Notes under the pieces: generated by a model | What the model saw: the letters and a program-made list of their open reading frames with translations, nothing else | Databases searched by the model: none | What the model was told of the DNA's origin: nothing | Shown here: positions 1-64,000 of the stretch, piece after piece | Layout of the letters: each line of letters begins with the position of its first letter | How positions within the stretch are numbered: the first letter of the stretch is position 1 | NCBI RefSeq assembly: GCF_002260525.1 | Contig: NZ_MRYI01000002.1 | Span: 248,001 to 312,000, forward strand | Source: Hahella sp. CCB-MM4 | Lineage (GTDB): Bacteria; Pseudomonadota; Gammaproteobacteria; Pseudomonadales; Oleiphilaceae | Direction of reading: 5' to 3' | DNA: 64,000 bases | Made by a program: the position numbers and the translations under genes

Positions 1-300
1 CGGTTCGGATTTCCGGCCTTATGAGCACAGCTCTTCAGGCGTTACACCTAAAATTGCGCTGTAATTCCACTCTCGCTTTACTCTGTAAATTCAAAGCAGA
101 GAATCCCCTCTGGAAGCGGCTGATTGCGCTTTTAGAATATTCTTGGCGTCTAGAGGTTGAAGTCTTGAAAACCCATGATTTGGGCTGGGAGAGACGAAGC
201 AGCTTATAGAAGTGACGCCAGGATGAAGCGGCTGGAGAGGGAATCCGGACCTAAGGGCAGATACCTCTTACCCTCAAGTCCGAATCAAGATAATAAGCAA
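1..300. other. Intergenic start of window
   Basis: No convincing gene is seen. Short open frames here show no recognisable protein character. The one visible structure is an imperfect 12-bp inverted repeat (arms 246-257 and 271-282, 10 of 12 paired, 13-nt loop). It lies just downstream of the PEP-CTERM gene on the minus strand and could be its transcription end, but no T-run follows it. Confidence 0.4.
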
Positions 301-996
301 TTACTTATTTCTAGAGCGGCTTCTGGCAACCAGACCTATCAGGCCCATACCCAGTATTGCCAGTGATGCTGGCTCAGGCACTGCACGCACAGTGATTTTC
401 CACTCTTCGGTTTCGCCCTGATAGTAATGACCGGTAGGAGTCATCAGGTTTTCATAGTTATCGGTATACTCAGAGGTCCACTGATCACCCCAGAGGCCAC
501 CGTACATATTGGTAATGGAGTGAGTACAGGTCACGATAGCACGCAACCAGAAGTCACCGATGTGGTCGTCGGTCAGAGTGTATTCGTCCGAATAGTAAGC
601 GAAGTCAGGGACAGCAGGAGTCTGCCATGATCCCAGTACGGGCTCATAATCAGTCAGTTTGTGTTCACCGTAAGCCACTTCATCGCTTACATCGAAAACA
701 CCATTCTGGTCCCAGTCAATCCAACCTTTAAGAAGGTCAGCATAGTGATTACCCACGTTCTGCTTGTGAACGCTGAATTTGAATTGAACGGTTTGGCCCA
801 CGGTCAGATCATCACGGCCCCAAGTGGTACCGTTGTCCGTGCTCCATGAAACGCCAAACGGGTCGCCATTAGGAGCGTCCGCAAGTTCCTGCCATGCGGT
901 AGTGTCGTGGGTAGCGCTTCCATAGGTCAGCGGGATAGCTTGAGCGCAGGCTGCGCCAAGTACGAGTGGAAGGCTGGCAATAAATGCGAATTTCAT
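301..996 (-). CDS. PEP-CTERM sorting domain protein with GEVED-like domain
   Basis: A 231-residue exported protein. The start at 996 follows AGAGGA at 5 nt; a longer frame to 1239 has no comparable site. A signal peptide (about residues 1-20, ending near ACAQA) is followed by a segment with a DWDQNGVFD acidic loop and a GETEEW ending, as in GEVED-type domains. The C-terminus has the full tripartite sorting signal: VPEPASL, a hydrophobic stretch, then basic RSRSRNK. Proteins of this class are sorted by an exosortase and often go to the exopolysaccharide or cell surface. No exosortase gene lies in the window. A sigma-54-type promoter lies upstream (1080-1094). Confidence 0.88.
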   Translation of the reverse strand: MKFAFIASLPLVLGAACAQAIPLTYGSATHDTTAWQELADAPNGDPFGVSWSTDNGTTWGRDDLTVGQTVQFKFSVHKQNVGNHYADLLKGWIDWDQNGVFDVSDEVAYGEHKLTDYEPVLGSWQTPAVPDFAYYSDEYTLTDDHIGDFWLRAIVTCTHSITNMYGGLWGDQWTSEYTDNYENLMTPTGHYYQGETEEWKITVRAVPEPASLAILGMGLIGLVARSRSRNK

Positions 997-1079
997 AAGT
1001 CCTCTAAACTGCAGTAGGTCTATTCCAATAAGCGCGAATGCTATTAATAAAGCGTCCTGCTCAATCCCTGCGCAAATAA

Positions 1080-1094
1080 GCAAATACCAGGCCA
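1080..1094 (-). promoter_or_regulatory. Candidate sigma-54 (RpoN) promoter of the PEP-CTERM gene
   Basis: Read on the minus strand the bases are TGGCCTGGTATTTGC. This fits the TGGCAC-N5-TTGC pattern with the invariant GG and GC at the right spacing. It would start a transcript with a leader of about 70 nt before the ATG at 996. RpoN control of PEP-CTERM genes through PrsK/PrsR is known in other bacteria. Confidence 0.6.
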
Positions 1095-1223
1095 ATTTAT
1101 ATGCTATTGATTTATAAGAAATCTGTTCAAACTTTGTTCTGGATATGTAAAAAAAACAGACTATTTTGATTGAGCGATCACTGAAAACGATACAGTTTGA
1201 GCTGCTGATGATTCGGTCACGTG

Positions 1224-1251
1224 CCCCGGAAATCAGCAATCATTTCCGGGG
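1224..1251. promoter_or_regulatory. Perfect 10-bp inverted repeat, candidate activator site
   Basis: CCCCGGAAAT, an 8-nt spacer, then ATTTCCGGGG. The arms (1224-1233 and 1242-1251) pair perfectly. It lies about 130-157 bp upstream of the sigma-54-type promoter, the distance at which NtrC-family activators usually bind. It could also be a terminator hairpin, but neither strand has a T-run at the 3' side. Confidence 0.4.
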
Positions 1252-1455
1252 AAAAGCAGTGAACCTTTCTCACTGCTTCCTCCATGCAACCCTCTATTCA
1301 CAGGGGACTATGACCTTCGATTCAATATTTCACCCGGTAAACCCAGAGAACTTCAAACCAGAATTCCGCAGACTCCGACATCCACATCACACACTTGCCA
1401 GCGCGTACGATTCAGGAATGTTTTAACGTGGGATTTACCAGAATAAGTGGTGACG

Positions 1456-1761
1456 TTACTCAAATACCGGCATAAAGAAACTGCGCTCATAGCTCACAAT
1501 ACATCGAGTCTCCTCTGCGTACTTGAATGCCGCCAGACAATCCGGATCATTGAAAGAATCTTTTCTGTACTGCTCATATGCCGCAAGGCTTGGAAAGGTG
1601 AATAATGCCAGAGCAATGTCATTTGCACCTTCAGAGGGAAGAAAGTAACCGTGATGCTGCCCTCCAAACTTATTAACCAGAGGAATCCATAGCTTGGCAT
1701 AATGCTCAAACTCTTTTGACTTATAGGGGTCAATCACGTATCTCAAATAACATGTAACCAT
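1456..1761 (-). CDS. NIPSNAP family protein
   Basis: A 101-residue protein of the dimeric alpha/beta-barrel NIPSNAP type. It opens with CYLRYVIDPYK, followed by an FEHYAKLW helix and an aromatic-rich LFTFPSLAAYEQYR segment, all characteristic of the family. The start is supported by CAGGAG six bases upstream. The function of bacterial members is generally unknown. It stands alone, with no link to the T3SS genes beyond proximity. Confidence 0.75.
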   Translation of the reverse strand: MVTCYLRYVIDPYKSKEFEHYAKLWIPLVNKFGGQHHGYFLPSEGANDIALALFTFPSLAAYEQYRKDSFNDPDCLAAFKYAEETRCIVSYERSFFMPVFE

Positions 1762-1933
1762 TCGGTACTCCTGGCTAGCTTGTATGTGGTGATAGTTTTT
1801 ACGAACATAGATTCACGCACTTTGCAGAATGCCATTATGCCGGGGCCAGGCTCCATAATTAACTGATATACATATTAAAGCAGTTAATAAATCGGCACCC
1901 GACACATCCATGTCAACTCCACACAATGAAGGC

Positions 1934-2350
1934 CTATCGTTTTGTGATGCTTGAATAACCTGAGAGCAGGCTATTAATAGTGTCCACTTGGTTCGCCAGC
2001 ATCTCCATGGATTCCTCGAAACTCTGTAGCTGACAATCATCGACCTGAAGTCTTTGATATAAGGTGAGCCCTCCTTTCTCATTCAACGACAAGACACAAC
2101 CGGAACTGAAGCTATCCAGTAAAGCTTGTTGCATCACATGCTTGTATACCTGATCCCTTTCCTCGGACAGTTCGGACACAACCCCCAGCTCCACTTGAAG
2201 GTAAATAGAAGAAGCATTGCAAAAGCAACGAACCTCGATGTGATCGACAAAAAGCACATAATGCAGGTTGGCATCCGGCTGGATCATGGCCACCCGGTGG
2301 CGCAGGCAGAAGTTATAGAGCAGGCTTTCAAAGTGGGCATATTTGTACAC
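1934..2350 (-). CDS. CesT/ExsC-like type III secretion chaperone
   Basis: A 138-residue acidic protein starting with GTG six bases after AAGGAG. Size, acidity and the order (N-terminal helix, beta strands around HYVLFVDHIEV and IYLQVELG, then a LTLYQRLQ strand and a C-terminal helix) fit class I T3SS chaperones. The layout most resembles ExsC, the anti-anti-activator chaperone of the Pseudomonas regulon. It lies 47 bp downstream of the MalT-type regulator on the same strand and is probably cotranscribed. No substrate gene is adjacent, unlike the other chaperones here, which favours a regulatory or orphan role. That role is an inference. Confidence 0.6.
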   Translation of the reverse strand: MYKYAHFESLLYNFCLRHRVAMIQPDANLHYVLFVDHIEVRCFCNASSIYLQVELGVVSELSEERDQVYKHVMQQALLDSFSSGCVLSLNEKGGLTLYQRLQVDDCQLQSFEESMEMLANQVDTINSLLSGYSSITKR

Positions 2351-2397
2351 GTTTAACTCCTTGTATAACTATTTCAGAATGGCAGATGAGCTTTATC

Positions 2398-5148
2398 TCA
2401 GGCGGTGGCTCCGAGGTACTTATTAATGGCTGCTACCCGATTGCTGGCGCCAAGCTTTCTATAGATATTGTGGACATGTATTTTTACCGTCCCCAATGAG
2501 CGACATAGGGTGTCGGCAATCTCCGGGTTGGACATTCCCGTCACCAACAAATCCAGAACCTGCTTTTCCCGTTTGCTTAAGGAAGACAGGGTTGGAAGTT
2601 CATCATCTACAGGCGCAGATTCACCACTGAGACGCTCAAGCAGTTTCGTAACGTAGGCAGGATATCGTCCATGACTCTGCGCTTGAGCCAGCAATGTTCG
2701 AACCTCAGGAACACCTGTCATGAATGAGGAGATACTTCCCATCATCCGTCCGACGCCCAATGCATCATGGAAGACATTCAGCGCTTTCTCCTCCCGCCCA
2801 ATGCGTTTCAAGGCAACGGACTCGGCAATCAGCGAGCGCAACAGAAATAGATCAGCCCCGCATTCAACCGCCCAATCTTTGACCTGGATAGCACAAGTCA
2901 TGGCCTCCCGGGGTTTATCCATCGCCATATAGACATCAGATCTGGTCAACCATTCATGCATAGAGGTCACGCTGGCGGTGCCGAGCTTCCCTCCAAACAC
3001 ATCCAATTGATGGAGCGCTTCTTCCTTTCTGCCTTTTGCCAGCAGCCATTCAGCTCTGAGCCCTGCCACGGAGAAAAAATTCCTACGAACAATCTTCGGC
3101 ATCTCCTGCGCCAATAGGTCAGCCTCATCAATTGCTAATTCCGCTTTACGAAAACTCTCCCGGCTGATATCAATGCGCGCCTGAATCAACAACAGATTGA
3201 ATCGGAGATCCATTGGTATGGAGGCCTCATAGGAGAACAGGGCTTCCCGCAGATAATGCAAAGCGTGATCATGCTCCCCGTTTTCAAGACAACCATAGGC
3301 CATGGCCCCATTCATCCAGCCAGCATTGCCTCCGTCACCAGTGATGCCGGATATTCTTTCTTTCACTGAACGACAGAAAGTGTGCCATTGTTCGAAATCC
3401 CCACTGATATAGTGTGTCCATCCGAGTGCGGCCACTGACTGGTAAAACGCTGCCTGCTGGGATAGCAAGGCTTGCTCAACCACCCGCGTCAGAGTGATTT
3501 TCGCTTCACTGAACTGATTTCGGTACAGTGAGTCGAGCCCCTGACAAAGAACCGTGTGTAAACACCCGCTCTCACCGCTATTCCCACTCTCACCACTATC
3601 CGCACTACTCCTACCATCACCACTACTCTCTATGTCTTGTGTACTTTGGGCCGGACTGATCAACTCATGAAAATAAGCCGATTGAAGGTTCTTACTCAGC
3701 ATCCTGACTTCCTTCAGCAGCTGATGTTGCGAAGCAACAGAATACAAATCATCCGGATGGTCAATCGGATTGCAGGCTATCAATATCTCATCTGCCCGCT
3801 CCAAAAAGCCCAGGGCTTTGGCAGGCAAACATTCAAAGTGAGCTTTCCAGGCTTGTAACATCAGTAATAGGGGGCGCTGTCGACTAATGTGATCCGGAAT
3901 CAGCTCAAACCATTCTGTGATTTCTGCCCACCTTCCAGAGCAAGCGAGTATTTGATACTGCTTTTCAATCATATGGACAGCTGATTGCCAATAGCTGCTC
4001 TCAACACACAATGTAATGGCTTCATACAACTTGTTGTTGGCAAGAAACCACCGAAAAGCCTTCGTAAAGGTCATTATTCCCATGTGGGTTTTCCGCCACT
4101 CCCGGTGTTGCTTCAGATAGTCCCGAATCGGCCGCAGAATGCGATAGTCGCCCTGAGACTCCGGTATTTTGGCGACGATGCCATAAAAGCCAACAAGCTC
4201 CTGAAAGTCTTGATGAGATCCTTCGGGGCAAAAACATTGAGTCACCGAGATCCGATTGAATCGATGAATCTGGGACAAACTCATCAGCATTTCCATATGC
4301 TCAGGACTGAGCGGCTGTATCAGTTGATCTTCAATGTATTCCCCGAACTCAGGATAATCCGCAAGCTGCTCAAAGCCGGCGGTACCCGGACCTTGCTTCA
4401 ACCACCGGGCCACCATTCCACAGAAGAAAACCGGCCATCCTTCTGTCTGACGCCATAGGGAGGCCAATCGGGTGCTCTGCCCGGCTGGACTGGAAGTGGT
4501 ATACCATCCGTAGGCCCCCTTTTCCTCAAGCGCCTGTATAAACTGTTGACCTTCCTCCAAGGTGAAAGCCAAATCGTTCGAGCATAATTGTTCTATTCTG
4601 TCGCAGGGAAGCAGAGCAAATAAGTCTGATGGAAGGCGGGTTCTGGAGAGCATATAGAGACTGATATCAGCAGGAAGAAACCGGAGAACGCGGGCCAGGG
4701 AATCGATAACGTCCAGGTTATCCAGAAGTTGAAGGTCATCGATGACCAGCATAACGGGTTCTTCGACCTTACCGACCGCCTCTTCGATCTCATTCACGGT
4801 CTGGCTGATCCAGCTGTCACTACCGACCTCATCATTATGACAGGCCATCAGATCCTTATGGGTAGGTGTCTGGTAGCCCTGCTCCGCAAATGCCATGAGA
4901 ACTCCGCACCAAAACCTGTATGGATCGTTGTCATCGGACTCCATTGTGATCCAGACAACTTTCGAGCGTTGCCGTTGGCTCCACTCCCTCATCAGGGTCG
5001 TCTTGCCATATCCCGCCGGTGCAATAATGCTGTGGAGTTGTGACCTGCTACCGACATCGAGAAGTCGATGCAGCCGTTCCCGTGAAACCACTACCGGGGA
5101 GGCTAACGGTGCAGAAAACTTCCCCTTGAAATACAGCCCTTTTTCCAT
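2398..5148 (-). CDS. MalT-type LuxR family transcriptional regulator (ATP-dependent)
   Basis: A 916-residue protein, the usual MalT size. Residues 43-51 form a Walker A loop (APAGYGKTT) and 134-140 a Walker B (LVIDDLQ), marking a STAND ATPase. A long helical TPR-like region follows, and residues of about 850-912 are a LuxR-type HTH (LSKREKQVLDLLVTGMSNPEI and the following recognition helix). A low-complexity Ser/Gly/Glu/Asp linker interrupts the helical region near residues 505-527. The gene is divergent from the translocon operon and upstream of an ExsC-like chaperone, so it is the best candidate for the T3SS activator. The inducer is unknown. Confidence 0.85.
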   Translation of the reverse strand: MEKGLYFKGKFSAPLASPVVVSRERLHRLLDVGSRSQLHSIIAPAGYGKTTLMREWSQRQRSKVVWITMESDDNDPYRFWCGVLMAFAEQGYQTPTHKDLMACHNDEVGSDSWISQTVNEIEEAVGKVEEPVMLVIDDLQLLDNLDVIDSLARVLRFLPADISLYMLSRTRLPSDLFALLPCDRIEQLCSNDLAFTLEEGQQFIQALEEKGAYGWYTTSSPAGQSTRLASLWRQTEGWPVFFCGMVARWLKQGPGTAGFEQLADYPEFGEYIEDQLIQPLSPEHMEMLMSLSQIHRFNRISVTQCFCPEGSHQDFQELVGFYGIVAKIPESQGDYRILRPIRDYLKQHREWRKTHMGIMTFTKAFRWFLANNKLYEAITLCVESSYWQSAVHMIEKQYQILACSGRWAEITEWFELIPDHISRQRPLLLMLQAWKAHFECLPAKALGFLERADEILIACNPIDHPDDLYSVASQHQLLKEVRMLSKNLQSAYFHELISPAQSTQDIESSGDGRSSADSGESGNSGESGCLHTVLCQGLDSLYRNQFSEAKITLTRVVEQALLSQQAAFYQSVAALGWTHYISGDFEQWHTFCRSVKERISGITGDGGNAGWMNGAMAYGCLENGEHDHALHYLREALFSYEASIPMDLRFNLLLIQARIDISRESFRKAELAIDEADLLAQEMPKIVRRNFFSVAGLRAEWLLAKGRKEEALHQLDVFGGKLGTASVTSMHEWLTRSDVYMAMDKPREAMTCAIQVKDWAVECGADLFLLRSLIAESVALKRIGREEKALNVFHDALGVGRMMGSISSFMTGVPEVRTLLAQAQSHGRYPAYVTKLLERLSGESAPVDDELPTLSSLSKREKQVLDLLVTGMSNPEIADTLCRSLGTVKIHVHNIYRKLGASNRVAAINKYLGATA

Positions 5149-5596
5149 TTTCGTCGTCCTGTTTTGTTCTGGTTATTATCAGCTTTGTGTATATCGAGCT
5201 GAGGCCACCTACACCTCGCAGGTCTGCATCTGAACTGGATACTTGCTCCAACACACCATCCCTTTGAACATCCTTTTGTTGCCGGCGGTTTAAGCGTCCC
5301 ACAGGTAGTCCTCACGCGATGTACGACACCAGATTCAAAAAAGTTACATGTAATGGGAATTTTCATGACACCGTTCACATTCGTTGATTTTTTCATCAAT
5401 CGCTCAAACTCATATCGAATCCTCGAAGCGGCCGAAAAATAAGCCGGTGGATATATGTCCACTGCCCCCTCCTTCCAAAATACTGAACTTACGAGCCGCA
5501 GTAGTCTCGATCACGGTTCGTTATTCATCTTCACTGTGGCGGGCTCATCACTAACGAAGTGGCTCGCCGTTACTTATTGGATAAGGGGAAAACTCC
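5149..5596. promoter_or_regulatory. Divergent promoter region between regulator and translocon operon
   Basis: A 448-bp gap with no convincing gene. It must hold promoters for the minus-strand regulator and the plus-strand translocon operon. Two visible elements are a 12-bp direct repeat, CATCCCTTTGAA then CATCCTTTTGTT (5258-5281), which resembles the CATCCC half of MalT boxes, and a hairpin in the leader of the translocon operon (5538-5568). Confidence 0.55.
5538..5568 (+). promoter_or_regulatory. Leader hairpin of the translocon operon
   Basis: Outer arms GGCGGGC (5538-5544) and GCTCGCC (5562-5568) pair with one G-U. Inner arms CACT (5549-5552) and AGTG (5558-5561) close a 5-nt loop, leaving a 4-nt bulge on the 5' side. 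It ends 28 nt before the first ATG and could affect translation or mRNA stability. No T-run follows, so it is not a standard terminator. Confidence 0.35.
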
Positions 5597-6160
5597 ATGG
5601 ACCAAATAGGCACAATCACTTCACTGGGCAGTGATAAATTCCTGGTAAACGATACCGTCATGAGCATTGACGAACTCATCATGCTTCTTGAGCTTGAGCG
5701 GGTTGATAGTCTGGAACAGCAGTTGGCAGATGAGCTGCAAAGCATGGCAGAACTGAACGATCTTCTGAAAGAAGCCAATAAGATGCTTTCCATCGCCCGA
5801 ACTGAAAAAGGCAAGCTGGAAGGCAAAGGCCATAGCGATATGCCTCCTGAAATGATCGATTTCTTTGAAGATCATGATGTCCAACAGGGCCTCAGTAAAT
5901 ACGACAAAGAGCACAAAGGAGTGGCACACGGCAATAAATATCTCGACGATGAGGGCTACGATTTTTGTCAGAACAGCGACGAGTGGGAAACCAGCATCGA
6001 AAACCTGAAGGCTTTTATCGACGGCTTAAATAGTCGAAGTCAGGTCCAAATGCTTCGCATCAGTTCACTCATCAAAAAACGCGATGAGTCCCTCACCATG
6101 CCTTCCAACACCAACAACAGTCTCCACCAGACCAACCAGGGAATTCTCAACAAGATTTAG
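5597..6160 (+). CDS. Candidate T3SS needle-tip or EspA-like filament protein
   Basis: A 187-residue helical protein without signal peptide, first gene of the translocon operon. An N-terminal coiled coil (about residues 25-75) and a C-terminal helix (about 140-187) flank a middle region rich in Asp/Glu/Lys. The C-terminal helix carries the pattern of hydrophobic and Asn/Gln residues seen in EspA, SseB and LcrV-type tip proteins. No other tip-protein gene exists in the window, and the next genes are LcrG-, LcrH-, YopB- and YopD-like. Yersinia LcrV is much longer (about 326 residues); EspA is about 192. The assignment rests on position, size and helix pattern, not clear homology. Confidence 0.5.
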   Translation: MDQIGTITSLGSDKFLVNDTVMSIDELIMLLELERVDSLEQQLADELQSMAELNDLLKEANKMLSIARTEKGKLEGKGHSDMPPEMIDFFEDHDVQQGLSKYDKEHKGVAHGNKYLDDEGYDFCQNSDEWETSIENLKAFIDGLNSRSQVQMLRISSLIKKRDESLTMPSNTNNSLHQTNQGILNKI

Positions 6161-6257
6161 CAATGAATTCTCTCACCCGGAACGGGCATGCAGAACTCTC
6201 GCAGAAGCTGAGAGTTCTGCATAAAAGTCTTCATAGCGATGCCCTCAGGAGGCATTT

Positions 6258-6566
6258 ATGGCAACCGATACAGAATCACTCTCTTATCAACTGATGGAGG
6301 AAATGGAAAAACTGCAGGCGTCAGTCTCAGCGTCATTCCTGAAGACCAACACCTTGCTCGAAAGATATGGATTAAGCCGGGAGTTACTGGGTCCGCTGAT
6401 CAGTAAATACAGACCCCAACTACCGGACTCAGTCCTGGCAAAGCTGGAAAAGCGGGATAGAGAGTGGCGGGACGAGCTGGAACAGGAGCTCAATGGGAAC
6501 AGCAACCAGCAGTTTACCAGCCCTCGAAACAGACTGCTTCGCATCAAATTACTGGAACACATTTAA
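6258..6566 (+). CDS. LcrG-like needle-tip chaperone/regulator (candidate)
   Basis: A 102-residue helical protein preceded by AGGAGG. It resembles LcrG/PcrG in size and in arrangement: an N-terminal coiled helix, a short YGLSRELL segment, a charged KLEKRDREWRDELEQ helix, and a C-terminal Pro-Arg-Asn plus hydrophobic tail. LcrG-type proteins bind the tip protein and help keep secretion off before contact. Position between the tip candidate and lcrH supports the call. Gene order is swapped relative to Yersinia, where lcrG precedes lcrV. Confidence 0.5.
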   Translation: MATDTESLSYQLMEEMEKLQASVSASFLKTNTLLERYGLSRELLGPLISKYRPQLPDSVLAKLEKRDREWRDELEQELNGNSNQQFTSPRNRLLRIKLLEHI

Positions 6567-6585
6567 GCAAAACGAGGATATGTCA

Positions 6586-7086
6586 ATGAACCAGAACTCG
6601 CAGGATCATCAACAGACCTGTTCAGCTGATGAGATGATTGCCTTGATTCTCGAACAGGGAGGTACTCTGGCCCTGGCCAAAGGTCTCACTCAAGAGGAAA
6701 TCGAGGCGATCTATACCATCGCCTATAACCTCTACCAACAACGCAAGTTTGAGCAGGCTGAGCAAGTCTTCACATTTCTCTGCCTCTACAGCCACCTTGA
6801 TGTTCGCTTCTGGGTTGGCCTGGCAGCCAATAGGGAGGCCCTTGGCAAATTTGCGACCGCTATTGAGGCCTACTCCTATTCTGCCCTGCTCCAGCACGAC
6901 AATCCCATACCACCATTACAGGCAGCCAAGTGTTATATGGCTCTTAATAATCTGGAACAGGCCCGGAATGGTTTGAATGCGGCAATTCACTGGTCACAGG
7001 ATAAGCCCCAGCACCAGGCCATATTGGGCAAAGCACAATTGCTGCTTAAAAAAATTAACGACCTTGATAAGAGGACGAAGATATGA
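6586..7086 (+). CDS. lcrH: LcrH/SycD-type TPR chaperone for translocators (SctB/SctE chaperone)
   Basis: A 166-residue protein; LcrH is 168. The start at 6586 is preferred because GAGGA lies 7 nt upstream; the ATG at 6580 would leave 1 nt. It contains the class II chaperone signature: three TPR units including YTIAYNLYQQRKFEQAEQVF and FWVGLAANREALG. It binds the two hydrophobic translocators before secretion. Its stop overlaps the next gene's start (ATGA), indicating translational coupling to the YopB-like translocator. Confidence 0.88.
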   Translation: MNQNSQDHQQTCSADEMIALILEQGGTLALAKGLTQEEIEAIYTIAYNLYQQRKFEQAEQVFTFLCLYSHLDVRFWVGLAANREALGKFATAIEAYSYSALLQHDNPIPPLQAAKCYMALNNLEQARNGLNAAIHWSQDKPQHQAILGKAQLLLKKINDLDKRTKI

Positions 7087-8186
7087 GCACTATAGGAACT
7101 TTTGAAACCGATATAGGAACTTTCGAAACCGACTCGCTGGCTTCTTCATTAGTCGAGCTTCTGCAATCCCAAATACCGACTTCACAATCGTCACGCGCTC
7201 AGGACAATTTCGTCTGGGAAGGTTATGTCGAAGGAAGTCAGAATACTGAGAACTCGACTCTGGTGTCACTTTCCTCTCCCAAACCCGGCACGGACCTGCT
7301 TTTGTCGTTACAAACGATTCAACTGAAGCTTGATGAACAAGGCATCACCCGTGGCAAAGAGGATGTACTGCAACTAGCCCAAAACAATAAGGAACGACAC
7401 AAGGAAGTCATGGAAGCCATTCAAAAAGCCATCGCTGAGATGGAGAGAGCCCAGAAGTCCGGCAAAATTGCCAAGGCCTTCGGCTGGATTGCCGCTGCAG
7501 CCACATTAGTCGCAGGAGCATTGCTTATGGCCACCCCCGGCGGAGCAGTTGCCGGAGCCATTATGATCGGGCTCGCGGTGGACCAGACAGTTGGCATGAT
7601 AACCGGTAAAAGCGGGTTATCGGAACTCACCGCGAAGATCGCCGAAGGACTGCAGAAAGCGGGCATGAAAGAACCGGGTAACACCATCTTTGCCACTGTA
7701 CTGGTGGCAGCCATCCTGATCGTAGCAACCGCCGGGGCCGGGTATATGGGCACGGCTTCCTCCTCTGCCAGTAAAGCATCCACGGTTGCTTCGACTTCAG
7801 GTAAAGCAGCCTCTTCTGCTTCGTCCACGGCCGGCGAAGCGGCTGCAGTAGCGTCTACGGCGGGTAAAACAGGAACAGCAGTCATCCAGTGGCAGATGGT
7901 TCTCCACCAGGCCAGAAACATTTCTGTTTTTGTTGGGGGCGCAGCAGAGTTTGGGGGCGCCGGAGCCAGCATAGACAGCGCAGTACACGTGCAGGAAGCT
8001 GAATTTTCCAGGGCCGACGAAGCAAGGGTCCGCAAGGTCATCAGCCAGAATAAAGCCTATATCGAGAACACCATTGATCACATCAAGAATTTGACCCAAA
8101 ACAGTGAGAGCACCATGGGTCAGATGATCGATCAGGTTAACCAGCAAGAGCAGACCAACCAAAAGCTAAATCGGGACATGGCCTGA
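7083..8186 (+). CDS. YopB-like T3SS translocator (SctE)
   Basis: A 367-residue pore-forming translocator. Two hydrophobic helices, GWIAAAATLVAGALLMATP (about residues 137-155) and TIFATVLVAAILIVATAGAG (about 201-220), are separated by a loop as in YopB/PopB. A coiled coil precedes them, and a Ser/Ala-rich region and an amphipathic C-terminus follow. It inserts in the host membrane with the YopD-like partner. The N-terminal secretion region holds an exact seven-residue duplication, IGTFETD twice (21-bp units at 7092-7112 and 7113-7133). Confidence 0.82.
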   Translation: MSTIGTFETDIGTFETDSLASSLVELLQSQIPTSQSSRAQDNFVWEGYVEGSQNTENSTLVSLSSPKPGTDLLLSLQTIQLKLDEQGITRGKEDVLQLAQNNKERHKEVMEAIQKAIAEMERAQKSGKIAKAFGWIAAAATLVAGALLMATPGGAVAGAIMIGLAVDQTVGMITGKSGLSELTAKIAEGLQKAGMKEPGNTIFATVLVAAILIVATAGAGYMGTASSSASKASTVASTSGKAASSASSTAGEAAAVASTAGKTGTAVIQWQMVLHQARNISVFVGGAAEFGGAGASIDSAVHVQEAEFSRADEARVRKVISQNKAYIENTIDHIKNLTQNSESTMGQMIDQVNQQEQTNQKLNRDMA

Positions 8187-8240
8187 CAGATGTAGCTTCA
8201 ACTGCAATGATCAATCCTTTTCTTTTAGAGGTCAGAAATT

Positions 8241-9230
8241 ATGGATTCAACTAATCGAATAACAGACCCAACCACACAACGGACCGGCAATTCAGACAAC
8301 TTTGAAGACTTTAGTCTGACAAACCGCTTCCGGGAACAGGAAAATATCCCACTGATATCCCGCTCTAACGAGTCCGGCACAGAGCAAGACAGCACAAGTG
8401 ATGTGACCATTCTGCCACCTCCCTCTATTCAGGGGGATGATTTCGATGCCGGCAATCTCAGGTCTAAACTGGAGGGACCTTACGGTGGCTTTGATATCTT
8501 CAACATTTTTGCAGTCGTCCACGAGATATTAGCCGAAATGCGTCGCCAGGCCAGTGAGTCTAAACAAGACGCTTACCTTGCACAATGGACCGCATTCGAA
8601 GCAAAGGCTGAAAAAATCGTTAGCGCAGCAAAAAAGGATTTTACTGCGGCTATGGTGAATGGTGGCATGTCCATGGCGGGTGGAATCTGCGGTATGCGCG
8701 CCGGATATTCCGCCTCTAAGCAGACCCGAAATGCCATGAAACTGGATACGGACGTTCCCAAGGCGCCGCAAATCGGATTGGATGATGTATCTCCAACCAG
8801 GCCCACGACTGACCTATCCCCGGACTTGGCCGTACTTGGACCGAATGCGCAAGTCAAGAACGGTGATTCCAGCAATCCGCCCCCTGCCAGCAATAAGGAC
8901 ACTGGAGCAGATACTCCCTCTAGAGAAAGTGTCCAGTTCAAACAACAGGCCATGATCACACAGGCACAAAACACCACCAATACGGGTATGGCTTTGGGCC
9001 AGTTCTTCACTGGAATGGGCAGCATTATTTCCTCAATACCAACCTATTTTGCAGAGTTGGACCGGGCAGCCAAAGAGCGGGATGAGGCCGATGCGACAAA
9101 AGCGCAAGCCGATGTTGAAAGTGAAGCGGATTTTGTGAGATCGGCCGCAGAAGGTGAAAAGGCCATCAGGGATTCCATGGAGCAGTTCATCACTTCAAGA
9201 TCCCAGATCAATATTAAGCTCATGGCTTAA
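8241..9230 (+). CDS. YopD-like T3SS translocator (SctB)
   Basis: A 329-residue protein; YopD is 306. It has one moderately hydrophobic segment near residues 133-155 (MVNGGMSMAGGICGMRAGYS), a Pro/Asp/Asn-rich middle, and a C-terminal amphipathic helix after a Gly/Ile-rich GMGSIISSIP stretch. Position after lcrH and the YopB-like gene makes it the minor translocator. Family similarity is weak in primary sequence, as is usual for YopD proteins. A terminator follows at 9311-9336. Confidence 0.72.
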   Translation: MDSTNRITDPTTQRTGNSDNFEDFSLTNRFREQENIPLISRSNESGTEQDSTSDVTILPPPSIQGDDFDAGNLRSKLEGPYGGFDIFNIFAVVHEILAEMRRQASESKQDAYLAQWTAFEAKAEKIVSAAKKDFTAAMVNGGMSMAGGICGMRAGYSASKQTRNAMKLDTDVPKAPQIGLDDVSPTRPTTDLSPDLAVLGPNAQVKNGDSSNPPPASNKDTGADTPSRESVQFKQQAMITQAQNTTNTGMALGQFFTGMGSIISSIPTYFAELDRAAKERDEADATKAQADVESEADFVRSAAEGEKAIRDSMEQFITSRSQINIKLMA

Positions 9231-9310
9231 ACTCATCTCTAATCTCATATCTAACCTCCTCCATTTCCCCACAGAGATCCTTCAATGCCTACTTGAAGTG
9301 GGGCTTCGAT

Positions 9311-9336
9311 GCCGGCAGGGATGCCGGCTTTCTTTT
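9311..9336 (+). terminator. Rho-independent terminator after the translocator genes
   Basis: GCCGGC, a 6-nt loop, GCCGGC, then TTTCTTTT. It separates the tip/translocator genes from the gatekeeper-export genes, so the latter probably also have their own promoter. Confidence 0.6.
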
Positions 9337-9416
9337 GTTTAGAGAATCTAGTGTTTAGAGAAACTAGTGTTTGGACAACCTAGTGTTTGAACAAGATAAG
9401 GTTTGGACCCGCAGAG
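9337..9416 (+). repeat. 16-bp degenerate tandem repeat upstream of the gatekeeper gene
   Basis: Four 16-bp units (9337-9352, 9353-9368, 9369-9384, 9385-9400) plus a partial fifth, each opening with GTTTRRA and the first three ending CTAGT. They lie in the presumed promoter of the gatekeeper operon, directly after the terminator. An apparent TTG-initiated frame through the repeats is probably not translated. Confidence 0.7.
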
Positions 9417-9523
9417 CTTATTTGTACCTACTGATTAGATTTATATCTACCGGTCTATTTGCATCAACGTCTCAGAAATTAACACTAGACCCAAGTGAAA
9501 CAACCATCGATACAGGTCCATTC

Positions 9524-10648
9524 ATGTCGAATATTCCCGTAGGAATAACATCGCAGCCCGGCAGAAGCTTCGCCGCTGAAGACGCTCAGGCCCAGCCCGC
9601 CGGACAATGGCGGGGAGAAAGTGTGGCACTGGCGGGTTCTGATAAATCTCTATTTGCCTCTGCTGCAGAAGAGATGTCTTTCCTGCGTTCGGAAAAGAAG
9701 GAAGTCGACCTGAGTAAACGGAAAATAGGAGAACGTTCACCTTTGCGGGCAGAAGCGCTGGAACGAGCCCTCGCCTACCTGGAAAAAGCAGCAGATCTCG
9801 ATAAGGACAAGCAACTCAACCCCTTCGTCAAACAACTACTCGATCAGCCAATATCCTCAAGCACACACCTTCGGCAACTATTGCAGCGGCAATTTGAAGA
9901 TGTCTCACAGCAGTACATGGCCCTCGCCTACGTACGGGACCAGCTTAGACGCAAGCTAAAACAGCGTAAATCTGAATCCATCGAACAACTCCTGGCCATG
10001 GTCGATACCGCTCTGGATGAACTGATGGATGAGAGCGGGGTGGCGATTCAGGCTGGAATGAATGTAACCGGAATCGCGGCGAGCTATGCCGATAGACAGC
10101 TGGGAACGCTAAACAACTTGCGCCGTCTCTACCGTGATGCGGTATTAGACTACGGTAGCCTTACTGGAACGTTTCAAAAGATCCTGGCCCAGTATGGAGA
10201 GGAGCACTTTTCTGATTCTCTCACCTACCTGATTTCGGCACTGGGTGCAGATCTGGCTGCAGAAGGTCCGTCGCTCCCCAAAGAAAGGCTGGAAATGATC
10301 ATCGAGGATCTCTACAAGCTGCATTCCCTGGAAAGCCTGAATGACGAATGCTCTGAGTTTCTCTCGCAGCTGCAGCGGATTTACCAGTCATACAGCATTC
10401 CCGGAAGGCTGAAGCTGATGGAACAACTACTGGGGCTTCTTGAAAAGAAATGGCTCAGTACAGACCAAACAAGCAAAGTCATCGAAGCATTAAATATTCC
10501 CGGAGATATGGCGATTTATTTCTGGCGGGGATTTAAGGAATTGATTCGTCTGATTCCGCTGAAGGTCTACAAAGACCCCTTCGAGCGGGAAAAACTGATT
10601 TCCGCAGTCCAGGAGTGCCTGGATCTCTGTATCGAAAATGAAGAGTAA
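9524..10648 (+). CDS. sctW: T3SS gatekeeper, natural YopN-TyeA fusion (SctW)
   Basis: A 374-residue protein from the ATG at 9524 (CAGGT 6 nt upstream); longer TTG-started frames run through tandem repeats. The first roughly 280 residues are helical and match the YopN/HrpJ gatekeeper layout. The last roughly 85 correspond to TyeA: LLEKKW, FWRGFKELIRLIPLKVY and LDLCIENEE align with the TyeA motifs KRW, the RLFPLGVF region and AIESEE. In Yersinia these are two genes; here they are one. The protein blocks effector release until contact and orders translocators before effectors. Its likely chaperone SycN is next. Confidence 0.85.
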   Translation: MSNIPVGITSQPGRSFAAEDAQAQPAGQWRGESVALAGSDKSLFASAAEEMSFLRSEKKEVDLSKRKIGERSPLRAEALERALAYLEKAADLDKDKQLNPFVKQLLDQPISSSTHLRQLLQRQFEDVSQQYMALAYVRDQLRRKLKQRKSESIEQLLAMVDTALDELMDESGVAIQAGMNVTGIAASYADRQLGTLNNLRRLYRDAVLDYGSLTGTFQKILAQYGEEHFSDSLTYLISALGADLAAEGPSLPKERLEMIIEDLYKLHSLESLNDECSEFLSQLQRIYQSYSIPGRLKLMEQLLGLLEKKWLSTDQTSKVIEALNIPGDMAIYFWRGFKELIRLIPLKVYKDPFEREKLISAVQECLDLCIENEE

Positions 10649-10687
10649 TTATCTCAAAACAGACAATATCAACAAGGGAGTTCAATC

Positions 10688-11065
10688 ATGATACAGGCGC
10701 CAGCCATCGGCCACACCCTCAACGAGTTTCTATATCAGATTGGCTTTACAGATTTTACCTGGCATGGCGCACCTTTGACGCTGTCATTTGAGCATTCAGG
10801 TTCCCTTCATATGGAAATGACTGATCGGGGCCTGTTAATAGCACAGTTAAGAGAAATCAACGAGTACGACTCCGCAAATATCATCGCAAAAGCATTACGC
10901 CTGGTGCATTACGACAAGCCATTACCATTGGTCGTTCAGACAGGAATAAAGAGCCACAACCAGCTTGCCTTCATCACTACCCTATCCCCTCAACAGCTCA
11001 GCATTCCCGGGTTGACCGAAGCGGTAGGATTGCTGGAATACCTGCATCATAAAGTAACTCAATAG
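10688..11065 (+). CDS. sycN: SycN-like chaperone for the gatekeeper
   Basis: A 125-residue protein (SycN 123) preceded by AAGGGAG. Recognisable features are the N-terminal helix ending in a short Gly-rich turn, LTLSFEHSGSLHMEM, the KALRLVHYDKPLPL stretch, and the conserved C-terminal LSIPGLTEAVGLLEYLH. SycN normally works with YscB on YopN. No YscB gene is seen, so SycN may act alone or pair with another chaperone in the window. Confidence 0.72.
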   Translation: MIQAPAIGHTLNEFLYQIGFTDFTWHGAPLTLSFEHSGSLHMEMTDRGLLIAQLREINEYDSANIIAKALRLVHYDKPLPLVVQTGIKSHNQLAFITTLSPQQLSIPGLTEAVGLLEYLHHKVTQ

Positions 11066-11077
11066 GTGCGTTGATCT

Positions 11078-11470
11078 ATGGACCTGGTGACCTTTACAGA
11101 AGGCATACAAAGCATACACGTACAGGAAAGTGGCGCGTCTCCTGTCGATACAACGCCTTCGAAACCTTTTGTTCCTCTGGGCGAATCCGTCGTACAACAT
11201 ACCGAAGCGCTGTTTACGCCTCACTCCACCAACCGGGATATATTGCGCTCACTCCTCATACCGGCCAGTCATGAAGGTGTTGATCCCAATGAATACGATG
11301 CCCTGTCTTCAACGACGCTTGCGGCATTGCTGAATATGAAACCTCATTCAACAGATCAAAAGGACTCTGCGTTTCTTCGAACCCTGAAACGGGCTCTGGA
11401 TGTCCTCGATTCATTGGAACAGGACAGACAACTGTTAAAAAGCAACCTGACGGCACTGGAGAAAGTGTGA
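11078..11470 (+). CDS. sctX: YscX-like early T3SS substrate (SctX)
   Basis: A 130-residue protein (YscX 122). The N-terminal EGIQSIHV, the PLGESVVQHTEALF segment and the C-terminal helix [28 protein letters not shown] pattern parallel YscX. YscX and YscY are found only in Ysc-type systems and interact with YscV. The gene overlaps sctY by 4 nt (GTGA). Confidence 0.72.
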   Translation: MDLVTFTEGIQSIHVQESGASPVDTTPSKPFVPLGESVVQHTEALFTPHSTNRDILRSLLIPASHEGVDPNEYDALSSTTLAALLNMKPHSTDQKDSAFLRTLKRALDVLDSLEQDRQLLKSNLTALEKV

Positions 11471-11826
11471 ATAAGGATCTCAGGACAGAAGACATACTCA
11501 ACCCACAACAGTATGACTGGCTAAGCGGCGTAGCAACGGTATATCTGCAAACCAGGCAATATGCCAAAGCACAGCCGCTTTTATCGCTACTGGTCAGACT
11601 CTATCCGAGTGATCAGAAGCCGCTTATGCAACTAGCCTATCTCCACTACTTACAGGGAAATGCGGAACAGGCACTGAAGTGCTGTGATCGATGTGAGAGT
11701 AGTGCACAGGGCGTAAAAGACCGCCGACTCTATTTGCTTCGATCTTTCTGTCACTTAAAGCTGGGAAATAAAAACCTGGCTACGGACAACTACCACTACT
11801 TTTCGGCTTCGAGGATGATGCCATGA
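11467..11826 (+). CDS. sctY: YscY-like chaperone of YscX (SctY)
   Basis: A 119-residue TPR protein (YscY 114) starting with GTG inside the sctX stop. TPR helices are at [20 protein letters not shown] and [18 protein letters not shown]. It also overlaps the following sctV start by 4 nt. Position between sctX and sctV is the same as in Yersinia and Pseudomonas. Confidence 0.8.
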
Positions 11827-13907
11827 ATCTTGCCCGCCTGACCCCCACCCTGCATATGCTCTCCGGTCGCAAAGACGTGTTGTTTGCAACCATGCTGGTG
11901 GCGGTTATTTTCATGATGATCCTGCCCCTCCCTACCGGATTGGTGGATGTTCTTATCGGCATCAATATGGGGCTCGCCGTTGTACTGCTAATGGTCGCGG
12001 TATACCTGCATTCTCCACTGGAGTTTGTCGCATTTCCCTCAGTCCTGCTGATTACGACACTGTTCCGTCTTTCACTCTCGATCACCACAACGCGATTGAT
12101 TTTATTGCAGGCTGATGCCGGGTCCATTATCGAGGCATTCGGCAGCTTTGTGGTCGGCGGAAACCTGGTCGTCGGGTTGGTAATCTTCCTGATCATCACC
12201 GTGGTTCAGTTTCTGGTGATCACTAAAGGCTCCGAACGGGTCGCCGAAGTGAGTGCCCGCTTTTCTCTGGATGCCATGCCCGGCAAGCAGATGAGCATCG
12301 ACGGCGACATGCGCGCTGGCGTAATCGATGTTGATGAAGCCAGGCATCGGCGTTCACAGGTACAAAAAGAAAGCCAGCTTTACGGCTCGATGGATGGTGC
12401 CATGAAATTCGTGAAGGGCGATAGTATTGCCGGTCTGATCATTATCGCGGTGAATATACTGGGGGGCATTGCCATAGGCACACTACAGAACGGCATGACC
12501 TCAGGCGAAGCCCTGGAACTCTATGCCATCCTGACCATCGGCGACGGCCTTGTGGCCCAGATTCCCGCTCTGTTCATTGCCATTACTGCCGGGATTATCG
12601 TAACCCGGGTCACTACGGATGAATCTGAAAATCTGGGGGCTGATATCGCCAATCAGATCTCCGGCAAGCCCCAGGCCATTTTGATCGGTGGGGGGCTGCT
12701 ATTTGCGTTCGCCTTGATTCCCGGCTTTCCAACGTTCACATTCATTGCACTGGCAGTGACATTGCTCACTGCCGGGTACATGATCCTCAAGAAGTCACGG
12801 GCAACAGCAGACCGTGATCACAGGCCACTCACCGCGATGGCTGCGGCAGGGCAGCCTCCGACCAGAGCACAACTGAATGAGGCGGAAGAGTTCACCTTCA
12901 CGGTCCCCCTGATGGTCGACTTGGCTGCGGATGCAGAAGAGGCCCTGGATACCAACGAGCTGAATGAGGAAATCCTCAAGATACGCCGCGCGCTCTATCT
13001 GGACTTGGGCGTCCCTTTTCCCGGCATACATCTACGCATCAATCATTCGCTGAGCGGCGGCTGCTACCGGATACATCTTCAGGAAACGCCTATCGCGGAG
13101 GGGGAAATCAGACCTCGACAGATTTTGGTCAGAGACCAGAAGGAACAGCTGGAGCTTCTCTCCATTGAACATCAAAGCGAAGTGGAGTTACTACCCAATG
13201 TACCCGCCTACTGGGTGGAACAGAGCCATCGTTCCTCGCTGGAGAGAATGGAAGTCGCCTATCTGACGCCACCGCGGGTACTGAGCTATCACCTTTCCAT
13301 TATCCTGAAAAAATACGCCCAGGACTTTATCGGTATCCAGGAAACCCGTTTTCTGCTGGAAAAAATGGAAGATCGATATGGAGAATTGGTTAAGGAAGTA
13401 CAGCGTTTACTGCCCATCCAGAAAATCACTGAGATTTTCCAGCGCCTGGTTTCCGAGGACATCTCTATCCGTAACCTGCGTAATATTCTGGAAGCGCTGG
13501 TGGAATGGGGGCAGAAGGAAAAAGAAACCGTTTTACTGACCGAATATGTCCGCAACAACCTTCGCCGCTACATCAGCTACAAATACAGCAATGGCCAGAA
13601 TGTCCTGCCGGGGTATTTACTGGATCAATCACTGGAAGACTGCATACGTAACGGCATCCGACAAACATCCGCCGGCGCTTACCTGGCCCTGGACCCGGAT
13701 ACGACCCGTCAGATCGTCGAAGTCACTCGGAAGACCGTCGGAGATATCCATCAGACAACTCACAAACCTGTACTCATCACCTCAATGGATATCCGCCGCT
13801 ATATGAGAAAGTTATTGGAAAGGGAGTTACATCAGTTGCCGGTGCTGTCCTATCAGGATTTAACACCGGAGATTACGATTCAACCGTTGGGGAGAGTTGG
13901 GCTATAA
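11823..13907 (+). CDS. sctV: T3SS export gate protein SctV (YscV/LcrD)
   Basis: A 694-residue inner-membrane protein (LcrD about 704). Roughly the first 330 residues hold about eight transmembrane helices and the FHIPEP-family signature near residue 145-165 ([19 protein letters not shown]). The C-terminal cytosolic half forms the nonameric ring that receives substrate-chaperone complexes. It is the last gene of this operon. No clear terminator is visible before the convergent lipoprotein gene. Confidence 0.97.
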
Positions 13908-13946
13908 CCTCACCGCCAATTATTGCTATTGAGCCCAGAAAAACGG

Positions 13947-14372
13947 CTATTCAAGATTGATCAGTTTGATAGCCCCATTACTTACATCAACACCAAAATC
14001 ACCATTCACATAGGGCAGAAATCCTTCGCATCCCATACTTCCACTGATATGGTATTGACCAGGTAGCAGATCCTTGGCTTCAACACGAGTTGTCCGTCCG
14101 GGAACGGGTTCTCCATAGACAAATGGGAAATCCGTTGGCTTTATTTCCGTGTCTAACTGGTCATCAACGACTTCCCAGTATACACAGTCATTAGCACAGT
14201 CTTTACGGGAGACCGTCACCGAAACCACATAGATCGGCAGGTTGTTGCATTCATCAAGAACATCTTCGCTGCTAAAGTAGGTTTTGTTTTCCTTCTGCTC
14301 CGCGGTAATCACAAACCAGCGGCTACAGCCAACAAGCGACATCAATATAGTGATCGAAATTAATAGTTTCAT
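13947..14372 (-). CDS. Small lipoprotein, unknown function
   Basis: A 141-residue protein with signal peptide and lipobox LVGC at residues 13-16. The mature part contains several Cys (CNNLP, CANDCVYW, GCEG), suggesting disulfides. Its ATG overlaps the TGA of the preceding metalloprotease-like gene (ATGA), so the two are translationally coupled and probably work together; an inhibitor, anchor or immunity role is possible but unproven. I do not recognise a family. Confidence 0.7.
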   Translation of the reverse strand: MKLLISITILMSLVGCSRWFVITAEQKENKTYFSSEDVLDECNNLPIYVVSVTVSRKDCANDCVYWEVVDDQLDTEIKPTDFPFVYGEPVPGRTTRVEAKDLLPGQYHISGSMGCEGFLPYVNGDFGVDVSNGAIKLINLE

Positions 14373-14950
14373 TTTAGATTCGGCTTAGAATAGGATTTCT
14401 GGTAGGTCTTGACATAAGACGGATTTAGCAAAAAATTTTTTAACACATCCTTGTATAGTTTAAGTCTCGCAGAATGTGTAAGCCCCGAATTTTGCAGGAA
14501 AAACTGATTTGGACCTGATCGTCTTGGGTTTACGTTGAAAAACACCACTCTTGAGTAATCCTCAAGAATTTGAGCCTGTTGCTCCATTCTGTAATCAAGC
14601 AAATCCCATTTTGAATCTAGCCGATAAAAATAGGCTTTTCCATAATCGCCGAAGTGGAGTAATGAATTACCAATTGCAGATAGTATAGGGTTCAATACTC
14701 TATTCTGTTTCTGCCAGACATGTGTCATCTCATGCAGGAAGAATGCTTTTTCATCGACAGAATTAGAAATCCCATAGTCTGCTACCACCTTGCCATCGAC
14801 ATATATGTTTCCGTTGGGTGTCATTCCACTATTGGAAGGCTGGAAAAATACTGCCTTTTGAAAATGAATTTTAACTGCCGAATAGTCTACTGAAATGCCA
14901 AAAAGATTTTTCGCCAACGCAACTTCATTACTTGTTAAACTTCGTGCCAT
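14369..14950 (-). CDS. HEXXH putative zinc metalloprotease (vgr-related family)
   Basis: A 193-residue protein. FLHEMTHVWQ at residues 71-80 supplies HEXXH (73-77) and the EQQAQILEDY helix (from 123) could supply the third, Glu ligand. The opening MARSLTSNEVALAKNLFG and the MTPNGNIYV strand match the family often annotated as 'vgr related' or 'type IV secretion Rhs'. It lacks a signal peptide. It could be a secreted toxin or a housekeeping zincin; no T6SS or Rhs gene is nearby. Confidence 0.7.
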   Translation of the reverse strand: MARSLTSNEVALAKNLFGISVDYSAVKIHFQKAVFFQPSNSGMTPNGNIYVDGKVVADYGISNSVDEKAFFLHEMTHVWQKQNRVLNPILSAIGNSLLHFGDYGKAYFYRLDSKWDLLDYRMEQQAQILEDYSRVVFFNVNPRRSGPNQFFLQNSGLTHSARLKLYKDVLKNFLLNPSYVKTYQKSYSKPNLK

Positions 14951-15104
14951 GAATACTCCTTGTATGGCCAGGAACAGCTCTTGCTGCTTTAAAAACAGAC
15001 AAGTATGCCTTCCACAAGATTAGTTGTCTGTAAGAAAAATCTCACTAGACAGTAGGTGAATTGATCTTCCTTGGTGATCGCCACACTCCAGAAAGGGTAA
15101 TGGA

Positions 15105-15503
15105 TCATAAGCAATCCAAAACTTCTGCAATCTTAAATCCATTATGGACATCAAAAAAATCACTATCAATGAATGCTGCCCTAACACGAGCTCCGGTGGC
15201 GAGGTTCCAACGATAGTCATTTATTGTATTGTCTGAGAAAAGCACCTCTACATCACACTCTTTCGCTATATGTACCGCTATTTCCAAGTCACTTCTTTTT
15301 TCTGGGAACCCATACATGTCGATCCATAGAGGAAAGTCACCTGCTAAACTGGTTAACACCAAATTAGTCCCAGGCTCTATATCATAGAAGTCACCACAGT
15401 TTTCAATGTAACCAACACTTTCTTGGTTAATACCAAATACTCTAGAAATAACATCGCATAAGCGGTTTCGGTCAATATGTTGAGATAAACAAATGCAGTT
15501 CAC
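15105..15503 (-). CDS. Hypothetical protein, immunity-like size
   Basis: A 132-residue frame starting at GTG with a poor ribosome site, so the start is uncertain. The sequence has normal protein character (FPLWIDMYGF, acidic C-terminal half) and no signal peptide. The local DNA is visibly AT-rich compared with the T3SS genes, as for the two genes downstream. I recognise no family. Confidence 0.5.
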   Translation of the reverse strand: MNCICLSQHIDRNRLCDVISRVFGINQESVGYIENCGDFYDIEPGTNLVLTSLAGDFPLWIDMYGFPEKRSDLEIAVHIAKECDVEVLFSDNTINDYRWNLATGARVRAAFIDSDFFDVHNGFKIAEVLDCL

Positions 15504-15543
15504 GGATAGTTGTGCGAGTGGCTATAAGATCAGACTGAGAAGT

Positions 15544-15877
15544 TTACATTAATCCCCCCTCATACAAGTAATAAACTGACGCGGGATCTTCCTCAAGCTC
15601 CTCGGTATAGCTGTATTCCGAGTTATCTATAAATAACTCTAACCTTACATCCGCATTTGGCTTACATTTCCTTAGATAAACCACGGTGCCTTCAGGAAGA
15701 ACAATACCGCTTTCTGAATTAAACGCTATTTAGTTTATGCGGTGTGAATTCTTTCATGCAAAGAACATTATAATCAGAAAGGAATCATCCACTGTAAAAG
15801 CCACTGCCAAAAATCAGTACAATGAATAAAAGTCCCCTGATGGTAACAATTAGCGATTTCAGTATTTTTCCGAGCAT
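15544..15877 (-). pseudogene. Decayed small membrane protein gene
   Basis: From an ATG at 15877 the minus strand encodes MLGKILKSLIVTIRGLLFIV and a continuing hydrophobic helix, then hits an in-frame TGA at 15785-15787. The same frame continues with protein-like sequence (FLSDYNVLCMKEFTPHKLNSV) to a TAA at 15719-15721. A one-base frame change there restores a 58-residue acidic tail (NSESGIVLPEGTVVYLRKCK and onward) ending at 15544. The simplest reading is one gene of about 110 codons broken by a stop and a frameshift. The intact 30-residue N-terminal peptide could still be made. Confidence 0.5.
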
Positions 15878-16117
15878 TTTATTTTTCACAGCTTATTCTT
15901 ACCCGTTAGAAGTAAGCCTCACGATAAGCTTGTCAACCAGCCAATACAATTATTCGGGTGCCAGAATGCTGTCGTGGATTTTGGTTTAACCATTCAATAT
16001 ATGTTCGAGAAAGTCTCAGATTACATGTTTTCCTAAAAGAAAAATCCGGAGAGAAACGACTTGATAGATATAAACTCCAATATCTATCAAGCCTGTTTAA
16101 CAGCTTATAGCTGTGAG
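15878..16117. other. AT-rich intergenic region
   Basis: I see no gene, promoter pair or terminator that can be supported. It lies between the decayed membrane protein gene and the end of effector candidate 1. Confidence 0.4.
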
Positions 16118-16189
16118 TTGATAGTAGGCTACTACTGAGAATTAATAGTGGGCTACTGCTGAGAATTAATAGTATGCTCCTGCTGAGCC
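16118..16189 (-). repeat. Three 24-bp tandem repeats at and beyond the effector stop codon
   Basis: Units 16118-16141, 16142-16165 and 16166-16189. On the minus strand the in-frame reading is AQQEHTIN, SQQ-stop-PTIN, SQ-stop-stop-PTIN, SQL-stop. The same eight-codon repeat therefore continues past the present stop, with stop codons replacing coding positions. Confidence 0.75.
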
Positions 16190-16992
16190 AGTTCTGCAGA
16201 ATGAGCCGCTTCGAAAGCTTCCCCTGTATCCTTAAAATGCTGGCTTAGAATCTTTTGATTACCCGTTCCCATATGGGCACTTCTTACGGCATGGTCCCTC
16301 AGGTCACCCACGAACTCTTCCATTCTATCCAGATTTACAGCCTCAAATGCCTGATTTTTGCTCAGGGGATTCAATTGAAATTCTTCCTGAAGCTGTTCCA
16401 TAACCTGACCATGAGCTTTCGCCGTTTGGATAAACTGGGACATATTGTCGATCGCTTTGGTCACACAATTTTCCGTCCTTTGCTGCGTCCCGTCATTTAC
16501 CAGACCGTTCGGTCGCCATGAGTAAGGAGCCTTTTCACCTACAAGTCTTTGCTGGTAGTTCTCAAAGGCCGCATATAGACCCGCACCCACTGGAATCGTT
16601 ACCGCCATGGCTTTAGGATCTTTCATCACTCCAGTTTCATTATGGACAGCACCGATTGCAGTCGCATTCGGCCTCCCCAACTTGTTGAACAACCAGATTT
16701 TGAGACTGCCCAGGAGGCCGTCCGGAGAAAAACCAGTCGAAATGCTGGCAGGCTCCGGCCTCCCCTCTCCAGCTTCCATGGGTCGGGCAGTATTTTTCCC
16801 ATGTAGAAGTGTATGTCCGGCATAAGAGGCTGCAAGAGCCCCAAAGAAACCTTGTCTGGATCTTCCCTGGAACGAACATCCGGCTCGGTAGAACAGCTCT
16901 TTAACGCTCTTCAGAAAGCTTGCATCCTTATTTTGCCCGCTTCCCATGATCGGCACCCGTGGTTGAACCACCATACCTATGACTCTGCTCAT
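16153..16992 (-). CDS. Candidate T3SS effector 1
   Basis: A 279-residue protein of no recognised family, lying 45 bp downstream of a CesT-type chaperone gene on the same strand. It has no signal peptide. Residues 1-35 are polar/basic, then a small-residue segment GFFGALAASYAGHTLL and an ALA/GLY-rich AVTIPVGAGLYAAF, and a helical C-terminal third. The C-terminus ends in a remnant of an eight-residue repeat. The effector call rests on the chaperone pairing and T3SS context; no catalytic motif is visible. Confidence 0.55.
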   Translation of the reverse strand: MSRVIGMVVQPRVPIMGSGQNKDASFLKSVKELFYRAGCSFQGRSRQGFFGALAASYAGHTLLHGKNTARPMEAGEGRPEPASISTGFSPDGLLGSLKIWLFNKLGRPNATAIGAVHNETGVMKDPKAMAVTIPVGAGLYAAFENYQQRLVGEKAPYSWRPNGLVNDGTQQRTENCVTKAIDNMSQFIQTAKAHGQVMEQLQEEFQLNPLSKNQAFEAVNLDRMEEFVGDLRDHAVRSAHMGTGNQKILSQHFKDTGEAFEAAHSAELAQQEHTINSQQ

Positions 16993-17037
16993 AGTATTTC
17001 TCCAATATCATTAGTGAGTGATGAATCAATGCGTGTG

Positions 17038-17502
17038 CTAGACACGCATCAAGTTAGCGCTTCCGACAGCTGATTCCTGCCGGGAGGACGCATCCGAAGC
17101 CCCCGATTGATTGTCTTGAAGAAATGAACTCAGCCATTCAGTCCTATCTATTACGAGTGCCAGAGCGGCATAAAAATCTTCTTCCAGCATAGGACCGGAG
17201 GGTACCACCAACAGCAGCACCAAATGGTCCGTCCGCTCGTCCAGGGTCAGGACGAGGCTGTATTGGCCAGCCAGGATGAAGTTCAATTTAAGCGCTTCGC
17301 GTAGTAATAGTGTCGCCCCCTCTTTGGCCGATGAGACCTGAGCCACTGGAGAGTAGATTAAGAGCTTCTCTTCCTGCTCTAGATATTCCACGAAGTATTC
17401 AAGGCCACTTGTAGTAACAATGCATCTTGAGCTGTGTTCATCCAATGAACAGTCGTCATCGCCGACTTGTTGTAGCCACTCAATGAGATCGTTTTTAGTC
17501 AT
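17038..17502 (-). CDS. CesT-family T3SS chaperone (partner of effector candidate 1)
   Basis: A 154-residue acidic protein. The start at 17502 follows GGAG at 6 nt; the longer frame to 17577 lacks a good site. It shows the class I fold: DLIEWLQQVG helix, strand ECIV-like CIVTTSGLEYFVEYLEQE, then LLLREALKLNFILAGQYSLVLTLD and a C-terminal helix. Class I chaperones bind the N-terminal part of one or a few effectors and deliver them to the ATPase. Confidence 0.75.
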   Translation of the reverse strand: MTKNDLIEWLQQVGDDDCSLDEHSSRCIVTTSGLEYFVEYLEQEEKLLIYSPVAQVSSAKEGATLLLREALKLNFILAGQYSLVLTLDERTDHLVLLLVVPSGPMLEEDFYAALALVIDRTEWLSSFLQDNQSGASDASSRQESAVGSANLMRV

Positions 17503-17802
17503 CGCTTTCTCCAAGTCGAAGTAGAGCCATGACTTCTTCAGCCTGAAAAAGGCAAGTAGGCTCTGATTAGATTTCAACTTAGGGGGTAAGAAACAGGAAA
17601 AGAATAGGCCTCTAAGACTATTTTTTAATCAATACCGATGCCCGAATTTCACTGGGTGAGAGGTGAGAGGGTCGCTTAAATGATTCACTTCATAGGCAAC
17701 ACTTATTTCCCCAAGATGAAGAACACTTATTGCCATGCATGACAACTGCATGTGCATTTAGACAGGACCCCAAGCTAAATGCACATGTCTGGTTCTTGCT
17801 GA
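17503..17802. other. Promoter region of the chaperone/effector 1 operon
   Basis: No gene is seen. On the coding (minus) strand a pyrimidine-rich CCCTCTCACCTCTCACCC lies about 160-175 bp upstream of the chaperone start, similar in character to C-rich stretches before other T3SS operons in the window. Its role is unproven. Confidence 0.3.
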
Positions 17803-18195
17803 TTACTCGGGAGCGGGAAGATTGGTGTTAAAGATGTCACGGTGCAGTTTCCATTGCCCCGCTACTTGTTTCCAGACCACGATATACTTGCCTTCGTCGA
17901 CCACCTGACCTCCCTCGATCTCCAGAGAGTATTTGCCAACCTCATAAGCGAGATCACCGCTACCCTCCACTTCCAGAGTATCCAGATTCATAGCGATGAT
18001 ACCCATATCCATAAAAGACTGAAATGCGGCCTGAATTGCTTGCCTGCCTGTCAGGAAATCGTTGTGAGGAGCCATAAGTTGGGCATTTTCCGTATAGAAA
18101 GCACTAATGCCGGCGGAATCCCCCTGACTAAAGGTAGCCATGAATTCTTTTTCCATCGCCAAGATAGCGTTGTAGATTTCCGTTGAACCATTCAT
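17803..18195 (-). CDS. SnoaL-like/DUF4440 NTF2-fold protein
   Basis: A 130-residue protein. The ATG at 18195 follows GGAGG at 5 nt, better than a GTG at 18207. It has the family pattern: an N-terminal helix ending in FSQGDSAGISAFYTENAQLM, GRQAIQAAFQSF, strands LEVEGSGDLAYEVGKYSLE, and a final WKQVAGQWKLHRDIFN. Such proteins include ketosteroid-isomerase-like enzymes and binding proteins; the substrate cannot be deduced. A second SnoaL-like gene lies at 24750. Confidence 0.8.
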   Translation of the reverse strand: MNGSTEIYNAILAMEKEFMATFSQGDSAGISAFYTENAQLMAPHNDFLTGRQAIQAAFQSFMDMGIIAMNLDTLEVEGSGDLAYEVGKYSLEIEGGQVVDEGKYIVVWKQVAGQWKLHRDIFNTNLPAPE

Positions 18196-18210
18196 ATTGA
18201 CCTCCACGCC

Positions 18211-18250
18211 CTATAAACCTTGAACACAACCCATAAACCTTGAACACAAC
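18211..18250 (+). repeat. 20-bp direct tandem repeat
   Basis: Units 18211-18230 and 18231-18250 share TATAAACCTTGAACACAAC-like sequence with one difference. They lie 16 bp upstream of the SnoaL-like gene start, in its promoter. Confidence 0.75.
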
Positions 18251-18440
18251 CCAGCTGTTTTATTGCTTGTCCTGCATTGCCGGGAGCCTCTCAGCACAAT
18301 AGTTCACTTAATGATCAATTCTGCTTTATCAATTTATGGTTTATGGATATGGAGATTACAAGTTCAGCCGGAATAAATAATTGTTTAAAGCATGTTCTTC
18401 TCCCACGTCTTACCTGTAAGGCGGCTCCATCGAATTTACC

Positions 18441-18486
18441 CCTGAACCTAACCTCCCAAGTAGCCTGAGCCTAACCTCCCAAGTAG
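18441..18486 (+). repeat. 23-bp direct tandem repeat
   Basis: Two units sharing CCTAACCTCCCAAGTAG and differing only near the start (CCTGAA versus CCTGAG). Confidence 0.7.
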
Positions 18487-18490
18487 ATAG

Positions 18491-18540
18491 CAGCTGGCTT
18501 CAAACCAGCTGAAATCAAGCTGTTTCAGCTTCTTTTATTT
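18491..18540 (+). terminator. Two mutually exclusive hairpins with T-rich tail
   Basis: Hairpin A pairs CAGCTGG (18491-18497) with CCAGCTG (18505-18511). Hairpin B pairs GCTGAAA (18508-18514) with TTTCAGC (18523-18529) and is followed by TTCTTTTATTT. They share bases 18508-18511 and cannot form together. This could be an attenuator or simply a terminator for an unseen transcript. Confidence 0.35.
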
Positions 18541-18971
18541 GAGATGCAACAATCACAAACACAATGCCTCAGAAAGTGATACCATGAGTCAGCTTAGGGA
18601 AGACTAATGAGTGTAACCGTTCGGACATCTCGACAGATCATACTTGGAATGGAACCATCTACCAGCCGCTGAATACGATCTTCGTCTGATTCGTCACGGA
18701 AACTCAGAGCAGGAAAATTCCGCCTATTCGCCTCACAGGTGTCGAAATCTATCAAGGTTATCCGACTATATGATATATCCCATATCTCTGGGGCGAATTC
18801 AGTATGTGTGCAGATTCTGGCTTTTGGCCTGCTGTGCCATGGAGTTTAATCATCTGGAGTCTTCCGGCAGCACCGCCAGGCGCTGCTTGGATTAACCGGC
18901 GGAGGCCGGGGTTCGTGTTTTTGGGATACGAATAACAATTTTTCGAACTCTCTATGCAGGGGAATGTGCAT

Positions 18972-20132
18972 ATGTTTAAAAAACTGCTTTTAGCACTCGC
19001 CGGTACGGTGGTCGTCGCGATCATTGTCGGGGGTATTGTCGGCATCAAGCTGAATCAGTTTGAAGCCATGCAAACCGCCGGTGCCAATATGGTCATGCCA
19101 CCAACACCGGTAAACGCTTTTACTGTCGAGCGGGTGCAATGGCAACCGCGGATTTCCATGGTCGGTTCTGTTAAGCCTGTCCAGGGCACCATGATCAATA
19201 CCGAGATTGAAGGTACGGTGCGGGAGATCAAATTCACCGCCGGTACTGAGGTCAAGGCCGGTGATATCCTGGTACAGTTTGATGACCGGATTGAACAAGC
19301 CGAGCTTCACGAAGCTGAGGTAGCACTTGATTGGGCCCGGTTAACATTGGCCAGATCCAAAGAGCTCAATAAAACTCGCAATATTTCCCAGTCAGAATTG
19401 GACAATGCCGAAAATGAAGTGAAACAGGCAGAGGCCCGGCTGGACTATTTTCGGGCGGTGATTGATAAAAAGACCCTGCGGGCGCCCTTTAACGGTCGTC
19501 TGGGAATACGCCAGATCAGTGTCGGCGAATTTCTGTCGAAAGGCACTCCGGTAGTTTCTCTGCAATCCCTGGATCCTGTGTATGTGGAATTCTCCCTTTC
19601 ACAGCGGCATTTAGGCGAATTGTCGAACGGATTGAAAGTGAAGGTTTCTTCTGATGCCTATCCGCAGCAGAAGTTCGAAGGTATTGTTTCCGCATTCAAC
19701 CCGGATATCGACCCCAACACTCGTAATGTCCGTGTTCAGGCCTCCCTGGATAACCCGGATCATCGTTTGCGTCCCGGGATGTTCGTATCAGTGGATATGG
19801 TTCTGGCCCACTCTCTTGATGTGCTCTTTATCCCGTCAACAGCGGTGCTACACAGCCCTTACGGTGATGCCGTCTATGTCATTGAAGAGGGAGGCACAGA
19901 AAACGCAGAAGGCGAAGCAGCAGCCGAATCCGGCTCACAGCTGGTGATCAGCCAGCGCCTGGTTCGTTTGGGCGAGCGTCAGGGTGACTTCGTGATTGTG
20001 GAGGATGGTATAAAAGCCGGCGACCGTATTGTGTCCACGGGGGCTTTCAAGCTTGCCCCGGGCATGTCCGTGTTGATCGACAATACGCTTGCTCCTGATT
20101 TCAAACTGGAACCCAAACCGAAGAATACCTGA
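18972..20132 (+). CDS. RND efflux periplasmic adaptor (HlyD/AcrA family)
   Basis: A 386-residue protein from the ATG at 18972 (AGGGGA 8 nt upstream; the ATG at 18954 has no site). An N-terminal membrane anchor (LLLALAGTVVVAIIVGGIVG) is followed by the lipoyl/barrel-sandwich halves (GTVREIKFTAGTEVKAGDIL and LRAPFNGRLGIRQISVGEF), a coiled-coil hairpin between them, and the beta-barrel domain. It bridges the pump encoded next to an outer-membrane channel, which is not in this window. Confidence 0.93.
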   Translation: MFKKLLLALAGTVVVAIIVGGIVGIKLNQFEAMQTAGANMVMPPTPVNAFTVERVQWQPRISMVGSVKPVQGTMINTEIEGTVREIKFTAGTEVKAGDILVQFDDRIEQAELHEAEVALDWARLTLARSKELNKTRNISQSELDNAENEVKQAEARLDYFRAVIDKKTLRAPFNGRLGIRQISVGEFLSKGTPVVSLQSLDPVYVEFSLSQRHLGELSNGLKVKVSSDAYPQQKFEGIVSAFNPDIDPNTRNVRVQASLDNPDHRLRPGMFVSVDMVLAHSLDVLFIPSTAVLHSPYGDAVYVIEEGGTENAEGEAAAESGSQLVISQRLVRLGERQGDFVIVEDGIKAGDRIVSTGAFKLAPGMSVLIDNTLAPDFKLEPKPKNT

Positions 20133-20146
20133 TAGGCCAGCATCCC

Positions 20147-23100
20147 ATGAAAGCGTTTACCGATATTTTCGTAAAGCGTCCGGTTCTGGCATTGGTGGTT
20201 AACATCATCATTATCATTGCCGGTATCCAGTCCTGGAATTCTCTCAGCGTGCGCCAGTATCCACAAAGTGAGAACGCCACGGTGACCATCGCAACCCAAT
20301 ATGTGGGCGCCAGCGCCGATGTGGTACGCGGATTTGTGACCACCGCCATAGAAAGGGCTATCGCTTCTGCCGACGGCATCGATTACATCGAGTCGAAAAG
20401 CATGCTGGGGCTGTCACTAGTGACTGCCCGGCTCAAGCTCAACTATGACGCCACTAAGGCACTCGCTGATATTACCGCCAAGGTGAATCAGGTGCGCAAC
20501 GAACTGCCTGCCGGTTCGGAGTTACCTGCCATCAGCGTTCAATCTGCCGATTCCGAGTTTGCCGCCGCATATCTCAGTTTCTGGTCAGACAGCCTCTCCC
20601 AGAGCGAAATCACTGATTATCTTGTACGTGTGGTACAGCCGCGCCTGTCAGCCCTGACAGGTGTCCAGCGGGCCGACATTTTTGGAGCGCGTACCTTCGC
20701 CATGCGGGTATGGTTGAAACCTGACAATATGGCCGCGTTGAACGTCAGCCCGGCTCAGGTTCGACAGGCCTTGGCTGCCAACAACTACCTTGCACCGGTG
20801 GGCAGTACCAAAGGTGCCTACGTGCAGACTTACCTCACAGCCAATACTGATTTGCATAATGTCGATCAATTCAAGCAGCTGGTAGTTCGTGAAGAGAACG
20901 ACACGATCATCCGACTGCAGGACATTGCAGATGTAGAGTTAGGTGCAGAGGAATACGATACCGAAGTCAGCTTCAACGGCAAGACCGCTGTGTTCATGGG
21001 CATTTTCCCGTTACCCAACGCCAATACCATTGACGTGGTCGCGCGGATGCGCAAGGACATGGAGTCCATCAAGAGAGATCTGCCGCCCGGACTGCAAGGG
21101 GACATTGGCTACGATGCCTCGGAATATATCAGCAATGCCATCGATGAAGTGGTGGGCACCCTGACGGATACCCTGGTCATTGTGGTCATTGTGATATTCC
21201 TGTTTCTGGGGTCTATCCGTTCGGTTCTGGTACCGGTGGTTGCCATTCCTGTATCTCTGATCGGGGCTATTTTCCTGATGCAGATGTTCGGGTTTACCCT
21301 CAACCTGCTGACTTTGCTGGCAATAGTACTTTCCGTCGGGCTTGTGGTAGACGATGCCATTGTTGTCGTGGAAAACGTCGAACGCCATTTACGAGAAGGA
21401 CGCACTCCGGCTGAAGCAGCCCGGATCGGCGCACGTGAACTGGTGGGACCGGTCATCGCCATGACCATGACACTTGCCGCGGTATACACTCCGATTGGGC
21501 TACAGGGCGGCCTCACTGGCGCACTGTTCCGGGAGTTCGCGCTAACCCTCGCCGGAGCGGTGACCATTTCCGGTATCGTGGCTCTGACTCTGTCTCCGAT
21601 GATGAGCGCAAAACTGCTGCGCAGTGCCGAAAGTGAAGAACGTGGTTTCACCGGTTGGGTCAATCATCGATTCGACCGCCTGCGGGACCTATACGGAGCT
21701 GCTCTTAGTCGTATTCTCAACATCCGTCCTGCCGTCTACGCCATCTGGGCCGTCCTTAGTTTGATGGTGGTGCCGATGTATATGTTTTCACCTAATGAGC
21801 TAGCGCCACTGGAAGACCAGGGGTTCATGTTCGGCATTATTAATAATGCCGCTGACGCCTCTGCGGACCAGAAGATTCATTTTGGCCGGGCCGCTGAAAA
21901 AGTGTTTCTGGATGCACCGGAACGTGAATTGACCTTCCAGATCCTGATGTCACCTTCCGATCCCTTTGCGGCTGCATTGGGTATCGGAGGTTTCAGTGGA
22001 ATGGTGGTTAAGCCCTGGAACCAGAGAGACCGGTCCATTTCCGAAATCGTGCAGGATATGCAGGGTCAATTGAGCGGTATCCCCGGGCTACAGATCTTCG
22101 CTGCACAGCCTCCGGCGTTACCCGGCGGCAGTAACTTCCCGGTAGAATTTGTGATCACCTCTACGGCGGAGCCTGAGCAGATGCTGGAGTTTGCCCGTCA
22201 GCTACAGGCGAAAGCCATGCAGAGCGGGCTGTTCTATTTCCCACCGGACATTGACTTGAAGTATGACCAGCCACAGTCCGAAGTCGTGATCGATCATGAA
22301 AAGGTGGCGGCGCTGGGGCTGAACAATGCGCAAATCGGTGCTGACCTGAGCGCAGCTCTGGGTGGTAACTATGTTAACCGTCTCAATATGGATGGGCGGG
22401 CGTACAAGGTGATTCCCCAAGTATCCCGGGTAGAGCGACTCAATCCGGACCAGCTGAAGGACATCTATGTATCCGGACCGGATGACACATTGATGCCACT
22501 CAGTGCCGTCGCCTCGATCAAGGATACAACGGTACCTCGAACCCTCAACCGCTTCCAACAGCTCAACGCTGTAAAGCTATCCGGAATGACCGCCCAATTG
22601 GATGAGGGGCTGAAAGCACTGGAGAAAGCGGCGGCGGAGATTCTACCGGCGGGATATACCGTCAATTACACCGGTGAATCACGACAGTTGCGTACGGAAG
22701 GCGGGAAGTTCCTGCCGGCACTGGGACTAGCCATATTAATGATCTTCCTGGTACTGTCCGTGCAGTTCAATTCGTTCCGCGATCCCTTCGTGATCCTTCT
22801 GGGCTCGGTTCCATTAGCCATGTTCGGCGCGCTGATATTCACCACGCTGAAAATGCCCGACCCCAATACTCCGTTCTGGACCACCGGCTGGACCACCACC
22901 ATGAACATATATGCTCAGGTAGGGTTAGTCACATTGGTGGGCCTGATTTCCAAGAACGGTATATTGATTGTGGAGTTTGCCAACCAGTTACAGCTGCAAG
23001 GCAAGGACAAGCTCTCGGCAATACATGAAGCCGCCATGACCCGGTTGCGCCCGGTACTGATGACTTCCGTCGCGACTATCGCCGGTCACTTTCCACTTAC

Positions 23101-23287
23101 GTTAGTGGAAGGTCCTGGCGCAGCCGCCCGTAATTCGATTGGTCTGGTGCTGGTAGGCGGTATGGCGGTAGGAACCCTGTTCACGCTGTTTGTGGTTCCA
23201 TCACTGTATATGCTGATCGCAAGGCAGCATGAAGAGGGCGAGCTGGAAAGCGAACCTCTGACGCTGACAGAAAGAGTGCCTGGCTAA
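20147..23287 (+). CDS. RND multidrug efflux transporter, inner-membrane pump
   Basis: A 1046-residue protein, standard for AcrB/MexB-type pumps. It begins MKAFTDIFVKRPVLALVVNI with the first transmembrane helix, has a large periplasmic domain after TM1 and another after TM7, and carries the proton-relay motif GLVVDDAIVVVENVERHL near residue 400. It resembles the MexW/MexQ side of the HAE-1 family. The adaptor is encoded 14 bp upstream. A hairpin follows at 23301-23340. Confidence 0.95.
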   Translation: MKAFTDIFVKRPVLALVVNIIIIIAGIQSWNSLSVRQYPQSENATVTIATQYVGASADVVRGFVTTAIERAIASADGIDYIESKSMLGLSLVTARLKLNYDATKALADITAKVNQVRNELPAGSELPAISVQSADSEFAAAYLSFWSDSLSQSEITDYLVRVVQPRLSALTGVQRADIFGARTFAMRVWLKPDNMAALNVSPAQVRQALAANNYLAPVGSTKGAYVQTYLTANTDLHNVDQFKQLVVREENDTIIRLQDIADVELGAEEYDTEVSFNGKTAVFMGIFPLPNANTIDVVARMRKDMESIKRDLPPGLQGDIGYDASEYISNAIDEVVGTLTDTLVIVVIVIFLFLGSIRSVLVPVVAIPVSLIGAIFLMQMFGFTLNLLTLLAIVLSVGLVVDDAIVVVENVERHLREGRTPAEAARIGARELVGPVIAMTMTLAAVYTPIGLQGGLTGALFREFALTLAGAVTISGIVALTLSPMMSAKLLRSAESEERGFTGWVNHRFDRLRDLYGAALSRILNIRPAVYAIWAVLSLMVVPMYMFSPNELAPLEDQGFMFGIINNAADASADQKIHFGRAAEKVFLDAPERELTFQILMSPSDPFAAALGIGGFSGMVVKPWNQRDRSISEIVQDMQGQLSGIPGLQIFAAQPPALPGGSNFPVEFVITSTAEPEQMLEFARQLQAKAMQSGLFYFPPDIDLKYDQPQSEVVIDHEKVAALGLNNAQIGADLSAALGGNYVNRLNMDGRAYKVIPQVSRVERLNPDQLKDIYVSGPDDTLMPLSAVASIKDTTVPRTLNRFQQLNAVKLSGMTAQLDEGLKALEKAAAEILPAGYTVNYTGESRQLRTEGGKFLPALGLAILMIFLVLSVQFNSFRDPFVILLGSVPLAMFGALIFTTLKMPDPNTPFWTTGWTTTMNIYAQVGLVTLVGLISKNGILIVEFANQLQLQGKDKLSAIHEAAMTRLRPVLMTSVATIAGHFPLTLVEGPGAAARNSIGLVLVGGMAVGTLFTLFVVPSLYMLIARQHEEGELESEPLTLTERVPG

Positions 23288-23300
23288 CTCCCTCCATCTC

Positions 23301-23340
23301 CTCCGGACTGAACTATTTGCCTATTTAGTTATGTCCGGAG
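23301..23340 (+). terminator. Hairpin downstream of the RND pump gene
   Basis: CTCCGGAC (23301-23308) pairs perfectly with GTCCGGAG (23333-23340), with inner AACTA/TAGTT pairing. It lies 13 bp after the stop. No T-run follows, so it may be an RNA-stabilising end or Rho-dependent site. Confidence 0.4.
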
Positions 23341-23395
23341 GACTTCAACTTTACCCCTCCCCGTTGCGACGGTATGGGTCTATCTCCTCCAGCTC

Positions 23396-23475
23396 CAGTT
23401 TATCCTGGGTTCATCCGGTTTATCCTGAGCCCATCCCGTTTATCCCGAACACATCCAGTTTACCCTAAAGCCATA
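23396..23475 (+). repeat. Four 20-bp direct repeats upstream of the lipoprotein gene
   Basis: Units 23396-23415, 23416-23435, 23436-23455 and 23456-23475 each contain a GTTTAYCC core in the same phase. The spacing of about two helical turns and the position 110-190 bp before the lipoprotein start suggest an operator array or simple slippage duplication. Confidence 0.7.
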
Positions 23476-23584
23476 ATAGTGACCGATATGAGCGCCACTC
23501 GGCCATTTGGTCTATTGCGTGACTCATTGACACTTTCTTAAGCTCGTCAGGTTTTAAAAACCAGAAAAATATGAAGGAAATTAG

Positions 23585-24664
23585 ATGAGCCTCTTAAGGA
23601 CATTTTCACTGACAGCACTTTCAGTCGCCCTTGCAGCCTGTGCCAGTAAACCTGTTGACAACACTCCCAGTAATCCAACCTCCGTGCTCAAAGCAAACTA
23701 TACGTTGAACGGCCTTTATGCACCGGACTTCAGCGGCAAACAGACGGTTTACACGCGAGGGGACAGACGCCGTATCGACAGCCAGACCAATTTCGATAGC
23801 TTCCTGATGCGCTGGGCAAACAGCGACAAGAGCGATATTGCCCGGGTCGATAAGAAATTGATCTGGAATCTTGATAATGACAAGGAAAACTACCGTGAGT
23901 GCCCGATGAGCGGCTGCACAGAAGTCAGCTTGCTCGATCAGCTTAAAGATCGCACCGACTCCCAGGAAGAGGACAGCGAAGAATACGAGAGCTACGAAGA
24001 GATGGGGTGCCAGGTCACATTGGCGAGCAATGACTTTGACGTGACGCCTACTGGCAAGGAAAGAGTCATCGGCGGCCTGAATGCCCATGAATATACTGTG
24101 GAATGGAAAACAGAATTTGCAGATCAGGCAGGAAAAAAAGACACCAACCTGGTTAAGTTTGTTTTCTGGACCACAGAACCAACGGCGGATATGAACGCGG
24201 CCTGGAAGGTCAATCGCGCGTTCCAGGAATCCTATTTTGAAGAAGCCAAGAACGATCCATTGAAAAACCTTCTGGGTAAAGAAGGCTATATGGCTCTTGC
24301 TGCCTTCTCAGGCGATGTCGAAAAAACCGATGCCAAGCAATATAAAGGATTTCTAAAAGCCCTGAATAAGATCAAAGGCTACCCATTGTCCATCAAGCTC
24401 GAATGGTTTCAGCAAGCCAATGCCTGTCAGACCCAGCGCTCACCCAAGAGCAAAGAGGGCCTGGACCTGTCAAACGGACTGGAAGGAGCTGCTATGGGCA
24501 TGGTCGGGGACTTCCTGAGCAACCAGAAAGATAAGATCATTGCCGAATGGAAAAAAGACGCATTGGTTCGCTATATCTATGAAGTGACTTACGTCAGCGA
24601 AGATATGGTGAAAGACAGTGTCTTTAATGTGCCCTATGGCTATGTACTGGCTGACCGTCAGTAA
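23585..24664 (+). CDS. Lipoprotein, unknown function
   Basis: A 359-residue protein with signal peptide and lipobox LAAC (Cys19). The mature part looks like an outer-membrane-facing beta-rich protein with a TVYTRGDRRRID strand, an acidic insert (QEEDSEEYESYEEMG, about residues 122-136) and four further Cys. Related uncharacterised lipoproteins describe a substrate-binding-like fold of unknown role. It is a single-gene unit with its own promoter region (20-bp repeat array) and a strong terminator. Confidence 0.8.
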   Translation: MSLLRTFSLTALSVALAACASKPVDNTPSNPTSVLKANYTLNGLYAPDFSGKQTVYTRGDRRRIDSQTNFDSFLMRWANSDKSDIARVDKKLIWNLDNDKENYRECPMSGCTEVSLLDQLKDRTDSQEEDSEEYESYEEMGCQVTLASNDFDVTPTGKERVIGGLNAHEYTVEWKTEFADQAGKKDTNLVKFVFWTTEPTADMNAAWKVNRAFQESYFEEAKNDPLKNLLGKEGYMALAAFSGDVEKTDAKQYKGFLKALNKIKGYPLSIKLEWFQQANACQTQRSPKSKEGLDLSNGLEGAAMGMVGDFLSNQKDKIIAEWKKDALVRYIYEVTYVSEDMVKDSVFNVPYGYVLADRQ

Positions 24665-24686
24665 CAGGTTTCAGGAAGGTACCAGG

Positions 24687-24723
24687 AAACAAGTGAGGGA
24701 CGGACAGCCTCTCACTTGTTTTT
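24687..24723 (+). terminator. Rho-independent terminator of the lipoprotein gene
   Basis: AACAAGTGAG (24688-24697) pairs perfectly with CTCACTTGTT (24711-24720) and is followed by a T-run (TTGTTTTT). Its complement could also serve the convergent SnoaL-like gene. Confidence 0.85.
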
Positions 24724-24749
24724 GAATTCCTTAAGAAAGGAAGGCAGAT

Positions 24750-25109
24750 TCAGAAAGCGCCCTTCCATTGTTCGGTGTCAACGAACCACCGCTCCTCATA
24801 TATTTTGTCCCCATTGAACTTAAACAGTACAGCCAGCTGGGAACCCGCAATCTTCTGGGACTTCCACTCAACAATTGAGACCACTTCGCTCCCACCTTCG
24901 ATTTGACGTAATCCCGTGATTTCAAATCCTGGAGGGAGAATTTCCCCAATGCCATCCAAAGCAGCACGAAATGCCTGTCGCCCCTCAAGAATGTTGGTCT
25001 GCCCCGGCATGATGAAGGTCATCTCATCCTGATAATCAGCTACCAAGGCATCAAAATCACCAGTCCCAACCGCATTCCATCCTCGTTGTACGATCTCTGC
25101 TAAGCTCAT
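24750..25109 (-). CDS. SnoaL-like NTF2-fold protein
   Basis: A 119-residue protein with the SnoaL pattern: AEIVQRGWNAVGTGDFDALVADYQDE, MPGQTNILEGRQAFRAALDGI, a beta sheet through VVSIVEWKSQKIAGSQLAVLFKF, and the final YEERWFVD. It is only distantly similar to the one at 17803. The substrate is unknown. Confidence 0.82.
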   Translation of the reverse strand: MSLAEIVQRGWNAVGTGDFDALVADYQDEMTFIMPGQTNILEGRQAFRAALDGIGEILPPGFEITGLRQIEGGSEVVSIVEWKSQKIAGSQLAVLFKFNGDKIYEERWFVDTEQWKGAF

Positions 25110-25390
25110 TTTTCGTGTGCTCCTCTATTAGCGTCTGCTCATACAGCCTGATAGCCACTCGGTCATCATCAGTATGAGCAGGCCCTGGTCATTGTGTATG
25201 TGCTTTGCCCTCACCACCCCGGGAACAGTTATCCGTTACCTTTATACGTAGCGCCTGTTCAGACACCACTTCATTTTTCAGGTATACAGTTGCTTTAAAA
25301 GCATAGAACACAAATCCATCGATAGGTAATCATGAATCAGCGGCGATATTCTTACGCCGTCGGAACTGGAATGCCCATATCCAAAGTCGT
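25110..25390. other. Intergenic region
   Basis: About 280 bp between the SnoaL-like gene start and the end of effector candidate 2. No gene or clear signal is visible. It must contain the promoter of the SnoaL-like gene. Confidence 0.4.
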
Positions 25391-26332
25391 TCATCCCAGA
25401 AGTTGAAATTCGTCCATATTGGCGGGGAACCTCATCAATGACCAATGCAGCCCCATGTCGTTGGCCAGTTTGTATCCTGCACATGAACGTGCCCGCCCTT
25501 CATTGAAGGATCCTTGCCAGCCGCCCCATTCCGCCAAATCCAGCCCCTCGGTTAAAATACGATTCGCATAATTTTCCGTACGTTGATATCCGGAGAGCCC
25601 ATCATTATCATCCCATGCCCCCCTGATCTGGTCCTTCCTCAACAAATCAACTTCCACATCACGAATGCTCTTTGGTAATGGCAAGAACTGCCATTCTTTG
25701 TTCTCCATCCCATTGGCGATGACTTTATAGGGTATTTCAGCCGCACCGAATAAATTACTCCATTGGGTAAGGTCAATTCCCGATCCTTCAGCCCGATGTT
25801 CCAGAGCCAGCATCTCAACAAACTTCTCACGAATCTCCGGACGCATTCGGTTCAGGCAGTCTACAGCTTTATGGAATTCATCATTGTTTGCTTCCTTGCC
25901 TCCAGTTCCTATAGTCGTAAGAATTCGGAGTCGGCTTTCCGCCGCGATAATTAGCTGACGTTTGTCCGGGTTAGCGCCGATGATGTTTGTCTTTGGGGGA
26001 GTAGCTTTAGGGAATAACCTGCTTAAGAATCCTTTCTTACTCTGAACCTCTCCTACATTGTCTGCAGCTACAGCGTGCTCTCTGAATTCTGGCTCCGCCG
26101 ATCCGAACAGCAGATCCTTCTTACTCTCTACAAGAGTTTCATAGATATTTTCATTTAGCTGCTCATTGCTGGCAGTCCTTGGAATATTGCCTACCAGACC
26201 AGGAGCAACATGACGATCGTCAGCAGCGGGATTCCTATTCCCCTCAACGTGAAGATGATCTTCTCCTACATTATTTGCCACCTCATGCATAGGATTAGTG
26301 GCCTGTCCATTATTTACCGGTATGGTTCCCAT
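25391..26332 (-). CDS. Candidate T3SS effector 2
   Basis: A 313-residue protein of no recognised family, encoded 2 bp downstream of a CesT-type chaperone. The N-terminus is polar and rich in Asn, Gly and Pro, as expected for a T3SS signal and chaperone-binding region; no Sec signal is present. The region after residue 110 looks folded and helical (AAESRLRILTTIGTGG, RMRPEIREKFVEMLALEH). The C-terminal third is rich in Trp, Gly and Asp (AEWGGWQGSFNEGRARSCAG). No catalytic motif can be assigned. Confidence 0.6.
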   Translation of the reverse strand: MGTIPVNNGQATNPMHEVANNVGEDHLHVEGNRNPAADDRHVAPGLVGNIPRTASNEQLNENIYETLVESKKDLLFGSAEPEFREHAVAADNVGEVQSKKGFLSRLFPKATPPKTNIIGANPDKRQLIIAAESRLRILTTIGTGGKEANNDEFHKAVDCLNRMRPEIREKFVEMLALEHRAEGSGIDLTQWSNLFGAAEIPYKVIANGMENKEWQFLPLPKSIRDVEVDLLRKDQIRGAWDDNDGLSGYQRTENYANRILTEGLDLAEWGGWQGSFNEGRARSCAGYKLANDMGLHWSLMRFPANMDEFQLLG

Positions 26333-26334
26333 AG

Positions 26335-26808
26335 TTATGGCCTCGTGATGTAAAAATGATTTGAGTGGAGTGGCTCTTGGGACATTCCTTCCTGCTGAAC
26401 AAACAGGTGAGTGAGCAGTTGCTCTGTATCTGCAACTGTTTCTGCGAAGCTATACAAGAGATTGCCCAGTTCCCGGGCATCCAGGAGTTGTATGGGTACC
26501 CGGTAGTTGAGCAGGATATGACGCCGATCACGATCGACGGAAAGCGTTGCGCCCCGCAAAGTTAATTCGTCGCAATTCAGAATCAGAAGCCGGATGAGCA
26601 ACTCACGATCTTCAAGGTATCTTTGGGCAGAACCAACGGCTGACCAAAAGAGAATATCCTGTTGGTCCAGACTAATGGCAAAGGAAATCTTGCTGTCGCC
26701 GACCGTCAGATGACACCTCTGGTTGGCACCCAGCTTTAAACAACTCACACCCCATTGATTATTGAGTTCCATGAGCCAATGATTCACTAATTCGACTTGA
26801 GTACTCAC
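26335..26808 (-). CDS. CesT-family T3SS chaperone (partner of effector candidate 2)
   Basis: A 157-residue protein, GTG start with GGGGTG 7 nt upstream. The N-terminal LVNHWLMELNNQWG helix, the LTVGDSKISFAISLDQQDIL strands, LLIRLLILNCDELTLRGATLSVD and the C-terminal helix FAETVADTEQLLTHLF follow the class I chaperone layout closely. Placed just before effector candidate 2. Confidence 0.75.
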   Translation of the reverse strand: MSTQVELVNHWLMELNNQWGVSCLKLGANQRCHLTVGDSKISFAISLDQQDILFWSAVGSAQRYLEDRELLIRLLILNCDELTLRGATLSVDRDRRHILLNYRVPIQLLDARELGNLLYSFAETVADTEQLLTHLFVQQEGMSQEPLHSNHFYITRP

Positions 26809-27088
26809 CTGAACGCACCCCGATTAATACAGAGTTCTTAGGTTAGCTCTCAGGTTCGGCACGCCCAATTGGCCTGTAGATCTATTTTTTGAGGTACGAC
26901 TTGTTTTGGGATAGGGGGCAAAGGTCTGGCACTTATTGTTCCACAGACCCTTCTTGTTGGGAGTTTTCTGATGATATCGCGGCTCTGCAGACTTCCATCC
27001 TGACACACCAATAAACACCATTCCAGTTCCAGGTCACCCGAATAATATTTGACTCATCCAGATGCTGAACCCACGACCAATACAGGCT
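26809..27088. other. Promoter region of the chaperone/effector 2 operon
   Basis: No gene is supported; a 65-codon frame at 26824-27021 lacks protein character. On the coding strand GCCCCCTATCCC occurs about 100-112 bp upstream of the chaperone start. Confidence 0.3.
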
Positions 27089-27226
27089 TTAATAGGCCTC
27101 ATTTGCCACCAGCATGACAGGCGCGCTCCTGGTATCAACCGCCAGCATTTTCAATGGCGCAATCGCGAAGAACCCGATGATGTAGAGGATGAAAACAACG
27201 ACAAACAACACCTTCAGTATTTTCAT
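27089..27226 (-). CDS. Small membrane protein, 45 residues
   Basis: The frame encodes MKILKVLFVVVFILYIIGFF followed by AIAPLKMLAVDTRSAPVMLV and ANEAY. One clear transmembrane helix or uncleaved signal is followed by a short periplasmic tail. It lies on the same strand, 59 bp beyond the end of the solute-binding-like gene. The ribosome site is weak (GGTG). The composition and tidy stop make it a likely real small protein; the function is unknown. Confidence 0.5.
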   Translation of the reverse strand: MKILKVLFVVVFILYIIGFFAIAPLKMLAVDTRSAPVMLVANEAY

Positions 27227-27285
27227 GGTTTGAACACCAAAGAATTAGAATGTCTAATCGAATCGCCTATCGAACAATACGTGAA

Positions 27286-28029
27286 TCAACGATATTTGTT
27301 CCATATCTGCTCGATTCGACCATGGTCAATCAATTGTTTAATTGCCGCATTCAGACGGGGAAGAGCTTCCTTCTTATTGGGGTGAATTCGCAGCATGACA
27401 TTTACACTACTGACCTGATAACCCACTTCAAGTTTCTGATATGCAGGATCTTGCTGCATTCGATATAGGGCCATGTCTTTGTTAATGATCACCTGATCAA
27501 GACGTCCTAACACCAGCATCTCTAAAAGCTGTGATTCTCCCGTCAAATCATATCGTTCAATTTCGCCACTTAGAAAGAGCTCTGTAAAACCCGGGTATTG
27601 ATAACCACGAACAACACCTATTCGTTTTCCCCTTAAATCAAAAGGCTTAGCAACAGGAAAGCTCTTTCCAGAGCCAAATAGAACAATGTCGATGGACTTC
27701 GCATATGGGATTGAATAGAGGCCGTGTGTCTTCTGCCCTATGCGCCAGACAGGATTGACTCCAGGTTCGATATCGACCTGATTCTGTTCAAACAACACTA
27801 ACCCCCGAGTTATCGGATGTTGATGAAAGATGAACCTATCGCCAGTTATCTCGCTGATCGCTTCAAAAAAGTCCTTATAGAATCCGGTTAGGGCATCTCC
27901 CTGAGTAAAAAAGTATGGAGGGAGATCTTTGAGATGACCCAGCACTCTGAATTCTTCTGCATAAACCAAGGAACGGGAGGTCAATATACCCGCAAGCAGA
28001 AAAACGATTGTCTTCAGAAAACGAGCCAT
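27286..28029 (-). CDS. Periplasmic solute-binding-like protein (SBP_bac_3 type)
   Basis: A 247-residue protein with a cleavable signal (IVFLLAGILTSRSLVYA) and the two-lobe binding-protein pattern: FRVLGHLKDLPPYFF, GFYKDFFEAISEITG, the hinge KPFDLRGKRIGVVRGYQYP, then a C-terminal SSVNVMLRIHPNKKEALPRLNAAI. No transporter permease or sensor is adjacent, so it may be an orphan binding protein. Many such orphans occur in marine gammaproteobacteria. Confidence 0.82.
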   Translation of the reverse strand: MARFLKTIVFLLAGILTSRSLVYAEEFRVLGHLKDLPPYFFTQGDALTGFYKDFFEAISEITGDRFIFHQHPITRGLVLFEQNQVDIEPGVNPVWRIGQKTHGLYSIPYAKSIDIVLFGSGKSFPVAKPFDLRGKRIGVVRGYQYPGFTELFLSGEIERYDLTGESQLLEMLVLGRLDQVIINKDMALYRMQQDPAYQKLEVGYQVSSVNVMLRIHPNKKEALPRLNAAIKQLIDHGRIEQIWNKYR

Positions 28030-28447
28030 AGACTAACGCTTCGTCCTATCCTCACATCCTCCATGAAAAGCTAATACCGGCCTACCAGATTCAGGGGCTC
28101 TGAAACTTTGGCTTTCTATAAGAATTCAGATTCGTTGATTAATCCCTTATGTTTTATGAGTTTAGTATGAGCGTTGAAAAAGCGATAAGTTTGTTTGAGT
28201 TTGACGAGTTAGGGCGAGATTTAGACTGCCTTCATGACGGCTAGTGAAACGTCAATGAACATACTTTTTGGTTTTAATGCAGCTTTTTCATATGAGACCT
28301 GGATAAAGTCTCTTTAACTAATCGGAAACAATTTCAAAACCGCCCCCCCCCAAACTAGATCGCCCGGCCGATTATTTTCCCTTCATCCCTCACCTACCCT
28401 TTCCACCAACTACTGATATCAACCATCGTCAGCAACGTGGCATTGGG
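28030..28447. promoter_or_regulatory. Promoter region of the sctN-U operon
   Basis: A 418-bp gap. It contains a possible 25-codon frame (28167-28244, MSVEKAISLFEFDELGRDLD and five more residues) of uncertain reality, a run of nine C (28343-28351), a CTTCATCCCTCACC stretch (28381-28394) resembling a MalT-box core, and TTTCCACCAAC (28400-28410), which recurs before effector candidate 3. All are candidate control elements of this T3SS operon. Confidence 0.45.
28343..28351 (+). repeat. Homopolymer of nine C upstream of sctN
   Basis: An uninterrupted C9 run about 97-105 bp before the sctN start. Tracts of this kind slip during replication and, in promoters, can cause phase variation. Confidence 0.85.
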
Positions 28448-29806
28448 ATGTATACCAATATGAATCAAACCGCCGAGGCCTTGCCCCCACTCAACTCCTC
28501 CAGAACCCGGTTATTGCGGTCGCTGGTTGAGCGGGCGGATTTCACCCAGAAGCGTGGGCGTGTGACTCAGGCGGTGGGCACCATTGTGAAAGCCTCTATC
28601 AATGGGGTACGCATTGGTGAGATCTGTCAGTTGATTGATCCTGAATCCAATCGGGCTATTCCGGCGGAAGTGATTGGTTTTTCCAGACAGGAAGCATTGC
28701 TGACTCCACTCAGTGAAATGGAGGGGCTCTCTGCGTCTACCGAGGTTGCTCCTACCGGACACTGTCACGAAATCAATCTCAGTGAACAGGTACTGGGACG
28801 GGTATTGAACGGGCTCGGTGAACCGATTGATGAGGGAGATCCATTACCCGATGGGGATTCTTATTCCATCGGCGGAACGCCTCCCAACCCACTGACGAGA
28901 AGATTAGTTGAAACGCCGATGACCACCGGCGTCAGAGCAATTGATGGCATGCTCACCTGCGGTGAAGGCCAGCGGATGGGGGTCTTTGCTGCCGCTGGTG
29001 TTGGTAAAAGTACCCTGTTATCGATGATTACCCGCTCCACCAATGCAGAGATCGTAGTGATCGGATTGATTGGTGAAAGGGGGCGCGAAGTTCGCTCTTT
29101 CATCGAACGGGACCTGGGCGAAGAGGGGATGAAACGGGCTGTTGTCGTCGCCGCGACCTCTGACCGTCCAGCGATGGAGCGCGTCAAAGCCGGTTATGTC
29201 GCTACCGCGATTGCCGAATATTTTCGGGATAAAGGCAAACACGTGCTTCTGTTGATGGATTCTGTAACCCGGTTCGCGCGTGCCCTTCGAGAAATAGGGT
29301 TAGCCGCAGGAGAACCGCCGGCCCGGCGTGGCTTTCCACCATCGGTGTTTGCCACCCTTCCCAAATTGCTGGAGCGAGCCGGTCCCGGAGTGAAGGGTTC
29401 GATCAGTGCTCTCTATACCGTGCTGGTTGAGGGTGACGATATGACTGAACCGGTGGCCGATGAGGTCCGCTCCATTCTGGATGGGCACATCGTATTGTCC
29501 CGGTCTCTAGCCGAATCCGGGCACTTCCCAGCGGTGGATATTCTGGCCAGTAGCAGTCGCTTGATGAATGAGATCACCTCACCAGAGCACCAACAGGCGG
29601 CGAGGCAGTTGCGACGGCTTCTCGCCAGGTACAAGGAGATCGAGTTGCTGGTCAGGATTGGCGAATATCAAAAAGGCAGCGACCCTCTGGCCGACTCAGC
29701 ACTTAACTCCATTGATGGGATCAATGATTTTCTGAAACAGCAGAATGCAGATGCCCAGGACCTCGATCAAACCCTGATGCTTCTCAAGAAGGCAGTAAAT
29801 CTATGA
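28448..29806 (+). CDS. sctN: T3SS ATPase SctN (YscN)
   Basis: A 452-residue F1-like ATPase (YscN 439). Walker A is AAAGVGKST at residues 181-189, followed by the family signature [15 protein letters not shown] and Walker B ([13 protein letters not shown]). The ring unfolds substrates and strips chaperones at the base of the injectisome. It heads an eight-gene operon and ends with a 4-nt overlap with sctO. An alternative start at 28460 is possible. Confidence 0.97.
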
Positions 29807-30309
29807 TCGCTGATGTTGCCAAAATCAAAAAGCACCGGACTGAACGCCAGGCCAGAAAGGTGAAGGTGCTCAGCAAAGAGCTGGCGGAACGGCGTGAGAA
29901 CAGGGAGCAACTCAAGCAATCTCTTATTGACTTTACCCTTTGGCAGCAACAGGAAACCGCAAAGCTGTTTAAACAGCTTGCCGACGCGCCAGCCACCTTG
30001 ATCCAGATAGATGAATATAACAGCAAGGTGTCTGCCTTTAAGGAACGCATCACCAGGCTCTCACTTGAAGTCACACAAGCTGAATCCGAGGAGGCTACGG
30101 CAGAGAAACATTTGCAAGACGCCGCAGATCAACTGTTGGCAGCGCAACGAGTGGAAGAAAAGTTCCATTACCTGGCGAAAGAGATGCTTCGCGAGCAGGC
30201 CGTTAAAAACGGTCTTTTGGAAGAGAAAAATGCAGAAGAAACCGCTATGGAAAGCCACCAGGGTTCTCATATTCCCCTTTCCGTATTCGATTCCGCAATG
30301 AAGGCATGA
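29803..30309 (+). CDS. sctO: T3SS central stalk protein SctO (YscO)
   Basis: A 168-residue, almost wholly coiled-coil protein (YscO 154) rich in Lys, Glu, Gln and Ala, with two long antiparallel helices (about residues 8-70 and 80-150). It overlaps sctN and lies 3 bp before sctP. SctO links the ATPase to SctV and helps recycle chaperones. Confidence 0.85.
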
Positions 30310-30312
30310 ACA

Positions 30313-30996
30313 ATGGTAGACCGTTCTCAATATCACCCTGACTTAGCGGCTCCCCGCTCTCACCAATCATCGTTGGAGAAAGGGCCTCCTGATACCAAAG
30401 GGAATGAAAAAGGGAAGCAATCCCAAACAGCTCCAGGAAAGGAGCCCATAGATGAGTCCGCGCTTGAACGTTTCCAGCAGCTGATTCGACAGCACAAAAA
30501 CGCCAAAGAAGACGAGCTGACAAATGACAGCGATCCATCCCAGTTCCTTTCAGGTTCAGGGTCCTATTCCCCGCTCCATGCCGGTGCAGATCAAAACTCA
30601 TCAGTCAATGCCCTGTCTTCAACCCGAGAGCTGGCAGAGCTGGTCTCTTCGCTGGTGGATAAAATGTGGGTCAAACGCTCTGGTTCTCCCCATCAGGAGG
30701 AAGTCAGGTTGGACCTGAAGAGCTATCAGCTAGAGAACACCGAGCTGCGCATCAATCGTACCGACGGGTTGCTGACCGTGCAGTTCGCGACCTCTGCGGC
30801 CGCAAGTTACCAGCAACTTGCACAGGCTAAAACCCAACTCTTACATCTCCTGCAGCGGCGGTATGGCCAAAACGGAGTCACTGTCAAAATCAATCGGCTG
30901 GCCCCCGGCGATCCAACTCATGAGGATTCCGATTCAGAATTTGCCACCCAGCCTCATCCACTCGCATCCCGGCAGAATGATCATGACGAGTATTGA
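30313..30996 (+). CDS. sctP: Needle-length/substrate-switch protein SctP (YscP-like)
   Basis: A 227-residue protein. The first 110 residues are disordered, rich in Ser, Gln, Lys and Pro, and the C-terminal part (about 120-200) is a folded alpha/beta unit (VRLDLKSYQLENTELRINR, GLLTVQFATS, LLHLLQRRYG) matching the substrate-specificity domain of YscP/FliK-type proteins. It is shorter than YscP (about 515), which predicts a shorter needle if the ruler model holds. It overlaps sctQ. Confidence 0.72.
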   Translation: MVDRSQYHPDLAAPRSHQSSLEKGPPDTKGNEKGKQSQTAPGKEPIDESALERFQQLIRQHKNAKEDELTNDSDPSQFLSGSGSYSPLHAGADQNSSVNALSSTRELAELVSSLVDKMWVKRSGSPHQEEVRLDLKSYQLENTELRINRTDGLLTVQFATSAAASYQQLAQAKTQLLHLLQRRYGQNGVTVKINRLAPGDPTHEDSDSEFATQPHPLASRQNDHDEY

Positions 30997-32146
30997 ACGG
31001 ATATCATCACCGACAGTGGTGCGGCCCATGGAATTCCCCAAGGTAACGGAATTGGATGTGGAGTTAAATTCAATGCTACCTGCGGGAGCAACGTACAGTT
31101 TGAATTTGGGGTCTAGTCGATTGAGGATCCAACTTCATCCACAGCAGGAACTTGGGTCCTTTACCTACCGACTGGCATTCACGCTTAATCATTTCCCCCT
31201 GGAACTGGAGATCGATCAGCCCCTTATCATGGCTCTGGTATCGAGCATTGCCTCTGACCAAAGCCTTGAGTCTCTACCTTTCGATCAATTGCCGGCTCAG
31301 CTTCAACTGGCCTTACTGCAAACCGTCATTGCCCCCATTTGCGATCAACTGAATGAATCTGGCGGCATGCAGCTCCATCTGGAAAAAATCATTCCTTTAC
31401 ATCAGACAGCTTTGTCCGGTTCCAGATTGTTATGTCGCTGCTCACTTGGAGATTCAACCGGATGGGTAGCCGTGTCTTTTGCGAGAGAAACGATCCACCA
31501 GCTGCAGGAGGTCATTCCATCAGGCAAATTGAGGCTTCCTCAGTCTCAATTGAACATTGGTGACCTGCGTCAGGACATCAGCATCCAGATTGCGGGTATC
31601 GCTCTCAACCACCAGCAGATCAGTCAGTTGGAACTCCACGATATCGTTCTTCTTGATCAGAGAGGAGCCAGCAATGAGTTCTCTGGCCCAAGTGTTGAAG
31701 CTCGCCCTCTTCAAGTTCAAGTCCGTACCGCCAACAGATGTCTTTTTTATGGAGCACTTCGGGACTCGATGCTCGAAGTCACACATATCAATGAGGAAAA
31801 AAGGATGGATAAACCAATCGACGAAATACCCGGAGAAACGATCAAAAACCTGGATGAGATTCCCATGGAGGTGGTATTTGAGATCGCCCGGCAAACCTCC
31901 ACAATCAGCCACCTCAAATCGCTCGTTCCCGGACAGATTTTCGCGCTGGGAAAACGCCCCGACTCGCTCGTAACGATGCAGGTTAACGGCCAGGCGGTTG
32001 CCGAGGCGGAGCTGGTTCAGATCAATGAACGAATCGGTGCCAGGATTACCCGGTTACTGGTGCCACTAAAGCCGGATGCAGACAGGTCCGCTCGTTCTGG
32101 CTCTGCGGAGAAAACCATGATGAGCGAAGGGAACGGTGAAAGATGA
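30983..32146 (+). CDS. sctQ: T3SS C-ring protein SctQ (YscQ)
   Basis: A 387-residue protein from the ATG at 30983, overlapping the sctP end by 14 nt; the longer frame to 30818 runs back through sctP. The C-terminal about 80 residues are a SpoA/SurfacE antigen domain (MEVVFEIARQTSTISHLKSL, LVTMQVNGQAVAEAELVQIN, RIGARITRLL). A second, internal ATG at 31805 has its own ribosome site (see separate entry). SctQ forms the cytoplasmic sorting platform with SctK, SctL and SctN. Confidence 0.9.
   Translation: MTSIERISSPTVVRPMEFPKVTELDVELNSMLPAGATYSLNLGSSRLRIQLHPQQELGSFTYRLAFTLNHFPLELEIDQPLIMALVSSIASDQSLESLPFDQLPAQLQLALLQTVIAPICDQLNESGGMQLHLEKIIPLHQTALSGSRLLCRCSLGDSTGWVAVSFARETIHQLQEVIPSGKLRLPQSQLNIGDLRQDISIQIAGIALNHQQISQLELHDIVLLDQRGASNEFSGPSVEARPLQVQVRTANRCLFYGALRDSMLEVTHINEEKRMDKPIDEIPGETIKNLDEIPMEVVFEIARQTSTISHLKSLVPGQIFALGKRPDSLVTMQVNGQAVAEAELVQINERIGARITRLLVPLKPDADRSARSGSAEKTMMSEGNGER
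31805..32146 (+). CDS. Probable internally initiated SctQ-C
   Basis: In-frame ATG at codon 275 of sctQ, preceded by GAGG with an 8-nt spacer (GAGGAAAAAAGGATG). The product would be 113 residues containing the SpoA domain. In Yersinia, Salmonella and Shigella the SctQ homologue makes just such a short form by internal initiation, and it is part of the sorting platform. The start site is seen here; its use is an inference. Confidence 0.6.
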   Translation: MDKPIDEIPGETIKNLDEIPMEVVFEIARQTSTISHLKSLVPGQIFALGKRPDSLVTMQVNGQAVAEAELVQINERIGARITRLLVPLKPDADRSARSGSAEKTMMSEGNGER

Positions 32147-32793
32147 GCACCCTGCCTGATCCTTTTTATCTCATTCTGGGGTTGGCGCTTATTGCGCTGA
32201 TACCGTTTTTCGCGGTGATGGCAACCTCTTTCGTTAAAATCGCCGTCGTCATAGGGCTGCTGCGCAACGCTCTGGGAATTCAGCAAATTCCCCCAAACAT
32301 GGCGATTTACGGTCTCTCCATCATTTTAACTGCCTATATTATGGCGCCGGTAGGTATCGCAACCTATGAGGAGTTTATCGACAAGCCGGTTTCACTGGAG
32401 AACACAGAAGAATTAAAGGCAATACTGGATACGGCCTCCAAACCCTATAAAGACTTTCTGATTCACCATGGGAGCGAGGATGAGCAGGAATTCTTCCTGG
32501 AGACCGCCCTTGAAATCTGGCCGGAAGAGATCGCCAAGAACCTGGATGAACATAGTTTTTTTGTACTGATTCCAGCGTTCACCGCCAGCGAATTAACCAG
32601 TGCGTTCGAAGTGGGTTTTCTGATTTACCTGCCGTTCCTGGCCATTGATTTGATCATTTCCAACATCCTGCTCGCGATGGGAATGATGATGGTGTCACCC
32701 ATGACGATTTCGCTTCCCTTTAAGCTACTGCTGTTTGTGCTCATGGATGGCTGGACACGCCTGATCCATGGTCTGGTACTGGCTTACCAGTAG
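32143..32793 (+). CDS. sctR: T3SS export gate protein SctR (YscR)
   Basis: A 216-residue membrane protein (YscR 217) with four transmembrane helices. Family motifs include LALIALIPFFAVMATSFVKI, VVIGLLRNALGIQQIPPNM and the C-terminal LAIDLIISNILLAMGMMMVSP. It overlaps sctQ by 4 nt and is followed by sctS at 21 bp. Confidence 0.97.
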   Translation: MSTLPDPFYLILGLALIALIPFFAVMATSFVKIAVVIGLLRNALGIQQIPPNMAIYGLSIILTAYIMAPVGIATYEEFIDKPVSLENTEELKAILDTASKPYKDFLIHHGSEDEQEFFLETALEIWPEEIAKNLDEHSFFVLIPAFTASELTSAFEVGFLIYLPFLAIDLIISNILLAMGMMMVSPMTISLPFKLLLFVLMDGWTRLIHGLVLAYQ

Positions 32794-32814
32794 TCGATCC
32801 GCAGGAGATATCCC

Positions 32815-33084
32815 ATGACTGAAGCCGAAGTCATCCAATACACCTCTGAGGCCCTGATTTTGGTCCTGCTGCTGTCCATGCCTCCAATTCTGGTAGCAAC
32901 CATTACCGGGGTGATTGTCAGTCTGTTACAGGCCATCACCCAAATACAGGAGCAAACCCTGGCATTCGCCGTCAAGTTGGTGGCCATTGTTCTGACGCTC
33001 TATCTGACGGCCCGCTGGCTGGGTATAGAAATCTATCATTTCGCCATTCAAGTATTTGATGCCATTCCGGGACTTTCAGGCTAA
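32815..33084 (+). CDS. sctS: T3SS export gate protein SctS (YscS)
   Basis: An 89-residue two-helix membrane protein (YscS 88), with the conserved EALILVLLLSMPPILVAT and TGVIVSLLQAITQIQEQTLA. Preceded by CAGGAG. Its stop overlaps the sctT start by one base. Confidence 0.96.
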   Translation: MTEAEVIQYTSEALILVLLLSMPPILVATITGVIVSLLQAITQIQEQTLAFAVKLVAIVLTLYLTARWLGIEIYHFAIQVFDAIPGLSG

Positions 33085-33869
33085 TGGATATTGAGCATGT
33101 CTCCAGAGTGATGTTTGTTTTCTTTCTGTCCTCAGCCCGAATGTTGGCAACCTTTACAATGATGCCTTTTCTCTCCAAGCAGTCTCTGGGGAGTGCGATG
33201 GTCCGCAACGGCGTCGTGGCCAGTTTCTCACTTCTGACGTTCCCATTGGTGGAATACAGTCTTGGCCAACAGTCCATCAGCGGTTGGCATACCTTGTTAA
33301 TCATCGGTAAAGAAATATTAATAGGACTGGCCCTGGGATATGTGGTGAATATCCCCTTCTGGGCGGTGGAGTCCGTTGGTTTTTTTATTGATAACCAGCG
33401 CGGCGCAACCTTGGCAAGTGCGTTGAATCCATTGTCCGGATCCCAAACCTCACCCTTGGGTATTTTACTGACGCAATCCTTGGTCACCGTATTTTTCTCC
33501 AGCGGCATCTTCCTGCTGATGCTCTATACCCTGTATATGAGCTACAGCCTCTGGCCGATATTCGATTTCTTTCCTGGATTAGCGGCCTCCGCCCCGGCGT
33601 TTTTCCTGTCCCAACTGGATACCCTAATGCGCTTAACCGTCCTTCTGGGAGCTCCCGTAGTGATTGCGATGTTTTTATCCGAGTTTGGATTAGCCCTGAT
33701 CAGTCGCTTTGCTCCCCAACTAAACGTTTTCATTCTGGCCATGCCAATCAAGAGTGCCGTCGGTATCGCCTTACTGTGCCTCTATGCCGGTTTTATCATC
33801 CATTACTTCAGTGAATTGTTAAGGGATATGCAGGCACTGGTCACTCCTGTGATCGAACTGCTGTCCTGA
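33084..33869 (+). CDS. sctT: T3SS export gate protein SctT (YscT)
   Basis: A 261-residue membrane protein (YscT 261). It contains the family motifs SARMLATFTMMPFLSK, IGLALGYVVNIPFWAVESVG followed by FIDNQRGAT, and LISRFAPQLNVFILAMPIKS. It completes the SctR5S4T1 gate. Confidence 0.96.
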   Translation: MDIEHVSRVMFVFFLSSARMLATFTMMPFLSKQSLGSAMVRNGVVASFSLLTFPLVEYSLGQQSISGWHTLLIIGKEILIGLALGYVVNIPFWAVESVGFFIDNQRGATLASALNPLSGSQTSPLGILLTQSLVTVFFSSGIFLLMLYTLYMSYSLWPIFDFFPGLAASAPAFFLSQLDTLMRLTVLLGAPVVIAMFLSEFGLALISRFAPQLNVFILAMPIKSAVGIALLCLYAGFIIHYFSELLRDMQALVTPVIELLS

Positions 33870-33888
33870 CCTTTTCTTAAGATCAACT

Positions 33889-34935
33889 ATGAGCGAAAAA
33901 ACCGAGAAGCCCACCCCGAAAAAGCTACGGGACGCCCGCAAGAAAGGCCAGGTTGCCCACAGCAAAGAGCTTGTATCCACAGCGCTGATGATAGCCATCT
34001 ACGGATTACTCTTCGCCACCGGCTATCATCTGGTTCAGGAACTGCAGAATTTGATCGCTCTCCCGGCTCAATTCTATGAGCTGCCTTTTCAGGAAGCACT
34101 AAAGGAGATGCTCAACGGCGTTGCCGAAAAAACTCTGGGAATACTGATGCCATTTATTTTGCTGGTCATCGTGGTCGCAATATCGGCTAATGTCGGTCAT
34201 GTTGGACCGCTATTTGCGCTGGAATCGGTTAAATTTGATCTGAAAAAAATCAGTCCGGTTGAAGGCATCAAGAAACTGTTCTCCATGAAAAGCCTGGTGG
34301 AACTGATCAAATCGATATTCAAGATCATCTTCCTATCCATATTGATTTACTGGGTCATCCAGTCAAATCTGGACGACATCATCAAGCTGCCCTATTGCGG
34401 TTCAGCCTGCGTACTTCCCTTTATTGGACATCTGATGTTTGAACTGGCGGTGGTCTCCATCATCGCCTTTATCATCGTGGCGTTGATTGACTTCCTTTAT
34501 CAGAAGCACGACCACCAGAAGAAGCTTCGTATGACGAAGGATGAGGTCAAACGCGAATACAAAGATACAGAAGGAAACCCTGAAATTATCGGGCAGCGTA
34601 AACAGATCCATAGGGAGTTGCTTGAGGGTGGAATGATCGGACAAATCAAGAAAGCCTCCGTTATCGTCACCAACCCCACTCACCTTGCACTTGGTATCTA
34701 CTACGACGGTGATAAACGCAGCCTTCCTATTGTGACAGTGAAAGCCAAAAACCACATAGCGCAAAGGGTGAAGAAGATTGCCGCAAGAGAGGGAGTTCCT
34801 ATTCTGGAAAATGTCCCCCTGGCGCGGGCGTTGTATGCTGAAGCCGAGTTGGATAACTATATTCCCTCGGACCTGATCGAGCCTGTCGCTGAGGTACTGA
34901 AATGGGTGGCAAGCCTGGAGAGTCAGGAGCATTGA
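33889..34935 (+). CDS. sctU: T3SS switch protein SctU (YscU)
   Basis: A 348-residue protein (YscU 354). It opens with the conserved SEKTEKPTPKKLRDARKKGQ, has four transmembrane helices, and a cytosolic domain with the autocleavage site NPTH at residues 262-265 within VIVTNPTHLALGIYY. Cleavage after Asn262 is needed for the switch from early to late substrates. Last gene of the operon; a strong terminator follows. Confidence 0.97.
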   Translation: MSEKTEKPTPKKLRDARKKGQVAHSKELVSTALMIAIYGLLFATGYHLVQELQNLIALPAQFYELPFQEALKEMLNGVAEKTLGILMPFILLVIVVAISANVGHVGPLFALESVKFDLKKISPVEGIKKLFSMKSLVELIKSIFKIIFLSILIYWVIQSNLDDIIKLPYCGSACVLPFIGHLMFELAVVSIIAFIIVALIDFLYQKHDHQKKLRMTKDEVKREYKDTEGNPEIIGQRKQIHRELLEGGMIGQIKKASVIVTNPTHLALGIYYDGDKRSLPIVTVKAKNHIAQRVKKIAAREGVPILENVPLARALYAEAELDNYIPSDLIEPVAEVLKWVASLESQEH

Positions 34936-34941
34936 ATCAAA

Positions 34942-34966
34942 AAAGCTATCCTCTTGGGATAGCTTT
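34942..34966. terminator. Bidirectional terminator after sctU
   Basis: AAAGCTATCC pairs with GGATAGCTTT around a 5-nt loop, with A-rich sequence on one side and T-rich on the other. It would end the sctN-U transcript and the convergent minus-strand gene. Confidence 0.8.
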
Positions 34967-34999
34967 CTGGTTTCAAACTTCCGGGACTAATTGGAAGAA

Positions 35000-35497
35000 T
35001 TATGGCTGAGCGGCGAACCAGACACTCCCCACACCATGGCCGGTTGTATCTCCTGACTGACGATCACCAACCCAGGTGTATAGAGGCTGATTTTTATAAG
35101 CCCACTGATAAGTCCCATCCTTACGCTCAATCACAGTGAAATCACCCCAGATCTTGGCATCAGCTTTCGCCAGGAATGGAGGCCAGCTTCCCGCACAACC
35201 GTCGTAGCAATTAGAAACCGACTCACCATCTTTGGTGAAAGTATACAGCGTCATACCTTGAGCGTTTGCGAACACCATACCAAGGGAGGTGTTTACTTTG
35301 CTAACAACGCCATTGGCACCCGTACTTTTTTGGCTGCTGTTGCTAGTCGCCTCATAGCTATAAGAACTCTTCTGGTGCTTGTCTTTGGCAAAGTAGTCAA
35401 CGCTATCCGCTTTGCCTTCTGCGAAGGAATTCAGGCTGGCGAGTGACAGTACAGACAGAGTTACAGCAGCGGCTAAAGTGGTCAATTTCATGTTCAT
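35000..35497 (-). CDS. Secreted-repeat protein (COG4315 type)
   Basis: A 165-residue exported protein: signal peptide of about 26 residues, a polar Ser/Lys-rich linker, then the two-repeat fold typical of COG4315 (GMTLYTFTKDGESVSNCYDG, CAGSWPPFLAKADA, TYQWAYKNQPLYTWVGDRQSGD, GVGSVWFAAQP). The two repeats share the YxF/W-xxD pattern. The role of the family is unknown; it is often in stress or envelope contexts. Confidence 0.85.
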   Translation of the reverse strand: MNMKLTTLAAAVTLSVLSLASLNSFAEGKADSVDYFAKDKHQKSSYSYEATSNSSQKSTGANGVVSKVNTSLGMVFANAQGMTLYTFTKDGESVSNCYDGCAGSWPPFLAKADAKIWGDFTVIERKDGTYQWAYKNQPLYTWVGDRQSGDTTGHGVGSVWFAAQP

Positions 35498-35699
35498 ATC
35501 CTCTTAGTTGTTACAAATTGAATTTCATTCTTTGTAACTAAGACGACACGGATGCAGCATTTGGATGCGGTGAGATGAAATTTTTTTGAAAATATTTTCT
35601 AAGCTGGTGAGTCTCGACTTATATACCAGAGTGATAGCATGGAAATCGTCAAGAGGATCAGATAACCCCTTTAACAAATATCGAGTAACCGACATCCGC

Positions 35700-35993
35700 T
35701 TACTTTTCGCGTTTAGCAGCTTTTCGAAATTTATTTTTGAGCAGTATTCCAATAAAAATAATGACTGCGTAAGAAATGTACTGAGCAACATAGAAAACGA
35801 TCTTAAACGTTAGCTCAGATCCCTGATCATCAACCATGTTGAAAGCGACAATAAGCCCCGGTGCGATTAGCGGCACCAGCACCGGAAGAGCACCATGAGC
35901 AAGAGCGTAGGAAAACTCAATCCCACACCACGAAATCGGGATACTTATCAAAGCCCAAGCGAGTGATATTTTTAGAGAATTCATTTTATCCAT
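35700..35993 (-). CDS. Small multi-pass membrane protein, unknown
   Basis: About 97 residues with three hydrophobic helices (LAWALISIPISWCGIEF, GALPVLVPLIAPGLIVAF, YISYAVIIFIGILL) and a basic C-terminus (KNKFRKAAKREK). The start is uncertain; an open frame extends to 36077 and ATGs lie at 35993 and 35984. The DNA is AT-rich. Not recognised. Confidence 0.5.
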   Translation of the reverse strand: MDKMNSLKISLAWALISIPISWCGIEFSYALAHGALPVLVPLIAPGLIVAFNMVDDQGSELTFKIVFYVAQYISYAVIIFIGILLKNKFRKAAKREK

Positions 35994-36123
35994 TGATCCA
36001 TACATCCTTACTTGGGCGAGCATTGTATCATTGTGGTCAAAGTGTTTAGCCACACTGCGATTTTCATGGAAGTGCATTAACTACAAGTATACACGGCCCC
36101 CAGTCTGTAATACCAAACTGATT

Positions 36124-36630
36124 CTAATTGGCGTTTTTGGTGCGTGGCTGGATTTTGAGAGCATGCTGAATTAGCTTTGCACGTTTATACACTGCATAGC
36201 TTCCCCAAATTCCTCCTACAACAACCAAGGAAATAGTCATCACAGCACCTGGTAAATAGCCATACCTTACAGAAAATGAGATAAGTAGTAGGAACAAGAG
36301 GGCTATGGGCAGGAGCTTTTTTAGCCGCCTATCGAACACGTTATATCCTCTATAGATAGTCAGATGATAAAAAAAGCACGTAACGCCTATGAGAATAATT
36401 AAAACGATGCCTTCCAGTTCATAAGAGGGGTTTGATATCAACAAGAAAGGAAAGAGGCTTCCAATTACGGACAAAATTTTATGTGCTCTATAGCCGCTTT
36501 CTTCCCAGAAAATAGAATAAAGGTGGTTCGAATCACTTTCAGATCTCGAAGACTGGATTACCCATTTAGGAATGAGGAAAACCACTCCTAATATGAGTAG
36601 GACAACGCCTATATAAATTAGTAAGCTCAT
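36124..36630 (-). CDS. Membrane protein, unknown
   Basis: A 168-residue protein with about five hydrophobic segments (LLIYIGVVLLILGVVFLIP, LFPFLLISNPSYELEGIVLI, YLPGAVMTISLVVVGGIWGS). No family recognised. It is in an AT-rich stretch with the neighbouring small membrane genes. Confidence 0.55.
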   Translation of the reverse strand: MSLLIYIGVVLLILGVVFLIPKWVIQSSRSESDSNHLYSIFWEESGYRAHKILSVIGSLFPFLLISNPSYELEGIVLIILIGVTCFFYHLTIYRGYNVFDRRLKKLLPIALLFLLLISFSVRYGYLPGAVMTISLVVVGGIWGSYAVYKRAKLIQHALKIQPRTKNAN

Positions 36631-36730
36631 GTCAGCCCATTCACATCAAATCATTACAAAATATCTCCACATCCTCCAGGAGAGTTAGCTGTTATAAAAA
36701 GTATTTGCCATCCTTTGAAAAACCCAACAT

Positions 36731-37216
36731 TTATATTCCTACTGCCCCAAGTACAAGAGCTATTAAAAATATCAAAATCAAATAACTAAATCGATACTTC
36801 CAACATCTAAAAATAAAAGCCAAAAAGGATAAATATGGTAGATATGGAGCTAAAGAACCAAAATTTAGCCGAATGAGAGCAAAAGAAAGTTCTATGTTGA
36901 TATACATCCCCCCACTCAACAAACAAATAAAGGTGAACTCCGTAAAGAACTTCTTACTAATTATCAAATCCTTAATTGTACGTGGCTGTTGAACAATTTT
37001 ATATCGACAACAAATCACTTCATTCATACCTATCAAAATAGACAGCCCAATAGCCATACAAGCTAACTGACTATATCCTTCATCGATAATGTACGTAACT
37101 CCTAATAAAAAACCGATAGCACATAGGCTTAACAATGAAATATGAAACTCTAGTGATACACGTTCACAATGATACAACCATCTTTCTTTTAACCTCACGC
37201 TATAATTAGAGCTCAT
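36731..37216 (-). CDS. Membrane protein, unknown
   Basis: A 161-residue protein with several transmembrane helices (LLSLCAIGFLLGVTYII, LACMAIGLSILIGMNEVI, LILIFLIALVLGAVGI). Its start overlaps the stop of the transglutaminase-like gene by 4 nt, so it is coupled to it and may be its membrane partner. Very AT-rich. Confidence 0.6.
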   Translation of the reverse strand: MSSNYSVRLKERWLYHCERVSLEFHISLLSLCAIGFLLGVTYIIDEGYSQLACMAIGLSILIGMNEVICCRYKIVQQPRTIKDLIISKKFFTEFTFICLLSGGMYINIELSFALIRLNFGSLAPYLPYLSFLAFIFRCWKYRFSYLILIFLIALVLGAVGI

Positions 37217-40131
37217 TTGAATACACCTAGCATTTTAAACGCGGCAAAGAGCCCCATAAATCCACCAATTAATGTTGCTATCTGTTCAGCCAAGACAACT
37301 GTGACACTTAAAGCCACGAGAACCTGAACGATAATAAATGAGATGAGCCAACCTATAAACAAGGCGGCCACTATATTCACAGCTATCTTCATCCACGATT
37401 GATGAGAAGTTAATCCGTTAACTATTTCTGTTAATATTGTTGCAATATTGGAAAAAAGATTAGTTGATGGGCTACTTGAGCTTGAATCAGCAGATAACGC
37501 CACAGTTAAACCAAATAGAGAGGATATTGATGGAATGTTAATAATCCCACCATTTTCCCCTCCACTGATCCGATATGCACCTACGCCATACTGCGGGTTG
37601 ATAATGGAATATCCACTCCCTTTCCATCCATTCACTGTAATCGGGCTCTGATGTACAGTTACTTCAAAGCCTTCTTGGATTGCTCGACGTATTTCATTTC
37701 GTGCCCCGTCATCAATGTTTATCGCGCTTAATTGTTCGGAATTCGCTTGAGTTAAAGTATAGATTCTCTGTCCCTGAGCCATGGCAATTGCTAAGGCTTT
37801 TACTGTACTAACGCCTTCTGCTGTACGTTCATTAGTAGAAAACATCATCTCAGGAATTTGGCTTTCGAATGCGCTACTACGAATGCCACTAGTCCGATTA
37901 AACGCCAACCAATCTTCATAACAATTGTTCTTACTTTCCGTATTAGACTGAATCCGGTCTACGTCCATCACCATACCGGCAAACAAATACTGTCTGGGTG
38001 CACCAAAGTAATAGGTTACCTGTGCATTCGTACCAAAGGTACCATAGGATGGGCTCCTATAACTCACAACATCCGATTCCCAAGCAGCTAGTTGATCCAA
38101 AGCATAGGTCATCGCCATATATCCTATAATGCCACTCTGGAGAATATTCCCCACCAAGTTGTGCTTGGTCAGACCGTTGTAGTTCTCAGATCTTGCCTTT
38201 GCCTCAACCTCTTCAAGATCTGTCTTTATTTGAGTAAGCTGTTTTGAGCTCATGCCCTGCATATCAATCCCGACCGCCTGGTATTCACCAGCCACCAGAC
38301 TGTTCTCACTAAATTTCCAGCCAGCTTGCGGAGAAATAAAGCCCAGACGAGATCGAATCGCCTGACCTAAGGACATTACTGGTGTTGTGGCAACGACTTC
38401 ACCGTCTTTCGTGATTTCGCCAACCATTCGAATCAGGTTGGCAGGTAATTGGCTCGGAAGTTCGTCCACGCTTGTAATACCTTCAGGAATATAACTGGCG
38501 ATAATCGCTTCATCCTCAGCAGTAGATGGACGGAATGAAATCGCCAGACGATGACCAACCAAATTAGGCGTTAGATCCTCCAATTCAGCAATTACCGCCC
38601 CCCATTCTTCGGGATCAAAGACTCCACCACTGACACTACCTAATTGAAGCCTGAATTTGTAAAACAGCGAACTGGGAAGCGCCGGAGCTACTTGTCTTGT
38701 CTCTTCCCGCAGGTAAGGCACCTGAATTTCGGAAATAGATAAGGCCGTGCTGGGTTGAATTTTCTGGCTTCCCAAAACCTGCTCTAAAGTCGCTTCGGCA
38801 TAATTCGTTTCCAGGTAGTCCTGAAGCTGTGCATTAAATGAAGTAAACTGTTCTTCAATAAAAGCTGAGTTAATTCCTTGGACCCAACCTTCTTCTTCAT
38901 TCACGATACTTCCCTGTTTAACTTGCGTTAAAAAGGATTCTCCATCAAATGGGATTGCACTCTTTAGGTCGACCCCTTCTGTATAGGTATATCGTTTAAA
39001 GCTGGGATCTAAACTTATCCACTTTCCATCAATTTGGGCTTCCACCCATACGTGTTCCAGTTCCGTCTCTTCCAGTGCTCCGCCATAACTGATCTGGCGA
39101 TGAGGAATACCGCCCTGACTCAAGAGGTTGGCAACCGCTTCCGGATACCTAACGTCTCCGATCCAGTTTTGAACTTCAACTGTGGGTAAAGCGACTGTAC
39201 CGTATACATAACGGGCCGGAACCCCCGATTTCCTCAAAAGGGCGATCAATAAGCTAGCGGTATCGAAAGCATTACCCTGCCTTGCCTCCAAGGTATAAGA
39301 GGCTCCTTGCATAACTCCGTAACTGGGTAGCCAGCGAATGTTGTCATGAACCCATTTATATAGTGTGAGCGGATCTTCGCCAACTTCATCCAATAGCGCC
39401 TGAACTTCATCAGTAGTTTGTGTGGCAGAATCTGTAGACAGGTAGACAGTCGGGTCAACTGCCGGCTCACCTGAATAACCCACAAGAGCTTCGACTTGTG
39501 ATTGATTGAGATAGATGTCTCTGGGTGGGGCAGCTACAAAATCGAAGTCGTTGCTGTAGCTTTGGCTGGCCCTTTCAAGAGGATAAGCCAGAAGATCAGT
39601 CAGTTTATCGAGTTCATGTTGTGCCTGATCTTGGTTATCTGCATTTTGAAGATCTTCAAGAGTAGAAACAATTTCTTCCATTTGCTGATTAAAGTTGGCA
39701 CTAAACATGTTCTGTCGCTCAAGTGCCTTTTTAGTTAGCAGCTTATCTTCCAAATGTTTTCTGTCTTGCTCGAGTAGATCCTGGAACTGATCATTGAGTG
39801 GTTCCAGCTGATCAATATACCTCGCCAGTTCCTGCCATCCCTTCTGGTCAACGTTTACGTCGCCACCACTATTTGAAACACGGCTACGCCAAGTTAAAGC
39901 TTCTTCTTGAAGCTGCTTGAGCGCTGCACTCAGCGGGCTAATGACCTCCAGTTGATTAAGAGGCTTAGGGGATGTCAGTTCACGGTATGAGGCGTAAACG
40001 TATGGGGTGTACCAAACGAAACTGACAACGAACAGTACAAATCCAGCGATGACACGCATTACTCTGCTAGCCGGGTAAAAGGCCGGGCTATTTTTCTCTT
40101 TAGCAGAACCAAGATTGATTTTCATTTTCAT
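37213..40131 (-). CDS. Transglutaminase-like protein lacking the catalytic Cys
   Basis: A 972-residue membrane-anchored protein: one N-terminal transmembrane helix (about 26-45), a coiled-coil region (about 105-190), a transglutaminase-like domain (about 240-385), a long unassigned region, and hydrophobic helices at the C-terminus. In the domain, the usual Cys of the G-N/D-C motif is Ala288 (QGNAFDTASLLIALLRKSGV), while His360 (EHVWVEA) and Asp375 (LDPSFK) remain. The start at 40131 has a close AAGGAGG; the ATG at 40125 is better spaced. It is 14 bp after the giant surface protein gene and coupled to a small membrane protein. Confidence 0.8.
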   Translation of the reverse strand: MKMKINLGSAKEKNSPAFYPASRVMRVIAGFVLFVVSFVWYTPYVYASYRELTSPKPLNQLEVISPLSAALKQLQEEALTWRSRVSNSGGDVNVDQKGWQELARYIDQLEPLNDQFQDLLEQDRKHLEDKLLTKKALERQNMFSANFNQQMEEIVSTLEDLQNADNQDQAQHELDKLTDLLAYPLERASQSYSNDFDFVAAPPRDIYLNQSQVEALVGYSGEPAVDPTVYLSTDSATQTTDEVQALLDEVGEDPLTLYKWVHDNIRWLPSYGVMQGASYTLEARQGNAFDTASLLIALLRKSGVPARYVYGTVALPTVEVQNWIGDVRYPEAVANLLSQGGIPHRQISYGGALEETELEHVWVEAQIDGKWISLDPSFKRYTYTEGVDLKSAIPFDGESFLTQVKQGSIVNEEEGWVQGINSAFIEEQFTSFNAQLQDYLETNYAEATLEQVLGSQKIQPSTALSISEIQVPYLREETRQVAPALPSSLFYKFRLQLGSVSGGVFDPEEWGAVIAELEDLTPNLVGHRLAISFRPSTAEDEAIIASYIPEGITSVDELPSQLPANLIRMVGEITKDGEVVATTPVMSLGQAIRSRLGFISPQAGWKFSENSLVAGEYQAVGIDMQGMSSKQLTQIKTDLEEVEAKARSENYNGLTKHNLVGNILQSGIIGYMAMTYALDQLAAWESDVVSYRSPSYGTFGTNAQVTYYFGAPRQYLFAGMVMDVDRIQSNTESKNNCYEDWLAFNRTSGIRSSAFESQIPEMMFSTNERTAEGVSTVKALAIAMAQGQRIYTLTQANSEQLSAINIDDGARNEIRRAIQEGFEVTVHQSPITVNGWKGSGYSIINPQYGVGAYRISGGENGGIINIPSISSLFGLTVALSADSSSSSPSTNLFSNIATILTEIVNGLTSHQSWMKIAVNIVAALFIGWLISFIIVQVLVALSVTVVLAEQIATLIGGFMGLFAAFKMLGVFK

Positions 40132-40145
40132 AACCTCCTTTACCC

Positions 40146-43100
40146 TTACAATGAATCAACCGGACTACAGAAATTTGCACTGTCACAAAACACACAACGG
40201 CGACGATTTAGTTTCCGTTCTGGATAGACGAGTACCGTAAAGGTCTCCTCCTTGGTGACACCGTGATAATCCGTTAATCGAAGGGTAAAGTAATGAACAC
40301 CTACTTGGTCTTGCGTGGGGGTCCACCTCAGACGTCCTGCGCCAGAATCCATTTGCAATTCCATCCCGGTAGGTGCTTCGATGAGTTCCATGTTTGCAAC
40401 TGCATATCCATCCGCATCTATTGCCTGAATAGTATATTTGTAGAGCTGACTGACATAAGCATCCGCTTTTGGACGGTTCAGCAATATTGGCTCTAGCCCA
40501 TTTCCGGAACCAGTCCCCGAGTCAGGATCTCCCGATTCATCACTCACATTGATAGTAAACTTTTGCTGAGTCCAGGCACCAAGACTATCCGTAACTTGGA
40601 CCGTCATCGTTTGCACAGTGTTGCTCATACTGACATCAGGAAGCCATTCGATAATTGCACTATCGCCAACCTGAGACATTCCAGGGGGGCCACTTAGAAG
40701 TTGATAACTCAGGGAGTCACCGTCAGCATCTACAGCAGATATCGTATAACGGAAGGGTTGACCAGCAATGGCTATGACACTGGTCTCTCCCAAGATCCAG
40801 GGTCTGCTATTAGCACCGGACAAATCACCAACTGCTATGCTGAACGTCTGCGTCGAAGCTGACCCACGAGAGTCTTTTACCATTACGTTTACAGGAAACA
40901 ACTGCGCAGCCTGACTGAACTCCGGCAACCAGGTTATTCGATTATTAAAAAGCGATAGTCCAACCGGGCCATCAGTAAGAAAATAACTGAAGCTATCCCC
41001 ATCATTATCTTCAGCAGTCAACGTGTATTCATATGGAATACCAACTGCGGCCGTCTGTACGGGTGAGCTTGTAATCACCGGCGGACTATTGACGCTTTCA
41101 TTAACCGGCAGAGTAAGCCTCTGTTCGGCATAACCTCCCTTGCCATCGTGAACCTCAATCAAAGCCTCAGCCGAACGCCCGACCCAATCTGAAGAAGGCA
41201 GCCAAGTAAAAAATCCAGAGTCAGAAATTTTCATGCCTTCTGCCGATTCCAGTAACTTATAAGTGAAATCAGTATCGTTATCCGGGTCACTCACGAGGAC
41301 CTGATATTCATACAACTGACCGGCATAGGCGCTACCATCAGGTATAGACTTAATCCTGGGTGCGTCGTTGTAGATAAAACCGATCGCTACATCGATCACA
41401 AAATACTGCTTCGTCACAGCCCCCTTGGAGTCAATGGCACTGATTTCGGCAGATTTGACACCAACATGTCGATATAGAGGAGTCCATTTGACCAGCCCGG
41501 TAGTGCTGTCGATCGTCATACCATCCTGCTTCCGACTCAGTGCATATGTGACAGTATCGCCTTCCGGGTCGACAGCATTAGCCTGATATTCATACTTGAA
41601 GTCCTCCTTGGCGGAAGTGTTTGGCGTTGTGGTAAACACTGGCGGCAAATTATCCGGTGGCGACACTATGAGTGTGATTACTTGCTCAGTACTCGCACCC
41701 GCCAGGTCTGTCACACGTATGGTGATAGTGTAGTTACCCTCAATGGGATTCTTAACACTCAGCCGCCCGGAATATTTGCCGACGAAAATATTGCTAGGTG
41801 GATCGATAAGCTCAAACTCATGACTGTCACCTCGATCGGGGTCGCTCACCGTTACTTGTAATCCTGTATTCTCCCCCACAGTTGTTTCCAACACAGAAGA
41901 ACTGGTAATAACGGGAGCAGTGTTTTGCTTCTGCATCGAGAGTGCATATGTCTGAGAGTCGTGCAGTCCAGCTTGATCCTTTGCGGACACTCTGACGACA
42001 GCGGCATGCACACTGTTGTTGCCCGTCAAACATTCGGACACCCCTTCAGGAACAACCAATTCCGCAATCAGGTCGCCTGACAAAGTTGAAACATCCACGG
42101 TGAAAGGCACCGTCACTGAGGCTCCAAGACTCAAACCGGAAATAGCCTGGGAACCAAGTTCCCGCGTCTCTCCATCAGATGACTGGAGTGAAACTTTGAG
42201 AGTAAAGTCAGAAGTTACAGACGCACGACCCCGGTTTTTCACCGTTACTGCAACAGTACCCGCAGCCTCATCAATCTTAAAGCCATGAACCGTCAAATCC
42301 GCCAGACCCGATGCCGGACGGTCAGGATAGGCATTGGCACGGAAGGTATTATATTTCAGCCAGCTCTTATCCGGGTTGAGTGGTACAGTCATATCATCAT
42401 TGATATTACTGACACTATAGGCATGCTGATTCCAGATGCTTCTCGTTCCCACCCAGGAATCGGAAGTGTCCTCGATGACCCTGATACCTGGATTCACTGG
42501 ATCATTAAAACTGTTGCTGGCTGCAACAATTTCAGCGTGACCATCATGATCGACATCCACGACAAGCGGATACTCATAGGCAGTCACACTAACATTTTCG
42601 ATTTCGTATATAACCTCTCCACTTACGCCGTCGTATACGCGCAAGTAGTATTCATCGCCATAGACGATTTCCATACGTCCATCGTCATTAAAATCGAAGG
42701 CGGAAGAACCGGTTTTTCCTGACGATTTATCTCGGGTTGGTTGGCTCCAGACAATATCTCCATTGGCATTGAAAACTGTATAGCGGCTACTTCCGGCTAC
42801 ACCTATTTCAGGTATGCCATCACCGTCCAGATCCGCCACCAAAGGAGGGCCACCATTACCTCCACCTACAATTTTCTTATCTTTCCATATGAGACTCCCG
42901 TCATGATTATAAAGAGAGAGATATCCATCCAATACATTGACGATCTCGGGGTAATCGTCATCGTCAAAATTGCCAAGCGCGGACGTCCCCTCTCCATTAG
43001 TAATAATACGCTTACCGGTATGGTCATATATCGTCGGTCCAGCAACTAACTCCATGTCGCCATCCAGATCAATATCAGCCGCATAGGTAAGAGGGCCAGA

Positions 43101-46100
43101 ATGGTTCTCTCCTTGTGGATTGGAACCATAGCGGTCTTTCCCGAGCCACTTCAGATTACCTTTATTGTCATATAAGGCACGTCCCAATATGATGTCAGGC
43201 GAGCCATCCTGATCCAAATCAGCAATAGCAGGACCGCCCCATTGGGCTTGTTCGTATGTATCCGCCTGCCATAACAACTCCCCTTGATAGGACAACGCTG
43301 AGAGCTTGCCCTGAATATCTATAATGACAATTTCCGTCGTACCATCACCATCAAGATCAGCTGCAGCCAAAGATCGCAGCGGGTAAGGCCGCACAGTTTC
43401 AGCGGTCCAGATATGCTTTCCATCTTTTGCCGAAATGGCTCGCAGGAATCCAGAGTATTGGTAACCACTTTTGCGGAAAGCCTGAAAGATGATAGCGATG
43501 TCATCATCTTCATCCAATTTGCCGTTGCCATTAGTGTCTTGCAGAGGTACCGCTATAGGAGCATGCATTACCTGGTTATATTCTGAATGTGGAATCACCT
43601 CCCCTGGGATAGGCCATTCCCATTTGATAACGGGTTCAAGCGCTCGCAAATCTTCAACTGGGTCTGAAGCACAATTTAGATTCTCATCCGCACGGTTATC
43701 GAGATAAAGCTCAGATCCTATCCAGTTAATCAATCCATTCTTACGGTCGATGTCCATTCCTTCAGGGCTATCGAGAAGACTGAATAACAGCGTATCGCCC
43801 TCGTTCGGATCTGTGGCATCGACGTCATATTCATATCGGAGATTCGCATCTCCCATGACAACAGGAGTGCTGATAATCGTCGGTGGCAGGTTTTCGGCAA
43901 TGGACAGAGTTAGCGTTTGCTGAGTTGTAGCTCCGCGGAGATCTTCTACCTCCACGACAATCTGATAATCACCAGCGGCTAATCCATCGATGTCAGCAGT
44001 CAGGCGACCAGTGCGGGAATCTATACTCAGGCCTTCCGGACCCGATATCAGAGTATAAGTGCGGGCATCTCCAGCATCAGCGTCTTCTGCCTCAATTTGG
44101 AAATTGAAATATTGTCCGGCCTGATGGCTCAGCTCAGCCTCACTGACGATTACTGGAGTTGAGTTAACATCCTCCACGTTCAGGGTAAACAACCGATTAT
44201 CAACCAGATTTCCAGGATCCATCACAGCCAACTCTACCAGCGCAGCACGAGCTTGATTGTTTCTGACATCACACTCTTCTACAACCGAGCTAACCGACAT
44301 ACTCACGTAGATATCCCCTGTTAAGAGATGCGGAAAGACACTAATACCTACACGAGAGGTTTCACCGGCTGCCAGCGCTGTCTGGCGCTGGATACCCAGC
44401 AGATTGCCGAGTTCAGGCGAGCCTACATAGAAGTACACATCTACCGGAGCTGTTACATCCTCCAAACCTCTGTTGGACAATGCTGTACTGAGCTGATACA
44501 CACCACCAGCACCTGGCTCCAGGAGGATAGAGCCCAGACGTAAGTCGGAGTGGTTAATCAAACGTGTTTCCGTACTAACCTCGCCATCAACTGAAACATC
44601 GCCAATATGGGTGGTGTAACACTGACTGTTTGCTTCCGCAACGGACTGCGTATATTCCGCCGAAGGAGTCCAAGCGATCAGTCCGCTGACCGGATCGATC
44701 GTCATAGCCTCTGGTGCCACATCTAACCGATATGTCAAGGAATCGCCATCAACATCGATCGCAGATGCAGAATAGGTATATGACAGTCCTTCAGGCGTAC
44801 TAAATGTCGGCTCACCTTGCAACATCGGCGCATCATTCACAGGCTGGATTGTCATAGACACAGTAACAATCGTGGAATCCTGGGTGCCGTCGTTGACCAG
44901 ATAGGTGAAGGAATCCAAACCGTTAAAGTTCTCCTGAGGCTGATAACTCAGGTTAGGTACTTCGCCGCTCAGTGTTCCGTGGGCCGGTGCGTCGACAACT
45001 ACAAAAGTTAGACTGTCTCCGTCAATGTCAGCTCCTTGCAGAACAACGTCGGCAGAGCTGTCCTCATCCAGTGCCAGAGTTAGTGATTGTGCAGTAGGTG
45101 GATCATTAACCGGTGTTACGGCAATGGAAATAGTTGCCTGTTGAGATTGTTCTTGACCATCACTGACTGTAAATACAAAGGCATCTTTCCCGTGAAAGTT
45201 CGCATTAGGCATATAGATTAATGCGGGCGCCTCACCGCTCAAGACACCATTCGTCGGTTGATTAATCAGCGTGTAGGTTAATGTATCCGCATCACTATCT
45301 AGCGCGGTCAAGGTAATAGCCAGAGCTTGGTCTTCAGAAACTGTCAGCGCCTGATCATTGGCCGAAGGTACATCATTGACGGGCGCTACGATGATATTGA
45401 CCGTTGCCTCATTGGACTCAAGATCCCCATCAATTACTTTAAAGTGCAGGCTATCCTGGCCGTTAAAATTCGCATTGGGCGTATAAGTCAATTCCTCACT
45501 ATTTTGGACGATGGTTCCGAACTGGGGTTCCTGAGTCACCAAGAATTGAGCTTCATCTGTATATTCGCCGGAGGCAATCAGCGTAAAGACAGTACTTTGA
45601 TCTTCATTGGTAGTAACTTCCTGATCCTCGGCCACTGGTGGCTCGGCACCACAGCTGCCTTCTCCCAGATAACGAAGGCGCAGGTAGCCCTTGCCATTTA
45701 GCGCATAGTTGGTAATAACCACCTTAGCCAAGGCACCGACCTTATACAGTCTATTAGCACCAGCTCCCTGCCGGTTCGTCCAGACTGGTATCGTAATCTC
45801 CTGATTCAGTAACCGGTTCATCGCCTGACGCATTGCACGGCTGTTTTTCACACCCGGTACAGAGTTAACCCAATCCCCCAACTCGAGAAGTTTGTCCTGT
45901 GGATCATATGGGTTGACATATTCGCTGGCATTCCCTGGCGGAAAAAGCGAGTTCACCAGAGCACTTTGTTTTACACTACCGTTCCATGACAACCAGATAA
46001 AATTGCCCTGGTTCACTCCGGGATACAAGGTGACCGAATCCCCTTCCGCCGGCAGAGAGTTGAGATCAACCGTCAATGGATACAGTGAGCATATATCTGC

Positions 46101-46967
46101 CTTGTCTGTGTTTATTCCCGACAATTGACCAGAGAAAGGCACATTATTGATCTGCATTGACCCATTCCAGGATTTTGCGAACAAATGACCACGGATAACA
46201 CCTTGAGGGTTACTCACGGTTGCCATAGGAGCAAGGACGGAACCTTCAACACCGATGTACTGGAGCCGCAATTCCTCGGCTTGGTAAAAGTTGAAAACTA
46301 CTTTATCAGCAATATTGGCCAGGGATTGCAGACTCATGCCGGACATACCGGTTATCCGGCCATCGATATTGAAAACGTATGTCGCATCAGTGGGAGCACA
46401 GGACGAGTCGACTTCGAATGTATGTGCCTGAAGTAACTGCGCGCCCGAGAGGTTAAACACCTGTAGATTGCTGTCGCAGGCTGCCGTCAGGTATAACCCA
46501 CCCCATAAGAATTCTGCCTGACCGCTCGCCTCCAACTTGGACAAGTCCTGGGAAAGTTCTTCCAGATATGCTTTCGCACTCTGAAAATCAATCTCTGGCG
46601 GCGCAGACCCCATAATGGCCGCCCCTTTCGCCATTCCGTACCGTACAGAGTCTCCGATCCCCTTCACGGAGCCTCCAGCAACAATACCTCCATGGTAAAC
46701 CCGACCACTGGGAAATACGATATTCCCACCTGCAACTAGAACATCACCAGCCTTGTTCGGCTCTAGTTTATCTCCCACACTGTAATTGTTGAGAGCAATA
46801 TTCCCTCCAACAGCCAAACGTCCTTCCACATCGGAAGAATCAGCCCGAAAATCATCAAATACAAAAGCATTATATTTCTGGGCTGGACCAAAATCTTTGG
46901 CAAAAGCACTAAAGCTGAGTAGACCAAGAATCAAAGTCGTAATGAAAGAGGCAACATACTGCATCAT
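40146..46967 (-). CDS. Giant surface protein: choice-of-anchor A, Ig/cadherin-like, FG-GAP and CARDB domains
   Basis: A 2273-residue exported protein (signal to about residue 23; AGGA 7 nt before ATG). A choice-of-anchor A domain (about 24-285) opens FNAF-like KYNAFVFDDFRADSSDVEG. Tandem cadherin-like repeats with TxNEDQ/VSEDQALAITL motifs run from about 443 to 720. Then come putative Ig (He_PIG) and CARDB modules, FG-GAP/VCBS calcium-loop repeats about 1130-1500 (DLDQDGSPDIILGR, DLDGDGIPEIGVAG), another CARDB, and a run of He_PIG repeats to about 2200. It ends with a Cys-rich RRRCVFCDSANFCSPVD tail. A likely adhesin or matrix protein. Confidence 0.85.
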   Translation of the reverse strand: MMQYVASFITTLILGLLSFSAFAKDFGPAQKYNAFVFDDFRADSSDVEGRLAVGGNIALNNYSVGDKLEPNKAGDVLVAGGNIVFPSGRVYHGGIVAGGSVKGIGDSVRYGMAKGAAIMGSAPPEIDFQSAKAYLEELSQDLSKLEASGQAEFLWGGLYLTAACDSNLQVFNLSGAQLLQAHTFEVDSSCAPTDATYVFNIDGRITGMSGMSLQSLANIADKVVFNFYQAEELRLQYIGVEGSVLAPMATVSNPQGVIRGHLFAKSWNGSMQINNVPFSGQLSGINTDKADICSLYPLTVDLNSLPAEGDSVTLYPGVNQGNFIWLSWNGSVKQSALVNSLFPPGNASEYVNPYDPQDKLLELGDWVNSVPGVKNSRAMRQAMNRLLNQEITIPVWTNRQGAGANRLYKVGALAKVVITNYALNGKGYLRLRYLGEGSCGAEPPVAEDQEVTTNEDQSTVFTLIASGEYTDEAQFLVTQEPQFGTIVQNSEELTYTPNANFNGQDSLHFKVIDGDLESNEATVNIIVAPVNDVPSANDQALTVSEDQALAITLTALDSDADTLTYTLINQPTNGVLSGEAPALIYMPNANFHGKDAFVFTVSDGQEQSQQATISIAVTPVNDPPTAQSLTLALDEDSSADVVLQGADIDGDSLTFVVVDAPAHGTLSGEVPNLSYQPQENFNGLDSFTYLVNDGTQDSTIVTVSMTIQPVNDAPMLQGEPTFSTPEGLSYTYSASAIDVDGDSLTYRLDVAPEAMTIDPVSGLIAWTPSAEYTQSVAEANSQCYTTHIGDVSVDGEVSTETRLINHSDLRLGSILLEPGAGGVYQLSTALSNRGLEDVTAPVDVYFYVGSPELGNLLGIQRQTALAAGETSRVGISVFPHLLTGDIYVSMSVSSVVEECDVRNNQARAALVELAVMDPGNLVDNRLFTLNVEDVNSTPVIVSEAELSHQAGQYFNFQIEAEDADAGDARTYTLISGPEGLSIDSRTGRLTADIDGLAAGDYQIVVEVEDLRGATTQQTLTLSIAENLPPTIISTPVVMGDANLRYEYDVDATDPNEGDTLLFSLLDSPEGMDIDRKNGLINWIGSELYLDNRADENLNCASDPVEDLRALEPVIKWEWPIPGEVIPHSEYNQVMHAPIAVPLQDTNGNGKLDEDDDIAIIFQAFRKSGYQYSGFLRAISAKDGKHIWTAETVRPYPLRSLAAADLDGDGTTEIVIIDIQGKLSALSYQGELLWQADTYEQAQWGGPAIADLDQDGSPDIILGRALYDNKGNLKWLGKDRYGSNPQGENHSGPLTYAADIDLDGDMELVAGPTIYDHTGKRIITNGEGTSALGNFDDDDYPEIVNVLDGYLSLYNHDGSLIWKDKKIVGGGNGGPPLVADLDGDGIPEIGVAGSSRYTVFNANGDIVWSQPTRDKSSGKTGSSAFDFNDDGRMEIVYGDEYYLRVYDGVSGEVIYEIENVSVTAYEYPLVVDVDHDGHAEIVAASNSFNDPVNPGIRVIEDTSDSWVGTRSIWNQHAYSVSNINDDMTVPLNPDKSWLKYNTFRANAYPDRPASGLADLTVHGFKIDEAAGTVAVTVKNRGRASVTSDFTLKVSLQSSDGETRELGSQAISGLSLGASVTVPFTVDVSTLSGDLIAELVVPEGVSECLTGNNSVHAAVVRVSAKDQAGLHDSQTYALSMQKQNTAPVITSSSVLETTVGENTGLQVTVSDPDRGDSHEFELIDPPSNIFVGKYSGRLSVKNPIEGNYTITIRVTDLAGASTEQVITLIVSPPDNLPPVFTTTPNTSAKEDFKYEYQANAVDPEGDTVTYALSRKQDGMTIDSTTGLVKWTPLYRHVGVKSAEISAIDSKGAVTKQYFVIDVAIGFIYNDAPRIKSIPDGSAYAGQLYEYQVLVSDPDNDTDFTYKLLESAEGMKISDSGFFTWLPSSDWVGRSAEALIEVHDGKGGYAEQRLTLPVNESVNSPPVITSSPVQTAAVGIPYEYTLTAEDNDGDSFSYFLTDGPVGLSLFNNRITWLPEFSQAAQLFPVNVMVKDSRGSASTQTFSIAVGDLSGANSRPWILGETSVIAIAGQPFRYTISAVDADGDSLSYQLLSGPPGMSQVGDSAIIEWLPDVSMSNTVQTMTVQVTDSLGAWTQQKFTINVSDESGDPDSGTGSGNGLEPILLNRPKADAYVSQLYKYTIQAIDADGYAVANMELIEAPTGMELQMDSGAGRLRWTPTQDQVGVHYFTLRLTDYHGVTKEETFTVLVYPERKLNRRRCVFCDSANFCSPVDSL

Positions 46968-47288
46968 TAGGCAATCCTGAGTTCATCCTTTAGGGGTAAT
47001 CCACAACGAAGACTACGCAGTGGTAATGCGAGGGCGCGATTATACGGGATGGAAACGGAAGTGGAGCTTTTGTTGTGAATCTTTTTTAATGTTTCACATT
47101 TCATGAAGATAATAGATGAAAAGAGCAAGACATATTGTCTGAGAAACCTTATACAGCATCTACACTAGCTGGCTAAATTGGCTCTGGATCGGAGGTTAAT
47201 ACCCCCTCATAATTAAACTCAGACCTCAAAAAAATAACATATAGTATAAGTGGCCGAACTAGTGTATCTATTTTATATGAAGCGAGAT
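46968..47288. other. Intergenic region upstream of the giant surface protein
   Basis: About 320 bp, AT-rich, without a supportable gene. It should hold the promoter of the surface-protein operon and the end of the methyltransferase transcript. I cannot pick out a specific signal. Confidence 0.4.
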
Positions 47289-48086
47289 TCATGCAACCGT
47301 TCCTTTAACGGCCCAAGCCCTGGCATTAAGGGCAATACTTCCATCCGACTTTCTGGGAAGTACATCTGACAGTCGGCGTGATATTTCTTCACGCAGGTCA
47401 TCTCCTATCGACGCGACGTATGCGGATGCCGGTCCGGTTTCTCCCATAAATGGCTTCCAATAGTCATCAAAACTAGCAAATTCCGTTGGGATTTCGACAG
47501 CTTCACATTTCACGTCGTGAAAGCCACTATGAACAAACAAATCCGCCAGTGCTTCTTGATGACAAAGAGGGAATCGATTGCCTTCATCCAGTTCTTTCGC
47601 CGACTGATCTAACTCTGTTGCCACATCCCAAAAGGAACGCAGAAACTCCATGCCTTTTGCATAATCCCACACGCATGCTGAAACGGTGCCTCTTGGGGCC
47701 GCCAGGGAGCGCATTTCGTGAATAGCAGTATCGGCATCCGGAAAGAAGTTCAATGCAAACATCGAAGAAATGCTGTCGTATCCGCCAGGCCGGCTCGGTA
47801 GATTTCCAATTCCAGCCGTCGCGAAAGACACCTGATCATGTTGGTAGTTACTCCGGGCAAACTCAATGAACGATTCCGCTGGATCACAACCAACAACAGA
47901 GGCTGGATGTGCTTGACTGGATATTGCACCTGTCAGCGAGCCCGTGCCACACCCGACATCCAACCAATGAATTCCGCTGGGTAATCCGAGCCATGACAAG
48001 AACCTTGGAGCAATACGTCGACTCCACCGGCCCATAAAATACTCATAACTTGAAGCCTTACTCCACCTATCACTATCATTTGACAT
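47289..48086 (-). CDS. Class I SAM-dependent methyltransferase
   Basis: A 265-residue protein; the ATG at 48086 follows AGGAGG at 9 nt. Motif I WLDVGCGTGSLTG (about 42-54) and motif II around VVGCDPAESFIEFAR are clear, as is the LNFFPDADTAIHEM stretch, of the UbiE/COQ5-like group. The substrate is not evident. It follows the T3SS gene sctL by 158 bp on the same strand with no visible terminator, so it may be read through from that operon. Confidence 0.85.
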   Translation of the reverse strand: MSNDSDRWSKASSYEYFMGRWSRRIAPRFLSWLGLPSGIHWLDVGCGTGSLTGAISSQAHPASVVGCDPAESFIEFARSNYQHDQVSFATAGIGNLPSRPGGYDSISSMFALNFFPDADTAIHEMRSLAAPRGTVSACVWDYAKGMEFLRSFWDVATELDQSAKELDEGNRFPLCHQEALADLFVHSGFHDVKCEAVEIPTEFASFDDYWKPFMGETGPASAYVASIGDDLREEISRRLSDVLPRKSDGSIALNARAWAVKGTVA

Positions 48087-48244
48087 CTTGATTGCCCTCC
48101 TGTGCCGACGCATTGAATAAAGGAACCAAGCCTGCTCATTTGCCTTTCGATATCAGCAGTGATTATCACTCAACTCGACAACAAAATTCGTCATTAGATT
48201 ATTCTACACCTGCTGACGAAAAGGAGTCCCCATGTTCTCACCAA

Positions 48245-48868
48245 CTACCGATCCCCCAAGGCAGTTTCTATCAGTTCGTTCAGCCGGGCAAACTGATCAG
48301 ATATTGAGCACTTGATAATGCCGGCATCGCCTTCCAGAACACACATTTCGCGGGAAATCCGAGTGTCCGCAACGACTTCAAAATATTCGACACCGGGATG
48401 ATTTTCCTTAATCTGGGGGAGAGTGGCCTTTACCTTATTTTCCATTTCAGGCGCTACGCGTATCAGAACCCGGTAATCATTTCTCAATGAGGTGAGGCCG
48501 GACTGAATCATGCCGATCATTTTCTGCTCGTCGTCGATCCCGCCAAGTATTCGCTCCAGCGTCAGTTTGACCAATTGCACTAAATCCGTTTCCGCCATCT
48601 GCATCATCTGATTGGCCCGAATACGAGCGGTAATCAAACGTTCGGCACACTCCTGTCGGGCAATGGAGATGCCGTCTTTGTATCCATCCTGCAATACTTG
48701 TTCTGCCCGTTGTCTGGCTTGAGCCATGATGCTATCAGCCTCTTTTCTGGCAGCATCAAGCAGGTTGTTCGCTTCGAGCAGAGATTCATAATCAGCCGCC
48801 TTGATAATACCGCCATTTGGATTGACTCCTGCCGACAGCGGCTTGATTAAACTGTAACCGGTTTCCAT
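48245..48868 (-). CDS. sctL: T3SS stator protein SctL (YscL)
   Basis: A 207-residue protein (YscL 221-223). The N-terminal SLIKPLSAGVNPNGGIIKAADYE and the long alanine/glutamine-rich helix (LLDAARKEADSIMAQARQRA) match the family; the C-terminal domain binds SctN. The start lies inside sctK (22-nt overlap). Confidence 0.92.
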   Translation of the reverse strand: METGYSLIKPLSAGVNPNGGIIKAADYESLLEANNLLDAARKEADSIMAQARQRAEQVLQDGYKDGISIARQECAERLITARIRANQMMQMAETDLVQLVKLTLERILGGIDDEQKMIGMIQSGLTSLRNDYRVLIRVAPEMENKVKATLPQIKENHPGVEYFEVVADTRISREMCVLEGDAGIIKCSISDQFARLNELIETALGDR

Positions 48869-49557
48869 TGTGGATTAATCTCCTGAGCGATCTTCAACAG
48901 CAAACCCTGGGCGCGCCCTTGGACTTCGAGAATCTGATGAACGTCATTAACATAGGCACGGAATCCGACCTGCCATTGGGATTGAATTTTTTCTGCATCT
49001 TTCTTATCGAAGAAATAGAGCATTCTCTGTATGGCAGGCTTCAACAGGTTGTTTGAAGCAAGTGACAGAAGCTTCAGCCCGGAATCAAATACTGCTGCCC
49101 TGGTCTCCTCCCCGCCCAGGAACTCCCATTCATCCAGGTTGATAGCCTTACACAGTGATCCCGCCATAAAAGGCGCTCTTTCGAGCGCGAAACGGTACCC
49201 TGGAATCCCCAGACTTTTCTTGATTTCCCGCTGTTGCTGGCCACAGATAATCTGTCTGATTCGGTGATGATTCAGCGCAAGCCCGGCATAAAGCACTACC
49301 TGACGGAAAGTATTTCCGGGAAGCAATAGCAATTGCAGCATCGGATCAGCAAACGATTCGGCTGGCACCTCCTCAAGAACTTCCGGTTGCTCCAACAGAA
49401 AACGGTTGAGGGTTCGGGTAGCTTCAGGGTTCGCTGTAATGGCAGCCAACTGCGGAGGGCTCAGCCACGGAGTCAACCAACTGGCATCCACATAACTCGC
49501 AGGCAGCCAATTAAATTTGGCCATCAGAATGAGCAGATCACTGGATATCATCGGCAT
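48847..49557 (-). CDS. sctK: T3SS sorting platform protein SctK (YscK)
   Basis: A 236-residue protein (YscK 209) with the family's helical pattern, including WLTPWLSPPQLAAITANPEAT and LPGNTFRQVVLYAGLALNHH. SctK links the sorting platform pods to SctD. Position between sctJ and sctL is conserved. Confidence 0.85.
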   Translation of the reverse strand: MPMISSDLLILMAKFNWLPASYVDASWLTPWLSPPQLAAITANPEATRTLNRFLLEQPEVLEEVPAESFADPMLQLLLLPGNTFRQVVLYAGLALNHHRIRQIICGQQQREIKKSLGIPGYRFALERAPFMAGSLCKAINLDEWEFLGGEETRAAVFDSGLKLLSLASNNLLKPAIQRMLYFFDKKDAEKIQSQWQVGFRAYVNDVHQILEVQGRAQGLLLKIAQEINPQWKPVTV

Positions 49558-49649
49558 TTCACCTTCTTTTCCGCTTTTCTATCCATCCCTTTCCGCCCCT
49601 TTCTACCTTAGTTAGCCATTCAGTCTTAACCAATGAGTCCGTCAGCCGA

Positions 49650-50447
49650 TTAAGCCTGACCTGCTGGAATCAGGTGGGTCTCACGTTTTCTAATCCGCAG
49701 GTACAGCAAAACATTGCCCGCCAGAGCGCCTGTCAGCAGAACCAGGACAATGCCAATCAGTGTATATAAACGGTCTGTAGAACTGGCCGCCACACTGATG
49801 GAAAAGACACTGTTCATCGTCTGGGACGGGTCATTGGAAGCAGATTGGGAAGGAAACAAGGCCACTGAAATATTGTCATAACTCAACCCTTCGATACTGT
49901 TATTGACCAACATTTTTATCTGCGGCACAAAGTCATCGAGATTGACGTTGCTGGCATATTTTATGAAAACTGACGCAGAGGAGACTTTCAGAGGCGCTTT
50001 CTTGCCTTCAACTTCGGGCATCACAACATGAACTCTGGCTGTAATGACACCATCCAACTGTGACAGGGTTGCCGCGATTTCCTGTGAAAGCCCATAAATA
50101 TACCGGGCCCGTTCTTCGAGGGGCGAGGATATCAATCCGTCTTTCTTGAACAACTCACCCACACTGGCAAAGTCGTCCCTCGGGAATCCTCGGCTTTTCA
50201 GAACCTGGATCGCCCTCGACAGATCCTCACCGTCTACCATCAAGGTTACCAGTTGCCCCTTCTGGTCAGATACCTTTTCGGTGTTGATTCCCCGCTCCAG
50301 GAGAATGGAAAGCATCTCATTGCCTTCTTTTTCAGTTAACCCTGAATATAGTTCTTCATTGCAACCTGAAAGCAGGATAAACAACGCCATAGCTAACAGG
50401 CGAAAAAGCATCATGGAATGGGTGTGTATTTCAGCAATGACTTTCAT
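49650..50447 (-). CDS. sctJ: T3SS inner-ring lipoprotein SctJ (YscJ)
   Basis: A 265-residue protein (YscJ 244). Signal peptide with lipobox LSGC (Cys29), then two ring-building motifs (ELYSGLTEKEGNEMLSILLE, VMPEVEGKKAPLKVSSASVF) and a C-terminal transmembrane helix (LIGIVLVLLTGALAGNVLLY). It starts 2 bp after the sctI stop. A second in-frame ATG pair at 50414 is a possible shorter start. Confidence 0.96.
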   Translation of the reverse strand: MKVIAEIHTHSMMLFRLLAMALFILLSGCNEELYSGLTEKEGNEMLSILLERGINTEKVSDQKGQLVTLMVDGEDLSRAIQVLKSRGFPRDDFASVGELFKKDGLISSPLEERARYIYGLSQEIAATLSQLDGVITARVHVVMPEVEGKKAPLKVSSASVFIKYASNVNLDDFVPQIKMLVNNSIEGLSYDNISVALFPSQSASNDPSQTMNSVFSISVAASSTDRLYTLIGIVLVLLTGALAGNVLLYLRIRKRETHLIPAGQA

Positions 50448-50449
50448 GG

Positions 50450-50860
50450 CTACTGACTCTTAAGCAGTGTATCCAGGTTCTGGGTGCTTTTACTGACCGT
50501 TTTATTGATGAGTTCGCCCTGCAAAGTCAGCTTGGCGAGATCAAATTGCAACTTCATCATGCTATTGATTCTCAGGGGATCGGTACCATTCATGGATTCC
50601 TGTACTGCACCTACCTGACGGTCATACCCGGACTTCATGTTCTGTAACCCCTGCAAGACTTTGTCTCCCAGAGAATTTCCGGCACTTTCCGCTGTGGTCA
50701 CGGCATCTATATTTCCATCACCAAGCCTAGAAGGGTCTGCCGGTTGCTGCAGACTATTCTGGAACTGCTCCACGGCCACACTATCCGCACCGACATTATT
50801 GCCAGCGCTCTGTTCGGTACTAAGAAGATTCAAACTGTACTGAATACTGATCGGCTCCAT
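50450..50860 (-). CDS. sctI: T3SS inner rod protein SctI (YscI)
   Basis: A 136-residue protein (YscI 115) with a disordered N-terminal half and an amphipathic C-terminal helix (LRINSMMKLQFDLAKLTLQG, then KTVSKSTQNLDTLLKSQ), the hallmark of inner-rod proteins. Position between the TPR chaperone and sctJ is conserved apart from the missing yscH. Confidence 0.82.
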   Translation of the reverse strand: MEPISIQYSLNLLSTEQSAGNNVGADSVAVEQFQNSLQQPADPSRLGDGNIDAVTTAESAGNSLGDKVLQGLQNMKSGYDRQVGAVQESMNGTDPLRINSMMKLQFDLAKLTLQGELINKTVSKSTQNLDTLLKSQ

Positions 50861-50895
50861 ATTTCACCTGTCTTGTCCTGCATTGATGGGCGGGT

Positions 50896-51282
50896 TTATC
50901 CCCGATCCAATTCATAAGTCATGATATTGCGCGCCAGACGGGCTGAAACGATTTCTCCACTTACTGACACGCTTTCCAATATCGCCCTGGCGTCTGCCGT
51001 CCTGCCTTGTTGAAGCCATTCCAACCCTATGAAACAGCACAATATAGGGTCATCCGATAACTCAGCCGTCGGCATGCCCAACTCGCGACACACACGGGAA
51101 CGCAGCATTTCCGTAATAGCCAGCCCCAGTGCTGACGGCCGATTACCGGGTCTGATCAGATCAATGGCCGTGAAGACTTTATCAGCCTGATCAATGTCAC
51201 CACTGAGCATCATGTCAAAGGCCTCATTTGCCAGCTTTTGAAGTACAAGGCTGTCCGTATCGACTTCGGTGATCGGGTTCAT
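50896..51282 (-). CDS. sctG: YscG-like TPR chaperone of the needle protein (SctG)
   Basis: A 128-residue TPR protein (YscG 115). The repeats ANEAFDMMLSGDIDQADKVF and PILCCFIGLEWLQQGRTADA correspond to YscG/PscG. It overlaps sctF by 4 nt and, with YscE, keeps the needle subunit monomeric. Confidence 0.82.
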   Translation of the reverse strand: MNPITEVDTDSLVLQKLANEAFDMMLSGDIDQADKVFTAIDLIRPGNRPSALGLAITEMLRSRVCRELGMPTAELSDDPILCCFIGLEWLQQGRTADARAILESVSVSGEIVSARLARNIMTYELDRG

Positions 51283-51503
51283 TGCATTTTCTGAACGATG
51301 CTGGCGAACGTATCCTTGAGGGATTTGATGGTTGTGCTGTGTAGGTTATTGAGCAGTCCCCATTCCTGAATTTTTTGTTGAAAACGAATCAGGTCTGTTG
51401 AGCTGTTAGGATCCATACTTTCAGCAAACGACCTTAGTTCGTCCTCTTTCAAAGTTGCCTGCCGCCCCATTGACTCGTTAATTGCTTCAAAGTTAAACGC
51501 CAT
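51279..51503 (-). CDS. sctF: T3SS needle protein SctF (YscF)
   Basis: A 74-residue protein from the ATG at 51503 (GAGGTG 7 nt upstream; GTG at 51512 would be less well placed). It has the helix-turn-helix needle fold, with LRSFAESMDPNSSTDLIRFQ, QKIQEWGLLNNLHS and KSLKDTFASIVQKMQ. The start is 1 nt after the sctE-like stop. Confidence 0.9.
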   Translation of the reverse strand: MAFNFEAINESMGRQATLKEDELRSFAESMDPNSSTDLIRFQQKIQEWGLLNNLHSTTIKSLKDTFASIVQKMQ

Positions 51504-51504
51504 G

Positions 51505-51690
51505 TTAATCACCTCTGGTTCCGTTTTTCTTCATCCGGCAGATCACCAGATCCACCGCCTCTTCCAGTTTCGCCAGTTTTCTGAATTCTGACGGCTTACA
51601 TCCTGTCTTCAGCCTCAATTTCAGACTCCGCTGATAGTCCTGCAGCAGCCGGAGCCACTCATCGTGTGTTCGAGTTTCACTATCGTTCAT
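51505..51690 (-). CDS. YscE-like co-chaperone of the needle protein
   Basis: A 61-residue protein (YscE 66) with two amphipathic helices (EWLRLLQDYQRSLKLRLKTG and FRKLAKLEEAVDLVICRMKK). Position between sctD and sctF and its size identify it. Together with the TPR chaperone it forms the ternary complex with the needle subunit. Confidence 0.75.
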   Translation of the reverse strand: MNDSETRTHDEWLRLLQDYQRSLKLRLKTGCKPSEFRKLAKLEEAVDLVICRMKKNGTRGD

Positions 51691-51732
51691 GGCTCTTTAC
51701 CGCAATATTGATTATTCAAGACCATATCCCGG

Positions 51733-53076
51733 CTACTCAGCGCCAGCCCCAACCCGGTATTTCACTAACTCCTTACCTCGCTTCAGGACCACCGCATCCT
51801 CCTGCACCAGCTCAAGGTAGAACCCGTTCTTCAGGTGGGATCCGAGACCATATCGGCGACCGTCCGCCAGCACGACATAGGGGATAGATCCAAGACTGAC
51901 ACCACGGATATCAATCACCGGTCTGTTATCAGCCATGACAGCCACATCAATTGAGCTGCCAAAAAGGTCATGGTACTTGCGATTGATTCGTTGCCAGGCC
52001 TCCGAGTTTTCCAGCTGGATTTCGGAGGAAATGGATAATCGCCCATCATTGGCATTCACGATCACTTCCTTATCCAGATTTTCCTCCCTAATCCACCGCT
52101 GCAGCATCGCAAGGCGGCTTTCCGGATTCTCCACCTGATCAGAAATAGCTGTCAGCCCGGGAATATCAGCCAGCAGAAGCGCCTTTACCCGCTGCCATTT
52201 GGCTAAATCCTGCTGGACTCCGCTGATACTCAGTTCACCTGGCAGCACGCCAATGGCGACCACCAAATTGTCCATGTCGAACTGTTTCAGAAGGGTTTCG
52301 GTGGAACGCTGAATGCCCTCCATGCTTCTGATATCCAAATCGTATTGAATATTCAGGGTCTGCAGCTTTTTTTCTAATCGACCTGTATCCGTGAATGAGT
52401 GGACGTATCCCCTTACCAGCCACTGATTTGAGTTCGACGCAGAGGGTTGATGAATGGCCTCAAGCCCTTCAAACCCAGGCTCACTGAGAACCACTTCGTT
52501 AACATCAATGATGCTCGCAGGCATCACCATTCCTGCGTCCAGCCGGCTACTGTTAAACACCACGCCACAAGCGACAAAGAAAACAAATATCGATAGGTTA
52601 ATGAACACTTTGGAACGGCTGAAATAGCCATAACCATCTCCCGCTTGTTGCGTGCTAGCTGTTCTTTTTTCAATAACCTCCAGCGAGTTTCCCGCTTCTT
52701 TTTTCTGGGCACTATCTCCATTATCCCCGGCGACATTCTCCAGTCCGGGAAGCTGAATCTCCGGCCATCCTGAATCGGATGGTCCGAAACAAAAATGGAG
52801 CAAGCCCACGGAATAAACCTCAAATGCGATAATTTGTATTGCTCTCTCTGACATCGGTGACCCATGGGTGCTCAAGACCAGAGATTCATCCTCACAGAGC
52901 AATCTGATGGTATCGCTCACTTCCAGTTGGAATGCCTCTGCCGGCAATATTCGATCGTGAATCACAATATCGCACTCGTCAGAATGCCCAACCCGATACA
53001 TCCTGTTTTCGAGGTGCATTTCCGCCCCCGCATGGGGTCCGGAGAGTAGCTTGATAATCCATTTCGCTTTGCTCAT
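51733..53076 (-). CDS. sctD: T3SS inner-membrane ring protein SctD (YscD)
   Basis: A 447-residue protein (YscD 419). N-terminal FHA-like cytosolic domain (IKLLSGPHAGAEMHLENRMY, YRVGHSDECDIVIHD), one transmembrane helix at about 155-175 (KVFINLSIFVFFVACGVVF) and a periplasmic ring-building region. The FHA-like domain connects to SctK/SctL. Confidence 0.93.
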   Translation of the reverse strand: MSKAKWIIKLLSGPHAGAEMHLENRMYRVGHSDECDIVIHDRILPAEAFQLEVSDTIRLLCEDESLVLSTHGSPMSERAIQIIAFEVYSVGLLHFCFGPSDSGWPEIQLPGLENVAGDNGDSAQKKEAGNSLEVIEKRTASTQQAGDGYGYFSRSKVFINLSIFVFFVACGVVFNSSRLDAGMVMPASIIDVNEVVLSEPGFEGLEAIHQPSASNSNQWLVRGYVHSFTDTGRLEKKLQTLNIQYDLDIRSMEGIQRSTETLLKQFDMDNLVVAIGVLPGELSISGVQQDLAKWQRVKALLLADIPGLTAISDQVENPESRLAMLQRWIREENLDKEVIVNANDGRLSISSEIQLENSEAWQRINRKYHDLFGSSIDVAVMADNRPVIDIRGVSLGSIPYVVLADGRRYGLGSHLKNGFYLELVQEDAVVLKRGKELVKYRVGAGAE

Positions 53077-53204
53077 GGCTGTCTGATTGCCTGATTAATG
53101 TTTAGATGATTCAACTTGCGGGCGAAGATTCCTGTCCTGTTTTTCCAGTGCCCCAAGCCAATGTCTATGGATTTACGATGCTCCACCCTTGAACCTGAAG
53201 ACAT
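53073..53204 (-). CDS. Possible 43-residue gene between sctC and sctD
   Basis: An open frame starting ATG at 53204 (GGTGG 4 nt upstream) and ending with TGA overlapping the sctD ATG. Predicted product begins MSSGSRVEHRKSIDIGLGHW and is basic. The ATGA overlap and ribosome site suggest coupling to sctD, but it has no known counterpart in Ysc operons and could be spurious. Confidence 0.3.
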   Translation of the reverse strand: MSSGSRVEHRKSIDIGLGHWKNRTGIFARKLNHLNINQAIRQP

Positions 53205-53216
53205 ACATCCACCGGT

Positions 53217-54983
53217 CTATTTAAGCGTCCCATGACGTGGATGAGGCTTGTCACAACTACCGGCCGGGGTCAGAGACATCTGTTCCCGGTAATCCCTGAT
53301 AATGGTCTCCGCATCACCATTGAGTTCCGGATGAGGATCATCACTGGTGATAATTCTGGGAGAGATCAGGAACAGGCGGGCCTTTTTCTGCAACTGGTTA
53401 CCGTCGGTTCTGAATAGATGACCCAGAACCGGAATGTCACCTAACAGGGGGATCTTGCGACTGGAATTTGTATCCTGGTTAAAGTAATACCCTCCGACCA
53501 AAAGACTTCCCTGATCATTCACCAGAGCCTGAGTGTTGATAACACTCTTGCTGATAGCGGGAATTTCATCCACCGCCTGACCAGTCTGTTGCCCGTCTTC
53601 GATATTGATGTCCAACTGGATTTGTGAGCGATCACTATCCTTCACAATATGCGGCGTCACACGAACCACTGAGCCCACGGATACCGGGAATAAGTCCACC
53701 TCCCGCTCCCCCACCAGACGGACATAGAAAGTCGTACTGTGATCAAGAACCGCTTCGATATTGTCCTGGGTGAGGATGGTGGGTTGGGATAAGACACTGG
53801 CATCGCCTTCTTCAGATAAGGCTCTGATGCGGGTGAGAAAGAGATCCTGGGTATTGTCCAGTAACGTTGAAAAACTGGCTCTCTCTCCGACGATGAACGA
53901 AAGCTCATTCACCTGACGTGGCAGGACGCTCTCAGAAAAATCCGCATTGGTAAAACTACCGTTGCTGCCATTGATCTGCCATTCGAAGCCCATTTCATCC
54001 AGCCGGTCCGTGCTGACATCAATAATGGATACCTCAATTTCCACCTGGCCCCGAGGTTGATCCAGTGAGGCGATAAGCTCTTCGTACAGAGGCATCTTTG
54101 ATTTGCGGTCGTGGACAATCACCGCATTCAGCCGCTCATTGGCCACCACATAACCTGATGCTTCCTGGCCTCCAGAACGGCTACCATCTCCGTTGTGCGG
54201 CCCACTATAAGGCGTATTATTATTCCGGGTGTCATCAGAACGGCTATGCTCTTGAACCAACCCTGTTCCTTTCAGTTTTGGCACTGTTCTGGATGGCGGG
54301 GAAACAACTTCAGTCTCCGGAATGCTTCGACCGAGAATAGACTGCAGGGTTGTGGCCACGCCGGGAACAAGAACCTGCTGCCCATCAGTATCGATTCGAC
54401 GGTCGTCTGCCCAGGCATGCTTGAGTTCAAATACCCTGACAACATAAACATCGTTGGTCGGGTTATCCTCGCTCTGTAGCAAAATATCAGCAACCTCCCT
54501 GACCAACTGTGTATACCGGGGAGGCCCGGAGACCATCACAATTCCTTCCTGCACGATCGCTCTTAAAGTAAAACGCCGATCCAGAACACCAAGATCCGCC
54601 AACGTGTTAATTAATCGCTGGGAAGAAACAGACTGGAGGTGTATCAGATCAGTCTCCACTTCGCTGGTGTCGTAGACATAGAGGACCTGGCCATCGTAAT
54701 ACCAGAGCAGGCTGTGAATTTTGGCCAGCCGGTCAATGAAATCCCTGGCGGAAGCTTTCTCAAAATTCCCATTGACCACTCCCTGAACTTTATCGCTGAT
54801 AACGATGGGGGTATTAATGCTGGAGGCAAACTGTTGCAGTAGCTCCCGGATGGGCTCGTTCTCCGCGTAATGGGCATAACTGAGCTTCGCCCAGGGCCAG
54901 CCGGCACCATGCGCCTGAGCACCGAAAAACAGGATTACCAATACGATTAGTGACAGTACCCGCCTCATCATCTTACCCATCAT
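53217..54983 (-). CDS. sctC: T3SS outer-membrane secretin SctC (YscC)
   Basis: A 588-residue protein (YscC 607). Signal peptide ending near HGAG, N-terminal ring domains, and a C-terminal secretin domain with the family motif SLLVGGYY followed by KIPLLGDIPVLGHLFR. A Ser/Asn/Gly-rich linker (about 240-285) interrupts the N domains. First gene of the operon sctC-D-E-F-G-I-J-K-L. No pilotin (YscW) gene is found. Confidence 0.95.
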   Translation of the reverse strand: MMGKMMRRVLSLIVLVILFFGAQAHGAGWPWAKLSYAHYAENEPIRELLQQFASSINTPIVISDKVQGVVNGNFEKASARDFIDRLAKIHSLLWYYDGQVLYVYDTSEVETDLIHLQSVSSQRLINTLADLGVLDRRFTLRAIVQEGIVMVSGPPRYTQLVREVADILLQSEDNPTNDVYVVRVFELKHAWADDRRIDTDGQQVLVPGVATTLQSILGRSIPETEVVSPPSRTVPKLKGTGLVQEHSRSDDTRNNNTPYSGPHNGDGSRSGGQEASGYVVANERLNAVIVHDRKSKMPLYEELIASLDQPRGQVEIEVSIIDVSTDRLDEMGFEWQINGSNGSFTNADFSESVLPRQVNELSFIVGERASFSTLLDNTQDLFLTRIRALSEEGDASVLSQPTILTQDNIEAVLDHSTTFYVRLVGEREVDLFPVSVGSVVRVTPHIVKDSDRSQIQLDINIEDGQQTGQAVDEIPAISKSVINTQALVNDQGSLLVGGYYFNQDTNSSRKIPLLGDIPVLGHLFRTDGNQLQKKARLFLISPRIITSDDPHPELNGDAETIIRDYREQMSLTPAGSCDKPHPRHGTLK

Positions 54984-55230
54984 CTGTGGAGGCCTTGCAG
55001 CCTCATGGAGAAACTTTGGTTAGGGCTAGATTAGGTTTTGAAGTGAACAGGCAATATCAGCCTACCGATGTATTTGTCACAGATATCCGATATTGGAGAG
55101 GAGAGTTCTTTTATCAAACCAGCACGAAGGAATAATTGGAACACGCCTGGAATTTAGATCGACTGATATATTTCTTCACTGGCAACGGTCCTTATGCTGA
55201 TGTTTCCACCAACACTAAGAGGGCCGATTA
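54984..55230. promoter_or_regulatory. Divergent promoter region between sctC and effector candidate 3
   Basis: A 247-bp gap. A plus-strand frame ending at 55135 has some protein-like character in its last 30 codons (FEVNRQYQPTDVFVTDIRYW) and could be a fragment of an unknown gene, but no start is supported. TTTCCACCAAC (55203-55213) matches the 11-mer before sctN. A CTCTCCTCTCC stretch is on the sctC coding strand about 110-120 bp upstream of sctC. Confidence 0.4.
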
Positions 55231-56271
55231 ATGCTATCTTCCATTACGCCTTTCCGGGATATGAAGGAAGCCATCCAGAATTTCCCAGCGACTGTCTGGA
55301 ATCAGATGACCGGGGGAGGTAATGTGCCTCCGCCTCAAATTCCTGTTCATAACCCTACGTATCCAAAACGAGCCTTTGTTCAGGGACTTCAACAGCAATA
55401 CACAGCGCCTGCCCAAAGCCCTGTAGCCAATCAGCATTTGGACAACACCAACACAAGAGCGGCCTGGGAGAGAGACCGGGCCCTAGTAGAAAAATTGCTA
55501 GGTGAAACCCCTAATGCTCGGAACAATCTGGAGCTATTTGCTGGATTGCTGTGTTCACGAGTGGAGGCGATGCCACCTGAAGTCAAAAATCGAGTCAATG
55601 CCTACAGCTCAACCTTTTCCTATGGACTGCATGATATCTTCCATCAATTAAGCCCTGCCGGTGCAGTGGAAGCCTTTCAGGCAGAGTTCAGACAAAACGG
55701 CATGAGTGACAAGGCTATTCACATTTTGGGAGGGTTAGCGGTCATCGTCACTGACGCTGATAAAGCGACAACGAGAGCCGCAGCAGCCCAAATCCAAAAT
55801 CGGCAAACTCACAACATCATGGCTCCCGGCGTTCACGAGAGTTCACGTCATCCATTTCATTTTTGGCATAACCTGACGCATGGAAATATTCGAGGAGCAG
55901 TTAACGCTATCTATGAGGGGATACGTGAAAGGAACAACGCTCTTCACGGAGCGACAGCTCAGGGGAATCAATTACCGACAACCATGTTCGGCTCTTCTGC
56001 CACCATTATGAAAGTGATGCAGCAGTGTGAAGTCATGGGTATGGATGAGCCACAATCCAGAACCGCTGCATTAGCAGTAGCACAACATTGGCTCGATAAG
56101 CGATTGGATTACTCAAATGACGGGCATTCCTTGGTCGAGCTGTTAAATGGAGTAGAAGCTTACTTCAATGGTGATCCTGACATTGCTAACCAAAATGCGG
56201 AACAAGAGTTAGCGACACTGGGAAGCGTCTCGGACAATCCTGGGACAGGTTTCCAACCAGTCCAATACTAA
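55231..56271 (+). CDS. Candidate T3SS effector 3
   Basis: A 346-residue protein of no recognised family, followed 34 bp later by its presumed chaperone. It begins MLSSITPFRDMKEAIQNFPA, then a Pro/Gln-rich segment (about 34-70) typical of disordered effector N-termini, and a largely helical body (ARNNLELFAGLLCSRVEAMP, AFQAEFRQNGMSDKAIHILG). A His-rich patch (HESSRHPFHFWHNLTHGN, about 199-216) could bind metal, but no known motif is complete. No signal peptide. Confidence 0.6.
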   Translation: MLSSITPFRDMKEAIQNFPATVWNQMTGGGNVPPPQIPVHNPTYPKRAFVQGLQQQYTAPAQSPVANQHLDNTNTRAAWERDRALVEKLLGETPNARNNLELFAGLLCSRVEAMPPEVKNRVNAYSSTFSYGLHDIFHQLSPAGAVEAFQAEFRQNGMSDKAIHILGGLAVIVTDADKATTRAAAAQIQNRQTHNIMAPGVHESSRHPFHFWHNLTHGNIRGAVNAIYEGIRERNNALHGATAQGNQLPTTMFGSSATIMKVMQQCEVMGMDEPQSRTAALAVAQHWLDKRLDYSNDGHSLVELLNGVEAYFNGDPDIANQNAEQELATLGSVSDNPGTGFQPVQY

Positions 56272-56305
56272 TTCCCAATGCACTAACTAACGAATGGAGA
56301 AAAAC

Positions 56306-56773
56306 ATGTCAGTTACAGAAAATATTAATGAATGGCTTGGTCTGTTGGGAAAAGATGCTGGAGCAACTTTCAGACTGGATGAAAATGACCAATGCGTTCT
56401 TGCATCGGAAGATGGATACCAGGTAGGTATTTACGTCCCCGATATTAGCGGCAAGGTCTATTTCACCTCAGAGATTATGGAGCTGCCGCAGGAAAACTGC
56501 GAAGCTTATTTGCTCAACAGTCTGGCGCTCAATCTGTTTCAACAGGTTACCCAAGGCGCTGCGGTTAGCTACGACCCCAGTTCCAATTACCTCATTTTGA
56601 GTTCCACCCAGGATATGCAGTCAAAAGACTACGAGGCATTTGAGGCGACATTGAACAACCTTGCCGGTATCGCAACTGAAATCCGCGAGAACCTGCGCGA
56701 ATTGGAGCACCATATGCCCACAGGAACTCCTCAGTCAGAGCCGAATGAGTCCTCCGGGATGATTCGAGCTTAA
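56306..56773 (+). CDS. CesT-family T3SS chaperone (partner of effector candidate 3)
   Basis: A 155-residue acidic protein; the ATG at 56306 has GGAG 6 nt upstream. The opening TENINEWLGLLGKDAGATFR, the CVLASEDGYQVGIYVPDISG strands, and YLLNSLALNLFQQVTQGAAV followed by LILSSTQDMQ match class I chaperones such as CesT. A hairpin follows at 56810-56832. Confidence 0.8.
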   Translation: MSVTENINEWLGLLGKDAGATFRLDENDQCVLASEDGYQVGIYVPDISGKVYFTSEIMELPQENCEAYLLNSLALNLFQQVTQGAAVSYDPSSNYLILSSTQDMQSKDYEAFEATLNNLAGIATEIRENLRELEHHMPTGTPQSEPNESSGMIRA

Positions 56774-56809
56774 CTAAGGGCAAGTTTAACTAAAGAGTAT
56801 TTATCCCCC

Positions 56810-56832
56810 CAGAGGCTCCGCCGGAGTCTCTG
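56810..56832 (+). terminator. Hairpin after the effector 3/chaperone unit
   Basis: CAGAGGCTCC pairs with GGAGTCTCTG around GCC (one G-U pair). It lies 37 bp after the chaperone stop. No T-run follows, so termination may be weak. Confidence 0.45.
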
Positions 56833-57063
56833 CCCCACCCTATCAAGCCTCTTAACCTGCCTGTTCAGCCTTATTGATTGGCTTGATTCGTCTGCGCCTG
56901 GAGTTTGAGTTACAGGTAAATATTGTAATAGCGATTATCTCACCCCAAGCCTCCCCATAAAAAATTCACGCTCAATGTAACTTTTCTTCATGCGGTGTCG
57001 TAAATGGGAAGACGGCCGTCAACAACAACTTTCAACCACTTATTTGAAATTGGAAAACACGTA
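56833..57063. other. Intergenic region before the RTX-like pair
   Basis: About 230 bp without a supportable gene. It should contain the promoter for the exported RTX-like protein; no clear signal can be named. Confidence 0.35.
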
Positions 57064-57978
57064 ATGGGTAAATGTATGAATATGACGCAGACATTGTTGG
57101 CGACCGCGCTCTCCCTCGCTCTAATAGGCGCATCTCTGTATAGCCGGGCCGACATCGTGGTGGGTAACGACCTGAATTCCGCCAACGGTGCCAATGAGGC
57201 AATCAACCAGCTGTATTCCGCAAACAGGGGGACAAACGGCGGTGGCGACCAGAGCCTGCAGTTTGGTGATGTGGTTTATGGTACTGAAGGCGAAGACCTG
57301 CTGATCGGAGGCTTGGGAATTGATGTGCTCTTCGGTTACGCAGGAAACGACATCATTATTGGCGGTACTGAGGACTTTAACAGCTCTAATCGTGACCGCG
57401 CTTTTGGCGGTCAGGGCAATGATATTTTCGTCTGGACTCCCGGTGACGGTAACGACTTTTTCGATGGCGGGGAAGGCGAGGACATCCTGCTTGTCACTTT
57501 GGTTGGAGAAAACACCGATGAATCAGGCGAGACTGATGGCGCTCCATTCTTCAACGTCAGCCCCCCCGGGACTCCCGGCAGCCAAGACTTCGACGGTATA
57601 TTTACCGAACCCGGCAGTATCGTCCCAACTATCGATATTCTGGCCGCTCCCGGTTTCTGCGAAATTATTGATAACGCCAATGGCGATCTGACCCCACTAA
57701 ATATTGATCATCTGGTTCAATTTGTCCTGCGCAGTCCCGCCAATGCCTTTGAAACCGCCGTAGCCGCTGATCCAGATATCGATCAAAGCACCTTGGACAC
57801 CGGTTTAAGAATATCAGTACACCTGAAAAACACCGAGTTCCTGGTTTGTGCCTCAAGAGACGGAACAGAAATAGAAGCGTTCGATTTGACTCAGACACCT
57901 CCACAAAAGGTATCGCTCGACAGCTTGCCGGAGACTGCCGCGAGTACGTCTCGTGTCGAGATCCCTGAATTGAAATAA
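57064..57978 (+). CDS. Exported RTX-type calcium-binding protein
   Basis: A 304-residue protein; start at 57064 (GGAAAA 7 nt upstream), though ATGs at 57076 and 57082 are possible. A signal peptide (LLATALSLALIGASLYSRA) is followed by hemolysin-type calcium-binding nonapeptides (LIGGLGIDVLFGYAGNDIII, GGQGNDIFVW, DGGEGEDILL) and a conserved C-terminal domain shared with the next gene. The function is unknown. Exported by Sec rather than by a type I system. Confidence 0.8.
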   Translation: MGKCMNMTQTLLATALSLALIGASLYSRADIVVGNDLNSANGANEAINQLYSANRGTNGGGDQSLQFGDVVYGTEGEDLLIGGLGIDVLFGYAGNDIIIGGTEDFNSSNRDRAFGGQGNDIFVWTPGDGNDFFDGGEGEDILLVTLVGENTDESGETDGAPFFNVSPPGTPGSQDFDGIFTEPGSIVPTIDILAAPGFCEIIDNANGDLTPLNIDHLVQFVLRSPANAFETAVAADPDIDQSTLDTGLRISVHLKNTEFLVCASRDGTEIEAFDLTQTPPQKVSLDSLPETAASTSRVEIPELK

Positions 57979-58007
57979 GCGACTTCGATTATTCGCATTG
58001 AAGTCGC
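57979..58007 (+). terminator. Hairpin between the RTX-like paralogs
   Basis: GCGACTTC (57979-57986) pairs perfectly with GAAGTCGC (58000-58007), directly after the stop; a T5 run lies 8 nt downstream. Probably a partial terminator or mRNA stabiliser. Confidence 0.5.
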
Positions 58008-58055
58008 CAACACACTTTTTATCTCTATCGAGTCACAATAGATCAAGGAATCAAC

Positions 58056-59003
58056 ATGATTAGCACCAAACACTCATTGATTAGCACTTTCTTAATGACG
58101 CTGATTGTCAGCGGCTGTTCAGATCATAATGGCGTCAACCGAAATGATGACGAGGACAATAGCGCCGGTAATGCGAAGAGCTTTACCTTACTCCAGGGTA
58201 ATGATCTGAATACCAAGAGCTCGGCGCTGCTTTCCTTCAATCCTGGCGGTCCTGGAGGCTCTTCCAATCAAAGCTTGCGTGCCGGCGATATCCTCCAGGC
58301 AGAAGAGTCTGAAGATTCTATCCTGATCGGCGGTCTGGGTGTGGATGTATTGCTGGGCGCTTCCGGCGACGACATCCTGATCGGCGGAACCGAAGACTTT
58401 AACTCCAGCGTTGATGGTGACAACAAAGGCGCAGATAATCGGGATCGCGCTTTTGGAAACGGAGGCGACGACGTATTCATCTGGGCACCAGGTGACGGTA
58501 GCGACTTGTTCAATGGAGGCGAAGGCACCGACGTATTGATTCTGGGACTTATCGGTGAGCAGCGGGATAGCGACGGTACGACCGAAGGAGCCCCCTTCTT
58601 TAACGTCAATCCACCCGGGAGAGATGGCAGCCAGGACTTTGACGGTATTTTCCTGGATGAAAATAATTCCCCGGTGGTCAGCGTTTCAACCTCTCCCGGA
58701 TTTTGTACTATCGTGGATAGCGGCACCAACGCTACGGAGCTGGAATTGCTGAATCTCGACCATATCGTCAGATTTACATTGAGAGGCGTGGCTGAGGATT
58801 TTGAAGCTGGCGTCAGAACAGATGATGACGGCTTGCGCGTTGCGATCAGCACCAAGGATGTTGAATACGTGGTTTGCGCTCCCAAAGTCACTACAAATGG
58901 TGACGCAGTCGACAATGTTGAGGTATTGGACCTGACAACCACCCCGCCACGGTTTGCATTACTCTCGGAGTTACCTGATCATGTTGCCAAAATGATCCAG
59001 TAA
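58056..59003 (+). CDS. RTX-type calcium-binding lipoprotein (paralog)
   Basis: A 315-residue paralog of the previous protein. It has a lipobox VSGC (Cys21), so it is membrane-anchored where the first is free. It shares the same repeats (LIGGLGVDVLLGASGDDILI, GNGGDDVFIW, NGGEGTDVLI), the PFFNVNPPG and DGSQDFDGIF blocks, a Cys-containing PGFCTIVDS and the C-terminal VVCA region. Tandem duplication followed by a change of localisation is the simplest history. Confidence 0.82.
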   Translation: MISTKHSLISTFLMTLIVSGCSDHNGVNRNDDEDNSAGNAKSFTLLQGNDLNTKSSALLSFNPGGPGGSSNQSLRAGDILQAEESEDSILIGGLGVDVLLGASGDDILIGGTEDFNSSVDGDNKGADNRDRAFGNGGDDVFIWAPGDGSDLFNGGEGTDVLILGLIGEQRDSDGTTEGAPFFNVNPPGRDGSQDFDGIFLDENNSPVVSVSTSPGFCTIVDSGTNATELELLNLDHIVRFTLRGVAEDFEAGVRTDDDGLRVAISTKDVEYVVCAPKVTTNGDAVDNVEVLDLTTTPPRFALLSELPDHVAKMIQ

Positions 59004-59015
59004 CGAATGTACCCT

Positions 59016-59036
59016 GCCCTGGGCTAACGCCTCAGG
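59016..59036 (+). other. Hairpin before the sigma factor gene
   Basis: CCCTG...CAGGG with an imperfect GC extension between the RTX lipoprotein and the sigma factor. May attenuate read-through into the sigma gene. Confidence 0.3.
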
Positions 59037-59059
59037 GTGGGGCGTGGTTTGGAATTGTC

Positions 59060-59626
59060 ATGGAAAAAGCCTTCGACCCGGACGTACTTGAAAAGCTGTT
59101 GGCCCGAATAGCACTCAAAGATCAGGAAGCCTTGGAACAACTCTACAAGAGAGTATCGCCAAAGCTGAACGGTGTCGCCATGATTTTGCTCCATGATGCA
59201 GACCTTTCCAACGATGTATTACAGGAAACCTTTCTCCAGATCTGGAACAAAGCCGGTGAGTATCGACGTGGCCTCAGCGAACCCATGACCTGGATGACTT
59301 CATTACTGCGTTACAGAGCGCTGGATAAATTGAAATCCGAAAATCGCGAGCAAAAGCGACGGGAACAGCATCAGGAGATCCAACTTTTGTTTAACTCCGA
59401 TGTCTCGGGTTCTCCACTGGCTGAGATATTGCACAAAGACAGTAATAACCGGCTGCATAAATGCCTGCAGGCTCTGGACGTATTAAATCGAAATGCTATT
59501 TTAATGGCCTATTATTATGGCTATAGCCGGGAAGACATTGCCATTCATATTGAGAAACCCATCAATACTGTCAAAGCCTGGCTCAAGCGAGGCCTTGGGA
59601 GGTTAGCACAATGCCTGGGTCGCTGA
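59060..59626 (+). CDS. ECF RNA polymerase sigma factor (SigK-like)
   Basis: A 188-residue sigma-70 family protein with regions 2 (LYKRVSPKLNGVAMILLHDA, DVLQETFLQIWNKAGEY) and 4 (NAILMAYYYGYSREDIAIHI, KPINTVKAWLKRGLGRL). It overlaps the RskA-type anti-sigma gene by 16 nt, so the two form one unit. It may control the two RTX-like genes upstream; this is an inference. Confidence 0.92.
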   Translation: MEKAFDPDVLEKLLARIALKDQEALEQLYKRVSPKLNGVAMILLHDADLSNDVLQETFLQIWNKAGEYRRGLSEPMTWMTSLLRYRALDKLKSENREQKRREQHQEIQLLFNSDVSGSPLAEILHKDSNNRLHKCLQALDVLNRNAILMAYYYGYSREDIAIHIEKPINTVKAWLKRGLGRLAQCLGR

Positions 59627-60363
59627 GATACGAAGAGCCTGAGCTCCAGGATCGGCTGGCATCAAGCTATGTCGTCGGAACCATGCGTGGCAAAGCCCGC
59701 AGCCGGTTTGAAAAAATCATGGGGGAACGCCCGGATATCGCAAAACGGGTTCGCCAGTGGGAAGACAAGATGCAGCCGCTTCACGAGGCGACCAAGCCTT
59801 TGTCTCCCCAGAAAAGAACCTGGTCCAGAATTACCGCAGCGATTAACCATACTTCGGACCAGGTCATTGAAAAACTTCTCAGCAAACTCAGATTCTACAA
59901 GTATCTGTCTGCGGCGGCTCTTTCTATTGCGCTGGTTATTGGGGTTGTTTCCGTATCGACTGTCATCACATCACCGGCCGTTGTTTCTCCTACCGGTATT
60001 AACTATGTGGCAGTACTGGAAGATACCAATGCCCAAGCCATTATGGTCGCGACACTGAAGAAAACGGATCGACTCCTGTCCTTCGACATACTCAAGAAGC
60101 CTCAGGTACCGGACAACACCACTCTCCAGCTTTGGGCTGTCTCTCGTGAAGATGGCAGCACGGCCAGTCTGGGAGTACTGGAACTGAAGGGACATGTTGA
60201 GAAAAATCTGACCAAGCCCGAGTGGGCGCTCATCAAGAACGCCGAACACCTGATTGTTTCTATTGAATCAGCAGGAGGTTCCTCCAACGGCCTGCCAAGT
60301 ACGCAACTGGTCGCCAAAGGGTTATGCGTGAAGGTTCAAGACTGGCAAAGCAAGGCCGGATAG
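59611..60363 (+). CDS. RskA-family anti-sigma factor
   Basis: A 250-residue protein: an N-terminal zinc-less anti-sigma helical domain (LASSYVVGTMRGKARSRFEK), a transmembrane helix at about 93-112 (YLSAAALSIALVIGVVSVST) and the periplasmic anti-sigma-K domain (LQLWAVSREDGSTASLGVLE, HLIVSIESAGGSSNGLPS). It holds the sigma factor at the membrane. Its stop codon is the first TAG of a 13-copy octamer repeat. Confidence 0.9.
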   Translation: MPGSLRYEEPELQDRLASSYVVGTMRGKARSRFEKIMGERPDIAKRVRQWEDKMQPLHEATKPLSPQKRTWSRITAAINHTSDQVIEKLLSKLRFYKYLSAAALSIALVIGVVSVSTVITSPAVVSPTGINYVAVLEDTNAQAIMVATLKKTDRLLSFDILKKPQVPDNTTLQLWAVSREDGSTASLGVLELKGHVEKNLTKPEWALIKNAEHLIVSIESAGGSSNGLPSTQLVAKGLCVKVQDWQSKAG

Positions 60364-60464
60364 CTGAATAGCTGAATAGCTGAATAGCTGAATAGCTGAA
60401 TAGCTGAATAGCTGAATAGCTGAATAGCTGAATAGCTGAATAGCTGAATAGCTGAATAGCTGAA
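60361..60464 (+). repeat. Microsatellite: 13 copies of TAGCTGAA
   Basis: A perfect 104-bp array of an 8-bp unit, starting exactly at the TAG stop codon of the anti-sigma gene. On the minus strand it yields open frames of the YSAIQLFS type that are artefacts of the repeat. Confidence 0.97.
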
Positions 60465-60530
60465 AGATAAAGGCTCGGAACCAACAAATAAAAAAATAGA
60501 CATCCCTGTCAGGCATCCCTGCCGATCGCT

Positions 60531-61199
60531 TCAATTCCGGAATAAATACCATTTGATGGTTTCGTAATCCTGTTGACTGATCAGCCCCTCTTTATACAGG
60601 CGTCGCATTTCGGTTACCGCGATAGGGATTAGCTGCTTGCCTCCCGGCAAACTGAGTCTGGCTTCCTCTATGTTCTCCTGAAGCTTGATAACCAGAGACT
60701 TCACCGTATCCTTGTTTGGCTGATTGGCCTCCAGGCTAAACAGGGGAATCTCACTCCCCACAGCCAGGAATTCGTACTTATTCACCTTCAGGCGAACTGC
60801 CAAAGCCGCGACTAAACAACTTAAAAGCAGGGTTGGAATCAGCCATAACGGATCGATATCTGTGACGGCAAATACGGTGATCGTCCAGGCCAGTAATAGT
60901 GAAGACAATAACCAGAGTGTCCACTTAAAATCCTTCACGATTCTTGGCCGGGATTGTAGAAAAGACATATCAATCACTGCCTCAACCTCCCGCCCTTTTC
61001 TGTCAGTAGTTTTTACCTCCAGGTATCGCTGGTTAAAGCGGCTGTATGTATGAGTTCGCCCATCCCGTGTGACCTGGATAATCCTGTCCTGAACCTTCCA
61101 GTGTTTTTTCTCTGGAATCGCAGCAGCTTTCACTTCGGACTGGGCGCCCGGTAAAGTGAAATGATCAAGGTTTATGGTATTGCTCATATTGGCGGTCAT
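60531..61199 (-). CDS. Membrane protein with C-terminal SHOCT-like segment
   Basis: A 222-residue protein. Two transmembrane helices (TLWLLSSLLLAWTITVFAVT and PLWLIPTLLLSCLVAALAV) separate a soluble beta-rich N-terminal part from a C-terminal module EMRRLYKEGLISQQDYETIK that matches the SHOCT oligomerisation motif. An ATG at 61187 is an alternative start. The role is unknown. Confidence 0.75.
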   Translation of the reverse strand: MTANMSNTINLDHFTLPGAQSEVKAAAIPEKKHWKVQDRIIQVTRDGRTHTYSRFNQRYLEVKTTDRKGREVEAVIDMSFLQSRPRIVKDFKWTLWLLSSLLLAWTITVFAVTDIDPLWLIPTLLLSCLVAALAVRLKVNKYEFLAVGSEIPLFSLEANQPNKDTVKSLVIKLQENIEEARLSLPGGKQLIPIAVTEMRRLYKEGLISQQDYETIKWYLFRN

Positions 61200-61245
61200 T
61201 ACCTTTACTCTTTGTTATTGATCTTATCAGGTTGCATCATCAACC

Positions 61246-64000
61246 TTAGGGAAGAACAAAACTGTCGGCGTTGTTGTAGTAGTGGGCTCCACTATCCAAC
61301 CACTCTGCAATCAGTCTGAGTTCCGCCTCGGTGAGCATTCCCATATGCTCCGGCGTGCTTCCCCCACCACTACTGCTTGAAGCATCCACTTCGTATTCAT
61401 CATCATCAGGATCATCGTCAAACATGCTGAAGAAACGAGCGCTGGCGATCGCTCCACGGGCGCTCATCAATCGACGGGTAAAACAGACATCAGGATTCGG
61501 TAAAACCGTCAGCTCCCCCTCAACACCATCTGGGCAGTCTGTGTTCGGATCAACTTCGATCCAATCGCCATCAACGTTCTTCTGGTAGTAGTCCGGTTTG
61601 AATAATTCCACATAGGACTGCACCTGACGCGGGTCCCAAGGGGCCGGATCACCACCGAGAAGCAAATCACCACCGGAACCACCACCTCCCGGACATTTGT
61701 CCTGAGGATTATTGTCGGCTTTGTCATGGCAACTGGTACAGGATTTCACATCACCGGAAGGAATGGTACGACAGGCATCCCATATCGGCTGGATGTGCTC
61801 CAGATAGTTAATGGTCGCCTTACAATCGGCATTCCAATCCGTCAGACAGGTCGAATTATTCACCGGTACCGGTGTGGTCAAATCAGCATAGGTATTACTG
61901 AAGGCCAATGAGTCATCCGGTGGATCGCTCCAGAAATCCTCAAACGACAGAATATTGGCCCAGGTCGCTGGAATTTGTCCCAAATAGTCGACCAAGGCCT
62001 CTGCCATTGTATCCTGCCAGTTAATCGCACGAATCAATGGATTGGCGTTTGGAAAGGCCATGCCGTCACCCGGGGCTCCAGGGTTTGCGGACGCCAACTG
62101 AACATCCGTACGGGCATGGGGAATATCGTTCTCCGGATCATGGCAGCCGTTGCAAGTCAGCACTTCATTCTTCTCCAATAGCAACGAGGCCGGATGCTTC
62201 ACCAGATAGTTATAGTTGTAATCCGATCTGCCGATTAGATCGACACGCTTCCCATATTTATTAACCACTTCGAAGACAAAACTGGTTTCCGCGGGCACTT
62301 TCACCATTGCCGAACCATCAGGTTCAACCATGGCATAGGAGAGAACATCGAACAAACCACGGCCGCCTGAACCCAATATCGGTGTTAAACCGAGCTTGGT
62401 GTTACTACCGTCCGTGGGATTCAGCACCGAATTATTCAACACCTCCTGCTCAAGATCGCCGGGGATACTGCGTTTCCCCAATACCCGAATAAAGCGCTCG
62501 GAACGATCATCCGGTCGAGTCAAACTTGGATCGCGCATGGTCACAATCCCGCCTTCCGGCGTGGCCATATCCACGCCATCACGATCGTACACACTGCGAA
62601 TACTGAATGCCGCTGAGTTATCGTCAAGCAATTGATCGAGTTTGACCCCGGTATACGGGTGAGCCCGATCATTGTATGCCCCTATGGCAATATCGGTATA
62701 CAACGCCTGGCCCTGACCTTTAACCACAGGCAAACGGGTATTGCTACCAGGGTCTACCGCCCAAATTCCATACTGGGGATCACTGATGTTTTCTTCTGAA
62801 GCATAGCCCTGGCATGGGGTCGTCAAACCATCCACTTTCACAAGGCACTGAGCCCAACCGGCCAGCAGGCGTCCTGTTCCATCGTTATATGGAGCCACCC
62901 CGCTGTACCAGCCGTTAGGGGAAACCTGATTGGGGTAGAAGTTAACCAGCCCGGGGGTCATCGATTCTTCAGCTTCACCGGTAATGCTGTCATCAACAGG
63001 CCTGTCAACGGCATAGAAATTCTTGCTATTGATCTTGACCACGTCGCCACCGTATATCGGATTATAGATATGGCGCATGATGGTGATGAGATTACCATCA
63101 GGAAGTGGAATAGGATCCATATAGTTGATGAAGGAAGCATCAGAAAACTCTTCATGCAAACTGCCGAAATAACGGTGCAGATTACCCCCGTTAGGAGTGA
63201 TTCTGTACAGGCTGAAGACGTCCTCAACAAAAATCCTTTCGGTGGTTGTGCTGCCCTCTATGGAAGCCCCACACTTATCATCCACGGTCCATTCTTTAGG
63301 TTCGTCCAGTCCTGGGGGAAACCCGCTCCCATTACCCTGGCCGTAGCCCCCGCCATGGGGATGAGTGTTGAAATTGGGATCGTCGATATTTTCCAGGGTA
63401 CAGTCTTCAAGGACTTCGTAAATGCGTCCAAATCGAATGAAGACCACCTGACCATCATCCATCGTGCTGGGTTCAATATCGTGAAATGCCCCAAAAGTAA
63501 TCTGCTCAATATTGGAACCATTGGAGTTCATCACATGAAGTAATGACGCCGGCTCATCAAAATCCTCAATGTATTCCCTGATATCGGAGACCCGGTAATC
63601 TCCCTTGGAAACCTGCCTGTCTGAGGAAAAAATAATACGGCCGTCATTGGTATATGTCGGATTCGTATCATTACCAAGATTCGCCGTTTCGTTGTCTGCA
63701 ATAACTCTGCGAACACCACCACTGGCGAAGTTATATTCATAGATATTCCAACTGCTGTGTGCCGCATTTCCGGAAGGTCCATGCGCAGCAAATACCACCT
63801 TGTCGCCATCAGGAGAAGCATCCAGATCCTTGACGTCATATGAGCCTCCACCGAAATAGGAGGTCAGTACATCCTTCTCTTCCGAGTCCAGGGCGATCCT
63901 GTCACGGACCATCAACCGGGCTCCAGGATTGAACTGGTAAGGAGCTCTGGGATCAAGCGGGGGCCTCAAGTTCAGAGATGAGGTGTCACCCATAGCCGGA
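61246..64000 (-). CDS. PD40/HzsA-like protein with CxxCH motifs (5' end outside the window)
   Basis: The frame runs to the window edge without a stop; the visible part is over 915 residues. The N-terminal portion has TolB/PD40 beta-propeller blades (ASPDGDKVVFAAHGPSGNAA, TYTNDGRIIFSSDR, DDGQVVFIRFGRIYEV). Two haem-type motifs, CNGCH and CTSCH, lie in the C-terminal third, with an acidic Gly/Ser-rich region and a final EAELRLIAEWLDSGAHYYN. The layout resembles HzsA-related proteins. Probably a periplasmic or surface electron-transfer or binding protein; no partner gene is visible. Confidence 0.7.
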   Translation of the reverse strand, partial: PAMGDTSSLNLRPPLDPRAPYQFNPGARLMVRDRIALDSEEKDVLTSYFGGGSYDVKDLDASPDGDKVVFAAHGPSGNAAHSSWNIYEYNFASGGVRRVIADNETANLGNDTNPTYTNDGRIIFSSDRQVSKGDYRVSDIREYIEDFDEPASLLHVMNSNGSNIEQITFGAFHDIEPSTMDDGQVVFIRFGRIYEVLEDCTLENIDDPNFNTHPHGGGYGQGNGSGFPPGLDEPKEWTVDDKCGASIEGSTTTERIFVEDVFSLYRITPNGGNLHRYFGSLHEEFSDASFINYMDPIPLPDGNLITIMRHIYNPIYGGDVVKINSKNFYAVDRPVDDSITGEAEESMTPGLVNFYPNQVSPNGWYSGVAPYNDGTGRLLAGWAQCLVKVDGLTTPCQGYASEENISDPQYGIWAVDPGSNTRLPVVKGQGQALYTDIAIGAYNDRAHPYTGVKLDQLLDDNSAAFSIRSVYDRDGVDMATPEGGIVTMRDPSLTRPDDRSERFIRVLGKRSIPGDLEQEVLNNSVLNPTDGSNTKLGLTPILGSGGRGLFDVLSYAMVEPDGSAMVKVPAETSFVFEVVNKYGKRVDLIGRSDYNYNYLVKHPASLLLEKNEVLTCNGCHDPENDIPHARTDVQLASANPGAPGDGMAFPNANPLIRAINWQDTMAEALVDYLGQIPATWANILSFEDFWSDPPDDSLAFSNTYADLTTPVPVNNSTCLTDWNADCKATINYLEHIQPIWDACRTIPSGDVKSCTSCHDKADNNPQDKCPGGGGSGGDLLLGGDPAPWDPRQVQSYVELFKPDYYQKNVDGDWIEVDPNTDCPDGVEGELTVLPNPDVCFTRRLMSARGAIASARFFSMFDDDPDDDEYEVDASSSSGGGSTPEHMGMLTEAELRLIAEWLDSGAHYYNNADSFVLP

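What the first reader, a model, noticed from the sequence alone, without database searches (positions are those of the whole stretch)
1934..5148. MalT-type regulator paired with an ExsC-like chaperone as a possible new T3SS control circuit
Ysc-type systems are normally controlled by an ExsA/LcrF AraC-family activator, with ExsC-ExsD-ExsE sensing secretion. This window has none of ExsA, ExsD or ExsE. It has a 916-residue STAND-ATPase LuxR regulator divergent from the translocon operon, followed 47 bp later on the same strand by a class I chaperone with no adjacent substrate. The chaperone could sequester or release the regulator according to secretion, a different wiring of the same logic. The gene layout is seen; the circuit is inferred.
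Basis: partly seen in the sequence, partly recalled or inferred. Interest (0 to 1): 0.8.

Follow-up and report, generated by a model that had tools for sequence, protein, structure and literature searches.

The report
Two-step switch for bacterial injection machine
In marine Hahella bacteria, a large MalT-type regulator gene beside a protein-injection machine carries the same 27-base promoter element as a sigma-factor operon, and one DNA box recurs at the machine's operon promoters, so the sigma factor likely turns on the regulator and the regulator would turn on the machine, while the chaperone beside it is likely an ordinary gatekeeper helper rather than a new sensor.

Summary
The layout is as described: a 916-aa MalT-type STAND/LuxR protein (REG) divergent from the translocon operon, then after 47 bp a class I chaperone. 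The ExsC-like circuit is not supported. The chaperone is most likely YscB, SycN's partner for the gatekeeper SctW: YscB is its best NCBIfam match (weak), and in a distant relative (45_16_T64) the order is REG-chaperone-sctC-sctD, the pscB slot. Hahella apparently split that operon and left yscB beside REG.

Among 7 Hahella genomes REG occurs in exactly the 6 with this T3SS. Its promoter holds a 27-bp ECF-type element whose only other exact copy in the genome heads an RTX-RTX-sigma-RskA anti-sigma operon in this window. A dyad box (about TANATCNNCCGGNNGAT) gives the six top sites in 64 kb: upstream of sctN, REG/translocon, sctD, sctW, sctC and a chaperone/effector pair; it reaches threshold nowhere in 174.5 kb around T3SS loci lacking a neighbouring REG. 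ExsA_N (7 Hahella) and ExsD (own genome) were not found.

Best model: ECF sigma -> REG -> T3SS operons. Shared motifs and co-occurrence are shown; binding and activation are inferred.

The parts
2398..5148 (-). REG: 916-aa MalT-type STAND/TPR/LuxR-HTH regulator; Walker A and HTH conserved in orthologues
1934..2350 (-). class I (CesT-fold) chaperone, most likely YscB
5322..5348 (-). ECF-type promoter element of REG, TGTAACTTTT-N13-CGTA
   Evidence: exact upstream of REG in 6 of 6 Hahella with this T3SS, one mismatch in G425
5439..5455 (-). putative REG box between REG and the translocon operon
   Evidence: score 23.6
5597..9230 (+). translocon operon: tip-like protein, small ORF, LcrH/SycD chaperone, SctE, SctB
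9442..9458 (+). putative REG box of the sctW operon; it lies inside the longest reading of sctW (TTG 9371), so a start near ATG 9524 is inferred
   Evidence: 21.1; TATATCCACCGATCTAT exact upstream of sctW in 5 other Hahella and G425
9524..13907 (+). sctW-tyeA fusion, sycN (10688-11065), sctX, sctY, sctV
   Evidence: start of sctW inferred
26868..26884 (-). putative REG box of a chaperone/effector-like pair (26335-26808 and 25391-26332)
   Evidence: 17.4; not among the training promoter classes
28356..28372 (+). putative REG box of the sctN-U operon (28448-34935)
   Evidence: 24.0
48245..54983 (-). sctC, sctD, sctG, sctI, sctJ, sctK, sctL operon; no yscB ahead of sctC
53204..53220 (+). putative REG box in the sctC-sctD gap
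   Evidence: (22.2), 84: a site in the same gap in the 5 other Hahella and G425; not among the training classes
55056..55072 (-). putative REG box of the sctC operon (shared with the divergent effector-like gene 55231-56271)
   Evidence: 20.3
56976..57002 (+). second exact copy of the ECF-type element, heading the RTX/sigma operon
57064..59003 (+). two exported RTX-repeat proteins (57064-57978, start approximate; 58056-59003, lipoprotein-like N terminus)
59060..59626 (+). ECF sigma factor
59611..60363 (+). RskA-type anti-sigma factor with one hydrophobic segment (residues 101-119)

Best explanation
REG is a MalT-architecture regulator that likely is the cluster's own activator: it would be transcribed from the ECF-type element shown in its promoter by the sigma factor encoded at 59060-59626, and would then bind the dyad box shown at the T3SS operon promoters and turn those operons on, while the chaperone beside it is likely YscB. 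Shown: REG's architecture; one 27-bp element upstream of both REG and the sigma operon; one box at sctN, REG/translocon, sctD, sctW, sctC and a chaperone/effector pair; co-occurrence of REG, box, sigma orthologue and this T3SS in Hahella. Inferred: that this sigma reads the element, that REG binds the box, and that the effect is activation. The membrane-anchored RskA-type anti-sigma would hold the sigma until an unknown envelope signal arrives. YscB with SycN would chaperone the gatekeeper SctW; its place beside REG would be what is left of an ancestral REG-yscB-sctC...sctL operon.
For: REG: >1,400 bits in 6 of 58 relatives, next best 304 bits; all 6 are Hahella with this T3SS, and Hahella G003, which has no YscX or YscD match, has no such REG. 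ECF element: 13 exact copies in 8 genomes, 13 of 13 upstream of REG (6) or of the sigma/RTX genes (7), about 0.05 expected per genome; 0 exact in G003. Sigma orthologue of 316-411 bits in the same 6 genomes, at most 143 bits in G003. Box: 18 exact pattern matches in the 6 genomes, all at T3SS operon promoters, 0 in G003; at one mismatch the only G425 hit in the genome lies directly before its sctN. With each promoter class left out of training, its sites still rank 10-30 of 567,600 positions. With training on other genomes the six best sites in the window lie at T3SS promoters; 40 random 64-kb sequences peaked at 18.4 against 17.4-24.0 here. At threshold 15.5: 0 hits in 200,386 control bases. 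YscB: best NCBIfam model for 8 of 8 orthologues tested, 27-33 bits; top genome-wide hit of the YscB model in 6 of 6; REG-chaperone-sctC order in G425; a CesT chaperone before sctC in the second T3SS of the own genome and before sctD in G255.
Against: No binding, transcription or mutant data. The box pattern was drawn after seeing most of its sites, so its exact matches in Hahella are partly by construction. For the ECF element at <=1 mismatch the reversed control pattern matched more often (41 against 23): the case rests on exact copies and where they lie. Six of 29 box matches at <=1 mismatch lie off the T3SS. In G425 the box before REG is weak (10.1), its sctN site falls under the 15.5 threshold, and 3 of 5 distinct hits there are not at a clear T3SS operon start. 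MalT itself binds other, non-dyad boxes (recalled). The sigma/RTX operon also occurs in G010 without a YscX match, and lies about 0.3 Mb from the T3SS in G001 and G005. YscB scores are far below the 90-bit cut-off; a G043 chaperone next to an 1136-aa ORF scores 24.6; PDB YscB 1xkp_C is not significant (E 0.74); Foldseek ranks YscB 2nd and ExsC 3rd. G425 has 3 ExsA_N matches on contigs other than its T3SS contigs.
Confidence: 0.68

Rival explanations
1. One reading: the chaperone is ExsC-like and sequesters or releases REG according to secretion.
For: REG and chaperone are adjacent in 7 of 7 genomes examined, even where yscB and sctC are separated. Foldseek puts ExsC 3rd, close behind YscB. A class I chaperone acting on a T3SS regulator has a precedent: BtcB and the anti-sigma BtrA in Bordetella (PMC10732220, abstract and passages).
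Against: YscB is the best NCBIfam match in 8 of 8 orthologues tested. The chaperone sits in the yscB slot in G425. SycN and SctW partners are in the window. No ExsD match in the own genome. One ancestral rearrangement explains the adjacency.
Confidence: 0.1
2. REG lies beside the T3SS but regulates something else; the box belongs to another regulator.
For: No functional data. MalT's known sites are not dyads (recalled). One box lies in REG's own promoter region, which fits REG being a target of that other regulator.
Against: REG and box co-occur: none in G003, and no box hit in T3SS loci without a neighbouring REG. REG leads the sctC operon in G425. Dyads are usual for dimeric LuxR-type HTH domains (recalled).
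Confidence: 0.15
3. REG is a repressor or fine-tuner, and an unseen activator drives the T3SS.
For: Box position (60-166 bp before most starts) does not by itself tell activation from repression.
Against: MalT and its large LuxR relatives are known as activators (recalled). In G425 REG is the first gene of the sctC operon.
Confidence: 0.1

Closest known systems
ExsA/ExsC/ExsD/ExsE control of Pseudomonas Ysc-type T3SS
   Same: A cluster-linked regulator with a common box at the operon promoters; in exsD-pscBCDEFGHIJKL a regulatory gene precedes pscB-pscC (PMC8903896, passages), as REG precedes chaperone-sctC in G425.
   Different: No ExsA_N (7 Hahella) or ExsD (own genome) match; activator of MalT type instead of AraC type; a different box; an ECF sigma upstream; the chaperone looks like YscB, not ExsC.
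Bordetella BtrS/BtrA (ECF sigma and its anti-sigma) control of the bsc T3SS
   Same: A T3SS placed under an ECF sigma/anti-sigma pair (PMC10732220, abstract and passages).
   Different: BtrA is a secreted antagonist and BtrS acts on the btr/bsc genes; here the anti-sigma is RskA-type with a hydrophobic segment, and the sigma is predicted to act through a MalT-type regulator.
MalT and other large ATP-binding LuxR-type regulators
   Same: NTPase + TPR + C-terminal GerE HTH; 8bob MalT is the top PDB match by sequence profile and by fold; MalT domain III 1hz4 covers the TPR part (TM 0.71 on the target).
   Different: Below the MalT equivalog cut-off, linked to a T3SS, and predicted to use a different box.
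YscB/PscB-SycN/Pcr2 chaperone pair of YopN/PopN
   Same: YscB is the best NCBIfam model; slot before sctC in G425; SycN and SctW present; PscB-PopN and Pcr2-PopN are listed as known pairs in PMC13092808 (passages).
   Different: Weak score (under cut-off); in Hahella the gene sits behind REG instead of before sctC.

Membership tests
YscB/PscB gatekeeper chaperone | class I chaperone fold | tested here: met
   CesT above cut-off; AlphaFold model pLDDT 85.5, matches YscB 1xkp_C TM 0.77/0.83
YscB/PscB gatekeeper chaperone | NCBIfam TIGR02513 above its cut-off | tested here: not met
   best family in 8 of 8 orthologues tested but 27-33 bits against 90.05; so it is called likely YscB by slot and ranking, not filed by the model
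YscB/PscB gatekeeper chaperone | gene directly before sctC | tested here: inconclusive
   met in G425; not in the window or the 5 other Hahella
YscB/PscB gatekeeper chaperone | forms a heterodimer with SycN and binds SctW | not testable with these tools
   both partners are encoded at 9371-11065
ExsC | binds ExsE and ExsD | tested here: inconclusive
   no ExsD match in the own genome (no positive control); ExsE not searched; fold alone fits ExsC nearly as well
MalT | STAND NTPase + TPR + LuxR HTH architecture | tested here: met
MalT | NCBIfam MalT equivalog cut-off | tested here: not met
   185 against 537 bits: MalT-type, not MalT
ExsA-controlled Ysc T3SS | ExsA-type activator in the genome | tested here: not met
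   ExsA_N 0 of 7 Hahella; AraC gene beside the second T3SS is FtrA-like
ECF sigma with RskA-type anti-sigma | sigma r2/r4 domains, RskA_C domain, overlapping genes, shared promoter element | tested here: met
ECF sigma with RskA-type anti-sigma | the sigma transcribes from the element and the anti-sigma inhibits it | not testable with these tools
   inferred from autoregulation-like placement

The most novel reading that the evidence does not exclude
A wholly different input for a Ysc-type T3SS: an envelope signal, perhaps calcium bound by the two exported RTX proteins, releases the ECF sigma from its RskA-type anti-sigma, the sigma makes the MalT-type activator together with the gatekeeper chaperone YscB, and YscB freed when SctW leaves feeds back on the activator, so that both outside signal and secretion state set T3SS expression without any Exs protein.
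Probability: 0.12. Interest if true: 0.85.

Novelty: new variant of a known kind. Interest (0 to 1): 0.6.

Why it matters
If right, a Ysc-type injectisome that is usually read as ExsA/LcrF-controlled runs on an ECF sigma factor and a MalT-type activator instead, with a defined DNA box. That makes the control of the H. chejuensis T3SS (two Ysc systems 'of unknown function' in PMC3459982, passages) directly testable, offers the box as a way to list further operons, and shows the exsD/pscB position as a place where regulators may be exchanged while the machine stays the same. It also shows how an orphan chaperone can look like a new circuit when it is a displaced gatekeeper chaperone.

Tried and rejected
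ExsC-like reading: rejected as the main reading for the reasons above; fold comparison did not separate YscB from ExsC, and a profile search of the PDB gave only insignificant matches, YscB 1xkp_C at E 0.74 behind chance hits. ExsA for the second T3SS: the AraC gene at C129:70156 was suspected because it is near, but is FtrA-like with a DJ-1/PfpI part. YscB score alone: a G043 chaperone beside an 1136-aa ORF also has YscB as top model (24.6 bits), and the chaperone in the yscB slot of T3SS-B does not match the YscB model, so the identification leans on gene order and ranking. Motif counts: at <=1 mismatch the ECF pattern is not enriched over its reversed control; only exact copies and their places were used. 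A first core ATCNNNNGGCTGAT with up to 2 mismatches was too loose. G425 box hits near an NhaA antiporter and a redoxin gene were taken as likely chance. Protein homologue searches found 3, 6 and 12 proteins (in one search only the 7,994 candidates sharing most words were scored); P0008 and P0010 probably share one JGI contig, which was not read. Papers: 9 searches; four papers seen as passages, the rest as listings. For a MalT-type T3SS regulator: searches returned 0 papers, 76 one (title and abstract start only), 46 eighty of which 20 were listed, none on this by title; for Hahella with ECF sigma and T3SS, one search returned 0; for RskA with T3SS, three listings. The REG model has pTM 0.43 and was used only for domain-level comparison.
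Full report
What is there. The two genes of the finding are as described. The window also holds a Ysc-type T3SS, here T3SS-A: translocon genes 5597-9230, sctW-tyeA/sycN/sctX/sctY/sctV 9371-13907, sctN-U 28448-34935, sctC-L 54983-48245. A second Ysc-type system, T3SS-B, lies on contig 129 of the same genome.

The chaperone. Its best NCBIfam family is YscB, 29 bits against a 90-bit cut-off. The same holds for 8 of 8 orthologues tested (27-33 bits; P0004 was not tested). Searching 10 whole genomes with the YscB model, the top hit in each of the 6 Hahella with T3SS-A is this chaperone (28.3-35.1 bits), and G003 has none. The three other chaperones of the window match SicP weakly or nothing. In Gammaproteobacterium 45_16_T64 (G425, locus L009) the order is REG, chaperone, sctC, sctD, sctG, sctI-L, with overlapping ends. 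This is the place that pscB has in exsD-pscBCDEFGHIJKL (PMC8903896, passages). T3SS-B has its own CesT chaperone directly before sctC, and G255 has one before sctD, 25% identical to ours. SycN and SctW, the expected partners, are in the window. Against: the scores are weak; a G043 chaperone next to an 1136-aa ORF also has YscB as its top model (24.6 bits); the T3SS-B chaperone has no YscB match; one search missed the G255 gene that scores at 22 bits; the fold fits YscB (rank 2) and ExsC (rank 3) almost equally; the PDB profile search is not significant. On balance YscB is likely, about 0.8.

The regulator. REG is MalT-type by domains, PDB profile match (8bob, E 2.5e-31) and fold (8bob rank 1; MalT domain III 1hz4 TM 0.71 on the target; model pTM only 0.43). 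Orthologues above 1,400 bits were found in 6 of 58 relatives, all Hahella; the next best score was 304 bits (30 of 58 had some match at E<=1e-60). YscX was found in 7 of these 58 genomes: the same 6 and G043. In a class-wide draw of 369 genomes YscX was found in 3: G000, G219 and G255. REG was searched in G003, G043, G219, G255 and G425: only G425 has the orthologue (1,500 bits); G003 has paralogues of at most 145 bits; the three others have no match at E<=1e-20. So REG accompanies T3SS-A, not Ysc-type T3SS in general.

No Exs system detected. ExsD: none in the own genome (no positive control). ExsA_N: 0 of 7 Hahella, 3 matches over cut-off in G425 on contigs other than its T3SS contigs. Among 56 AraC-type HTH matches of the own genome one lies beside T3SS-B and is FtrA-like. 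ExsE was not searched.

Upstream element. Aligning the REG promoters showed TGTAACTTTT-N13-CGTA. A whole-genome search of 8 genomes at <=1 mismatch gave 23 matches; 13 are exact, and 13 of 13 lie upstream of REG (6) or of the RTX or sigma genes (7). In G006 the copy is 415 bp from the sigma gene. Of the 10 one-mismatch matches, 2 are on target: REG in G425 and sigma in G005. The reversed control gave 41 matches at <=1 mismatch, so the raw count is not enriched; the exact copies (about 0.05 expected per genome) and their places carry the argument. In the own genome the two exact copies are 5322-5348(-) before REG and 56976-57002(+) before RTX-RTX-sigma-anti-sigma. The sigma orthologue (316-411 bits) is in the same 6 Hahella; G003 has at most 143 bits; G010, without a YscX match, has one of 248 bits with the anti-sigma and an RTX gene. 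The sigma gene is near sctC in G000, G002 and G006, on another contig in G004, and about 0.3 Mb away in G001 and G005. G425 has a sigma/anti-sigma pair with RTX genes beside sctL and a second pair directly after sctU, each with a looser TGCAAC version of the element.

Downstream box. A dyad-like box recurs at T3SS-A promoters. With each of three promoter classes left out of training in turn, its sites still rank 10 to 30 of 567,600 positions. With a 17-base matrix from other genomes, the six best sites of the window are sctN 24.0, REG/translocon 23.6, sctC-sctD gap 22.2, sctW 21.1, sctC 20.3, chaperone/effector pair 17.4; 40 random 64-kb sequences had best scores of mean 13.9, maximum 18.4. 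Four of the six are orthologous to training sites; the sctD and chaperone/effector sites are not. At threshold 15.5 there are 34 sites in the T3SS-A loci of 6 Hahella (6 in the window, 28), 32 of them within 250 bp before a called ORF; the sctN site of G001 has its gene cut by the locus edge, and the window's sctW site implies a later start codon. No site reached 15.5 in 200,386 control bases: T3SS-B 70,000, T3SS contigs of G043/G219/G255 104,514, other own-genome loci 25,872. Genome-wide, the pattern AHHTANATCBVYVGGCYGATW has 29 matches at <=1 mismatch in 8 genomes: 18 exact, all at T3SS-A promoters, and 11 with one mismatch, 5 of them at T3SS promoters; G003 has none; the reversed control has 2 (places checked). 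The pattern was made after seeing most sites, so the independent parts are the absence elsewhere, the control, and G425, where the one genome-wide hit lies directly before sctN. G425 also has the sctW site exactly as in Hahella and a site before sctD (15.9), but a weak one before REG (10.1) and three hits at no clear T3SS operon start.

Mechanism. The simplest reading: the anti-sigma holds the ECF sigma at the membrane; a signal frees it; sigma transcribes its own operon and REG-yscB; REG binds the box and turns on the T3SS-A operons. Steps from sigma to REG and from REG to the operons are inferred from shared elements and co-occurrence. The signal is unknown; the co-encoded exported RTX proteins make calcium a candidate only.

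Known or new. ECF control of a T3SS is known (Bordetella BtrS/BtrA; PMC10732220, abstract and passages), and so are MalT-type regulators; nine literature searches showed no paper by title joining a MalT-type regulator to a T3SS, but most subscription journals are outside that library. I rate it a new variant of a known kind.

Noticed in passing
own genome contig 129, about 29.7-69 kb (L129, L130, L062, L063, L223): A second Ysc-type T3SS without a REG neighbour, without a box hit at 15.5 and without an ECF element at <=2 mismatches, with its own CesT chaperone directly before sctC.
   Followed up: partly
window 57064-60363: RTX-RTX-ECF sigma-RskA anti-sigma operon; also found, partly on a contig end, in G010, which has no YscX match.
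   Followed up: partly
L220 6658-7955 (G425): A second ECF sigma/RskA anti-sigma pair directly after sctU.
   Followed up: no
L064 5225-6471 (G043): ECF sigma/RskA pair about 6 kb from the sctV-sctX genes of a Ysc-type T3SS that has no REG.
   Followed up: no
window 16153-17577, 25391-26808, 55231-56773: Three chaperone/effector-like gene pairs; the two effector-like proteins scanned and the one match no Pfam family at the thresholds used.
   Followed up: partly
window 9371-10648: Gatekeeper SctW and TyeA are one fused protein; the box position suggests that translation starts near 9524.
   Followed up: partly
L066 11925-13387 (G006): The tip-like gene downstream of the REG promoter region is present twice, each copy with its own box.
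   Followed up: no
L136 13000-14815 (G006): sctC reads as two overlapping ORFs, a possible frameshift or sequencing error; only described.
   Followed up: no
upstream of sctC in G001, G002, G004, G005 (e.g. L139 1769-2773): A 332-334-aa gene with a box 108-111 bp before it; the G001 copy has no Pfam match; a candidate member of the regulon.
   Followed up: partly
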